From contig CM077820.1 in the NCBI GenBank assembly GCA_039720395.1, positions 18,063,923-18,127,922 on the forward strand: a stretch of 64,000 nt of DNA, in the 5' to 3' direction. Below, piece by piece: positions 1 to 64,000 of the stretch (position 1 is its first letter; the number at the start of each line of letters is the position of its first letter). This stretch comes from Liquidambar formosana. Lineage: Eukaryota > Streptophyta > Magnoliopsida > Saxifragales > Altingiaceae. A program made the position numbers and the translations under genes. The notes beneath the pieces are model-generated. The model saw nothing but the letters and a program-made list of their open reading frames with translations, was not told the origin of the DNA and made no database searches.

Positions 1-91
1 AAGGGAATTAGCTTTATATAATAGTATAGAAGATATATATATATTTTATTTTTTCGATCCTACATTGGGCGGGGTGAGGGGTAGATATATA

Positions 92-125
<34 letters not shown>

Positions 126-279
126 TATATTTTTTATATTTTTTTTTCTATCCTACATTGGGTGGGTGAGGGGTATATATATATATTTTCTTCTATCCTA
201 CATTGGGTGGGGTGAGGGGTACATATATATATATATATTTTAAAATTTTTTTTCTATCCTACATTGGGCGGGGTGAGGG

Positions 280-320
<41 letters not shown>
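1..320. repeat. (TA)n tract with about four copies of a ~35-bp minisatellite
   Basis: Four copies of a block reading TTTTCTATCCTACATTGGG then CGGGGTGAGGGGTA lie near 55-85, 145-175, 190-222 and 250-285. They are separated by (TA)n of variable length. A fifth copy at about 944-973 lies beyond the foldback and Helitron insertions described below. No coding potential is seen. Confidence 0.75.
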
Positions 321-330
<10 letters not shown>

Positions 331-332
<2 letters not shown>

Positions 333-490
333 GGTGATCCCATCAGCACGTGCTGATGTAAGTTACATCAGCACTATGCATTGGGGGTTGTACCCCTTGC
401 ATTGATTCAATGCACCTCACATCTCACTAATGCACAAGGTACAACTCCCAATGCAAGTTTTGATATAAGTTATATCAGCACGTGCTTACT
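331..490. mobile_element. Foldback (MITE-like) element
   Basis: The left arm (CAGCACGTGCTGATGTAAGT, then a TGCATTGGGGGTTGTACC block) is mirrored by the right arm (GGTACAACTCCCAATGCA, then TATATCAGCACGTGCT). The whole can fold into an imperfect hairpin of about 160 nt. The short palindrome CAGCACGTGCTG sits at the outer left end. No transposase is present. The superfamily is not determined because target duplications cannot be read in the flanking (TA)n. Confidence 0.55.
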
Positions 491-522
491 TGATCATCAT
501 CCTATATATATATATATATATA

Positions 523-894
523 TCTATATTACCTATAAAAAGATGAATGTGAGAAAAACTTTTGATTGACTAATATGCCCTTATTTTAATTTGTAAATAC
601 ACAACTACCCTTATGCATATATAGGAAATATAGTAATATAAAACACATACCTTAATAAGAATTTTAAGGAAACTATATAACTATCCTTCTGCATATATAG
701 AAAATATAACAATATAAAACATATACTTTAATAAGAATTATAATAAAACTATAATTCGTATAATCATTAGAAATCTTAAAGACAATAATACTTTTTTTTT
801 TTTATAATAAAATCTCTTTAAATATAAAATATTTATGTATTTATTATTTTGTATTTAAGAATATTCACGTGCAACGCACGTGTGCTATATCTAG
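523..894 (+). mobile_element. Non-autonomous Helitron, 372 bp
   Basis: The element begins TCTATATTACC directly after an A (522) and ends CTAG directly before a T (895), the A|T insertion rule of Helitrons. The 3' end has a perfect 7-bp hairpin, CACGTGC-AAC-GCACGTG (866-882), 8 bp upstream of the terminal CTAG. There are no terminal inverted repeats and no Rep/helicase coding, so it would depend on an autonomous partner. It lies in (TA)n, so the flanks cannot confirm the empty site. Confidence 0.75.
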
Positions 895-975
895 TATATA
901 TATATATATATATATATATCTAATATATTTTATTTTTTATTTTTTCTATCCTACATTGGGCGGGGTGAGGGGATA
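895..975. repeat. (TA)n and fifth minisatellite copy
   Basis: This is a continuation of the minisatellite tract seen at 1-320. The same CTATCCTACATTGGGCGGGG block is at about 944-965. Confidence 0.6.
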
Positions 976-1017
976 TACTCTTTTCCTCTTAGCGCCAAAT
1001 GCTCCCGTGTTAGTAAG

Positions 1018-1078
1018 CACCAAAAAATCAAAAAAGGGAAAAAAATCCAAACACGCACACTCTCACTCTCTGTCTGAC

Positions 1079-1115
<37 letters not shown>

Positions 1116-1398
1116 ACTCTCACACCAAGCACTAAATCAGGTTTTGTCTCTCTCTCCAATTCTTCTCTCTCTCTCAATCTCACACCGAAGCCAGATCCGA
1201 TTCAGGGGATATGAATATAAACACCCAAACCCTCTAGCTCCCTCTTTTTGTGACTCGATCTCCTCGCCTGCTTCCACTCTCTTATTCCCTCCAGCTTCTC
1301 AGACGAGCAAGAGCCTAGAGCGAAACTCACCAAGTCACGCACCTTCCGGCCGCTGCTACGATATGAGTCTCAATTTGTAAAGATTTGGCAATTTTTGA
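1018..1398. other. CT-rich leader-like stretch, no gene recognised
   Basis: Long (CT)n runs and A-rich patches resemble a plant promoter/5'UTR, but the open frames are low-complexity and no protein family is recognisable. It may be a captured 5' leader. The direction of any transcription is unknown. Confidence 0.3.
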
Positions 1399-1690
1399 GA
1401 TGGATATATCCGTCCCAACGGTTAAAACCCAGATTCAATTTCTTTACCCAATTTTCAAGTAAAAAAAAAATAAAAATTAAAAAAATAAACACCTTTGGGA
1501 CAAATATATCCGTCTTCTAGGTATTTTATTTATTAAATATTCAGTTGTGGGGAACTTATCGACATATATATCCGTCCCGAGGGGATGAAAGTTTTATAAA
1601 ACATATTTGAGACGGATGTATCCGTCTCAGGGTCAAAACAAAAAGGTTTTTTAATACGTTGAGACGGATATGTCTGTCCCAATAACAATC
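1399..1690. repeat. Cluster of GACGGATATATCCGTC palindromes (CACTA-like subterminal repeats)
   Basis: Five imperfect copies of the self-complementary motif GAGACGGATATATCCGTCCC lie near 1399, 1495, 1555, 1608 and 1660. They are separated by 40-95 bp of AT-rich sequence. Such motif clusters are typical of the subterminal regions of CACTA (En/Spm) transposons, where transposase cofactors bind. No CACTA terminal sequence was found next to this cluster, so the class is an inference. Confidence 0.5.
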
Positions 1691-1699
1691 CTTTTAGTT

Positions 1700-2296
1700 G
1701 CATCTGATTTTGGATTTACGCACAAAACCCCCCATTGAAACTTTCTCGGAGCTGCTTTTTGCTTCTGGCGCTAAAATACAAAACCCCTTTTTCATTCCCG
1801 CTCTGTCATCGTCTCCATCAATCATATGCCTCTCTCTCTCGCTCTCTATCTCTCTCTCCATTTTCGAAGAAATTTCTTCTCACCGTCGGTGAATTCAAAG
1901 AAGACCGTGGTTTTGGTTCGGGATATAGCTTTGCATTTGACGACCTCAGCCATCTATATGCTATAGACGACCACCTCTGCCTCTTCGCCGGTGATTGTTT
2001 GACGGACATCATCGCGCTCCCTGGTGTAAGATCTCGTTCGTAGCAGTTCCAGTAGAAGGTCGTTATTCCTCGCCATTGTCGTAGTCCGCTGTTGATTCGC
2101 GTTCTACTAAGCCTGTTGTGCACTGGCCGTCGCGAAAGGCCCCATCTTTGCGCCATAACCAGACCCCTGTAGTATATCTCGAGGTGTGTTTGTCGTTATT
2201 TCTCACGATTTTTGTTATCATTCATTCTTTACACTAAATCTATGTCTCTCTATCCTCTAAAATTTAGGGTTTTTTTTTGCTTTTGGGGGTTTTTTT
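1700..2296. other. Second leader-like stretch, no gene recognised
   Basis: GC is higher than in the neighbours, with (CT)n at 1831-1860. Short open frames run on both strands but match no family I recognise. It resembles a 5'UTR or first exon of a plant gene and may be a captured promoter or leader. Confidence in any function is low. Confidence 0.25.
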
Positions 2297-2496
2297 TTTA
2301 AGAAAGAAAATCCCAAACCAATTGAACAAAGAGTGACACTAAATCAAAGTTTGGAGCACAATAAGAAATCAATAGAGAAGAGTGCTCGAGAAGGAGATAG
2401 AAGTTGGGAGAAGGGGCTTTGAAGTGAGAAGAGGAATTGACGACTAAAACAGGGAGGTTCAAAATTTGAAACCCACCGCTATGCTCTTTAGCCCTT

Positions 2497-2630
2497 CCAA
2501 AATTTCTGGAAATCAAGAAAGCTTTGAAATCCACCATTGAATGCAAATATTGAAAGAGAGAGAGAGCATGACAGGGAGAGGGAGACGGAGAGTGTTTTTG
2601 AAAGCTTTCCTGATTTCCAGAAATTTTAGG
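2497..2630 (+). ncRNA. Long near-perfect hairpin, possible small-RNA precursor
   Basis: The arm at 2497-2525 (CCAAAATTTCTGGAAATC, then AAGAAAGCTTT) is the reverse complement of the arm at 2601-2630, apart from one mismatch and one bulged base. That gives a stem of about 29 bp around a loop of about 75 nt, and weaker pairing (AGCCC) continues outward. The geometry suits a plant miRNA/siRNA precursor or a small inverted repeat of a decayed element. No expression evidence is available. Confidence 0.35.
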
Positions 2631-2699
2631 ACATGGGCTTTTGGGGGGAGAGAGAGAACCTATGTGTGTATGTGATATAAGTTTGAATTTCAAACTCAA

Positions 2700-3598
2700 A
2701 AGAGGTGGAAGGGAAGGATAGAAACAGAACGGCTGCTAGAGAAGAGAGAGAAGGAGGAGAAGCGTATGGGAGAAGACACTCTCAAGGTTGACACGTTAAA
2801 GCCAACAAAGGAACAACAATATATGTTTGAAGTTTAAATTGTTGATGCTTGAAGTTTAATCTACTTTTCATCTGACAACTTATGGATTCATATATGTTTT
2901 GAAAGACATTACTGATAGATGTATTTGAATTCGTCTGTGTGTTTAGTAGATGTCTTTATCATCCTTATTGTTTACTTTTCACTAAGCGTAGTTGTTAGTC
3001 GTTATAAAATTTTCTTATTTTGTAATGCAAAGTATATGTTTCTGTTTGAAATTTATGCCACGTAGAAGCTTTGGTTTTTTTTTTTTTGGTCCCTTGAAAG
3101 TTGAAATGCATATATAACCAGTATCTTGTTCTCTTGCCTTGAAAGTTGAAATGCAAAGTATATGGGTTATGGAATATTGCCTTCTTTTTAAGTGATTAAG
3201 AATTGTGGAAAATTCAAAAAAGTGGTGGATTTACTAATTTAGCTTCTAAGCTGGTTTACAACCTTTAAGCATGTGGTGGATTTACTAATTTAGCTTCTAA
3301 GCTGGTTTACATCCTTGGATTTACTAATTTAGCTTCTATAGAATATTTAGCCTTGCCCGCCTAATATCATGGTGTCGAGTTTTGTGTTTCACCTGTCAAA
3401 ATTCAAGCGGTCGGCACTAAGGTATGGATTTTGCCCATTTTTTCTTCCATATATTGTAAGTTTTGCGAAACTTGAGAATAATTATGATGGCTTTTGTCAA
3501 AATCAAGCTGTTGCATGAATTTGCTTTATGCCCCCCCACTAAACATCAAGTAGATGTCGACTTTGATTTGAGATTCGGTTGCCTAATTCCAGCCTTTA
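2700..3598. other. Non-coding stretch with a 51-bp direct duplication
   Basis: No gene is seen. At 3222-3345 a block starting GTGGTGGATTTACTAATTTA occurs twice in tandem (period about 51 bp), with a third partial copy. A possible splice donor follows about 3421. The stretch continues, after the retrotransposon, at 13292. Confidence 0.4.
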
Positions 3599-3603
3599 GT
3601 TCC

Positions 3604-5261
3604 TGTTGGGAATCGAACAAGAGGGAAAAATAGAAGTGCGGAATATAAAAATTTTTTCCTACGATTCCCAATCCCATGAATCTAACTATGCATAACACAA
3701 AATCAAACCCTAACTACAAGAGGGTTAGAACACTTACAGAATTTTTGTCTTCTCCTTTTTGCTCCAAGCTTTGATTCCGGACAGCGGTGAATGAGCAGCC
3801 CAAGTGTGCTGCCTCCAACGGTATCCACACCTAGCTAGAGCTTCAAGTCCTTTCTTTCTTCTTCCTTGTTGTTGCTAGAGGTGGAGAAGAGAGAGAGAGA
3901 GAAGAGAGCCTCCAAGGGGCTGGACGGCTAGGGTTTATTGTGCAAGCCTTTTTATGCCATGTCACACATAAGTGTGACTTATATAGGCAGCCCACTAAAG
4001 GGGGCTGGCCATGGGGAAGAAACCCTAATAGGGTTATGTGTAATTACACTTAATTGCACATTAACCCCTATTATTTGTATCAAATACAAATAGGCCTATA
4101 AAGAACTATTCTTTATTCACTAAAACCCTTTCTCTCATAGACTTTAAAGCCCTTCTTGCATGATCAGTGTGTGACCCATTGGGTTCACATCATTAAGTAG
4201 TAGGAATAGCACGAGGTGTGCACAATGGAACTCTTTCCATTTAGGGTCTAATTGGAACTCCTTCCAATTCCCTAATTGATTATAACTCACTTATATCAAT
4301 TAGGGCTTCTACTAACCATGAGTAACACCTAGCATATGGCTCACGGTGTGGTCCTTAATGAGGTGAATAGTCATTTACAAAGAACCCTTCTGTTATAGTT
4401 TATAGGTTACAATTGCATCCTTCCTTCAACACAATGTCTCCAATTGAACTAATAGGACATGGAAGTCTGTCAAGTCCCTAGTTCAATTACTTTATACTCA
4501 TTCATAGATATCAACTCATTGATGAACTCATGAAACTCTTTTCATATTCATCCTACCATGGCCATGGATTTAATGAGTTATATTATGAATGCTATATGAG
4601 ACATTCTCTCTCTTTTCCTGAGAGTGATGGATCCCTTGTTGATCACTCATATGCCTTCACACACATAGCAGTAGGGCCAATGAACACCTTTGCAAACCCC
4701 TGAATAGGATTTGCACTTAGTGTTATCAAACTTCTAAAGCTACATGCATAAGGCAACTATGGTGTCTCAGGTCTAAGGATTACTTGTACCACTATAACAA
4801 TGAGAAACTGATTGACAGGCAGGAAAAAACTCCATTCAGTTTATCTCATATCTTTGGTCACATTCAGTGTACCTATTCTCGTAATAGGCACCCACTTATT
4901 GGTTGTAGTATCTCCACACAAATAGCTTGAGACTAGCTATCCTCCTATAGAGTCAACCTAACAAGTGCTAGTCCTATGGTTCATTATTGTCCATCATAGT
5001 GAACCTTCAACTAGGAATGCTTTAGGAATTTAGTACAGAGATATATCTACAGTCTCAAAATTACAACTCTTTGTAATTCCATATTCTCAACTCTAACTCC
5101 ATGGACATATTATGTAAATATAAATGATGCATATAAACATAATAGAATAAGCCCTTTTATTAAATCGATAATAAATGTAACATACATAAATGAAATCAAA
5201 TGATTGTTCCTAATCCCTAAACAATCATCTCTATGATTGGCTCTAGGGCATAATCCTAACA
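3604..5261 (-). repeat. Left LTR (3' LTR in element orientation), 1658 bp
   Basis: Begins TGTTGGGAATCG and ends AATCCTAACA. It is almost identical to 11631-13286. Found differences are 3 extra bases near 3677, one base fewer in an A run near 3650, and C versus T near 4810. A third, truncated copy of this LTR family lies at 44151-45609. Confidence 0.92.
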
Positions 5262-5275
5262 ATCTCCCACTTGCA
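5262..5275 (-). other. Polypurine tract of the young LTR element
   Basis: The minus strand reads GCAAGTGGGAGATT immediately before the LTR start TGTTAGG. This is the normal place for second-strand priming. Confidence 0.7.
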
Positions 5276-8200
5276 CTAAAGCCAATCGACCATGTATCGC
5301 ATACCTATCTTCTCAAGATGTTGGTCTTAGACATAACCAATTATGTTTTAAAGCTTTAGTCAGTAGGTCTACAAAAAACTTATGTAGATAATATCTTCTG
5401 TAATGTATCTATTACCTCTTCCAATGATTCCTCTAATCACTTGGAATTGTCGCTCTATGTGTTTGGACTTTTGATGAGACCGTGATTCCTATACTTGAGC
5501 TATAGACCCATTGTTGTCACAAAACAAGGTGTGGGCAACTCAATAGAAGGAACAACTCTAAGTTCTAAATGAACTTATAGATCCAAACAGTCTCCTAGAC
5601 AATGCGACAATTAATTCACCCTTAATAATGGAATCCACTGTATCTTTCATACAGTTCTTCCATTAAGTATTTCACCAACTAAAGTGAATATAAAATATAC
5701 CCCATATGGATTATATCCAAATCCATATACCCATCTACTATGAGTTTACAATTTCCATATACAATCCAATATTCCAAATTTGAATTGACTGATAACTATT
5801 TGTAACAATTACAACATAATAGATATCAGGTTCAATACATAGTGCAGAATAAGGCTTCTTAACACTTTAAGAACCTTACTTGTGTTATCCTAGGGCACAT
5901 GCCCTTGAATAATGAATTCTTATCTGAAGTAAACCAGACCTCCCTTAGAATTCTCCATGTTGAACTCCTTCAACATTTCAACTATGTTTGATGATTTGGA
6001 GATACTTAGCAATCTATATGATCTATCTCTATAGATCTTGTTGGATGCTTCTGCCAAATCTTTCATGAATTAGTTTTTCTCCAAAAACCAAAACGATTAG
6101 GATGTCATTCATATATCATTCATAATGATTAGGATGTCATCTATACTTAGGATAAAGAAAAATGATCGCACTCCCACTAACCTTTTATACACTCATGGTC
6201 CATCTATACAATGAGAGAAATCAAACAATTTGATTACTTCAACTTTATAGATGTTCTAATTATGAGAACCTTGTAGTCTATTAATAGACTTCTATAACTT
6301 ACACACTTTTATGGTTTTTCACCATTTGATATAACATCTTTATATCCTTTTTGACATATCTCATATTCAAAATGTGTGTTTATAGATAACAAGATCCAAA
6401 TGGATTTCAGCATAACTATTATCAAACAAGTTTCTTTATAGACAACTTTTTGCCTATGTTGAAAACATTCTTAAATAGCCAAGCCTTTTAGGTCTCTACC
6501 TGTCCATATTGAATTTAATGACTCTTAGTCATTTCTCAAGTTGATGTCAAACATCGCCTAATCATAATCAATAGGATTATCTTGGTGATCTTTATCACCA
6601 AAGAACAATTCTTTCACATTCTAATGGAGATACAATATCTCTCTTATGTTAAAGAAATATCCAATTTGATCTATGAAAAGAATGTGGTGTAATTAAAGGT
6701 TTTGCCTCAATAGGGGCAAGGGTTGGATCTTTGTTGGTTTGTGGCTTTACAAACAATTCTGTAAATTCTATCTACTTTTGCATCTTTCTTGAATGAACTC
6801 TTTCTCAAGAAAATCCAGCAATCATCCTAATGGACAACTTTTGTTCATTAGAGTAATAGAAATACTATCCCAACCACTTTTAGGATATACCACAATTCAA
6901 CACTTACTTGACCTTATTTCCAAATTGTCTACATTATATTTCCAGACAAACGTAGCACAAGCCCAAGCCTTAACTTCTTTAAGTTGGGTTTCTTCCCATA
7001 TCATATCTGATATAATTGGGACAAAACTGGAGTGAACCCTAAATTATCAATATGTAGCAATTTTAAGGTATATCCTAGATGGATACATTAGTAAAACTCA
7101 TCATGGATCAAACCATATCTTAATAGGGTTCAATTTGTTCTCTTAGATTCACCATTGAGCTATGGTATTCTAAGATGAGTCTACAATAATTGAATGCATG
7201 CTCTACATGACTGTATACATCACAATGTATAGTCAAATTATAAATGTAACTCATTCACTTCACCAAGTAAAAGATGGGTTTGGTCATCTCATAACCAAGT
7301 CATAATCGTTACATTTAAATGAGAGTCTCTACATCTCTTGTATTCTCGGAATACGTTGCATTCGCTCTAATTAGTCATTTAAATTCAGAAATCAAATTTC
7401 TAGAATGTCTTAAATGACCTAGTTAAGAAATAAGTTCCCAAAATTAATCTAGCAACTCTTGCTCTATTAAATTTTAAAGGTAACTTATTATCTACTTAAC
7501 TTTCTGCTTCCATTTAGATTACTCTAGAATCTAAAAAACCAAGAAGCAGAACCAACAATTTAGTTTAGAGCATAAACCAAAACTTCAAAAGTTTGGTTCT
7601 TCTAGAAAACTGATACTTTATCAAGTTCCCTTTACAATACCTTATGTTTACTACAAAATAATTATATTTCTTTGTCTTTGACTTTTCAAGACTTGCTTCC
7701 CTCTATGCTTCCATTTTAAATCACATATAGCTTCTCAAGCTATTCTATGTGATTAATCATTTTTCAAAAGAATGATTATTAATAAACAACTTTTACTACA
7801 TCCTAGTTCAGAAGAAGTCCTTTACAAGTACTATACTTTATAGTATTATTTTACTCACAATACAACCTTTGTATGTGATGTAGGACATCAAAGGCACTTG
7901 CATTGACTAATTTTGCTTCTGAAGCTCATTAGTCATCAATACTATCATATAGCATGGCAACAAGATGCCAATTGCGCATAGTGTCTTTTTCTTCTTAGGA
8001 TGTTTTATGGAGGGCCTTTAATAAAAGGCCTAGTAGCATATAAACAATCTTTTTAAATTGAGAACAATTCTCAATTTCCTAAGTCAATCAAAGAAATCGG
8101 GTTTAGTCAAACTATCAATATCCTATATATTAGGAAATAGGGGTTTTGAGGTGAGTAATTAGGTAATCTACATAAACAGAGAATTAGATTTCATTTTTAT

Positions 8201-11200
8201 CCATAATGATTGGGTCTTTAATCATATGGTACCTCCCACTATTTTATCAAATTCCATACACCCTCTAATGGAATTCGGGAATCTCATTCCTAATGGGGAT
8301 TGGGGTCCCACTGTGACCTAGAAGCCTCACATGTTAGTTTCTTGACTTCTAACCCACAGTAAGAAGACAACTCTTTGTCTATTGCTTCATAAGCAAATTC
8401 CAATCGTTTTGCCTCTAGGGTACATACTCCTCACATGTTAGTTTCTTGAAATACTTCCCTAGTTAAGTTAAGCCCATCATTCACACAGGTATGTTTCACC
8501 AAATATATACCTCACATGTTAGTTTCTTGGTATATACCAGCTTAGGCACCCCATGATATCTACATATGTGATAGTTTCAAGTAATGTCTTTAATATGGGT
8601 AGCTCCTACATGTCTGCAGCCAGGTACCCACATTAAGGGACGTTAGATGATCCTATAATGATGGAAGGCAATGAAGAATTCATTCCCCAATGACTTCTCC
8701 ATTTTCAACTTAATATTAAATAAGAGGGGTTTTAAAGGGTCTCATCAAATTAACATGCATCCTATGTATCAAAATTTAAACATATAAATTATGCTATTTA
8801 TAATCATACATCTCATGCTATTATAAATCATACATCGCATGCTATTATATATCAACATATATAAAGTACCATATTTTGATATTAGTCCCTAAGTGAATAG
8901 GTAACATATACCAAACTATAGTATTGGAGCTAATACAATTATCTCATAAATTAAAGCTCCCACTATGATGATTATGGACTTTGAGAGGATTCAATCCAAG
9001 CCAATAGATTGAATCTAAGGTCTAAGGTGGGTGTAGGTGATCGTAAAATAACACATTCGAAACATGCATGCTGTCTTGAAACACTTCTCTAAGCTTTCAA
9101 GTCCTTCAATCTGCTCCCTTGGCTTGATGGTCTCCACCATTGGCTTGTTGGGCTCTATCATGCTCCTTTGGGTCCACCATGCTCCTTAGTGCGCTCTCGA
9201 TTACATAACATTTACATAATTTAAAGAAAGGGATACATAAGGGGAATGTGGGGTACATAAGAGAATGATAGAGAGAGAGGGAGAGGGAAAGTGGCATGCA
9301 AGCCCCAAATAAATTACATCACCTTAATAAAATTACAACTCTTGTAAATAATTACATCCCATTCATAAGACGGCCAATCACAATTGGTTTAAAGGGTATA
9401 GTCCATAATTATCATCCAAACACATACATACAATTTCATTGCATAATGTAAAGAAAAACTGTAAGCATTAAAACATATGGGCATTATGGTAATTCTCTTG
9501 AATGATTTACATTAATCTCATTAATGCATCCTAATCTTATTAGGTTTTAACAAAATATCCAGAATTAAATAAAGTCTTAACATTTAAGACATTTCAGTTT
9601 CAATTAATCAAATTAATTTAAAACATGTAAAGTTTCCTAAAATAACTCTAATATCCAATATTAGGGTTTCCTTAATTAAACAAAACAATTTCATTTAATT
9701 AAGAATTTCCAGATTTTAATTTAATCCCTAATTGTGTTTTAAACCATTTAAAACATTATAAAATTAATCAATATAAATTAAATAATTAATATAGGAATTA
9801 AATAAAATCATTAAAATGTTGAATTAGTGTATTAGGGTTTCCTAAAACCCTAAACCCTAAATGCATAACCCTAAACCCTAAATGCAAGCCCTAATCATTA
9901 AATGCCTTATGATTGGTCACTTAATGTCCAATCATTAAAACCCTAGGTTCATACGGTATTTAATAAAAGGGATTAGGGTTTAATTAATGCCAAATAGGGT
10001 ATTAATTACCCTTACTTAATTACACTAATTAGGGTTTCCAAAACCCTAACCCTAGACATCATTAAAGGTATTAATTATGCCCTAACAATCAATAACCATG
10101 ATTGGTCATTTAATGACCAATCATTAACTCTTAATTAAGGTAATTAATATTCCAATTAGGGTTTTAATTAATGCCATAATGAAATTAGGGTTTCATCATT
10201 AACTCAAAATTAGGGTTTCATCCTTAACTCTATGCAGCCGTCACAACCAGGGGGCTGCCTGAGCTTGGCTAGGCTGCCATGGCCACCAACGACTGGGGAA
10301 GGCCATGGCCAGCCATGGGAGAACATCCTAGGAGTGTGGGACAAGCCTCTGGACACGTGAGAAGTGGTGGAAGTGGCTGCCATCATCAAGAACAATCAGG
10401 GTTTCCAAACCCATTGCTGGAGCCATTGTTGCAGACCTTGAAGGTCACAATAGCTTCTAAATCCTTATCAATTCGACTCCTCCATTGAAACCAGCCTTTG
10501 TATCATGTCCCTACATGAAATACTAAGCTAATAGAAGAGGTTTGGATGATCAAATCATCACCAATTGTTCTAAACAATTAAAACAACAGTAGGCTGCCCA
10601 GAATTTGACAGCACACTGTCCATGGTCAGAAATTGATTTAAAACCCAGCAAGATGAATGAATTAGGCTACCAAACGAATTTTCCCAGTATCCTACATGTC
10701 TTAGGAAACTAATGCAATTGGTTTCATGCAATTTGGAGTTCCCTAACTCAAGTTCTAATCAAAACTCCATTGATGACTTTTCTGCAGAGAAAATCTGCTA
10801 TGCTGTTCATGAAAAATTTTCAAACTTTTTGAATCTTTTTCCATCAAAACCTTTTTGAAACTTAAAGAAAATCATATACGCATGATATATAATGATCCTA
10901 CAATGATCTTCCACCATAAATACAGCAGCTTTAATTAGAATTAATTGCAAGAACCTTAGGGTTCTAAAACCCAGATTCAGCCTCCATGGTGTTCTTCTCC
11001 TTCTTCCTTCTGTTCTAGCATCTTAATCCAATTATGAAGCATCTAAATGCTTGGGAACCTTTCCCTACCATGTCTAGAACATAAGCCAAGTGGTGGCAAC
11101 CATTGCCATGCCTTTGATCTCCATCAATAACTCAAAGTTGTGGCTATTGCATCATTCCCGAGCAAAACTGTCTTTCCAGACAGCCTGTAGTAAAAAATTC

Positions 11201-11613
11201 ATAGCTTTCACTACAGAACTCGGATTGATGCACCGTTTGTTGGGTTGGAAAGCTTATTCAAAGAGCTTTCTAACCATATATGGCTCGAAAATTTTGGAGA
11301 AGAACTCTGAATTCGGCAGGCAAAACAAGATGACGGTTTTTCATGGCAACCATGAAAACTGTTCATAACAGTTTTATAAAACCCTAGTTTCCTTATTCTT
11401 CTTCTCCAAACTCAAACCCTATGCAACCTATTGCATCCATGGCTACACTTAACCATCAATTAGAAGAGGATTAGAAGAGAATTGACCTAGGGTTCCAAAC
11501 CCTAGGTTCAGCCATGGAGGAAAACCAATTATGCAGAAAACTTTTTTCAGATTTTTGAATCATTCAACTACACCATAATTACCAGCCCATATGTATTTTG
11601 TATTATGCATAAT
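5276..11613 (-). pseudogene. Decayed interior of the young LTR element
   Basis: No intact gag or pol frame exists on either strand. At about 5395-5540 the minus strand still reads a broken RNase H-like stretch (residues like DNNGSIAQ and KSPNT), which suggests Copia ancestry. The motif CCTCACATGTTAGTTTCTTG recurs at 8325, 8429 and 8510. Much of 9300-10250 is AT-rich with repeated AGGGTTT patches. Parts at 10200-11600 look like ordinary untranslated sequence. The coding capacity was lost before this insertion, because the LTRs are almost identical. Confidence 0.55.
9843..9890. repeat. Short telomere-like CCCTAAA patch
   Basis: ACCCTAAACCCTAAATGC is present twice in tandem with about a 23-bp period. 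It resembles the plant telomere unit but has only two units per copy and lies inside a retrotransposon, so it is not a telomere. Confidence 0.5.
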
Positions 11614-11629
11614 CATGGCTCTGATACCA
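11614..11629 (-). other. Primer binding site (initiator Met tRNA type)
   Basis: The minus strand reads TGGTATCAGAGCCATG one base inside the right LTR. This is the common plant PBS complementary to initiator methionine tRNA, and it fixes the element's orientation. Confidence 0.9.
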
Positions 11630-11630
11630 C

Positions 11631-13286
11631 TGTTGGGAATCGAACAAGAGGGAAAAATAGAAGTGCGGAATATAAAAAATTTTTTCCTACGATTCCCAAT
11701 CCCAATCTAACTATGCATAACACAAAATCAAACCCTAACTACAAGAGGGTTAGAACACTTACAGAATTTTTGTCTTCTCCTTTTTGCTCCAAGCTTTGAT
11801 TCCGGACAGCGGTGAATGAGCAGCCCAAGTGTGCTGCCTCCAACGGTATCCACACCTAGCTAGAGCTTCAAGTCCTTTCTTTCTTCTTCCTTGTTGTTGC
11901 TAGAGGTGGAGAAGAGAGAGAGAGAGAAGAGAGCCTCCAAGGGGCTGGACGGCTAGGGTTTATTGTGCAAGCCTTTTTATGCCATGTCACACATAAGTGT
12001 GACTTATATAGGCAGCCCACTAAAGGGGGCTGGCCATGGGGAAGAAACCCTAATAGGGTTATGTGTAATTACACTTAATTGCACATTAACCCCTATTATT
12101 TGTATCAAATACAAATAGGCCTATAAAGAACTATTCTTTATTCACTAAAACCCTTTCTCTCATAGACTTTAAAGCCCTTCTTGCATGATCAGTGTGTGAC
12201 CCATTGGGTTCACATCATTAAGTAGTAGGAATAGCACGAGGTGTGCACAATGGAACTCTTTCCATTTAGGGTCTAATTGGAACTCCTTCCAATTCCCTAA
12301 TTGATTATAACTCACTTATATCAATTAGGGCTTCTACTAACCATGAGTAACACCTAGCATATGGCTCACGGTGTGGTCCTTAATGAGGTGAATAGTCATT
12401 TACAAAGAACCCTTCTGTTATAGTTTATAGGTTACAATTGCATCCTTCCTTCAACACAATGTCTCCAATTGAACTAATAGGACATGGAAGTCTGTCAAGT
12501 CCCTAGTTCAATTACTTTATACTCATTCATAGATATCAACTCATTGATGAACTCATGAAACTCTTTTCATATTCATCCTACCATGGCCATGGATTTAATG
12601 AGTTATATTATGAATGCTATATGAGACATTCTCTCTCTTTTCCTGAGAGTGATGGATCCCTTGTTGATCACTCATATGCCTTCACACACATAGCAGTAGG
12701 GCCAATGAACACCTTTGCAAACCCCTGAATAGGATTTGCACTTAGTGTTATCAAACTTCTAAAGCTACATGCATAAGGCAACTATGGTGTCTCAGGTCTA
12801 AGGATTACTTGTACCACTATAACAATGAGAAATTGATTGACAGGCAGGAAAAAACTCCATTCAGTTTATCTCATATCTTTGGTCACATTCAGTGTACCTA
12901 TTCTCGTAATAGGCACCCACTTATTGGTTGTAGTATCTCCACACAAATAGCTTGAGACTAGCTATCCTCCTATAGAGTCAACCTAACAAGTGCTAGTCCT
13001 ATGGTTCATTATTGTCCATCATAGTGAACCTTCAACTAGGAATGCTTTAGGAATTTAGTACAGAGATATATCTACAGTCTCAAAATTACAACTCTTTGTA
13101 ATTCCATATTCTCAACTCTAACTCCATGGACATATTATGTAAATATAAATGATGCATATAAACATAATAGAATAAGCCCTTTTATTAAATCGATAATAAA
13201 TGTAACATACATAAATGAAATCAAATGATTGTTCCTAATCCCTAAACAATCATCTCTATGATTGGCTCTAGGGCATAATCCTAACA
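11631..13286 (-). repeat. Right LTR (5' LTR in element orientation), 1656 bp
   Basis: Near-identical partner of 3604-5261, followed by the target duplication GTTCC (13287-13291). Confidence 0.92.
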
Positions 13287-13454
13287 GTTCCTAGGTATGG
13301 ATTTTGAATAATGGTTGAGAAATAACTAATATTTTCAACATTTCTTCAAATTTTACTGAAAATTTTCATATATTTCCTATTCTTCTACAGAAAATTTAAA
13401 GTCTTAACTTTGCATGAGTGCTTTAGCTGTCTTGACGTGCCATATTTGTTATAG

Positions 13455-13667
13455 ATTGAAGAGGTTCGTTTGCAACTTAATGTTGATGTTACCGTTGCTT
13501 CGGACTCCCCTCCTGCATCTGCACCAATTGAATCATTTACAGATATGGTATACTTTTCTGTTCTATAGTTAAGATTTAAATTGCTGACATTTAGTAATTA
13601 GTTATTGTACCCGAGTTTAACAACATATGGTTTATTATATTTTTAGTGTTTGCACCCAAGCATCATG
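13455..13667 (+). pseudogene. DEAD-box RNA helicase-like gene fragment (two exons)
   Basis: Exon 13455-13547 (31 codons) has a clean acceptor (TTATAG) and donor (GTATAC). It reads a segment starting IEEVRLQLNVDVTV and ending APIESFTDM. A second exon from 13647, after TTTTAG, continues CLHPSIM and then meets a GT at 13667. I recognise this as the stretch just before the Q motif of plant DEAD-box helicases (ATP-dependent RNA unwinding). The Q motif, Walker A and DEAD motifs are all absent, so it is a fragment. Both splice borders look usable. Identification is from memory of the family. Confidence 0.5.
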
Positions 13668-15204
13668 TGTTTTGAATCTTTCAGTCATTTACAAACTTTA
13701 AAATTCTTGTATTACATCATTCTTATAGGCTCCAAAACTTGGATAGAGAAACTTGCAAGAAAAACCAAATAGTAGGCTAGTCCAAATCTAGAAGACCCAA
13801 TAAAAACCATACAAGACTCAACCCAAGGAAACACATTCTGGCACTCCATAAAACTTTAATCAAAATTTGAATAAAACTAAACCAGCTGCATGGGACCCTA
13901 AAGGAAGGATAAAATCATACTTGACTTTAAGCAAACTCAATTTAGCAAGGTCCTAAGAGGGCCTCATATTGAAATTGAATTGACTTTCGGGGACTGTTAA
14001 GGCCTTCATTTTTTTGCAACCTTTATCTTCTGTTGCATACTTGTCATTGGTTGACAAAAAGTAGATTTCTTGTTGATATAGAAGTAATTGCAGTGATTTG
14101 CAATCATCATCCGGGGATTTAAGTGACTAGATTGATTGGAAAGTGATTATTCCTAATTGTGGCAGTTTTTTTAGGTGAAAATAAATTTTAGTTTTAAAAA
14201 AGGCCAAAGCTTATCCTCATGGTCTTCTCAACCTGAACTCTTTGAATGCATTTTATCTTGCCCATGGATATCCGAAGATTTTTGTGCCACTTTTCCTGGT
14301 TGAACTGGGCAACTAGGTTGTGTTTCTTAAATTTTTTGCATCTGTGGATAGAATCCGAATCTGCATTTGGCATTGTTGAATGATAGGATTTATATGTGCT
14401 TATAACCCTGAGGTGCTTGAAAATACTGCCACATAGTTTTTGTCAATGATAGGCTTCCTTAACAAGTCAAAGGAACTATTTGTTCTAATACAAGTCTAAC
14501 TGTAAGACTTCCTGTTTGAAAAATTGTTTCAGCCTCTAAACTAACTGTGCTGCCCATCCTTAAGAACTATGCTATGTGATGACTCTGTCGAGTTTCCATT
14601 ACTGTTTTGATATTGACAAATGGAAATTATGCTTATATATTTTGCGTTCTCTTTTGCAAATATGTTTTTCAATGAGTTGGCATTATTTGGTGTCTTCTTC
14701 TGGTGCTTATGTGCTTAGCCATTGCAGCCCTTTGCATATATCATATGAAGGTGGTTCTATATTATCAGGTATATTCATGACTTTTATCATATGTTGAGTA
14801 CTCTTTTTACTCTCTTTTTCTTTGTATTCAGCATTTTTACCATGTTCTAACATCTATGAGGCGGCCTCAAGGAAGAGGTTTGGAGTTAGCAAGAAAACAC
14901 ATAGCCTCCTACTTATCAGAGCTAGACTGCATTCGTAGATCATCAGATTTCCTTAGGTCTAGTGCACGTAATACTAGTGAACATGGTGTAGACGATAGAA
15001 CAACGGCTTCTGGTTGTCAACCAATTGGGTTCAATGCTACTTTAAACAGCAGATTGTCTGCCCCCACTCCACCACATGCAATTAGAACTCTTAGTTGGGA
15101 AAAGGTGAGGGAGAACTTCTGGTTTGTCAACCAAGTGGAATGAATATTGTTATAGCTAGTAATTTACTTTATTATCCTCATATTTTTGTTTCTCTTCCAC
15201 CAGG

Positions 15205-15264
15205 CTGTTGAATATTTCAAGAAATTTTTTCATGATCTTGACATTATTTGTTCCTACGAGTAAT
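15205..15264 (+). pseudogene. Degenerate duplicate of the AVEYF exon, copy A
   Basis: After an acceptor (CCACCAG) it reads [19 protein letters not shown] then a stop. It closely parallels the start of the exon at 15462-15605. It arose by a local duplication of intron end plus exon start, about 257 bp apart. It could only act as a poison exon. Confidence 0.6.
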
Positions 15265-15278
15265 ATACTTTTGCTCTT

Positions 15279-15419
15279 GCTAAACCCCTTGGGGCCACCC
15301 ACACAAGGTTCCATGTTTCTCATGGGCCTTGGACTTACCTGGTCCATATGGGTTGGGTGGTCTTATATGGACTCGAGGTTTGCCCGAAGGGCTTCCTCAT
15401 TATAAAAAAAATAAAATAA
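15279..15419 (+). mobile_element. SINE, 5'-truncated, copy A
   Basis: A 141-bp insertion ends in GGGCTTCCTCATTATA and an A-rich tail. It is flanked by a perfect 14-bp duplication, ATACTTTTGCTCTT (15265-15278 and 15420-15433). The 3' end resembles the Au-type plant SINE. No clear A/B box pair is seen, so the 5' end appears truncated. It is shared by copy B, so it predates the 3.6-kb duplication. Confidence 0.75.
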
Positions 15420-16858
15420 ATACTTTTGCTCTTATGAAATACTTTGCTTCTCTTCTGCCAGGCTGTTGAATATTTTGAGAAACTTCTTGATGATCTAGAT
15501 ATTATATGTTCCTATTCTTTGGACCCATTGTTTGAAAGAGTTTCGCGGTTTGTGGTTCAATTCCAAAAGTCTCAGCCTAATTTAGTTGCAAGAGCTCATC
15601 TCCAGGTTGGTATCCACTGTGCCTTCTATTTCTACTTGCTGTTTCAATTCTGTTTCTGGTTTGATAACTGTGGTCTCTTCTTTTGTTCTATGATGTGGCT
15701 ACTGATTGTCACTAGGTACCTACTTTATCAGGCTGTTAGGTACTGTTTTTCTTATAACAAATACTGTTTCCATTTCAATTCTTTTAGAAAATTTCACACA
15801 TACGTATATATATGAAGATGTGACAAGGACATGTGTTGGAACATGACTAGCTTGAGAACAATTGAAGGTGAGATTGGTGAATTTCCAATCACTATAGGCC
15901 TACAACGGTAGGCATTGGGCTTGTATGATGTTTTTTTTTTTTCCATTAAAAAGGTTGAGTTAACTGGGAACATTGTCTAAGATATCCTATGGGATATGTT
16001 CGAATGTTTGATGACAAATTAGATTTGGTAAATGCTAAGTTATAACAATGTAGAGATGCTTAAAAATGAAGAGGTTTTTTGGGTAAGCAGGAATAGAACA
16101 TTATATTGGAATATAATTCTGATAAATAGGAGTAAAATCAAGGAAATAATGAAAAATGTCGATGGGGAAGGAGATTCCCAAAAGTGCTGTGATTTGTTAT
16201 AATGAATTATGGAATGGAGGATTTAAGAATATGGTACCCAGGTGATGGATGAAGTGGAGAAGTGTTTTAGGCTACAAATGTCAATAATGTGAAAGCATTT
16301 AATAGGGGTTCCTAAAAAAGCTTGTTTTTTTCAGAGGGGACAGACAATTAGGAACAGAGAGAGTAATTCATATTACATTCAAGAAATTATTTATTTATTT
16401 ATTTTTTGTCGTGCACTATTCTTAATTTTTGCTTTTTCCATAAGAATTAAAATTTGTTTAAGGTAAAATGTATGCACAAGAAATACACAGTACCATGGAT
16501 TCTAAGGATGCTCTGGTCCTCACTGAAGAGTATTTAATTTATAATTTTATGAGATACTTAGTGATACTTAGTGATTAGCATTCTGAAGCTTGCAATGTTA
16601 TCTTTATTTTTTATTTTTTATCTTTTATTTGATTTATAATCTCTTTTCTATCATTATATTTATTAAATATTTTTTTGATAGGAATTATATTTATTAATTC
16701 TCACCCTTACCTTCATAAAACAGGTTCTATTGGTCCAAGATGGGAAACTTTATGGGCGGGATCCTATCTTTTCTGTGATCTCTAGAGCTGCAGCATTACC
16801 TAAAGTCACAAAGAATCATGATATCCAAAAGAATGAATATGTTTTATAATTAGGACAG

Positions 16859-17600
16859 GTGAAGATCTTTATATTGGCCTTTGTTATATTTATATTTATT
16901 TTAATGCATCTTTTTCCAGAGTATTCTCGTGAGAAATCTTGATCTATTCCAACTATTTGGACCATTATTGTTGTTGGGTTGGCTTGGAACTCCAAAGAAA
17001 TGGTCCATAGGAAACTTGATTATCAGGTGGCTATTTTCTTCAAGCTGGGTTAACTTTTAGTCCAGAAGATGTTTTTATTTATTTATTTTTATTTTTTATT
17101 ATCAAGTTGCTATTTTCTTCAAGCTGGGTTAAGACTAGTTATTTAATCATTCCATCACAGCATCCTGTTTGACTGAGAAGTTTTCTTGAGATTTTCATGT
17201 TGGATTGCGTTGACCAAACAAAATTGATGCATTATGGAGCATGTATGAAAGCACGGTTTGTCTAGGCAAGGTTTATAACCTGAAGAATAGTCAAGTATTC
17301 TGTTTCAGTTGAGTTTATTATGAAGTTCACAAGGCTAACCAATTTCTGTCATGTTCCTTTGTGTCTTAGAATTTATTAGTTTGGACCTTTTAACTCCCAA
17401 CACCAGTTAGGATCTAAGATGATCAATTTTCGCCTACATGAATCAATGTGATGAAAGCCAAATTTGATTCCTGTATGTGATGCTTATCTAATATACATGA
17501 TGTCCTTTGTTCAAGTGTTTCTTCTAATGGTTTTGTAGTATAATTGCAGAAAATTTTGTCACTAATCGGTGCAATGCTGAGGCAAAAGCAGTGGTTCCAC
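16859..17600 (+). other. Decayed intron/exon remainder of the NAA35-like region
   Basis: A possible diverged exon lies at about 16919-17025, after TTTTCCAG and before GTGGCT. Its frame is not clearly alignable to NAA35. The rest is intron-like. The exon starting near 17549 (AAAATTTTGTCACTAATCGG) is cut by the LTR at 17601; it is complete in copy B. Confidence 0.4.
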
Positions 17601-18129
17601 TGTAAGCGCCGCGGGCTGATGCGGCCCTTAGGACGTATAATGCTATTGCGAAGCACTAGCGTATCGGGAGTCGCCACCCAAGTCAGCCTTGGGAACTAAT
17701 CATACCATTCTGGGTAATTCAATCTCAAATTCGACGTATTCGGGCCAGAGATCCAGAGTTCGGAGCTAAGGTACAATGTTGGGAAGGTGTTAAGCACCCA
17801 ACAATGCCCGATAAAAAAACCGGACTCCGTAAACGATTGTTGGCTATATTTAATCCAGAAAATTTAGTTGAATTTCATCCATAAGCACACAATATATGAA
17901 ATGTCATGCCAATCATATGAAAAATGATGTGAGTAAAGTAAAAAAAAGGCTATAATACATAGCAAAACAGGATATACAGGAAATTGGATATACAGGTTAC
18001 CATTTGATGAAATAAGATATACAAGTTAACATTTAATGAACTAGCCAAAACCAGGGTAAATCATCATAAATATTTAATATTAAAAAGAGACATAATAATG
18101 ACTGAAGTTAATGAAAGAGTAGTGACAGG

Positions 18130-18231
18130 TGCGTATGCAACAGGGAATAATGAGTACGCATGGTGCGTACGCAACAATAACTAATGCGCACGCACATAAG
18201 TGCGTACGCAACATACCATAATGCGTACGCA
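18130..18231. repeat. Paired-palindrome cluster 1 (six TGCGTACGCA-type decamers)
   Basis: Decamer starts are 18130, 18151, 18164, 18185, 18201 and 18222, giving steps 21-13-21-16-21. Three are perfect TGCGTACGCA and the rest differ at 1-2 bases. Spacers within pairs are 11 nt and unrelated. It lies inside the LTR. Confidence 0.9.
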
Positions 18232-19053
18232 TAAGTGCACTGTGTTCTTTCCTCTACCCTTGGCACGGACTGAAATTACTCACGACAGTTTTCATTTTGT
18301 TAGGGACCAACTTCTTTCTAGCTTATCTCAGTCATTTCTTAACCATATTCAATGATTTAAAACCCAGATTACAGTTCCTATAGTATACTACAAACACGCA
18401 TAACTCATTTACACAGATATTTACAGAATCATGGTCATATTTGAGTTCAAAGTCTGGGATTTCCGACCCGGCGACTATCCGGTCCGTACAAAGTAACAAA
18501 ATAATTAATGATACCTATCTACTGGGTATATAATAGCTAATCCTCAATGTATTCTTCAGTGTTAAAAACAAGAATAATAGACATTAGAATGAGAATAACT
18601 TACCCTCAGGTTTGAGTACCTCCGATATCGATGCAACAATTCCCACCTTATCGCCTTAGATTGCAGCTGTACATTCCCTTGGTTTCTTTCTGGTTTTCTA
18701 ATGTTTGAATGTTTGCTTGATGGATGATTTCATTTCTTTTTCTCCCTTAGTTCCTGACTGGTTTTTCTCACTGATTTCTCAATATTTCCATGTTATTCAC
18801 TCAAATGATTTTTCTGAACCTCTTCCCCCTATTCAGAAGAGTCTTTATTTATAGACTGCGGTAAGTCGGTTCTCTTCACTAAAAACCAAAATCATATCTG
18901 TGCGACCCAGGAAATCAGCAACCGGCTGGTTCCCTTGTTTTGTTCCCCATACATTTCAAATTCAAGTGGTCGCCGAAATCTTTTCTCTCTACCCCATGCT
19001 GATCAGACTTGGGTGAAAACATCGGTGCTGGAAAACGGGGAAGTGACAGATGA

Positions 19054-19118
19054 TGCGTACGCATACCTTACTGTTGCGTACGCATAATGCGTACGCATTA
19101 GAATCATATGCGTACGTG
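19054..19118. repeat. Paired-palindrome cluster 2 (four decamers)
   Basis: Starts are 19054, 19075, 19088 and 19109, giving steps 21-13-21. It lies near the other end of the same LTR. Confidence 0.9.
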
Positions 19119-19271
19119 TGGGGTATACAGAGAAGTTTTCAACTTGCAATCTAAGCGTCTCGTTGGGAATTGCTTTATCGATTTCTCGGGGCACACAATA
19201 AACCTCATCATCGGGATTCCAACTCGGGTGATCTCAGATCTGATTGGGTGGTACAAAATGGGGTGTCTACA

Positions 19272-19288
19272 GTTGCCCCTCTTTCGAT
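19272..19288 (-). other. Polypurine tract of the antisense-gene element
   Basis: The minus strand reads GAAAGAGGGGCAAC just before TGTAGACACC of the LTR. This sets the element's orientation as minus, opposite to its genes. Confidence 0.6.
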
Positions 19289-19560
19289 TATACTCGCTCA
19301 TGAGTAATATCGGAAGACTTCATAGACCCGTCCATTTTTACCAACTGACCAAATCGAAATCGAAGTACATGCAATGGGTCGAGCTAGGAATCACCCAACT
19401 ACCTACGTACCCTTTGGAAGGGATCAGACCTGCCGTAGTTCGTGCAAACAAAATAAAAGCTCACCTGGGCGGTGATGTAGGGTATCAGTGTATGAGTTAA
19501 AGAAAATAGCCATCTCAGGCTTGTGAGGAACTGTCCTTGACGAAGGGCAATAAGGCGTTA

Positions 19561-19870
19561 TCGAACCCTATAACAAAGGGTTGACCTCAGCAGAGGCCCA
19601 CATAAGTGATTTCAAGTGATGTCGGACCCTATAAAGAGGGTTGACGTCAACGGAGGCCCAAATCATCATATCGGACCCTACAAATAGGGTTGACCTCAAC
19701 GGAGGCCCAAGTCGTCATATCGGACCCTACTAATAGGGTTGACCTCAACGGAGGCCCAAATCGTCATATCGGACCCTACAAATAGGGTTGACCTCAACAG
19801 AGGCCCAAATCGGGTGATATCGGACCCTACAAATAGGGTTGACCTCAACAGAGGCCCAAGTCGAGTGATT
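19561..19870. repeat. Tandem repeat, ~49-bp unit, about six copies
   Basis: The unit TCGGACCCTACAAATAGGGT, then TGACCTCAACGGAGGCCC, starts at 19561, 19622, 19671, 19720, 19769 and 19820, with periods 61, 49, 49, 49 and 51. GACCCTA...TAGGGT is an inverted pair within each unit. It is non-coding, between the LTR and the PMD gene. Confidence 0.85.
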
Positions 19871-20016
19871 TTGAAGAATGGTCGTGATTTTCGGACCTTA
19901 ACGAAGATCGGGTATTAAATTTGGACCCTTACCAAGGACTGGTATCAAGTCGAGACTTAACTACAAATTAGGTGTCAATATTGCCCCTGGTTTATAGTCA
20001 ACCAAAATCATGAAGA

Positions 20017-20081
20017 TGCGTACGCATAACCCACTAATGCGTCCGCAGGGAGCGTGCGCAAGATTGAACCTTGCGTACGCA
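20017..20081. repeat. Paired-palindrome cluster 3 (four decamers)
   Basis: Starts are 20017, 20038 (TGCGTCCGCA), 20051 (AGCGTGCGCA) and 20072, giving steps 21-13-21, the same as cluster 2. It lies about 300 bp upstream of the PMD start codon. Confidence 0.9.
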
Positions 20082-20378
20082 ACTGTGTGTTAATTTTCAC
20101 ACAGCAACTGGGACGGCGTCGTTTCGTTTAGCAGTGGTTTCAAAACTCATGCCTCTTCGTCTCCGGCGAGAACCGTTTCTGTTTTAACTCCTTCTCTTTC
20201 TAAACCCTCTTTACATTCGAAAACCTTAGCCCCTTCTCATTCTCTCTCTCTCTCTCTGTTTCTCTTATTCTTCCCCTTCTTAACTTTTTCTTGCTTTTCC
20301 TTTTTTTTTTTTTTTCACAACACCGTCGTCGTCCTCGGTTTTTCTCCGGCGATACCCGAGGCTTCTTCATCAACAAAA

Positions 20379-22199
20379 ATGGCCCCGAAGCGAGTTCGTG
20401 GCGATGACGATGGCTTCGTCATCAACAGGTGGGATCCTCAGCTTCCTCCGAACGCCATACCGGAGATCCTATACCGGCCTACGGAGCACCGTTCCCAGAT
20501 CGCACGGCAGCAGCGGGTATGTGATCGAAAATCGAATTTTTTTTTTTTTTTCTTTAACCTTTGTTAATGCATGCTAAAAATTCAGAATTTAAATAACTTA
20601 TGATGCCCGATAAACCTATAAAAAAGCATTGTGAAATCTGACAATAACACAATAAAGAAGAAATGGAAATGGCGGGACGAAACAGGGGCTGCGTGTGCAA
20701 AGAACTTTGGTTTAACCACTGCGTACGCAACACCACCGGTTGCGTACGCAATAATGATACTTGAGTTCTTTACAGCAGACCTCGAAAACAAAACCTACAT
20801 GACCTATGACCTTAGACTTAATCATGGTGGATGTTGCACGGGGAGAAAAGGAAGGGGTGGTACCCTATTCAGCGGGATGATGTCGCCACTGATGCGTACG
20901 CATCTACAACGGTTGCGTACGCATCATGTGCGAAGAATTTCGAGGTTTAGAGCTCTGAGTCTCAAACTCGAGAGGAACCCGTGATTGATACTAACATCGG
21001 GTCCGCATAGATCAATCATGCGTACGTAACAATATTATTTTAATAAACTTGTGTACTTAACCCCACTTGATGCGTACGCAATCTCACAGACCCTTAAGCC
21101 AGGCCCCAGGATTTTGATGAATAGGCCTAATGATGGCACAGTGAGGGAGCACAGATGCGTACGCAGTGTACGTGAATGCGTACGCATGGCATTGTTGCGT
21201 ACGCATTTGTGTTCATTGCGTATGCATGGGTGAACAGGTTCTGGTGCGTACGCAACTATGGGTATTGAGTACGCATATTTCATGAATTCCATAGAATTAT
21301 CTAATATACATACCTGTTTTTATACTTACCTGACTTTAATCTTTTGCAGACTCCGAAGAAGAAGTATGGACGCGGTAGCATGGATAGCCTGACTAGCTGG
21401 TGGGGTCGGCTTACCGAGGAGACCCGGCAGTTGGTCATAGACGCGGGCTTCGGGAAGCTCGCCACTGACACCATCACGCGCCGTCCTGGCCCTACCCTTG
21501 TGCTTGCCTTGGCCGAGAGGTGGTGGGACACCACCCACACCTTCCATATAGCTGGACGGGAGTACACCATGACCCCGTATGATTTTTACCGCCTGACTGG
21601 GCTGAGGATGAGGGGACGGCGGTTTACTTTTGAGCTGACGGAGGCCGATCGCAAGGCCTTGACCTTGCGCTTGTTGGGAGTTCCTTGCCCATCTGCTACG
21701 CTGAAGTACCCAGCCCTGCTTGCTGCGTACTCTCAGAGAGGTCAGGATACTGTGGAGGATCGCACGCAGATGGCGCGAGCATTCATTCTATACTTCCTTG
21801 GCGCCTTTCTGGTCGCCAATTCTGCACAGACAGTGAGTGGAGCCTGGATGGCTACTGGCTTTGGATGATTTGGCTGCTGCCAGAGAGTACGGCTGGGGGA
21901 GTGCAGTGCTTTCTCATCTGTATGCCACCATGGATTCTCTGAGTCGGCTAGTGTCTGATCCTACCGGATGTTGGCGCTTGTGGGGGGTAAGATGCTTCTG
22001 TTCCTTTTTCCTTTTCTGTACTTTTCTTTTTTTATTTTTGACTGTAAATGGTAACATCTGAACTGTACAGTTGTGGGCTCGTGAGTATCTCACCCTGGAG
22101 CCTCTGATGGATGGTGACGAGGCTTCACACATCGTGGTCAGGGAGTTTTTGGACAGATTAGATAGGGTAAGTGCCTTCCTTTCCTCTCTTTCCCCCTCT

Positions 22200-22234
<35 letters not shown>

Positions 22235-23142
22235 CAAACTGTACTAACTTCCTCTTTTTTTTGCAGGTGAATGCCCGACCATGGGTGGGTGCTCCAGAGC
22301 TGGGTCCTCAGGACTGGGAGGAGGATGCACGGGAGATGTCTGAGATCTCCTGTCTGCTATCCTATCCCAGGGCACGCGCCTTCTATTTTGCTGAGAGGGT
22401 GGTGCCCCAGCTCACCATAGACCCGGAGCTGCGCCAGAGGGTTCCTTATGATCCGCCTTCCTTTTCCCTGATCCCCTATTCGATGAGCTCAGCGGATGTA
22501 GAGGAGTGGCGAGAGGGTATCCACTATCTTTCCAGACTACTAGGACCCTCGGAGAGCTACTCCACTTTCGCCCGCGAGCGGCTCATGCCCCGCCTCGTCG
22601 GACACCAGGTATTCTGATTTTCTGTGTTTCTTTTACCTGTTTTTGATCTTTGATACTCACTTTATCTTCTCCTCTTCTGTCAGGTTCCTTTTGCTGGCGC
22701 GCCTGGTGAGGGATTTCCACCTGTATTCCCCTCTTGGTCTGTTCCACTCTTCCGTCGCAACGGCCGGGTTCGCGATGTGCGTATCCAGCGGGATATGACG
22801 GCTTATCCCTGTCCTATTCCTCCTGGTACACGCCAGGTATGTTTTCTCTATTTCTGCAAAAATATGGTTATCATGTGATGTATGCATGTCCTAATTGTTT
22901 TTCCCATTTTTCCCTATTAGCTTACGCTCCCTGAGACTGAGTTCGTCTATCAGATGATAGGCGGACTCAAGCAGCTATGTATTGATCAGTCACAGACCAT
23001 CCTGGAGCTGCGGGGAGGCGCGGGACGAGGTGGTGGTGGTGATACAGACAGTGATGATGATGATGATGACGGGGATGGTGATGAGGAGAGCGTGATGCAG
23101 CCCCCTCGTGGTCGTGGTGGTGCCAGTTCATCCGGTGCTTAG
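20379..23142 (+). CDS. Plant mobile domain (PMD) protein, six exons, one frameshift
   Basis: Exons are 20379-20516, 21350-21986, 22071-22166, 22267-22608, 22684-22836 and 22921-23142. All introns are GT/AG and phase 0. The product would be about 527 residues. Exon 2 reads DSLTSWWGRLTEETRQLV, YDFYRLTGLRMRGRRFTF and later LDDLAAAREYGWGSAVLSHL, the hallmarks of the aminotransferase-like plant mobile domain (MAIN/MAIL1 and transposon-borne relatives; role uncertain). The C-terminus is a Gly/Asp-rich tail. Exon 2 is 637 nt, one over a multiple of three: a tandem AGTGAGTG at 21832-21839 shifts the frame and meets a stop at 21868. The gene is otherwise intact. The start ATG follows CAACAAAA. Intron 1 carries palindrome clusters. 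Confidence 0.7.
20720..20750. repeat. Paired-palindrome cluster 4 (one pair)
   Basis: Two perfect TGCGTACGCA at 20720 and 20741, in PMD intron 1. Confidence 0.9.
20893..20923. repeat. Paired-palindrome cluster 5 (one pair)
   Basis: Two perfect TGCGTACGCA at 20893 and 20914, in PMD intron 1. Confidence 0.9.
20998..21275. repeat. Paired-palindrome cluster 6 (five pairs)
   Basis: Pairs start at 20998/21019, 21050/21071 (first member very degenerate), 21156/21177, 21196/21217 and 21245/21266. Each step is 21. Five decamers are perfect. All lie in PMD intron 1, ending about 75 bp before the exon 2 acceptor. Confidence 0.85.
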
Positions 23143-23203
23143 AGGCGATAGATTTCTTTCTTTGTTCACTTACCCCCTCTTTTCTTAGAACAGTTTCTGT
23201 ATT

Positions 23204-23243
<40 letters not shown>

Positions 23244-23705
23244 GGATGTGTATTTAAACATTTCTGCCATAACCTTTATTTCAGTTTTTTATTTTCATTA
23301 GCAATTGCATGTTTATATGAAAATACGCGCGAATCTACATAAATCACTGATATTTCATTGAAAACCATCCACCAAGACTTGATCGAACCAAACAACCACT
23401 ATCTTTCGAACTCGGTATCTGTCGTGAAAATCTGCTAGCAGAAATCCACACAAATGTGTGCGCAAGACAAAGTGATGGTATGCATGTTGCGTACGCAGGA
23501 TGATAGTGTGCGTACGCATGATGCGTACGCAATTTAGAAATTATCGTACGCATGTGAGTGCTCTATGGGACCCACACAGCTGCATGATTATCCTTTTCTT
23601 TTCATTCCACCGCCTTCTTTCAAAAGTCCTCGATAATGACAAACCTTTCTGAATGCCTTAAATCATTTTCTTTATTCCACCGCCTGTCTTCAGAAATTCT
23701 TGGTA
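23143..23705. other. Spacer between the two antisense genes
   Basis: Holds a long T run near 23200-23242 and palindrome cluster 7. No coding sequence is recognised. Confidence 0.5.
23455..23552. repeat. Paired-palindrome cluster 7 (six decamers)
   Basis: Starts are 23455 (TGTGTGCGCA), 23476 (degenerate), 23488, 23509, 23522 and 23543 (ATCGTACGCA). Steps are 21-12-21-13-21. Intergenic. Confidence 0.88.
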
Positions 23706-24323
23706 ATGGCAATTCTTTCCGATTGGATTAAATCTTTTAATCGTCAGTTTCGCGAGGAGCTGAATACACAATTCCACTTAGCTTCTTTACTTGATTACTC
23801 CAAAGTGCGGATCGATCAGAACTTTCTTCAATTTGCTGCGGGATTTTGGGATCCTTCCCGTCATGTGTTTCGCTTCAACAATTCAGAGATGTGTCCTACC
23901 ATGGAGGAGTTTGGAGCTATTCTCGGGCGTTCCGACTTTACTCATGTCCTGCTACCCTCAATTGCCCAAGCTAAAGCTGAGGATTTAGTTCCCATATTTG
24001 GTATCTCCTTTAGAGTTGCTCGTGACTTGTTTTCAGATTCCCGAATAAACTTGCAGTCCTTGATCTCATATTTCCGTCAACTTCCTACTGCGGGCACAGA
24101 AAACCAACCTCAGTATCAATTAAATGCCACTTGTTTTTGTATCTTGGCAAAATACTTATTCATGGGTGATTCTGATTTTGTTGACGCAACTCTGCTGCGA
24201 GTCCTTCCTGTCTTAAAGGTTCAAAATCCTTGCATGATGATTTTAGCTGGTACTCTCAATGCTTTGAGCAAATTCGTGAGAGGTGAGGTTTCCTTCATAG
24301 GCGGTAGTCCCCTTTTGCTGCAG
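23706..24323 (+). CDS. DUF7745-like plant transposon protein, first exon only
   Basis: 206 codons run from ATG (23706) to a consensus donor GTGAGT after LLLQ (24323, phase 0). The protein includes FAAGFWDPSRHVFRFNN and CPTMEEFGAILGRSDF, the pattern I associate with DUF7745 / PMD-like N-terminal domains of plant retroelement ORFs. No molecular role is established. The following intron holds palindrome cluster 8 and is cut at 24498 by copy B, so the 3' part is lost. It is the second antisense gene of the element, 563 bp after the PMD stop. Confidence 0.55.
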
Positions 24324-24379
24324 GTGAGTTTACTGCCTCCTTCCCCCTTTTTTTTTTTTCAGTTCTGCTACTGCCTTGT

Positions 24380-24481
24380 TGCGTACGCATTTGGAGGTGT
24401 AGCGGACGCAGCTTGCGTACGCATCAGTTTACATTGCGTACGTTATGGGTTGCGTACGCAATAGTTTATTGAGCGTACGCA
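24380..24481. repeat. Paired-palindrome cluster 8 (six decamers)
   Basis: Starts are 24380, 24401 (AGCGGACGCA), 24414, 24435, 24451 and 24472. Steps are 21-13-21-16-21, exactly the pattern of cluster 1 in the LTR 6.2 kb away, although spacers differ. Confidence 0.9.
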
Positions 24482-25381
24482 TATTTGGTAGCATTTGTTA
24501 AGAGGGCCTCATATTGAAATTGAACTGACTTTCGGGGACTGTTAAGGCCTTCATTTTTTTGCAACCTTTATCTTCTGTTGCTACTTGTCATTGGTTGACA
24601 AAAAGTAGATTTCTTGTTGATATAGAAGTAATTGCAGTGATTTGCAATCATCATCCGGGGATTTAAGTGACTGGATTGATTAGAAAGTGATTATTCCTAA
24701 TTGTGGCAGTTTTTTTGGTGAAAAAAATTTTAGTTTTAAAAAAGGCCAAAGCTTATCCTCATGGTCTTCTCACCTGAACTCTTCGAATGCATTTTATCTT
24801 GCCCATGGATATCCGAAGATTTTTGTGCCACTTTTCCTGGTTGAACTGGGCAACTAGGTTGTGTTTCTTAAATTTTTTGCATCTGTGGATAGAATCCGAA
24901 TCTGCATTTGGCATTATTGAATGATAGGATTTATATGTGCTTATAACCTGAGGTGCTTGAAAATACTGCCCCATAGTTTTTGTCAATGATAGGCTTCCTT
25001 AACAAGTCAAAGGAACTATTTGTTCTAATACAAGTCTAACTGTAAGACTTCCTGTTTGAAAAATTGTTTCAGCCTCTAAACTAACTGTGCTGCCCATCCT
25101 TAAGAACTATGCTATGTGATGACTCTGTCGAGTTTCCATTACTGTTTGATATTGACAAATGGAAATTATGCTTATATATTTTGCGTTCTCTTTTGCAAAT
25201 ATGTTTTTCAATGAGTTGGCATTATTTGGTGTCTTCTTCTGGTGCTTATGTCTTAGCCATTGCAGCCCTTTGCATATATCATGAAGGGGTTCTATATTAT
25301 CAGGTATTCATGACTTTTCATATGTTGAGTACTCTTTTACTCTCTTTTTCTTTGTATTCAGCATTTTTACCATGTTCTAAC

Positions 25382-27370
25382 ATCTATGAGGCGGCCTCAA
25401 GGAAGAGGTTTGGAGTTAGCAAGAAAACCATAGCCTCCTACTTATCAGAGCTAGACTGCATTCGAAGATCATCAGATTTCCTTAGGTCTAGTGCACGTAA
25501 TACTAGTGAACATGTGTAGACGATAGAACAACGGCTTCTGGTTGTCAACCAATTGGGTTCAATGCTACTTTAAACAGCAGATTGTCTGCCCCCACTCCAC
25601 CACGTGCAATTAGAACTCTTAGTTGGGAAAAGGTGAGGGAGAACTTCTGGTTTGTCAACCAAGTGGAATGAATATTGTATAGCTAGTAATTTACTTTATT
25701 ATCCTCATATTTTTGTTTCTCTTCCACCAGGCTGTTGAATATTTCAAGAAAATTTTTCATGATCTTGACATTATTTGTTCCTACGAGTAATATACTTTTG
25801 CTCTTGCTAAACCCCTTGGGGCCACCCACACAAGGTTCCATGTTTCTTATGGGCCTTGGACTTACCTGGTCCATATGGGTTGGGTGGTCTTATATGGACT
25901 CGAGGTTTGCCCGAAGGGCTTCCTCATTATAAAAAAATAAAATAAATACTTTTGCTCTTATGAAATACTTTGCTTCTCTTCTGCCAGGCTGTTGAATATT
26001 TTGAGAAACTTCTTGATGATCTAGATATTATTTCCTATTCTTTGGACCCATTGTTTGAAAGAGTTTCGCGGTTTGTGGTTCAATTCCAAAAGTCTCAGCC
26101 TAATTTAGTTGCAAGAGCTCATCTCCAGGTTGGTATCCACTGTGCCTTCTATTTCTACTTGCTGTTTCAATTCTGTTTCTGGTTTGATAACTGTGGTCTC
26201 TTCTTTTGTTCTATGATGTGGCTACTGATTGTCACTAGGTACCTACTTTATCAGGCTGTTAGGTACTATTTTTCTTATAACAAATACTGTTTCCATTTCA
26301 ATTCTTTAGAAAATTTCACACATACTATATATGAAGATGTGACAAGGACATTTGTTGGAACATGACTAGCTTGAGAACAATTGAAGGTGAGATTGGTGAA
26401 TTTCCAATCACTATAGGCCTACAACGGTAGGCATTGGGCTTGTATGATGTTTTTTTTTTTTTTTCCATTAAAAAGGTTGAGTTAACTGGGAACATTGTCT
26501 AAGATATCCTATGGGATATGTTCGAATGTTTGATGACAAATTAGTTTTGGTAAATGCTAAGTTATAACAATGTAGAGATGCTTAAAATGAAGAGGTTTTT
26601 TGGGTAAGCAGGAATAGACATTATATTGGAATATAATTCTAATAAATAGGAGTAAAATCAAGGAAATAATGAAAAATGTCGATGGGGAAGGAGATTCCCA
26701 AAAGTGCTGTGATTTGTTATAATGAATTATGGAATGGAGGATTTAAGAATATGGTACCCAGGTGATGGATGAAGTGGAGAAGTGTTTTAGGCTACAAATG
26801 TCAATAATGTGAAAGCATTTAATAGGGGTTCCTAAAAAAGCTTGTTTTTTTCAGAGGGGACAGACAATTAGGAACAGAGAGAGTAATTCATATTACATTC
26901 AAGAAATTATTTATTATTTATTTTTGTCGTGCACTATTCTTAATTTTTGCTTTTTCCATAAGAATTAAAATTTGTTTAAGGTAAAATGTATGCACAAGAA
27001 ATACACAGTACCATGGATTCTAAGGATGCTCTGGTCCTCACTGAAGAGTATTTAATTTATAATTTTATGAGATACTTAGTGATACTTAGTGATTATTCTG
27101 AAGCTTGCAATGTTATCTTTATTTTTTATTTTTTATCTTTTATTTGATTTATAATCTCTTTTCTATCATTATATTTATTAAATCTTTTTTTGATAGGAAT
27201 ATATTTATTAATTCTCACCCTTACCTTCATAAAACAGGTTCTATTGGTCCAAGATGGGAAACTTTATGGGCGGATCCTATCTTTTCTGTGATCTCTAGAG
27301 CTGCAGCATTACCTGAAGTCACAAAGAATCATGATATCCAAAAGAATGAATATGTTTTATAATTAGGACA
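25382..27370 (+). pseudogene. NAA35: NAA35-like pseudogene, copy B
   Basis: Same exons as copy A but frames are further broken: one base is lost in the HIASYL exon near 25430, one in EHG near 25513, three in the DIIC codons near 26030, and one G in YGRDP near 27272. The nonsense TAA after NEYVL is shared with copy A, so it predates the duplication. Nothing here could encode a working NatC subunit. Confidence 0.6.
25806..25945 (+). mobile_element. SINE, copy B
   Basis: Same insertion as 15279-15419 with the same 14-bp flanking duplication (25792-25805 and 25946-25959). Its A tail is one base shorter. Confidence 0.75.
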
Positions 27371-28054
27371 GGTGAAGATCTTTATTGGCCTTTGTTATAT
27401 TTATATTTTTTAATGCATCTTTTTCCAGAGTATTCTCGTGAGAAATCTTGATCTATTCCAACTATTTGGACCATTATTGTTGTTGGGTTGGCTTGGAACT
27501 CCAAAGAAATGGTCCATAGGAAACTTGATTATCAGGTGGCTATTTTCTTCAAGCTGGGTTAACTTTTAGTCCAGAAGATGTTTTATTTATTTATTTTTAT
27601 TTTTTATTATCAAGTTGCTATTTTCTTCAAGCTGGGTTAACTAGTTATTTAATCATTCCATCACAGCATCCTGTTTGACTGAGAAGTTTTCTTGAGATTT
27701 TCATGTTGGATTGCGTTGACCAAACAAAATTGATGCATTATGGAGCATGTATGAAAGCACGGTTTGTCTAGGCAAGGTTTATAACCTGAAGAATAGTCAA
27801 GTATTCTGTTTCAGTTGATTTTTTATGAAGTTCACAAGGCTAACCAATTTCTGTCATGTTCCTTTGTGTCTTAGAATTTATTAGTTTGGACCTTTTAACT
27901 CCCAACACCAGTTAGGATCTAAGATGATCAATTTTCGCCTACATGAATCAATGTGATGAAAGCCAAATTTGATTCCTGTATGTGATGCTTATCTAATATA
28001 CATGATGTCCTTTGTTCAAGTGTTTCTTCTAATGGTTTTGTAGTATAATTGCAG

Positions 28055-28189
28055 AAAATTTTGTCACTAATCGGTGCAATGCTGAGGCAAAAGCAGTGGT
28101 TCCACCAATTAAAATTAAAAAAGAAAATAAGAAACGAGCAGCATCATCTGATCCGGATCTTGCAAGTTCAAGAGACCTGGATGACACTG
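28055..28189 (+). pseudogene. Unidentified exon fragment rich in Lys/Asp
   Basis: Between an acceptor (AATTGCAG) and a donor (GTATGC) one frame reads NFVTNRCNAEAKAVVPPIKI, then a basic stretch KKENKKR and SSDPDLASSRDLDDTG. I do not recognise the family. The 5' half of this exon is also present at the end of copy A, where the LTR cuts it. It could be a 3' exon of the NAA35-like gene or of another captured gene. Confidence 0.35.
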
Positions 28190-28724
28190 GTATGCACAGG
28201 TGCATAGATAATTTAACTCTTGTCACTACATTTCTAACTAGGAGATATATCTATTGAGCCCCCATCTGCATCTAGTTCTTACTGGGAAGTGGGAACTTAA
28301 TACCTGAATCAAATCATGTATCTTGTGCAACTTGGCTAGCCAAACATTACACTCTGTACAATTCAATTTTCACATTACATGATGAGTTAGAACCAAGTAT
28401 TCTGATTAACTTTTGTATGCTCTAGGATTGAGTCGCAGTTGAAAAGTGCAACGTGTTCTATTGGTGACGAAGAGATCAAGAGTTCAAAGATATTTTCATT
28501 TTTTTCCGATGTTATCAACTTATTGATTCTCAAAAAAATTTGTTTAGTACTTAAAGTATCAAAAACCATTCCAAAATATATTCATATGATTATATTAAAT
28601 TATGTCAATCGTTTATCTCCAGGGAACTTTTTTTCTTATTGTGTGGTGATTTTGTTTTTATATAGGTTCATATGGATTCTCTTATTGCTAAATGGAAGCT
28701 CAAATTTTTTTTTAAAATTTTTTT
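28190..28724. other. Non-coding AT-rich stretch
   Basis: No gene, repeat or splice-flanked exon recognised. Confidence 0.4.
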
Positions 28725-28786
28725 AAAATCATGCGACAGATATAACCACCCTAATGTAATTTATTTGAACGATGGAAGCTCAATAT

Positions 28787-28821
<35 letters not shown>

Positions 28822-28950
28822 AATCATGCGACAGATATAACCATCTCTAGGACTCATTGAGACGGATATAACCATCCCAATGTTATTTAAACGTTCCAAA
28901 TGTTCAGAATTGACCTCATTGAGACGGATATAATCGTCCCTAGGACTCAT
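28725..28950. repeat. Second GACGGATATA-type cluster (CACTA-like subterminal repeats)
   Basis: Four imperfect copies (CGACAGATATAACCACCC, CGACAGATATAACCATC, GAGACGGATATAACCATCCC and GAGACGGATATAATCGTCCC) lie near 28734, 28829, 28859 and 28921, around an A run at about 28790-28818. It is the same motif family as 1399-1690, 27 kb away. No CACTA terminus is visible beside it. Confidence 0.5.
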
Positions 28951-31077
<2,127 letters not shown>

Positions 31078-31106
31078 CTAGTTGGTACATACGTGCGTTG
31101 CACGTG
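31078..31106 (-). mobile_element. Helitron 3' terminus on the minus strand (5' end not found)
   Basis: The minus strand reads a hairpin ACGTGC-AAC-GCACGT (about 31091-31105), then GTATGTACCAA, CTAG (31081-31078) and a T. This is the same hairpin family as the 523-894 element. The body extends rightward for an unknown distance; I could not place its TC start. Confidence 0.5.
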
Positions 31107-32273
31107 GACAATTTTAAGTGTATCCTTATTTCATGTCAATGTATTAGAGATTTCTTATAACCAGGGGAGATACTAAAAACAATATGTTATAATGCATTTG
31201 AACAAATAGTTGGTGTTCAAATTGATGGCTATTTACTTACCCAAAAAAAAAAAAAAACTAACTAATGACTATTTATTGGTAATGAAAGAAGTGATAATTC
31301 AAACAAAAACTAATATGCTGCACACATTACTAAGAAAATAATTAATTATAAGGGGAGTTATAGATTGGTCGGGCTATGGGAAAATAATTAATTATAGTTC
31401 AATACACATTACTAATAACTACCAAGTAAATGACTACTAATTTAACGAAGAATGCTAAGCGTCATGAGTCAGGACTCAGGCGTAAAAGATATAGAAAAAT
31501 CTACAGTTGACAGTAAATCTAATTCAAAACTTAAGAGAGATTCACTTCTCATACATCTGATTGTTTAGTTATATTAGGCTATACCCAAGAGTCTTTTCCA
31601 AACCTCTCATTTGCTAATGCTATATCTCTTATTTGAGTCACTTCATCTCATTTTCCTCCTCATGCAAATTAATATGACACCAAATCATAGGCACCAGAGC
31701 TCTCAGGCACTAAATCCAAGAGCCGCTTTCCTATAAGACCTCCCCAAATGTCAGTATTTGTATAAACTCTTTTAAGCAGTAAGCAAAGCACCTAGTGTGC
31801 AGGAGCATTATGTCTTCAAGCCGCCCTGCTTTGCTTAATAAATCTACCATAGAAACACATAATACATGCCTAGAAAATCATTTAATTTGGATACGTGTGG
31901 TTTGTGAAACCATCATTTTCTTGCTGGAATCATTAAACTAAAACACACATCATCTAGCTAGTAGATGCACCAGGCAAACGGATTCAGTTTAGACTCTAGA
32001 ATAGGCAACAATGCCTAATAAAGTATCATTCCAGCCAATTTAAAAATTGAAATGAACTTATTCATAAGGAAAGATAATTGTCCAAAAACCTATTGTCCTA
32101 CACACTGAGGACTTTCCATAACACAGAAACTCACAGTAATATGTGGAAATTTGTCTAATAAATCAATAGAGCAGCTTTACTCAAAATTTTGAGTTTCAAT
32201 GGAGTTCTGAAGATTAAAAAATTCCATGTGAGTAATTTCTAGGAACAAATCCCTCACAACAAATAAATATAGA
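31107..32273. other. Possible Helitron body / non-coding
   Basis: No gene recognised. A near-repeat of AAATAATTAATTATA occurs at about 31336 and 31382. Confidence 0.3.
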
Positions 32274-32464
32274 GTTATGTTTGGATAAGGAATTTTTAGA
32301 TGGAATTTGTTTTTGAGATGGAATTTGTAAAATTTTTATAAGGAGTTTCTTTATAAAAATTTGTAAAATTTTTGTAAGGATTTATAAGAAGTTTTCTTAT
32401 AAAAATTTCACAAATTTCATCTCAAAGATAAATTCCACCTAAAAATTCCTAATCCAAACATAGC
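32274..32464. mobile_element. MITE with long terminal inverted repeats, ~191 bp
   Basis: The left end GTTATGTTTGGATAAGGAAT plus TTTTAG is mirrored by the right end CTAAAAATTCCTAATCCAAA plus CATAGC. Inner parts also pair (GATGGAATTT with AAATTTCATC), so the element folds almost fully. No coding. Superfamily not decided. Confidence 0.7.
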
Positions 32465-33893
32465 GCTTACAATTTTTCCTTTGAATTTGACAAGCAAATA
32501 TGGAGACATTCAATTGCGCAAAACTTTAGAAAATTGTTGTTGTCATCTACGTTGTTGTTGTTGTTGTTGTTATTGTTGTTGTTATATTGGGTCCAAAAAA
32601 TGGGTAGTTGTTGTAGTAAAGAGTAAAGATTCAGGGGTGAGGGCATATAAAATTAGAGGGACAAAAACTATCTTTTTCTATGTAACAAAAAATGGGTAGT
32701 TGAATTCTTTTTTGTTAGAGGTATCTCCCAATTCTAATTTGGGATTTCAATTGGAATCTAAACATGCCTAATTGTCACAACTATTTAGTGAATTTAAATA
32801 CCAGACATAGAGCTTGTAGGAAGAAGTAGACAACTATAGCAAAGAAATAAGAAATAGTTTGAGTACCACATATAGAATAAAATTACAATATGTCTTATGG
32901 GTGATGATGTTCAATGAATTAAGAAATGTTTGACGGGTAATAATCACTGATATCATAGAACTATAAAAGGAAGGTTTGAGGTTTAAAACTTGACCACAAT
33001 AAAAAAATAAAACCCACCAAGCCTACCATGACAACAACTCAAACCACTCTGGCCACCTCCCCTGTTTCAAGTAAAGGCAACAATATCAATTCAACGAACC
33101 AACCAAAAAATGTCCCAAATGGATTTCCAACAAAAGAAAAGAAAAGAAAGAAAAGTGTTTCAAATGGCTTGGTAACTTATATTAGAATTATCTTCTTCGT
33201 TTTTCTTTTGAAATTATATAATTTCTTTTAAAATTATATAATGTTTCAAATTATATAATGTTTACACTAGCAAGCAATGATAAATCATATGGTATGTAAT
33301 CAACATGTTTATGATCGAGCCCCATATGTTTAAAATGTGATTAAAAATCTAATGTCGGTGAAAAAGCACTTGAAGGAGGCAGAAATTGTAAAAGCACTTG
33401 AAGAAGAAAGTACTAAGCGGGCTATAGAAATAGAGCTTCTTCGATAGACTATGAGACAGGAGTTCATGGCAATGCTAGCCAATCAGAAATAGGTATACCA
33501 AAATTTAATTTAATTTAGTTTTGTTTCTTGAAACTCTTTATAAATATTATTACTTTGATGGCTATAGAATGCATAACCAATAGGATGAATATGATATATG
33601 GGGGTACAAAATCTTTGATTTGATTCTATCTGTTCTCTTTGAAACCTCTCTAATTACCAATCCGATCATGCCACATCCCAGTGCTTTGAAATTTACCATT
33701 ATTCCTGTGGAAATGATGAGAAGAATTGATTTTGTTTACAATTTGGCCTGTGTTTTCTTTTAAATAACAGTGTAGGTTGCCTGTGGCCTAAGAATAATGG
33801 GATAGAGTGTTGTGATTGGTAGTTGGAGGAACTATAATAACCTGACCTTAAGGAATGTGTCAAGTAAGTTTGTAATTGGTTTCCAATATTTGT

Positions 33894-33896
<3 letters not shown>
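32465..33896. other. Non-coding region with a (GTT)n microsatellite
   Basis: (GTT)n runs at about 32551-32590 with one interruption. The rest has no recognisable gene or repeat. Confidence 0.45.

Positions 33897-33945
<49 letters not shown>
33897..33945. repeat. (TA)n microsatellite
   Basis: About 22 uninterrupted TA units. Confidence 0.9.
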
Positions 33946-33946
<1 letters not shown>

Positions 33947-34599
33947 GTATCTTTTGGCAAGTATGTTGTTGGACAGTACCCAAGATTTCTAAGAGTCCAT
34001 TGGAAGTTCTTGAAAACTGTTGTGAATAAGTTGTTTGAGTTCATGCATGAAACACATCCAGGAGTCTAGGTTATTTTTATGCTCTTATATTTTATTTTTA
34101 AATCTATGTAGGATTGTGAGGTGCCAAAATATCTATAGAATAGAGTGATTATTTTTTATACTGGCATTCTGTATTAGTTTGTGGAGTTGAAGCATAGAAT
34201 GAATTTGTTACTTGTGATGGGTACATTTTGGTCTTTGTTTCAATGACAGAATATTTGATTTAGAATCGTGTTTTGTTTATGCTGCTTGTCATAATATATC
34301 TAAAAGTGGGCTTTAGTTGTAATTCTTCCTTGCATTGCATTAAGTGTTGTATTTTTTGACACTGGAAGTCACAAGCTCGGAGGTGGAGGAGGTTATAGGA
34401 GATAGATAGTCAATATAAAGCCTTTAGTTACAATTTCATGAACTATAAATCCTGTAACCAATAAAGGATTAGTGTTGCTGAACTTAAGTATGTGTTACAT
34501 ATTATCAAGTATTTTTTCCAATTTTTCTTTTTATAGATTTATTTTCCAACATATCCATAACGCTAGAACCAAAATTTAAAAACTGTTTTTTACGAGCCC
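33946..34599. other. Non-coding region, nothing recognised
   Basis: AT-rich and without supported exons. Confidence 0.35.
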
Positions 34600-34840
34600 G
34601 GATCAATCCGAGTTCATGCTGGATCGATCTGGGTTGACAGAACCAAAATTTACATTTCTAGAGTAGTATGGATCGATCCACTTAGGTCATGGATCGATCC
34701 ACCTAGGCAGAAGCAAAATTTGCATTTTTAAAATATCATGGATCGATCCCCATAGGCCATGGATCGATCCACCAAGGCAGAAGCAAAATTGCCATTTCTA
34801 AAATACCATGGATCGATCCTCCTAGGCCATGGATCAATCC
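34600..34840. repeat. Paired-palindrome array of GGATCGATCC, 70-bp period
   Basis: Decamers start at 34600, 34621, 34670, 34691, 34740, 34761, 34810 and 34831. Steps alternate exactly 21 and 49, so pairs repeat every 70 bp four times. Five are perfect GGATCGATCC; the others vary by 1-2 bases. Between pairs lies GGCAGAAGCAAAATT. It resembles a piece of an LTR, but no element borders are visible. Confidence 0.9.
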
Positions 34841-37593
34841 CTTGCCTGAAAAACCTCATAAGCAAAAAAAAAAATCTTTTTCAAAACCATTTTTATAAAT
34901 AAAGAAATATTGAAAAAGATTTGAAATGATTTTTAAACACTAATCTGGTCTTTTATCAGATAAGGTCGGTGGTCCTTAGTGTTCAGTTAGTGTTGTACGC
35001 CTTTGTGTCAATTCCTTCAGCAGCACGGGCAGGGACTTTGATTCCACAGGAAAATCGAGGACATTACAAAACAAATCATAGGGAAAAACTTAAAAGTGAT
35101 CATAGGAAGACCTCACAGATATTGCATTTGACATCATTATCTTCTCTGCCAAAGCCCATGGTTCCTATTTTTAGAGGTGTAGTTTCATAGATGCTCCTTT
35201 TAAAGCATTTCGCCACTGTTTCTTCAGTTAGAGCTATGCTCACGTTACCCATCCTCTCTTCTAGAGCTAATAATTCCTGTCATGTAGCATTAAAATAGAG
35301 TAAGGTAAGGTAAGAATAGCTAAATATCACATTTTACCGGATAAAACAATGTTAGCTCTAAACCTATCAATAAAGGCCTGTTTGAACATCCCACAAAAAT
35401 TGAATTGTTTAATCATGTTCTGCTTATAATTTGGTTAACAAATCCTTTGTTCTGAATAGGGAATCTAAGGGAATGGAATCCATAATCTTTAATGACACTA
35501 AAAAATCTGAGCAACATTATATGAATCCTAGTTTGGTCTTATAACATCAATGAAGCTGATGGATCCAAATTTCTTTTACTCATGGCCCCATTCAAGATGA
35601 TGGATTTGTACCTTTAATGCTATGTAAAATACAATGGAGTGATCCAATCTCCAGAGGACAACCAAATAGGCCTTGCTTCATTGTTTATATTATTAAGTTT
35701 TCAACTGAAATCTCCATGTTAGTAATAATTTTTTCAAACAAAATTGAGATACACGTCATAAAAACTAGAAGCCAAGAAGAAAAATATAATGGGAGAACAT
35801 AAGAAAAATATTTTCAAAAAATTAAATGCAAATTAAACCATAACACTATCAAAAATCATAACAAACCTCGTATGACATGTTATCAATATCTAGTCTCATG
35901 TCTCTATGCTGATCAATATATATAAGCTAAAAATAGTATGAGCTAGGTATAAGCTATTAGTTGAGGCTTACAAGAGAGATGAGTTTGTGAGGGTTTCCTA
36001 GGAGATTTGTGGAGAGGTGAGGGAGAGAAGGGAACACCCGGGGAGCACAGAAACAAGGTATTGTTTTAGGTTTCAAGTTTGGGGTAGACGTTGAGCATTT
36101 GGAAATGGGGATTGTTTCAAGGATCGGGAGTGGTGTCATGTATTCTCTATCCTCTATAATTTGTCTATGGTTATACTAGTTTTTCTTGCTTTAAATATGC
36201 TTGCATCAATTGTTTCTGTGAAGGGTTCTATATTTTGTCTTATATTTTCTTATCTTTGGCAGATTGGTACATTAAAAAATGATATAGTGAAGCCCTTTGA
36301 CAGTATCGAGAAATATGGTATGTCCTCTTTTTTTTTTTTTTTTTTTTTTGGGAAAAGAAATTCTGTGTATTTTGATATTCTTCTTCTATTCTATAACTTG
36401 TGGGTTTTTGTGCTCTTTTCTTTGTTATTGTAATTTACCTCTTGAGCTGCTACTTGAACTTTTTAAGTTATTGAATTAGATTTTTTTTTCCTACTTGCAT
36501 ATGTATTTTAGAATTGCCATGCATTTAATAGATCATGAAGACATGAATGAAGCCCACTTTTGATAACTATGCCTAACTAAGACCTTGTAATATATTGATT
36601 GATCGTTTCCTTTTTACATAGGCTTCGAAAGTTATGATCATATTTCTAGTACCCTGAACCACATTATTGATAGTAGTAGAAGCTTCTTTCATTGTAGAAG
36701 GGATGATGATTATTCAAGATGCTTTCTAGTTCCTAGTCTTATCACTTAAATGCTTTCCATGAACTTCTAATAGTTTTTCTTTGGTTCTTCTTAAATCCTA
36801 GTACACTTTTAAATCTTATAAAACCTAACTTATTCACAAAGGAAGAATTTATCCAGCTTATGGGTTTCGAATAGGTTGACTCATTGACCTAACTAGATAA
36901 TCCGTATGATGTATGATTGGTGAAATATAAAAAATAAAATAAAATTGGAGATATTGTCATTTTTCCAAGTCTAATATAAAATGGGTCTGGATCTGAATCT
37001 TAAATTAATAGCAGTTGCCATATGCAATTCATTGAGGAAATATCATTGTCTGAATATTTGATTCTCTTTTAGTTAGTCTCTCTCTCTCACTTTCTAATTT
37101 TCTTTGTTTCTTTGCAATGTTTTATAGGAGTAGATTGTTGTTAATCAGCTGGAATTTCTTGCATTTTGGATGCTTTAGTATCTTTGGAGTAAATGGTTGC
37201 TAATCAGCTGGAATTTTTGTATTTTGGATGCTTTTAGTATCTTTGTTGATTTACTTCAAAATTTGTAATGACATTTTGGAAGGTTGAAGGTTGAAGGCTT
37301 TAATTTGTAATGACATTTTGGAAAAGGTTAAAGTTTGAAGCTTTTAATATAGTGATATGGATGCTTTAATATCTTTGTTGATTTATTTTCAATTTATAAT
37401 GACATTTTGGAAGGTTGATATTTTGGATGGCTTCATTAGTTAAATGAATGTTTAAAGTTTGGGTTTGAATTAATTTAGATAAGTTTGGGATTGAGATATC
37501 ATATTTTGGATGGTTTTATTACCTTAAATAGGGTACAGGTATAAGTCACCATGAAAAAGACAGATTTCTATTTAATATATATATAAGTTATTG
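34841..37593. other. Non-coding region with minor direct repeats
   Basis: No gene recognised. A T run lies at 36330-36348. At 37127-37420 short blocks recur: AATCAGCTGGAATTT twice and TTTGTAATGACATTTTGGAA about three times. It may be part of the interior of the CACTA element that ends at 38620. Confidence 0.35.
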
Positions 37594-38412
37594 CAACGAC
37601 AAAGTCGTTGCGATAAATAATATTTTTAATTAAAATAATTCTTTCTTGCAACGGGAAGGGTCGTAGCAATAAGTTATTGCCACGGGAACGATTGTAGCAA
37701 TACCTTATTGCAACGCCAAAGTCGTTGTGATAAATAATATTTTTAATTAAAATAATTCTTTGTTGTAACGGGAAAGGTTGTAGTAATAAGTTATTGCCAT
37801 GGGAAGGATTGTTGCAATAACGTATTGCAACGCCGAAGTCGTTGCGATAAATAATATTTTTACTTAAAATAATTCTTTCTTGCAACGGGATCGAGGGTAG
37901 CAATAAGTTATTGCCACGAGAAGAATTGTTGCAATACCTTATTGCAACGCCAAAGTCGTTGCGATAAATAATATTTTTAATTAAAATAATTCTTTCTTGC
38001 AACGAGAAAGGTTGTAGCAATAAGTTATCGCCACGGGAAGGATTGTTGCAATAACATATTGCAACGCCGAAGTCGTTGCGATAAATAATATTTTTAATTA
38101 AAATAATTCTTTCTTGCAACAGGAATTAGCGTAGCAATAAGTTATTGCCACGACAAGAATTGTTGCAATACCTTATTGCAACGCCAAAGTCGTTGCGATA
38201 AATAATATTTTTAATTAAAATAATTCTTTCTTGCAACGGGAAAGGTTGTAGTAATAAGTTATTGCCACGACAAGAATTGTTGCAATACCTTATTGCAACA
38301 CTGAAGTCGTTGCGATAAAGAATATTTTTAATTAAAAATATTATTATTTTTAGGTATATTGCCACAACAATATTGTTGCAATACTTTTTCGCAACAAAAC
38401 AAAAATTGATTG
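37594..38412. repeat. 117-bp tandem array, seven units
   Basis: The palindromic core GCAACGAC-AAA-GTCGTTGC marks units at 37594, 37711, 37828, 37945, 38062, 38179 and 38296. Every step is exactly 117 bp. Units alternate between a CCAAAG and a CCGAAG core (a 234-bp dimer), with matching alternation in the lead-in (ACCTT versus AACGT or AACAT). 117 is divisible by three and the minus strand lacks stops, which yields an incidental 39-residue repeating frame. The last unit is divergent. Confidence 0.92.
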
Positions 38413-38620
38413 CAACAATAAAACCGTTGCATTAAATGGAGGTATATTGCAACGAAATTGGTATTGCAACGATATTTGTTGTTGCAATAACCTATTACCA
38501 CGGAGGTTTTTGCAACGGATTGCAACGGTAGTGTTGTCGTTGCAATAGGTATTTATTGCAACGACTTTGAGGTTATCGCAACGACTTTTACCGTTGCGAT
38601 AGATGCTTTTTCCTGTAGTG
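37594..38620. mobile_element. CACTA (En/Spm) transposon, right terminal region
   Basis: The right end reads TTTTTCCTGTAGTG, i.e. terminal CACTACAGGAAAAA on the minus strand, ending at 38620. Inside it, motifs like CGTTGCAATA and TTGCAACGAC recur in both orientations, as expected for the subterminal binding sites of CACTA transposase. The junction AAGGCAACCCTCCCC lies inside a unit of the 3.05-kb array, whose intact copies read CCCCTGAAAGGCAACC. No left terminus was found in the window, so the element is either long or truncated. Confidence 0.75.
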
Positions 38621-39375
38621 AAGGCAACCCTCCCCAAACTAGAACATCCCAGCAACAGCAAAAAGATCCACCAAACAAGCCCCAAGCATGGAAACTTAAA
38701 GTCCATTCATATAAATCCCCAAGCACAATAATGGAAACTTAAATTTTATTGTACTAGCTAGTCACAAATTAAATTGAAGAAATCATGTTCCCAAATATTA
38801 TAATATTGGTATTCGACACTTTTTGTATGGGTTTAATTATAGAGACGGGTGGTTTAAATATAGAGTAGGTATCACAAGATTTGAAGGATCTAGGGTGCAA
38901 ACTTAGTTGGAATGTTAGATTTTCTTTTATGCCCCTTCTCCTTCTCTAAAAAAACAAATAAATAAAGTAAATAGTGGCATGTAGTAAAAAGTCGCCCCAT
39001 ATATTATTCATCTCCAGTATCTTATTGGTACATGGTAAACAAAAAAAAAAACTTAAAGTATGGAAGAACTGGGTAGGTGAAGAAATGGGTGAAGCTCCTC
39101 ATGCAATTAAAGCGCAACGATGCCAAACTGTTTGACTTGTTTTCAAAACTCTTGTGCTATATTTATGGAACAAAGGTGTGGAGAGGAGTCCCTTAACAGT
39201 CGTATCGAGGCATCGCTTCCCTAAGTGCACCAAATTGCGGCAACAAATGATGTCGAGATCCAATACTCTCCTGAATACACTAGCAAATATTTTTCTCCCA
39301 CAATGAGGGACCAACCTTTTTCCACTAATTAAGTACATAAATGATCTCTTCTCGAGAGATATAAACCTGCAGTTG

Positions 39376-39507
39376 TCATGGCGTTCGCACAACTGCTTTA
39401 GATGCAAGCCCAGCCTTGATCAACATTGGACTACCTGCCTCGATTAACATCGCACTACCTGCTAAGAACAAGACTACCAAGGTGTATAGGCTGTGGAGCT
39501 TCGTCTT
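39376..39507 (-). pseudogene. Signal-peptide mini-ORF, unit 0, start codon lost
   Basis: The frame reads TKLHSLYTLVVLFLAGSAML, then IEAGSPMLIKAG, and stops after VVRTP. Where other units have ATG, this one has AAG. A 24-bp internal duplication repeats ATGTTRATCRAGGC. A TATA-like box lies 86 bp upstream (39593-39600). A different frame across 39099-39419 (SRLGLHLKQLCERHDNCRF onward) is open for about 107 codons, which hints at an old frameshift. Confidence 0.45.
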
Positions 39508-39592
39508 ACTACGAAAAGGAATACTGTTGCTTTTCTTTTGTTGTAATAGGACACTGAGTGTTTGGATGGAAATAGATCATGAAATAATGTTG

Positions 39593-39600
39593 TATTTATA
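39593..39600 (-). promoter_or_regulatory. TATA box of the mini-gene, unit 0
   Basis: Minus-strand TATAAATA, 86 bp upstream of the ancestral start codon. The spacing is the same in units 1, 2 and 4. Confidence 0.5.
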
Positions 39601-41085
39601 GCTGCAAAATGGTTTTAAATATGCTTCCAAACATTTTTTTACCGTTGATGTTGCATTGAATTGGCTTTTACTAGTCTTCATTCATTACAATTTCTTTTGC
39701 ATGTTATTAAACTGTTCATAATAAATTGATGAATGAAATAATTATGTGCTTTTCTTTTCCTGAAATCAGGAAATACATAAAGAATGAAACAACAAAACAC
39801 ATTGGGCACTTGATATTTGTCAACTATACTTCAGAAAACATCCCCAGAATCATGTTGTTCGCGAGAATTATTAGCTACGAATTTTTTTCCTACAATTTTT
39901 TTGCCACAAGATACCAATATACCGATTCCTATATAAACATCAAAATGTTAGTTTATTTTTCACCTGGAATATTGGTACCAAAAAAAAAAAAAAAAAAGGC
40001 TTCCAAATAGGGTTTTTTTTTAATTAAAAAAATTTTAGAAAGTTATGTTTCTGACGCTAATTGAACACTAGTTTATTATGTAATTGGTCAACATTTTTTT
40101 GTTCTTTTTATTTCTTTGTTTATTCAATTTTTTTTCCTAATAGGGTATCTATACTATCTGTTCGATTAATACCTAACACACAGATAAGGCCATTGCCGAC
40201 ATCACATTAGTTGACCCTCAAGATAATTAATCATCTAATAACCAACCCCAAACAAATGAAATTAATATATCGTCTGACATTTTCATCTCTTAACCTCATA
40301 AATAGAATGAAACAAACATGGAAAAAGGTCCCAACACGTTCTGATAAAGCTTATTTCCCGACCACTACATCTCATTTTGTCCGGCCTTGATCCCATTTAT
40401 TGATCACTATACTAAATTACAGGCCCCGTCTAAAAAATTTAGTAATTCTCATGCCATCAAATCGAAAATTCAATATTAATTTTCATGAAGCTTGGTAAAT
40501 TCGAACTTGGACATGGTGCATAAGTCTAGATGAAGTTCAATTATCTTGCTAAAACATTGGACACATTTACAGTTAATTAGAGATTTGCTAAACGAAGTAT
40601 TTGTTTGAGAATTAAAATGCTAAACTACACTAAATAACAACTCAATAGCATTATTTTCTATTGTAAAAATGACAAAGTAGTAACAGAATCTAAATGATGA
40701 AATTTTTTGTTGTGAACCCCAAAAATAAAAAAGAAAAAATAGTCCATGCCATATGAAATTGGTGAAAAGAGCAACTAGATGTAATGTTTCCCATTCAAAA
40801 TAGTTTTAGTTTAGGCGTTAGTTATGTTTGAAACATCTGTAGTTATGTTCGAAACATCTGGCTACAACACATGAATAAAGCAACTTAACAAATCTGATAC
40901 CTTCTTACCTAAAAAATCCTTCAATTTCCATAGGATTACAAAATATATTGACTTTAATTAAACAGCAGCATTAATTTACCATGAAATTAATACTCTAAAT
41001 GAGTTTGAATTCGTATCAAGGTAATAATAGGGACAAGTGAGTGCTTTTCTGAAAAAGGTTCTCAAATTAAAGAGTTATAAAGTTC

Positions 41086-41745
41086 GTTTTTTTTTTTTTT
41101 TTTTAATGAGCAAACCGATATTTTAAAAAAAGGAAAAGGTAAATAAATAAATAAATAAATAAATAAACACCTAGGGAAGGACAACCATGGAAAAAAACAC
41201 CAAAAAAGAGCTACACAGAATGAACCGAAAAACCCCTATCCAAAAACAAAGCCCAAAACACCACTACAAGAAAAGAAAACAAGAAAAACACCCTAATAGA
41301 ATACTACCACACCCCAAAAGGAACTCGCCTGACCACTCCAACAATTGCAAGACAATACCCAAAAAGAATACAGCAAACTACACAAGGAAATTGCCTACCC
41401 GCACTAGCAATTGCAAACAATATAGCCATGATGATAACTTATAATGAGCAAAGAAGATTGCAATCCACCATGTTGATTCTTCACAGCTGATCTTTCCTAC
41501 CAGTCCACATTTCCCTCAACAAGCTCAACTTTCACTTTACAAAAAAGGCACTAGCTCCAGCCACACACCAACTGTCAACATCTGCCAAAAGCTACATAAA
41601 CCATTGAAACACTGATCAGAAAAAATCCAACAAAGAACACGAGCAGCTACCGCACCCCCCTGAAAGGCAACCCTCCCCAAACTAGAACATCCCAGCAACA
41701 GCAAAAAGATCCACCAAACAAGCCCCAAGCATGGAAACTTAAAGT
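41086..41745 (-). mobile_element. LINE 3' end (5'-truncated), unit 1
   Basis: On the minus strand it ends CTTTTTTTAAAATATCGGTT, then TGCTCATT and a poly-A tail, the usual 3' end of plant L1-type LINEs. Upstream are broken frames rich in Phe/Val/Leu. No reverse transcriptase or endonuclease motif is left. The upstream border near 41745 is approximate. The same tail starts each array unit (44098, 47189, 56098, 59162), so it predates amplification. Confidence 0.55.
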
Positions 41746-42436
41746 CCATTCATATAAATCCCCAAGCACAATAATGGAAACTTAAATTTTATTGTACTAG
41801 CTAGTCACAAATTAATATGAAGAAATCATGTTCCCAAATATTATAATGTTGATATTCGACACTTTTTGTATGGGTTTAATTATAAAGACGTGTGGTTTAA
41901 ATATAGAGTAGGTATCACAAGATTTGAAGGGTCTAGGATGCGAACTTAGTTGGAATGTTAGATTTTCTTTTATGCCCCTTCTCTTTCTCCAAAAAAATAA
42001 ATAAATAATTAAATAGTGGCATGTAGTAAAAAGTCGCCCCATATATTATTCATTTCCAGTATCTTATTGGTACATGGTAAACAAAAACAAACTTAAAGTA
42101 TGAAAGAACTGGGTAGGTGAAGAAATGGGTGAAGCTCCTCATGCAATTAAAGCGCAACGATGCCAAACTGTTTGACTTGTTTTCAAAACTCTTGCGCTAT
42201 ATTTATGGAACAAAGGTGTGGAGAGGAGTCCCTTAACAGTCGTATCAAGGCATCGCTTCCCTAAGTACACCAAATTGCGGCAACAAATGATGTTAAGATC
42301 CAGTACTCTCCTGAATACTCTAGCAAATATTTTTCTCCCACAATGAGGGACCAACTTTTTTCAACAATTAAGTACATAAATGATCTCTTCTCGGGAGATA
42401 TGAACCTGCAGTTGTCGTGGTGTTCGCACAACTGCT

Positions 42437-42547
42437 TTAGATGCAAGCCCAGCCTCGATCAACATTAGGACTACCTGCCTCGATTAACATCACACTACCA
42501 ACTAAGAACAAGACTACCAAGGTGTATAGGTTGTGGAGCTTCGTCAT
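42437..42547 (-). CDS. Signal-peptide mini-ORF, unit 1 (36 aa)
   Basis: MTKLHNLYTLVVLFLVGSVM, then LIEAGSP and a different tail ending WACI, because the 24-bp duplication is out of frame here. The N-terminus is a textbook signal peptide: Lys-His then a Leu/Val core, so the product would be secreted. No Cys pattern typical of defensins is present. A TATA box is 86 bp upstream. Function unknown; possibly decayed. Confidence 0.4.
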   Translation of the reverse strand: MTKLHNLYTLVVLFLVGSVMLIEAGSPNVDRGWACI

Positions 42548-42632
42548 ACTATGATAAGGAATATTGTTGCTTTTCTTTTGTTGTAATAGGACACTAAGTG
42601 TTTGGATGGAAATAGATCACGAAATAATGTTG

Positions 42633-42640
42633 TATTTATA
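42633..42640 (-). promoter_or_regulatory. TATA box of the mini-gene, unit 1
   Basis: Minus-strand TATAAATA in GCTATAAATACAACATT, 86 bp upstream of the ATG. Confidence 0.5.
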
Positions 42641-44150
42641 GCTGCACAATGGTTTTAAAGATGCTTCCAAACGTTTTTTTACCGTTGATGTTGCAATGAA
42701 TTGGCTTTTACTAGTCTTCATTCATTACAATTTCTTTTGCATGTTATTAAACTGTTCATAATAAATTGATGAATGAAATAATTATGTGCTTTTCTTTTCC
42801 TGAAATCAGGAAATACATAAAGAATGAAACCACAAAACACATTGGGCACTTGATATTTGTCAACTATAGTTCAGAAAACATCCCCAGAAACATGTTGTTT
42901 GCGAGAATTATTAGCTAGGAATTTTTTTCCTACAGTTTTTTTGCCACAAGATACCAATGTACCGATTCCTATATAAACATCAAAATGTTATTTTATTTTT
43001 CACCTGGAATATCGGTCCCAAAAAAAAAAAAAAACTGGCCTCCAAATAGGGTTTTTTTAGAATTAAAAAAATTTTATAAGGTTATGTTTCTGACGCTAAT
43101 TGAACACTAGTTTATTATGTAATCGTCAACATTTTTTTGTTCTTTTTATTTCTTTGTTTATTCAATTTTTTTCCTAATAGGGTATCTATACTATCTGTTC
43201 GATTAAGACCTTACACACAGATAAGGCTATTGCCGATATCACATTAGTTGACCCTCAAGATAATTAATCATCTAATAACCAACCCCAAACAAATGAAATT
43301 AATATATCGTCTGACATTTTAATCTCTTAACCTCATAAATAGAATGAAACAAACATGGAAAAAGGTCCCAACACGTTCTAATAAAGCTTGTTTCCCTGCC
43401 ACTACTTCTCATTTTGTCCGGCCTTGATCCCATTTATTGATCACTATACTAAATTACAGGCCCCATCTAAAAAATTTAGTAATTTTCATACCATTAAATC
43501 AAAAATTCAATATTAATTTTCATGAAGCTTGGTAAATTCGAATGGACATGGTGCATAAGTCTAGATGAAGTTAAATCATCTTGCTAAGACATTGGACACA
43601 TTTATAGTTAATTAGAGATTCGCTAGACGAAGTATTTGTTTGAGAACGAAAATGCTAAAATACACTAAATAACAACTCGATAGCACTATTTGCTATTGCA
43701 ACAATGACAAAGTAGTAACAGAATCTAAATGGTGAAATTTTTTGTTACGAACTACGACAAAAATAAAAAAAATAGTCTATGCCATATGAAATTGGTGGAA
43801 ATAGCAACTAGATATAATGTTTCCCATTCAAAATAGTTTTGGCTTAGGCGTTTGTTGTGTTTGAAACATCAGGCTACAAGACATGAATAAAGCAACTCAA
43901 TAAATTTGATACCATCTTACCTAAAAAATCCTTCAAATTCCACAGGATTACAAAACATATTGACTTTAATTAATCAGTAGTATTAATTTACCATGAAATT
44001 AATACTCTAAATGGGTTTGAATTCGTATCAGGGTAATAATAGGGACAAGTGAGTGCTTTTTAGGAAAAGGTTCTCAAACTAAAGAATTATAAAGTCCTTT
44101 TTTTTTCTCCTTTTTTTGATGAGCAAACCGATATTATTAAAAAAGCAAGA

Positions 44151-45609
44151 GGTATCCACACGTAGTTAGAGCTTGAAGTCCTTTCCTTCTTTCCCTTGTT
44201 CATGCTAGAACAGGAGAAGAGAGGAGGGAGAGAGAGAAAGAGCTCTTGAAATTTTTGGCCTGCACTTGGGAACCTCCAAAGTGTGTTCAAGTGATGATGT
44301 CATCACATCATTGGAGGCTTTAAATAGCCTCCAACAAGGGCCGGCCAAGGGGAGTCTTCTAACCCTAATGGGTTTTGTGTAATTACTCCTAATTACACAA
44401 TAACCCCTCTAGTTTATATCTCATACAAACTTGCCCCTTAAGAACAATTCTTTTATTCACTCATGCCTTTTGTCTCATAAACTTTCAAGCTCCCTTAGCA
44501 TGATCAGTGTGTGACCCATTGGTTTCACATCATCAAATAGTAGGGATAGCACGAGGTGTGCACAATGGAACTCTTTCCATTAAGGGTCTAATTGGAACTC
44601 CTTCCAATTCCTTAATTGATTATAACTAATTTATATCAATTAGGGTTTCTACTAACCATGAGTAACACCTAGCATATGGCTCATAGTGTGGTCCTTAATG
44701 AGGTGAATAGTTATCTTTCAAAGAACCCTTCTATTATAGTTTATAGGTAACGATTACATCCTTCCATCTACACAATGTCTCCAATTGGACTAATAGGACA
44801 TGGAATTCTATCAAGTCCGTAGTTCAATTACTTTATACTCATTTATGAATATCAACTCAATAATGAACTTATGGAAACTCCTTTCCATATTCATTCCACC
44901 ATGGGCCCATGGATTTAATGAGTCATATCACTAAATGATATATGAAACATTCTCTCTCTTTTTCCTGAGAGTGATAGATTCCTTGTTAATTACTCACATG
45001 CCTTCACACACATAGCAGTAGGGCTAATGAACACCCCTGCAGACCCATGATTAGGATCTGCACTTAGTGTTATCAAACTTCTAAAGATACGTGCATAAGA
45101 CAACTATGGTGTCTTAGGTCTAAGGATAACTTGTACCACTATAACAATGAGAAACTGATTGACAGGCAGGTTAAAACTCCATTCAATTTATCTCATATCT
45201 TTGGTCACATTTAGTGTACCTATTCTTATAATAGGCACCCACTTGTTGGTTGTAGTGTCTATACACAAATAGCTTGAGACTAGCTATCCTCATATAGAGT
45301 CAACCTAACAAGTGCTAGTTCTATGGTTCATTACTATCCATCATAGTGAACCTTCAACTAGGAATGCTTTAGGAGTTTAGTACAGAGATATATCTATAGT
45401 CTCAAAAATTACAACTCTTTGTAATTCCATATTCTCAACTCTAACTCCATAGACATATTATGTAAATATAAATGATGCATATGAACATAATAGAATAAGC
45501 CTTTTTAGTAAATCAATAATAAATGTGACATACATAAATAAAATCAAATGATTTTTCCTAATCCCTAAACAATCATCTTTATGATTGGCTCTAGGGCATA
45601 ATCCTAACA
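44151..45609 (-). mobile_element. Truncated solo LTR, same family as 3604-13286
   Basis: From GGTATCCACAC to CCTAACA it follows the 1.66-kb LTR, but lacks about the first 215 bp. The left flank is a LINE tail (GATATTATTAAAAAAGCAAG). The right flank is the middle of a mini-gene (CTACCAAGGTGTATAGG). The flanks do not match a simple insertion, so about 1.4 kb of the array unit plus the LTR end were deleted. Many differences from the young LTRs show it is older. Confidence 0.8.
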
Positions 45610-45643
45610 CTACCAAGGTGTATAGGTTATGGAGCTTCATCAT
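45610..45643 (-). pseudogene. Signal-peptide mini-ORF, unit 2, cut by LTR
   Basis: Reads MMKLHNLYTLV and then runs into the LTR. The TATA box at 45729-45736 is intact. The LTR fusion gives an open chimeric frame to 45458, which is not meaningful. Confidence 0.55.
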
Positions 45644-47188
45644 ACTACAATAAAGAATATTTTTGCTTTTCTTTTTTTGTAATAGGACACTGAGTGTTCG
45701 GATGGAAATAGATCACGAAATAATGTTGTATTTATAGTTACAAAATGGTTTTAAAGATGCTTCCAGACGTTTTTTACCGTTGATGTTGCATTCAATTGGC
45801 TTTTACTGTTTTCATTCATTACAATTTATTTTGCGTGTTATTAAACTGTTCATTATAAATTGACGAATGAAATAATTATGTGTCTTTTCCTGAAATTAGG
45901 AAATAAATAAAGAATGAAACAACAAAACACATCGGGCACTGGATATTTGTCAACTATATTTGAGAAAACATCCCCAGAAACATGTTGTTTACGAGAATTA
46001 TTAGCTAGGAATTTTTTTCCTACAGTCTTTTCGCCATCAGATACCAATATACCAATCCCTATATCAAGATCAAAATGTTTTTTTTTTTTCACCTAGAATA
46101 TCGGTCCAAAAAAAAAAAAGGCTTCCAAATAGGGTTTTTTTAGAGTTAAAAAATTATTATGAAGTTATGTTTCTGCCGTTAATTAAACACTAATTTATTA
46201 TGTAATCCGTCAACATTTTTTTGTTCTTTTTATTTCTTTGTTTATTCAATTTTTTTCCTAATAGGGTATCTATACTATCTGTTCGATTAATACCTTACAC
46301 ATAGATAAGGCCATTGCTTACATCACATTTGTTAACCCTCAAGATAATTAATCATCTAATAACCAACCCCAAACAAATGAAATTAATATATCGTCTGACA
46401 TTTTAATCACATAACCTCATAAATAGAAAGAAACAAACATGGAAAAAGGTCCAATCATGTTCTGATAAAACTTGTTTCCCGGCCACTACTTCTCATTTTG
46501 TCCGGCCTTGATCCCATTTTTTGATCACTATAATAGATTACAAGCCCCGTTTAAAAAAGTTAGTAATTTTCATACCATTAAATTGAAAATTCAATATTAA
46601 TTTTCATAAAGCTTGGTAAATTCGAACTTGGACATGGTGCTTAAGTCTAGATGAAGTTAAATTATCTTGCTAAAACATTGGACACATTTACAGTTAATTA
46701 TAGGTTCGCTAAACGAAGTATTTGTTTGAGAACGAAAATGCTAAAATACACTAAATAACAACTCAATAGCATTATTTGCTATTGTAACAATGGCAAAGTA
46801 GTTATAGAATCTAAATGATGAAATTTTTTGTTATGAACTATAAAAACAAAAAAAACAAAAAAACAAAAAGTAGTCCATGACATATGAAATTGGTGAAAAT
46901 ACTAGGATGTAATGTTTCCCATTCAAAATAGTTTTGGCTTAGGCGTTAGTTATGTTTCAAACATCAGGCTAAAAAACACGAATAAAGCAACTCAATAAAT
47001 CTGATACCATCTTACCTAAAAATCCTTCAAATTCCACAGGATTACAAAATATACTGACTTTAATTAATTAGCAGTATTAATTTACCATGAAATTAATACT
47101 CTAAATGAGTTTGAATTTGTATCAAGGTAATGATAGGGACAAGTGAGTGGCTTTTAGAAAAAGGCTCTCAAAATAAAGAATTATAAAG
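45610..47188. repeat. 3.05-kb tandem array, unit 2 (truncated)
   Basis: Resumes inside the mini-gene and runs to the next LINE poly-T. The missing part was lost with the LTR-associated deletion. Confidence 0.8.
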
Positions 47189-48748
47189 GCCTTTTTTTTT
47201 TTTTTAATGACCAAACCGATATTATTAAAAAAGCAAAAGGAACAAGGGATACAACACAAAAAAAATAATAATAAATAAATAAATTAAAAAAATCTAGGGG
47301 AAGGACAACCATGGTAAAAACACCAAAAAAAGGCTACACAGAATGAATCGAAAAACCCCTATCCAAAAACAAAGCCCAAAACACCACTAAAAGAAAAGCA
47401 AACGGAAAAAACACCCTAATAGAATACTGCCCCACCCCAAAAGGTACTCGCCTGACCACACCAACAATTGCAAGACAATACCCAAAAAGAATACAGCAAA
47501 CCACACAAGGAAATTGCCTACCCACACCAGCAATTGCAAACAATATAGCCATGATGATGACTTAGAATGAGCAAAGAAGATTACAATCCACCATGTTAAT
47601 TCTTCATAGCTGATCTTTCCTACCGGTCCACTTTTCCCTCAACAAGCTTAACTTTCTCATTATAAAAAAGGCAGTAGCTCCTAGCCACTCATCAACAAGG
47701 CACACCATCAACAGCTAACATCTGCCAAAAGCTACATAAACCACTGAAACACTGATCAAAGGAAATCCAACAGAGAACACGAGTATCTACAGCACCCCCC
47801 TAAAAGGCGACCCTCCCCAAACAGAACATCCTAGCAACAGCAAAAAGATCCACTAAACAAGCCCCAAGCATGGAAACTTAAAGTCCATTCTTATAAATCC
47901 CCAAGCACAATAATGGAAACTTAAATTTTATTGTACTACCTAGTCACAAATTAATATGAAGAAATCATGTTCCCAAATATTATAATATTGATATTCAACA
48001 CTTTTTTTATGGGTTTAATTATAAAGACGTGTGGTTTAAATATAGAGTAGGTATCACAAGATTTGAAGGATCTAGGGTGCAAACTTAGTTGGAATGTTAG
48101 ATTTTCTTTTATGCCCCTTCTCTTTCTCCAAAAAAATAAATAAATAAAGTAAATAGTGACATGTGGTAAAAAGTAGCCCCATATATTATTCATCTCCTAT
48201 AGCTTCTTGGTGCATGGGTAGCGCAACAAAAACCAAACTGTTTATTTATTTCTCCAAAAAAATAAATAAATAAAGTAAATAGTGACATGTGGTAAAAAGT
48301 AGCCCCATATATACATGGGTAGCACAACAAAACCAAACTTACACTTAAACTATATTGGTACAATGGTATGCAATTAAAGCGCAATGATGCAAAACTATTT
48401 GACTTCTTGGCAAAACTGTTGCACTATATTTATGGAACAAAGGCATAGAGAGGAGTCCCTTAACAGTCGTATCGAGGCATCGCTTCCCTAAGTACACCAA
48501 ATTGCGGCAAAAAATGATGTTGAGATCCACTTTCCTGAATACACTAGCAAATATTTTTCTCCCATAATAAGGGACCAACTTTTTTCTACAGTTAAGTACA
48601 TAAATGATCTCTTCTCAGGAGATATGAACCTGCAGTTGTCGTGGCGTACGCATAATTGCTTTAGATGCAAGCCCAGCCTCGATCAACATTGTACTACTAG
48701 CTAAGAACAAGACTACTAAGGTGTATAGGTTGTGGGGCTTCATTATAC
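47189..48748. repeat. 3.05-kb tandem array, unit 3, left part
   Basis: Holds the LINE tail (47189 to about 47880) and the mini-gene. A local duplication repeats about 48127-48185 at 48250-48315. The unit is split by the Copia element at 48749 and resumes at 54563. Confidence 0.85.
48615..48743 (-). CDS. Signal-peptide mini-ORF, unit 3 (42 aa)
   Basis: MKPHNLYTLVVLFLASSTML then IEAGLASKAIMRTPRQLQVHIS, stop at 48615. It has a single copy of the MLIEAG segment, so it may show the ancestral arrangement. The Copia element sits immediately upstream of the ATG, separating it from its TATA box (54651-54658) by 5.8 kb, so it has probably lost its promoter. Confidence 0.45.
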   Translation of the reverse strand: MKPHNLYTLVVLFLASSTMLIEAGLASKAIMRTPRQLQVHIS

Positions 48749-49161
48749 TATAAAAAAATAACAAGTTGGGTTGAATTCTCTACCTTTCAGTGAAGGTTAG
48801 AGATAGATTTCATTCATTGATATAGTATTTACAATGTACATCAATTAGGTAAGTCAACCAGTAGAGTATCAAAGGGAATTAACCTAAAAGGAATAGAAAG
48901 ATTTATATACACGCCTCCAGCAATTCTACAATCCGTGTATGAATTGTATTACCTCACTCATGGGCATTAATCATTGGGTCTTGTTTTTTAGCAAAGATCA
49001 AGGGATCATGATTGAACATATCTTTATTTGTATCACTGACACTATCCATGCTTCTATCCCCATCATCACTCATGCCTTCATCATAAACACCAATCAAGGG
49101 ATTACCATAAATCATGGGACTGGAGATCTGGTGTTGCACTGTCAAATCCATATCCTTAACA
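48749..49161 (-). repeat. Copia left LTR, 413 bp
   Basis: Ends ATATCCTTAACA; partner of 54149-54562. Followed by CTCCCCTTAAACTGGG, the purine tract on the minus strand. Confidence 0.85.
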
Positions 49162-49351
49162 CTCCCCTTAAACTGGGATGAGGCGAAACCGAAAGGCCTA
49201 GTTTGCGACAAAGGGTTTGAAATTGGGATTTCGGTAGAGGCTTAGTTAGGATATTAGCAACTTGCATAGTAGAGGAAACAAAACGGGTGAGCAATAACCC
49301 CAAGGCCCCTCGTTCACGAACATTGTGATAATCAAGTTCAATATATTTCGT

Positions 49352-49883
49352 TTAAGCATAGAAAACAAGATTAATGGTCATGTAAAGGGCACTCATGTTG
49401 TCACAAAAGAAGGTGACTGGATTGTATAGGAGGAGACCAATATCTCGCATGAGGTAGGATAACCAAGTGAACTCGACAGTAGTAGAGGCCATAGCATGAT
49501 ATTCAGCCTCTGCACTAGAGCAAGCTACCATGTTTTGCTTCTTTGCACTCCAGGATATACACTTAGTGCCAAGAAATGTGTAGTAACCCGTAGTGGATCG
49601 ACAAGTAGTAGGACACCCAGCCCAATCTGCATCCAAAAAGGCATACAAATCAAGAGTGGAATGGGAGAGGATCTGAATACCATGATCTAATGTGCCCTTG
49701 AGATAACTGAAGTATACATTTAACAAACTGAAAATGGTGGACAGTAGGCTTATGCATGAATTGGCAAACATAGTTCTCACTGAAGGCAATATCTGGTCTG
49801 GTAAAAGTGAGGTATTGAAGAACCCCAACAATACTTCGATAATGTGTAGGATCATTAAATAGAGAAATGGAGACCTGGTGCAA
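49352..49883 (-). pseudogene. Copia reverse transcriptase C-terminus and RNase H
   Basis: Two overlapping frames together give YRSIVGVLQYLTFTRPDIAF (end of the reverse transcriptase) and FLDADWAGCPTTCRSTTGYY, SWSAKKQNMVACSSAEAEYH and FFCDNMSALYM. The latter are the conserved RNase H motifs of Copia (DADWAG, AEAEY, CDN). A frameshift near 49680 separates them. The product would remove the RNA template during cDNA synthesis, but this copy is broken. Confidence 0.85.
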
Positions 49884-50100
49884 TAATTTTTGCTGCCATT
49901 GGTGTTCGAATAGGCTTACAATTGCTCATAGAAGCTCAGTCCAACAAGACTTAAGCATAACGAGTTTGGTAGAGAAATAAACCATCAGGATGCTATTAGA
50001 CTTCCACACCCAAAAAATCATGTAATGGACCCATGTCTTTCATAGCAAACTCAGTTCTTAATTGATTAATAAAGGAATTAAGAAATGTGGGATTATCACC

Positions 50101-50130
50101 AGTGAGAATAATATCATCAACATAGAGCAA
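50101..50130 (-). other. Reverse transcriptase YVDD box
   Basis: The minus strand encodes [10 protein letters not shown], the catalytic aspartate box of the Copia polymerase. It lies in a region (49884-50334) otherwise broken by indels, including an A run at 50190-50208. Confidence 0.8.
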
Positions 50131-50334
50131 AAGAAGAATAGTACCATGAGTTGTATGACAGACAAATAAAGACGGATTCGCTGAGCTTAAAAAAAAAAAA
50201 AAAAAAAACCGAATGATAAGAGGAAGTCACTGAAGCGGTCAAACCATGCCTCATGGTGCCTGTTTAAGACCATAAAGAGCACGCTTCAAACGACAAACAT
50301 GAGTAGGACAATCATCATTCTTGAAACCAGGGGG

Positions 50335-51024
50335 CTAGCTCATATAAACAGGTTCATGAAGCTTGCTATGGAGGAAAGCATTTTTGACATCGAGTTGGCA
50401 TATAGCCCAATTGCAAACCACATCAATGGATAAAATAACTCGAATAGTCGCAGGCTTAACAATAGGAGAAAATTTTTTAGAAAAATCAATGCCTTCAACT
50501 TTTTTATATCCCTTTGCCACTAGACGTGCCTTAAGTCTCTCTAATGAACCATCTGCTTTTAACTTAGATTTAAAGACCCATTTTGACCCAATAATATGCA
50601 TACTGGGATCGTGGGGCACAAGATCCCATGTGTCATTTGTACGAAGAGCTTCAATTTCATCCTTCATGGCACTTAACCAACTACGGTGTTGTAAAGCAAC
50701 TTGCACAGTTTTGGGTTCATCTGGAATAGGTTGAAGTTGATGAACACAAGCATATTTGGGGTTTGGTTTAGTTGTGCCCGTCTTTCCCCAAGTCACCATA
50801 TTATAAGCATTAGTAAATTGCAGTGGAGATGAGAAAGGAAGAGACAGTGGGGTAGAAGGTGAGAATGCTATGGGTAACGGAGGTGGATCACAAAGAGGTA
50901 CAAGAGGAAGCTCTAGGTGTGGCGTAGTGTGTTCATTAGTGGGTGAGGGTAGGTAGGGTGTATTAGGGCACATTTGGTCTTGGGACATAGTAGAAGCATT
51001 AAAAAGTGGAGAAGTGGGCTGCAT
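50335..51024 (-). pseudogene. Copia reverse transcriptase N-terminal part
   Basis: 229 open codons include ALQHRSWLSAMKDEIEALRT, WDLVPHDPSMHIIGSKWVFK, LKARLVAKGYKKVEGIDFSK and QLDVKNAFLHSKLHEPVYMS, the start of the RVT_2 domain. It is still in frame through the LDVKNAFLH motif, then stops before QPPGF. Confidence 0.9.
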
Positions 51025-51223
51025 ACTATGAGGTTGGGTAGTGGTGTCATCTGAACATCATGCATATTTAGAGGTTGGGTAGTGGTTTCATCTGGGGCAT
51101 CATTAGGTGCATAGGATTAGCTATCTTGTATATGACATGTGAGTGGGTCTGATGGTAGCAAGGATTGGGTGGGCCTTATTGATGGTGGAAAAGTCTTTGT
51201 GGTGGTAATGCCTGACGATGGGT

Positions 51224-51867
51224 TTAGCCATTCCATATATGTTGAAAGCTCCCCCTTACCATGTTACTGATAGTATAAAGAGTTGGGTGCCAAGTATGGA
51301 AATGTAGTCTCATCAAAGACCACATGTTTTGAAAGATAAACCCTGCCAGATGGTGGATAGAGGCAGCGATACCCTTTGTGGTAGTCACTATAGCTAATAA
51401 AAACATATGGTAAGGATCAGGGATCAAATTTATTGTGTGCGTAGTTGCGTAGATAAGGAAAGCACCTACAGCCAAAAACACAAAATGAGGTATACTCAAG
51501 ATATCGATCAAATAACTTCTGATATGGTGATTCCATTTTATGAATCAAGGATAGCATCCAATTCATGAGAAACACAGCAGTGGTAAAGCTCTCAACCCAA
51601 TAGCATTTTGGTAATCCACAATTATATAGCATAGTTAAGCCATTTCACAGATAGTTCTATGTCGTTGTTCAACCACACCATATTGCTCCAGCGTCCTTAG
51701 ACATGATTCTTGTAAAAGAATTCCATGATTTTGGAGATGATCAAGAAATTCAGTTTTAACAAACTCACCCCCACAATCTAATTGAAAATTTTTTATTTTC
51801 CTTTTGAATTGCCGTTCAACATATTTCTCAAACTTTAAGTAACAGGAAAAGAATTCAGACTTGTGTC
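51224..51867 (-). pseudogene. Copia integrase C-terminal part
   Basis: Broken minus-strand frames read the integrase core end (FQLDCGGEFVKTEFLDHL; VEQRHRTICEMA) and the segment MLSLIHKMESPYQKLFDRYL. The DDE-type residues lie in several frames with stops. The upstream half is on the far side of the MITE. Confidence 0.7.
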
Positions 51868-51870
51868 TTA

Positions 51871-52945
51871 GGGTCTGTTCGTTTGATGGGAATTGGGGGT
51901 GGGAGTTGCAAATTCTTAGGAATTAATAAAAAGTGGGTTGTTCGTTTCGCTTAAATCATGGGATTTTAATTTCCTGTGAAATCTCAATTCTCGTAATTCA
52001 TGGGAAATGAAAATCCTGTCAAAATACGCAGGAATTAGAAACTCCGACACGTTATTCTCCGCAATCTAAACTTATTCTCTAGAACTTCACGCTGCATCCT
52101 TTTCTTTTCTCTTTACAAAACAGAGTGTATAAGAATATTGGCGAAGCAACGTTCGAATGCCAATAAGGGGGTTCTAGCATGGACGCCTTTAAATCACCTC
52201 CACAAATCTTCTCTTATTTTGCCTTGATCCTTTTACCGATAAAAAAAAAAAATTGATATTCTCTTGTTCTGCCTCAATCCAATAACGATGGTAAAACAAT
52301 TGAACCAATACAATATATATAAATATATACATGGAGGTATACTGGTGTTGATTGGTGCTCTGCTAGATTGAGTTAATTGACAAGATCTACTACTACCCCA
52401 CTAAATGGAATGGGTAGGAATGCTTGTTCAAATGAATCAGAACTGCGAGTGGACTTGCTCCAACAATGGTAGTAAGCCACCCAAAGTAGGAATGCCGTGA
52501 GAAAATAATGCACATCAATGGGTTAAACTCAAATCTTGGCTCACATTCTCAACTTGAACTCAGATCACATGAATTCAAATTCATATATATATATATATAT
52601 ATAGATGTGCGTGTGTGTGTGTGTGTGTTTATAAAATTATGTCATGGTCTTTGATTTTGAACTCATATTTTATTTTTTTTAATACCCAATTTATTCTTCT
52701 TCGGAAAATTTCAATTAACTTTAGGTCATATTACTTCACGATTGTAACTCTTTAGATCTGATTTCATTTTTTTTTAAAGGTTTTTTTTTTTGAAAGAAAA
52801 AATAAAAACATAAATTCCTTTAGAAAATCTTTTTGTAAACCGAACAACCAAAATTCTAACTCTCAGGATTGTAACTCTCGAGAGTTTCAACTCTCGAGAA
52901 TTTCAAAGTCTTGAGAGTTTCGTTTGCTGTGAAACGAACAGACCC
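51871..52945. mobile_element. PIF/Harbinger-type MITE-like element, 1075 bp
   Basis: A 14-bp terminal inverted repeat GGGTCTGTTCGTTT at both ends is flanked by the 3-bp target duplication TTA (51868-51870 and 52946-52948), the PIF/Harbinger signature. No transposase frame is seen. It contains (TA)n(GT)n at 52580-52630. Near the right end is an internal palindrome, CTCTCGAGAGTTTCAACTCT. It splits the Copia integrase. Confidence 0.85.
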
Positions 52946-52948
52946 TTA

Positions 52949-53182
52949 AAGGAAATATCCAAGTGAATCGAGTGAAATGATCCACAAAGCTAACATAGTA
53001 GCGAAATTTTTGAATAGAGAAAGTCGGCGCTGGGCCCCATAAGTCACAATGAATTTTTTCAAATGGTTCAGTACAAGTAGATAAAGATGCAGAGAAAGGA
53101 AGTTTTTTTGATTTTCCAATCTGGCAATTTTCGCAAACATGATTGCGTTTATTCCAGGTATCCACATGGATTAAACCTTTAT
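52949..53182 (-). pseudogene. Copia GAG-pre-integrase / integrase N-terminal part
   Basis: Reads GLIHVDTWNKRNHVCENCQI, GKSKKLPFSAS, EKIHCDLWGPAPTFS and YYVSFVDHFTRFTWIFPL. These include the zinc-binding C..C end and the first catalytic Asp (HCDLWGP). Cut by the MITE downstream and by the Gypsy LTR piece upstream. Confidence 0.85.
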
Positions 53183-53783
53183 TGTAATGCCCCAAAATTA
53201 ATATACCATAAACACGTACAATTTTTATGAGCTCTGCACAAATAAACATTTTCAAGAATAAATTCCCTTTGAAAATACAGAGTATTGCGCAGCTCGGGTA
53301 GCGATGGTTAACCAAAAACTCATCATCAATATACATTGGCCAACCCAATGAATAAAATTACATCAGCTTTAAATAAAAATAAATGTACGCGATAACTTCT
53401 CAAAATCTTGACCCCAATTCTATGACGTGCCTCCAACAATGATCACCTGAAAATATATTGGGGTGAGCAAACAACAGCCCAGTAGTAAATGAAATTCCTA
53501 TACAATAAATAATGTTTCAAATATCACCTGCAAACATTTATATATTCAAAATAATATATAAATCAAATACTACGAACTCCAAATCATCAACCTCAAATAT
53601 AATCCAACTGTCAATGAAATCAACCATCATAATCCATGACATCAAATAATATCACCATCAAATATACGGATCAAAATACTCATCATTCACTGTACAAGAA
53701 TTAAACCCCCTACCTCAAAAATGAGTAAATAAAATGATTAACCACAACTATAGACGTGTAGATCGGCTCCAAAAATACAAAAT
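53183..53783. mobile_element. Gypsy-type LTR piece inserted in Copia gag
   Basis: Begins TGTAATGCCCCAAAATT, similar to the TGTAACGACCC start of the LTR at 59671. It ends near TAGATCGGCTCCAAAAATAC, where Copia gag coding resumes (ITG of RGWITG). Only about 600 bp; possibly a short solo LTR. Right border approximate. Confidence 0.5.
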
Positions 53784-54087
53784 CCAGTGATCTAGCCCCG
53801 CAACAAGCGATCAGACCGCTTCCAATACAAGTGTTTTGGATTGGAAATCTCCTTCTTGCCATTAGCATCGGTGCCGTTTAGGGAAGAGATAGTCTTGCTG
53901 GGTTCGGGCCAAGTGCCATCAATGAAACCATTAAGGTTTTGGCTTTAATCAATCCCATAACTTGCACTTTCCAAAGCAGGAAATTTGATGGGGTTAAGTG
54001 AATGGAAACAAAATCACCCATGTTTAGTGTAGATGGGTAGGGGTACTGAGTCTCAACGGGAAATGAAGTTGAAGAAGAGGAAGCCAT
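53784..54087 (-). pseudogene. Copia gag N-terminal part
   Basis: From ATG (54087): MASSSSTSFPVETQYPYPST, then FVSIHLTPSNFLLWKVQVMG and LIKAKTLMVSLMALGPNPA. Another frame continues GTDANGKKEISNPKHLYWKR, then SDRLLRG. This is the UBN2-type Copia capsid start. One frameshift and a stop (TAG for Trp) break it. Confidence 0.75.
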
Positions 54088-54137
54088 GGAAGCTAGTGGG
54101 AAAGAAAAAAAAGGAATTCTCTATGTTTTCACAGAGA

Positions 54138-54148
54138 ATCTCTGATAC
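54138..54148 (-). other. Copia primer binding site (Met type, mutated)
   Basis: The minus strand reads TAGTATCAGAG next to the right LTR; the usual plant site is TGGTATCAGAG. Confidence 0.6.
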
Positions 54149-54562
54149 TATATGAAAAAATAACAAGCTGGGTTGAATTCTCTACCTTTCAGTGAAGGTT
54201 AGAGACAGATTGCATTCATTTATATAGTATTTACAATGTACATCAATTAGGTAAGTCAACCATAAAGTATCAAGGGGAATTAACCAAAAAGGAATAAAAA
54301 GATTTATATACAAGGCTCCAGCAACTCTACAATCCGTGTATGAGTTGTATCACCTCACTTATGGGCATTAATCATGGGGTCTTGTTTTTTAGCACAGATC
54401 AAGGGATCATGATTGAATATATCTTTATTTGTATCACCGGCACTATTCATGCCTCTATCCCCATCACCATTCATGCCTTCATCACGAATACCAATCAAGG
54501 GATTGCCATAAATCATGGGACTGGAGATCTGGTGTTGCACTGTCAAATCCATATCCTTAACA
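54149..54562 (-). repeat. Copia right LTR, 414 bp
   Basis: Partner of 48749-49161, followed by CATAC and the resumed unit 3. Confidence 0.85.
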
Positions 54563-56097
54563 CATACTACGATAAGGAATATTGTTGCTTTTCTTTTGTT
54601 CTAATAGGACACTGAGTGTTGGGATGGAAATAGATCGCGAAATAATGTTGTATTTATAGCTACAAAATGGTTTTAAAGATGCTTCCAAACGTTTTTTTAC
54701 GATTGATGTTGCATTGAATTGGCTTTTACTAATCTTCATTCATTACAATTTCTTTAGCATGTTATTAAACTGTTCATTATAAATTGACGAATGAAATAAT
54801 TATGCGCTTCTCTTTTCTTGAAATCAGGAAATAAATAAAGAATGCAACAACAAAACACACTGGGCACTAGATATTTGTCAACTATATTTCAAAAAACATC
54901 CCTAGAAACATGTTGTTTAATAGAATTATTAGCTAGGAATTTTTTTCCTAAAGTTTTTTCGCCATCAAATACCAATATACCGATTCCTATATCAACATCA
55001 AAATGTTATTTTATTTTTCACCTGGAATATCGGTCCAAAAAAAAAAAAAAAAAATCTTCCAAATAGGGTTTTTTTAGTATTAAAAAATTATTGTAAAGTT
55101 CTGTTTCTGCCACAAATTGAAAACTAGTTTATTATGTAATCCGTCAACATTTTTGTGTTCTTTTTATTTCTTCATTTATTCAATTTTTTTCCTAATAGGG
55201 TATCTAAACTATCTGTTCGATTAATACCTTACACACAGATAAGGCCATTGCCTACATCACATCAGTTAACCCTCAAGATAATTAATCATCTAATAACCAA
55301 CCCCAAACAAATGAAATTAATATATCATCAGACATTTTAATCTCTTAACCCCTGTAAATAGAATGAAACAAACATGCAAAAAGGTCCCAACACATTCCGA
55401 TAAAATATGTTTCTCGGCCATTACTTCTCATTTTGCCCAGCCTTGATCCCATTTATTGATCCCATTTAGTAATTTTCATACCATTAAATCTAAAATTCAA
55501 TATTAATTTTCATGAAGCTTGGAAAATTCGAACTTGGACATGGATCATAAGTCTAGATCAAGTTAAATTATCTTGCTAAAACATTGGATACATTTACAAT
55601 TAATTAGAGATTCGCTAAACGAAGTATTTGTTTGAGAACGAAAATGCTGAAATACACTAAATAACAACTCAATAGCATTATTTGCTATTGTAACAATGAA
55701 AAAGTAATTATAGAATCTAAACAATGAAATTTTTTGGTACGAACTAAAAAAAAAAAAAAACAAACAAACAAACAATAGTCCATGCCATATGAAATTGGTG
55801 AAAATAGCAACTAGATGTAATGTTGCCCAATCAAAATAGTTTTGGCTTAGGCGTTAGTTATGTTTGAAACATCAGGCTGTAAAACACAAATAAAGCAACT
55901 CAATAAATCTGATACCATCTTACCTAAAAAATCCTTCAAATTCCATAGGATTACAAAACATATTGACTTTAATTAATCAGTAGTATTAATTTACCATGAA
56001 ATTAATACTCTAAATGAGTTTGAATTCATATCAGGGTAATCATAGGGACAAGTGAGTGCTTTTTACAAAAAGGCTCTCAAAATAAAGAATTACAAAG
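54563..56097. repeat. 3.05-kb tandem array, unit 3, right part
   Basis: Continues unit 3 from just upstream of the mini-gene ATG through its promoter side to the next LINE poly-T. The orphaned TATA box is at 54651-54658. Confidence 0.85.
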
Positions 56098-57447
56098 GCC
56101 TTTTTTTTTTTTTTTTTTTTAATTTAAATTTTAAATTATGAGCAAATCGATATTATTAAAAAAAGCATAAGGAACAAGGGATACCCCAAAAAAAAAAAAA
56201 AAAAAAAATCCGTAGGGGAAGGACAACGACGGAAAAAACACCAAAAAAGAGCTACACAGAATGAACTGAAAAACCCCTATCCAAAAACAAAGCCCAAAAC
56301 ACCACTAAAAGAAAAGCAAATGGAAAAAACACCCTAATAGAATACTGCCACAACCCAAAAGCAACTCGCCTAACCACGCCAACAATTGCAAGACAATACC
56401 CAAAAAGAATACAGCAAACCACACAAGGAAATTGCCTGCCTGCACTAGCAATTGCAAACAATATAGCCATGATGATGACTTAGAATGAGCAAAGAAGATC
56501 GCAATCCACCATGTTGATTCTTCACAACTGATCTTTCCTACTAGTCCACCTTTCCCTCAACAAGCTCAACTTTCTCTTTACAAGAAAGGGGCACTAGCTC
56601 CAGCCACTCATCAACAAGCCACACACCAACAACTAACATCTGCGAAAAGCTACATAAACCACTAAAACACCGATCAGAAGAAATTCAACAGAGAACACAA
56701 ACAACTGCAGCACCCCCCTAAAAGGCAACCCTCCCCAAACTAGAACATCCTAGCAACAGCAAAAAGATCCACCAAACGAGCCCCAAGCATGGAAACTTAA
56801 AGTCCATTCATCTAAATCCCCAAGCACAATAATGGAAAATTAAATTTTATAGTACTACCTAGTCACAAATTAATATGAAGAATTCATGTTCCCAAATATT
56901 ATAACGTTGATATTTGACACTTTTTTTATGGGTTTAATTATAAAGACGTGTGGTTTAAATAGAGAGTAGGTATCACAAGATTTCAAGGATCTAGGGTGCG
57001 AACTTAGTTGGAATGTTAGATTTTCTTTTATGCCCCTTCTCTTTCTCCAAAAAAAATAAATAAATAAAGTAAATAGTGGCATGTGGTAAAAAGTAGCCCC
57101 ATATATTATTCATCTTCAGTATCTTATTGGTACATGGTAAACAAAAACAAACTTAAACTATAGAAGAACTGGATAGGTGAAGAAATGGGTGAAGCTCTTC
57201 ATACAATTAAAGCGCAACGATACCAAACTGCTTGATTTCTTGGCAAAACTTTTACGCTATATTTATGGAACGAAGGCATGGAGAGGAGTCCCTTAACAGT
57301 CGTATCGAGGCATCGCTTCCCTAAGTACACCAAATTGTAGCAACAAATGATGTTGAGTTCCACTTTCCTGAATATACTAGCAAATATTTTTCTCCCACAA
57401 TGAGGGACCAACTTTTTTCCACAATTAAGTACATAATTGATCTCTTC

Positions 57448-57603
57448 TCAGGAGATATGAACCTGCAGTTGTCGAGGTGCACGCATAACTGTTTTTGATG
57501 CATGCCCAGCCTCGATCAACATTGTACTACTTGCCTCGATCAACATTGCACTACCAGCTAAGAACAATACTACTAAGGTATATAGGTTGTGGAGCTTCAT
57601 CAT
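57448..57603 (-). CDS. Signal-peptide mini-ORF, unit 4 (51 aa, intact)
   Basis: MMKLHNLYTLVVLFLAGSAM, then LIEASSTMLIEAGHASKTVM and RAPRQLQVHIS. Two in-frame ATGs start it. Residues 6-24 form a hydrophobic signal core, and a duplicated (S/T)MLIEA segment follows, so cleavage near A24 or A32 would leave a basic peptide of about 20-27 residues for secretion. The TATA box (57689-57696) is 86 bp upstream. No family recognised; it lacks cysteines, unlike defensins. It is the most complete of the array's five copies. Confidence 0.5.
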   Translation of the reverse strand: MMKLHNLYTLVVLFLAGSAMLIEASSTMLIEAGHASKTVMRAPRQLQVHIS

Positions 57604-57688
57604 ACTACGATAAGGAATATTGTTGCTTTTCCTTTGTTGTAATAGGGCACTAAGTGTTGGGATGGAAATAGATCACGAAATAATGTTG

Positions 57689-57696
57689 TATTTATA
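57689..57696 (-). promoter_or_regulatory. TATA box of the mini-gene, unit 4
   Basis: Minus-strand TATAAATA, 86 bp upstream of the start codon. Confidence 0.5.
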
Positions 57697-59161
57697 GTTG
57701 CAAAATGGTTTTAATGATGCTTCCAAACATTTTTTACCATTGACGTTGCATTGAATTGGCTTTTACTAATCTTCATTCATTACAATTTCTTTAGCATGTT
57801 ATTAAACTGTTCATTATAAATTGACGAATGAAATAATTATGTGCTATTCTTTTCTTGAAATCAGGAAATAAATAAAGCAGGTAACAACAAAACACACTGG
57901 GCACTGGATATTTGTCAACTATATTTCAAAAAACATCCCCAGAAACATGTTGTTTACGAGAATTATTAGCTAGGAATTTTTTTCCTACAGTTTTTTTGCC
58001 ATCATATACCAATATACCGATTCCTATATCAACATCAAAATGTTATTTTATTTTTCACCTGGAATATCAGTCCCAAACAAAAAAAAAAAAAAGGCTTCCA
58101 AATAGGGTTTTTCTTGTATTAAAAAATTATTATAAAGTTATGTTTCTGCTGCTAATTGAACACTAGTTTATTATGTAATCCGTCAACATTTTTTTGTTCT
58201 TTTTATTTCTTTATTTATTCAATTTTTTTCCTATTAGAGTATCTATACTATCTGTTCGATTAATACCTTACACATAGATAAGGCCATTGCCTACATCACA
58301 TTAGTTAACCCTCAAGATAATTAATCATCTAATAACCTACCCCAAACAAATGAAATTAATATATCATCTGACATTTTAATCTCTTAACCTCATAAATAGA
58401 ATGAAACAAACATGGAAAAAGGTCCCAACACGTTCTGATAAAACATGTTTCCCGGTCACTACTTCTCATTTTGTCCAACCTTGATCCCATTTATTGATCA
58501 CTATACTAAATTACAGGCCCCATTTAAAAAATTTAGTAATTTTCATACCATTAATTAAATCGAAAATTCAATATTAATTTTCATGAAGCTTGGTAAATTC
58601 GAACTTGGACATAGTGCTCAAGTCCTGATCAAGTTAAATTATCTTGCTAAAACGTTGGACACATTTACATTTAAGTAGAGATTCCCTAAACAAAGTATTT
58701 GTTTGAGAACGAAAATGCTAAAATAAACTAAATAACAACTCAATAGCATTATTTGCAATTGTAACAACTGACAAAGTAGCTACAGAATCTAAATGATGAA
58801 ATTTTTTGTTATGAACTATAAAAAATAAAAATAAAAAATAGTCCATGCCATATGAAACTGGTGAAAATAGCGACTAGATGTAATGTTGCCCAGTCAAAAT
58901 AGTTTTGGCTTGGGCATTAATTATGTTTGAAACATTAGGCTACAAAACACGAATAAAGCAACTCAATAAATCTGATACCATCTTACCTAAAATATCCTTC
59001 AAATTCCACAGGATTACAAAACATATTGACTTTAATTAATCAGCAGTATTAATTTACCATGAAATTAATAATCTAAATGAGTTTGAATTCGTATCAAGGT
59101 AATAATAGGGACAAGTGAGAGCTTTTTAGAAAAAGGCTCTCAAAATAAAGAATTATAAAGT

Positions 59162-59452
59162 CCCTTTTTTTTTTTTTTTTTTTTTTTCCTTTTTTTTTTT
59201 TTTTTTTTTTTGTGGTGAGCAAATCAATATTATTAAAAAACCAAAAGGAACAAGGGATACAAAAAAAAAAAAAAAAAAAGTCACCAAGGGAAGGACAACC
59301 ATGGAAAAAACACCAAAAAAGAGCTACATAGAATGAACCGAAAAACCCCTATCCAAAAACAATGCCCAAAACACCACTAAAAGAAAAGCAAACGGAAAAA
59401 ACTCCCTAATAGAATACTTCCACACCCCAAAAGGAACTCGCCTGACCACATG
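59162..59452. repeat. 3.05-kb tandem array, unit 5 (first ~290 bp only)
   Basis: Poly-T and LINE tail as in unit 4, stopping after CTCGCCTGACCACA, where Gypsy-type sequence begins. Confidence 0.8.
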
Positions 59453-59670
59453 TATAAGCCCAAATCCTCAGTAGGATTTCTCATCCTAAATGTAGCTTCT
59501 CGCTAATCCACAGCGAGTACGTGCATCCTCACAACTCTATCCTGCAATAAGATGCATATGCAAGTCTTAGCCGAACCGGCATGCAATGAATGTGCATTAT
59601 TCTATGCTCACTTCGGCCATTATATATTGATGTACCCATGTGGATCTACTAGCCAGTGCTGAAACCACTC
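59453..59670 (-). mobile_element. Gypsy-type internal fragment beside the LTR
   Basis: Nearly the same as 63238-63464 (GCATATGCAAGTCTTAGCCG, then a primer-site region), so it is leader sequence of the same family. Its primer site is degenerate (GTGGTTTCAGCAC on the minus strand). Confidence 0.75.
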
Positions 59671-62008
59671 TGTAACGACCCGAAATGGGAGCCGTTAGTT
59701 AAGTAGAAAGAAAATCAATTTTAAACCAATTTTTGTAGATGTTTTTATAAAAAATATTTATTTGGAAACCTTTATAGAGAATCCGGCATGGTCTTGTCTA
59801 TAAATGGGACATACCATGTTATCAACTATTTAAAAAACCTATGGAAAACACAAGAGTAATATTTGCATTTCATCCACACAGTATTCCAAAAATAAATAAA
59901 ACTACAAGCTGTATCGTAGTCACATGGGTCTTATCCACTTCCTCAAAATGAATGTATGCATGCTGATGCACTTCCCAACCCCAAGTCAACATAAACTTTA
60001 AAAAGAATATGACCTACAAGAAAAACTATGGGGGTATGAGCTACACGCTCAGTAGAAAATCATTCCTAAAAATAACTCAAGGTTTTAAAAACCATAGTTT
60101 ATATATTTTTCAAGAACCCTGCAAAACCATTGATTATAAAATTTTCAATAAATAAAACTGATACGGATATAATGAAATAACTGCGAAAGTTAAATCATTT
60201 AATACCATCGCCCTTTTTTTCTTTTTCTAAAAAGGTAAGAAATAACTCAATTTATTTGTTATTAAAATCATCATTTCTGATCTCATATCACAGCCTTATT
60301 AGCCACATAATTATCATTCGCCATATCCGATAATCCATAACATCAGTCTTTCAAACTGATAAATCCTCCCCAGGTCATGCAGGGCCCTCGTGTATGGAAA
60401 ACAAGGGGAAACACTATGGATCCTACCTGGGTCCAGAAAGTAACCTCATTTCAAAAACACTACGGTCATTGGGACTAGAAAGTACCCTTATTATTACATC
60501 CATATCATCACCACTTATCTGTTCATTTATCAATTTCATAATTCCCACATAAACCAAAAAATTATATATAAATTTTCCAAAAACCACATAATAGGTTTGT
60601 GCTTTGAAAACCATATGAAATAATTCCATAAATCATGGTAATCATTTCCCAACTATTTTTCAAAATAATGGTTTCAAAAACTTGTATATAAAAGTGACCC
60701 CCAATATTTCGACCACCCAAAAATAGTCCAATAGGTTTTAAAACCAACCTATTTAAGCCTTTAAACATATAAGAGTTTCATAATCAACAAGAATATAACA
60801 AAAAGGGCTATATAAATCAACCCTAGGTTTCCACAATTTGTAAAACCTAGCAAATATATATACCCCATGCATGATATTTATGCAAAAACTACCAAATACA
60901 TGTAAAACTACATAAAATACCCAAACCCCCATGCATCAATGGTTTAAAATGAGAAAATGTCCCCTACCTCTATGATGAGTGTGGAAAATGCAAAACCACC
61001 GCCATAGAGATGTAGATCGGGCCTAGGATGCACATGGAAACTCCCCAAAGCAAGCCCTAGCTTTCAAACACCATGCTTGATGAAGAGAATTGGAGATTCC
61101 AACTCTAAAGTACAACTAAACTTCACAAACACCATAAATAAATACTAAATGTAAGGATTTCATGATTAAATCCCAAAATAAAAGCAAACCCTAGCTAGAC
61201 ATGAGAATTTATCTCTTAATTCGAAATAGAGGTTGGCCATGAGTGAATCCAAGCTAGAAATGAGGAGATTCAAGGCCAAGATGCTTGAAATCCTTGGGAA
61301 AATGGAATGAGAACCCCTCATTCTCCAAGCCGTGCACCCTTTCTCTTTCTTTCTCTCTCTTTCTCTCTGAGCTGAGAAGTGGAGAAAAATAAGTGGAAAA
61401 ATCGTGGTTAAGGGTTATATATAGGAGGAGGGGCAAAAGGGTCAATTCACCCCTTAAAAAAATCTAATTTTTAGCCATTTTCGAGTGATGTAGTCAACTA
61501 CATCCAAGATGTAGTTGACTACATCTTTCAAGATGCCTATTCTGTTTTATGTAGTCAACTACAACCTTACTTATAGTCAACTACAAACTTACTTACAGTT
61601 GACTACAAACTTACTTGTAGTAGACTACAACTTGTTGAAATGGCTATAAAACTCCCAATATTGATAAAAATGGAATCTCCTTCCATTCTAATCAATCTTA
61701 ACTCCCAAAATACTCAATCCCAAGCCATAAAATACATTTAAAACATTTCTCAATCATAATACAACCCAATAACAATAAAAATCAAACATTAGCCAAATTT
61801 TGGCAACTTAAACCATTAAGTTGCAAATAAGGCCAAACACACACATAGGATACTTGATGCATAAAAACAAGCATCAAAACACATCAAACATCATATCATC
61901 ATACACATGGATTACCCATACATGAGGTCATCCAACAAATCAAGGGATTAACTACGCTAATCATACGTTAAGCCGTAATAATCCCTATTAAGAAAACAGG
62001 TCCTCACA
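59671..62008 (-). repeat. Gypsy-type LTR, 2338 bp
   Basis: Ends TGTAACGACCCG and GGTCCTCACA. The first 530 bp match 63465-64000 at roughly 93-95% by eye. On the minus strand it starts TGTGAGGACC after a purine tract. It contains the GTAGTCAACTAC repeats at 61490-61628. No coding. Confidence 0.8.
61490..61628. repeat. GTAGTCAACTAC palindrome array in the Gypsy LTR
   Basis: Starts are 61490, 61511 (GTAGTTGACTAC), 61551, 61573, 61595 and 61617. Steps are 21, 40, 22, 22, 22. The 12-mer is near-self-complementary. Spacers of 9-10 nt differ in the first pair; the later ones share AAACTTACTT. Confidence 0.85.
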
Positions 62009-63464
62009 ATCCCCCCACCTAATAGGAAATTCGTCCCCGAATTTCAACACACTTAAGGTAAGGACAACTCGTCATGAAACAGAACAATAAATGTGGAATA
62101 CCCACCAAACACAAACATAATGAAGCTATCTATCATAGCTAGCTCACAGGCAAACACATATCAATACAAAATCACAACACAATTGGTGTCACTCACCAAT
62201 ATCAACAAGCATTACAAACATAAAAGACCAAACAGTCTTCAAGGCTACAATCCAAATCAAACATTACAATTCACACCCAATCACAAGTTTTTTATATAAC
62301 TCTTTCAAGCAAAACTAAGGTTCTTACAAAGAACCTATCCTCGAAACACATCCATCTGATATATATATATATATATCACAATTGAGCACATCCGGGCTCA
62401 CTGAAAACAATTTGCATGCCTTACACACACACACCTCAAACATATACACACAGTTCAACACAAAATTCCACATCACATACACAAATCAATGTATATCATC
62501 AAAGCACAAAATATTACACATCACATTCCATGCTTACAACAAAGTTACACCTATAGCAATTGCAGAGGTACAAACTAATATGTATACACACGTATATCTC
62601 ACTATAGAGATACACATAGGTATACTCCATCAACCCAACACACACTCATCACAGCAACATTCAAATCACATCACAATTCGTGAGATTTATGCGTCTCAAT
62701 ATAAAAAGGGGTTAGTACTTATATGAGTACCATTATGAAAACAATATATATTTATATATATCACACATATCACAACACCGTGCATTGTCATGTTAACAAT
62801 CCAAATTATTACAAACCATCCAATATCAATATATATATATATATATATTACGTCCTACAATATTCAAGGCTAACCGCCTTCAAACAAAAAGAAAATAGAT
62901 CTATAGTAATATGGACCTCTAGAATACAACCAATCAAACAAACATTGCACAAAGCACAATCAACACATCAATACAGGGATTATCAAATTTGATAACCTCC
63001 CATCAATAAGATCAGAGATGGCCCATAACACTAAGGAAAAACACACATGTTAAGCCTTGAACCTAGAGATTCAGTCTCTAACAACACAAGAGAATAACAA
63101 ATAGTCCAAAACCAAAAGATATCATAATTCTTATATGAAGCCTGTCCCCTAGGCCATGAGATATGCATATGCAATGCACTCAACTCCGTAAAATCTCTAG
63201 GTGATTACCAATCCAACATGCAAATGTATGTGTGTTCCTACACATGTATATGCCCAAATTCTCAGTAGGATTTCTCATCCTAAATGTAACTTCTCTCTAA
63301 TCCACAGCAAGTACATGCATCCTCACAACTCTATCATGCAATAAGATGCATATGCAAGTCTTAGCCGAACCAACATGCAATGAATGTGCATTATTCTATG
63401 CTCACTTCGGTCATCATATCTTGATGTACCCATGTGGATCTAGTAGCTAGCTCTGACACCATTT
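62009..63464 (-). mobile_element. Short internal region of the Gypsy-type element
   Basis: Starts with the purine tract (minus AGGTGGGGGGAT) and ends at the primer site. Only about 1.46 kb, AC-rich, without gag-pol. (TA)n lies at about 62360-62373 and 62829-62848. It is a non-autonomous or internally deleted element, moved only in trans. Confidence 0.65.
63446..63461 (-). other. Primer binding site of the Gypsy-type element
   Basis: Minus-strand TGGTGTCAGAGCTAGC, close to the Met tRNA type, 3 bp from the LTR starting at 63465. Confidence 0.7.
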
Positions 63465-64000
63465 TGTAACGACCCAAAATGGGAGCCGTTAGTTAAGTAG
63501 TAAGAAAATCAATTTTAAACCAATTTTTGTGGACGTTTTATAAAAATATTTATTTTGGAAACCTTTTTAGAAAATCCGGCATGGTCCTGTCTATAAATAG
63601 GACATGCGAAGTTATCGACTATTCAAAAACCTATGAAAAACACAATAGTAATATTTCTAGTTCATCCACACAGTATTCTAAAAATAAATAAAACTACAAG
63701 CTATATCGTAGTCACATAGGTCTCATCCACATCCTCAGAATGAATGTATGCATGCTGATGCGCTTCCCAACCCCAGGTTAAGCTAAACTTTAAAAAAAAT
63801 ATGACCTACAAGAAAAACTATAGGGGTATGAGCTACACGCTCAATAGGAAATCATTCCTAAAAATAACTCAAGGTTTTAAAAACCATAGTTTATATATTT
63901 TTCAAGAACCCTGCAAAACCATTGATTAGTTTGCAATAAAATTTTCAATAAATAAAACTGATATAGATATAATGAAATAATTGCAAAAGTTAAATCATTT
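63465..64000 (-). repeat. Second Gypsy-type LTR, cut by the window end
   Basis: Starts TGTAACGACCCAAAATGGG and follows 59671 onward. It has an extra TAGTTTGC near 63927. The remainder is outside the window. Confidence 0.8.

What the first reader, a model, noticed from the sequence alone, without database searches (positions are those of the whole stretch)
18130..24481. TGCGTACGCA palindromes arranged as strict 21-bp pairs through one retroelement
By reading positions I find about 20 pairs of TGCGTACGCA (or 1-3-base variants) whose starts are 21 bp apart. They are separated by 11-nt spacers that share no sequence. Pairs are chained at 13 or 16 bp, and two clusters 6.2 kb apart (18130 and 24380) share the full pattern 21-13-21-16-21. 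They lie in the LTR, introns and gene spacer, never in exons. Conserved spacing with free spacers implies selection on helical phase (two DNA turns), e.g. side-by-side dimeric protein sites, or on RNA folding. I know of no described system like it.
Basis: seen in the sequence. Interest (0 to 1): 0.95.

Follow-up and report, generated by a model that had tools for sequence, protein, structure and literature searches.

The report
Paired palindromes in a plant retrotransposon
A plant jumping gene carries about twenty pairs of the same 10-letter palindrome set exactly two DNA turns apart, most likely docking sites for its own proteins, which are predicted to fold like a protein that another plant jumping gene uses to undo its silencing.

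Summary
All 23 exact TGCGTACGCA of the window, and 31 of its 32 copies with up to one mismatch, lie in one 6.9-kb element fragment. Among 40 sites with up to two mismatches, 17 distances are exactly 21 bp; shuffled sequence gives 0.01. None of the 31 lies in a predicted exon. The carrier is an LTR retrotransposon read on the minus strand; its PMD and DUF7745 genes are antisense accessory genes.

Best reading: dimeric sites of a VANC-like, element-encoded regulator, probably anti-silencing. Binding and methylation are untested; the genome-wide histogram could not be run.

The parts
17605..19271 (-). 3' LTR of the retrotransposon, read on the minus strand (TG...CA); carries the clusters at 18130-18231 and 19054-19118
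   Evidence: Minus strand reads GAAAGAGGGGCAAC then TGTAGACACCCC. The left end coincides with the host junction GGTTCCAC|TGTAAGCG. The second LTR is not in the window, so the boundaries rest on TG/CA, the tract and the junction.
19272..19285 (-). Putative polypurine tract next to the 3' LTR
   Evidence: Sequence read on the minus strand; assignment is inference
18130..18231 (.). Cluster 1, in the LTR: three pairs, 21-13-21-16-21
   Evidence: Tandem Repeats Finder also scores it as a 34/37-nt repeat.
19054..19118 (.). Cluster 2, in the LTR about 150-220 bp inside its 5' end: two pairs, 21-13-21
20017..20081 (.). Cluster 3, about 300 bp upstream of the PMD start codon: two pairs, 21-13-21
20720..21275 (.). 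Cluster 4, in intron 1 of the PMD gene: pairs at 20720, 20893, 20998, 21050, 21156, 21196, 21245
   Evidence: the pairs at 20998 and 21050 each have one 3-mismatch member
23488..23552 (.). Cluster 5, between the PMD gene and the DUF7745 start codon: two pairs, 21-13-21
24380..24481 (.). Cluster 6, in the intron after DUF7745 exon 1 (from intron base 57): three pairs, 21-13-21-16-21
   Evidence: Peptides of relatives P0001, P0002 and P0051 are compatible with the motif from intron base 35, 71 and 78 after the same exon end (computed).
20379..23142 (+). PMD gene, antisense to the retrotransposon; predicted exons 20379-20516, 21350-21986, 22071-22166, 22267-22608, 22684-22836, 22921-23142; the reading frame of exon 2 is broken near 21840 in this copy
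   Evidence: PF10536 at E 6.2e-11 in exon 2; GT-AG junctions checked, exons placed by eye; P0004 (97% identical over 92% of the query) has an open frame there
23706..24323 (+). Exon 1 of a DUF7745 gene (a PMD relative), antisense to the retrotransposon; later exons are absent because the element stops at 24498
   Evidence: PF24924 at E 7.3e-9 (longer frame) and 3.3e-9; spliced relatives continue after the same junction
24498..24499 (.). Abrupt end of the element, joined to a second copy of the host segment 13954-17604
   Evidence: 13954-17600 matches 24499-28105 at 98.3%

Best explanation
The paired palindromes are binding sites for a protein that the element itself encodes: its antisense PMD and/or DUF7745 protein, predicted to have the VANC fold. 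Inferred working: each palindrome (extended TGW-TGCGTACGCA-WCA) takes up a dimer. Two dimers sit two helical turns apart on one face of the DNA and bind cooperatively. Chains of pairs give a site density that separates the element from chance single sites in the host genome. Bound protein at the LTR, upstream of both accessory genes and in their first introns removes or blocks silencing (DNA methylation) and so keeps the LTR and the antisense genes active. Shown here: sites, spacing, non-coding placement, motif and spacing in two relatives (through peptides), and a predicted fold match of the encoded protein family to VANC21. Inferred: that these proteins bind these sites, the dimer geometry, and the anti-silencing outcome.
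Confidence: 0.6

Rival explanations
1. Sites for a host transcription factor: the element borrows a host regulator that binds a GTAC-cored palindrome, with paired sites raising affinity at the LTR and at the antisense genes.
For: Placement at the LTR and at gene upstream regions and introns. GTAC is the core of SBP/SPL factor sites (recalled, no call). Nothing here shows that the element's proteins bind DNA.
Against: Only 1 of 32 near-exact sites lies in the other 57 kb of the window. Two genes of a predicted VANC fold in the same element point to an own regulator. Sites also fill introns.
Confidence: 0.2
2. RNA hairpins: each pair makes a 10-bp stem with an 11-nt loop in either transcript, used for packaging, RNA stability or as a small-RNA source.
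For: All 6 single pairs folded alone form the 10-bp stem, and the 2 whole clusters folded have z -4.2 and -7.1 against shuffles.
Against: A hairpin needs arm 2 to complement arm 1, not every arm of every pair to be one and the same palindrome. In 19 of 19 pairs arm mismatches equal the sum of the single changes, none compensated, but only 2 pairs have both arms changed, so power is low. Loop length need not be fixed. Two of the six clusters lie in introns of the antisense genes.
Confidence: 0.1
3. Tandem-repeat debris: a 34/37-nt unit holding one pair was duplicated and scattered; the spacing is inherited, not selected.
For: Tandem Repeats Finder calls 18127-18238 a repeat; spacers are slightly alike inside clusters (236 of 20,000 permutations); spacers as a whole are slightly more alike than shuffled ones (0.290 against 0.270, p 0.033).
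Against: Across the five 21-13-21 clusters non-motif bases agree at 4-11 of 25 in direct and 5-12 of 25 in reverse-complement orientation, and at 11 (14) of 42 between the two six-site clusters. Spacer centres are at chance, while motif bases differ from consensus at 24 of 380 positions. Spacers that diverged to chance without an indel in 19 pairs, and 21-nt spacing in relatives at 63% and 41% identity, speak for selection.
Confidence: 0.1

Closest known systems
VANC21/VANDAL21 and VANC6/VANDAL6 anti-silencing systems of Arabidopsis (Hosaka et al. 2017, PMC5735166: abstract and sections 7-11 read; PMC10398659: passages)
   Same: Transposon-encoded protein of the same predicted fold; short motif at high density in introns, intergenic and terminal non-coding parts of the same transposon and mainly outside its coding regions; motif enriched in its own element
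   Different: VANDALs are Mutator-like DNA transposons (recalled for the class). Their motifs (YAGTATTAY; AGTTGTCC/AGTTGTAC) are non-palindromic and in tandem repeats, for VANC21 in one orientation. Here the carrier has an LTR and the motif is a 10-bp palindrome with two CpGs, fixed in pairs at 21 bp with unrelated spacer centres.
Ogre/Tat/Retand-type Ty3/gypsy elements with extra antisense genes (Neumann 2019 PMC6317226, passages; Vicient 2025 PMC11963269, first of five parts and passages; Vicient 2020 PMC7264820, passages)
   Same: Long region before the 3' LTR with antisense genes and tandem repeats; plant mobile domain reported in 57% of Ogre elements (PMC6317226)
   Different: No passage seen there describes paired palindromic sites; the Retand paper centres on TRP28, not PMD or DUF7745. 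The lineage cannot be tested here (no pol in the window).
MAIN/MAIL1 plant mobile domain proteins (Ikeda 2017 PMC5418596 and Nicolau 2020 PMC7156037, passages)
   Same: Same Pfam domain; host members act in transposon silencing and gene expression; PMD-A clades are reported as encoded only by Gypsy elements; a 'DOWN' promoter motif is enriched in genes that fall in the mutants
   Different: Host proteins, no paired palindromes in the passages seen. Ikeda et al. leave the domain's function open and speculate on anti-silencing for PMDs captured by MULEs.
Sirevirus LTR repeated-motif boxes (Bousios 2010 PMC2829016, abstract and passages)
   Same: High-copy symmetric, CpG-holding motifs in non-coding parts of an LTR retrotransposon, also near an extra gene
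   Different: Ty1/copia; CGG-CCG core; no fixed pair spacing in the passages seen; no encoded binder named there

Membership tests
VANC-type anti-silencing system | Element encodes a protein of the VANC (DUF1985) fold | tested here: met
VANC-type anti-silencing system | Short motif at high density in non-coding parts of the same element | tested here: met
   31 sites with up to 1 mismatch, 0 in predicted exons
VANC-type anti-silencing system | Motifs lie in overt tandem repeats of one orientation | tested here: not met
   The motif is palindromic (no orientation); 1 of 6 clusters scores as a tandem repeat; non-motif bases of clusters are unrelated
VANC-type anti-silencing system | Carrier is a VANDAL Mutator-like DNA transposon | tested here: not met
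   LTR end with adjacent polypurine tract; a transposase was not searched for
VANC-type anti-silencing system | Protein binds the motif and causes local loss of DNA methylation | not testable with these tools
   Needs EMSA, ChIP or DAP-seq and bisulfite data
Ty3/gypsy Ogre/Tat-type element with extra antisense genes | LTR with TG/CA ends and adjacent polypurine tract; PMD-type gene antisense, next to the 3' LTR | tested here: met
   the orientation follows from the tract
Ty3/gypsy Ogre/Tat-type element with extra antisense genes | Reverse transcriptase phylogeny, second LTR, primer site, target duplication | not testable with these tools
   The element is cut at 24498 and the own-genome search did not complete (13 busy errors)
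Sirevirus repeated-motif boxes | CGG-CCG core signature | tested here: not met
   Core is GCGTACGC; column counts
Structured RNA hairpin element | Compensatory changes between the arms of a pair | tested here: inconclusive
   No compensation in 19 pairs, but only 2 pairs have both arms changed

The most novel reading that the evidence does not exclude
PMD, DUF7745 and DUF1985 form one superfamily of transposon-encoded, sequence-specific DNA-binding anti-silencing factors, used by LTR retrotransposons as well as Mutator-like elements. In this retrotransposon family it reads a geometric code: palindromes paired at exactly two helical turns and chained into arrays, so that density and phase, not sequence alone, mark the element as 'self'.
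Probability: 0.42. Interest if true: 0.92.

Novelty: new variant of a known kind. Interest (0 to 1): 0.8.

Why it matters
What PMD-type and other antisense proteins of plant retrotransposons do is described as open in the passages read (PMC5418596, PMC7264820, PMC11963269). Here a candidate protein family, a solved likely relative bound to DNA and a precise candidate target sit together in one element. The function becomes testable with a gel shift, and the answer would bear on how retrotransposons escape silencing and on the origin of the host proteins MAIN and MAIL1.

Tried and rejected
Tandem duplication as the whole explanation: rejected on unrelated spacer centres and fixed length, though local duplication inside cluster 1 is likely. 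RNA hairpin: kept as a minor rival.

Relatives by DNA: no exact pair in viral contigs and no relative of either protein there. In the bacterial and archaeal genome collection 4 contigs hold one exact pair each; I take these as chance and did not study them. The window's own genome could not be searched. Tails were tested by shuffling for 7 of 30 relatives; of the other 23, those seen have tails of at most 5 residues or continue as spliced protein.

Comparison by sequence with solved structures gave nothing convincing. Literature: 'TGCGTACGCA' occurs in 3 held papers (2 listed, both unrelated by title and abstract start). Searches on palindromes with LTR, Sirevirus or Ogre elements (6 of 6 listed; 8 of 21; 10 of 16) listed nothing that by title, abstract start or the passages read shows this pattern. 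A search for a paper on the VANC21 structure listed 10 of 876, none of which holds the word VANC21, so which VANC21 surface touches DNA is unknown to me. The species was not identified.
Full report
What is there. The window holds 23 exact TGCGTACGCA, all inside 18164-24451; with one mismatch allowed 31 of 32 are in the element, with two 40 of 48. Distances among the 40 are dominated by 21 bp (17), then 34 (10), 13 (5) and 37 (4). Shuffles that keep dinucleotides give 0.08 sites (up to one mismatch) and 0.01 pairs (up to two) on average. Random placement inside the same clusters gives 0.85 pairs at 21 against 12 observed, maximum 6 in 5,000. There are 19 pairs if up to four mismatches are allowed over both members. 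Motif bases differ from consensus at 24 of 380 positions. 21 bp is two helical turns, so members of a pair face the same way; 13, 16, 34 and 37 bp are not whole turns, so I take the pair as the unit.

The spacers. Across the five clusters with 21-13-21 the non-motif bases agree at 4 to 11 of 25 (reverse complement: 5 to 12), and at 11 of 42 (14) between the two six-site clusters. The central five spacer bases are at chance. The outer spacer bases are not free: each palindrome tends to be TGW-TGCGTACGCA-WCA, which probably explains why spacers resemble each other's reverse complement (0.312 against 0.275, reached by none of 2,000 shuffles) and, less, each other directly (0.290 against 0.270, p 0.033). 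Some pairs have probably arisen by local duplication.

The carrier. Read on the minus strand, GAAAGAGGGGCAAC is followed by TGTAGACACCCC, a polypurine tract next to an LTR that ends at 17605, where similarity to the empty host site stops. The retrotransposon therefore runs on the minus strand and its two plus-strand genes are antisense: PMD (PF10536) and DUF7745 (PF24924). Of 26 DUF7745 rows 24 match DUF7745 and 9 also or instead match PMD at E up to 0.1, so the two domains are related. The element stops at 24498 inside the intron after DUF7745 exon 1. Sites lie in the LTR, upstream of each gene and in the first intron of each gene. None of the 31 near-exact sites is in a predicted exon; 140 of 6,894 circular shifts do as well (exon ends there differ by up to 2 bases from those checked). 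Two unpaired two-mismatch matches are in exons.

Relatives. DNA of relatives was out of reach, but predicted proteins that run past the splice donor show the intron in translation. A search with exon 1 gave 3 relatives, and one with their alignment 30 (only the 7,999 candidates that share most words were scored). P0002 (63% identical) ends VRTHVDGMRTH: V/M-R-T-H fits (G/A)TG CGT ACG CA, twice, 21 nt apart; no shuffle of 20,000 reaches this exact pair, 1 does if a mismatch is allowed. P0051 (41%) has AYA, AYV, AYA at 21 and 21 nt, compatible with xxT GCG TAC GCA, the middle one with one mismatch; 0 of 20,000. P0001 (77%) ends MRMQ, compatible with TGCGTATGCA, a variant also present in the window (783 of 20,000, weak alone). 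P0003's tail (5 residues) is too short, and four more distant relatives with tails of 39-48 residues have no site (P0052, P0058, P0060, P0073). The others have very short tails or are spliced. So motif and spacing are kept in the nearer family and were not seen beyond it, as expected for a fast-changing self-recognition code.

Mechanism. VANC21 sits on introns, intergenic and terminal non-coding parts of VANDAL21, binds a 9-bp motif, seems to need motif density, and its binding goes with local loss of methylation (PMC5735166, sections 7-11). The present element has the same layout with its own motif. I infer that its PMD and/or DUF7745 protein binds each palindrome as a dimer and each pair as two dimers on one face. 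The likely outcome is relief from silencing at the LTR and at the antisense genes; plain transcriptional autoregulation is the near alternative. CpG is less depleted in the element than in the window away from it (0.74 with sites masked, against 0.43), which fits either low methylation or youth.

Standing. This is a new variant of a known kind: I think it works like a VANC system, but it is not one by carrier (LTR element, not VANDAL) or by motif form (paired palindromes, not same-orientation tandem repeats). Binding and methylation are the missing tests.

Noticed in passing
13954-17604 and 24499-28105: The host segment on the left of the element (NAA35-like, PF25789) recurs on its right at 98.3% and there continues as the empty site. 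Either two haplotypes were joined in assembly or an unequal exchange happened between a filled and an empty allele.
   Followed up: partly
19622-19863: A 49-nt tandem array (4.9 copies, 92% matches) between the LTR and the PMD gene; tandem arrays before the 3' LTR are reported for Retand elements (PMC11963269).
   Followed up: no
23593-23738: A 70-nt repeat in 2.1 copies just upstream of, and reaching into, the start of the DUF7745 exon.
   Followed up: no
3603-5261 and 11630-13286; also 44361-45619: Two direct repeats of 1.66 kb, 99.7% identical and 8.03 kb apart, look like the LTRs of another young retrotransposon; a third copy at about 90% lies at 44361.
   Followed up: no
38600-59450: A repeated unit of about 3.04 kb in several copies at roughly 88-94% identity, next to a 117-nt tandem array at 37466-38467.
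   Followed up: no
Proteins P0059, P0064, P0067 and P0072: Single proteins match both the PMD and the DUF7745 profile; with the DUF1985 match of P0004 this suggests that three Pfam families are one superfamily.
   Followed up: partly
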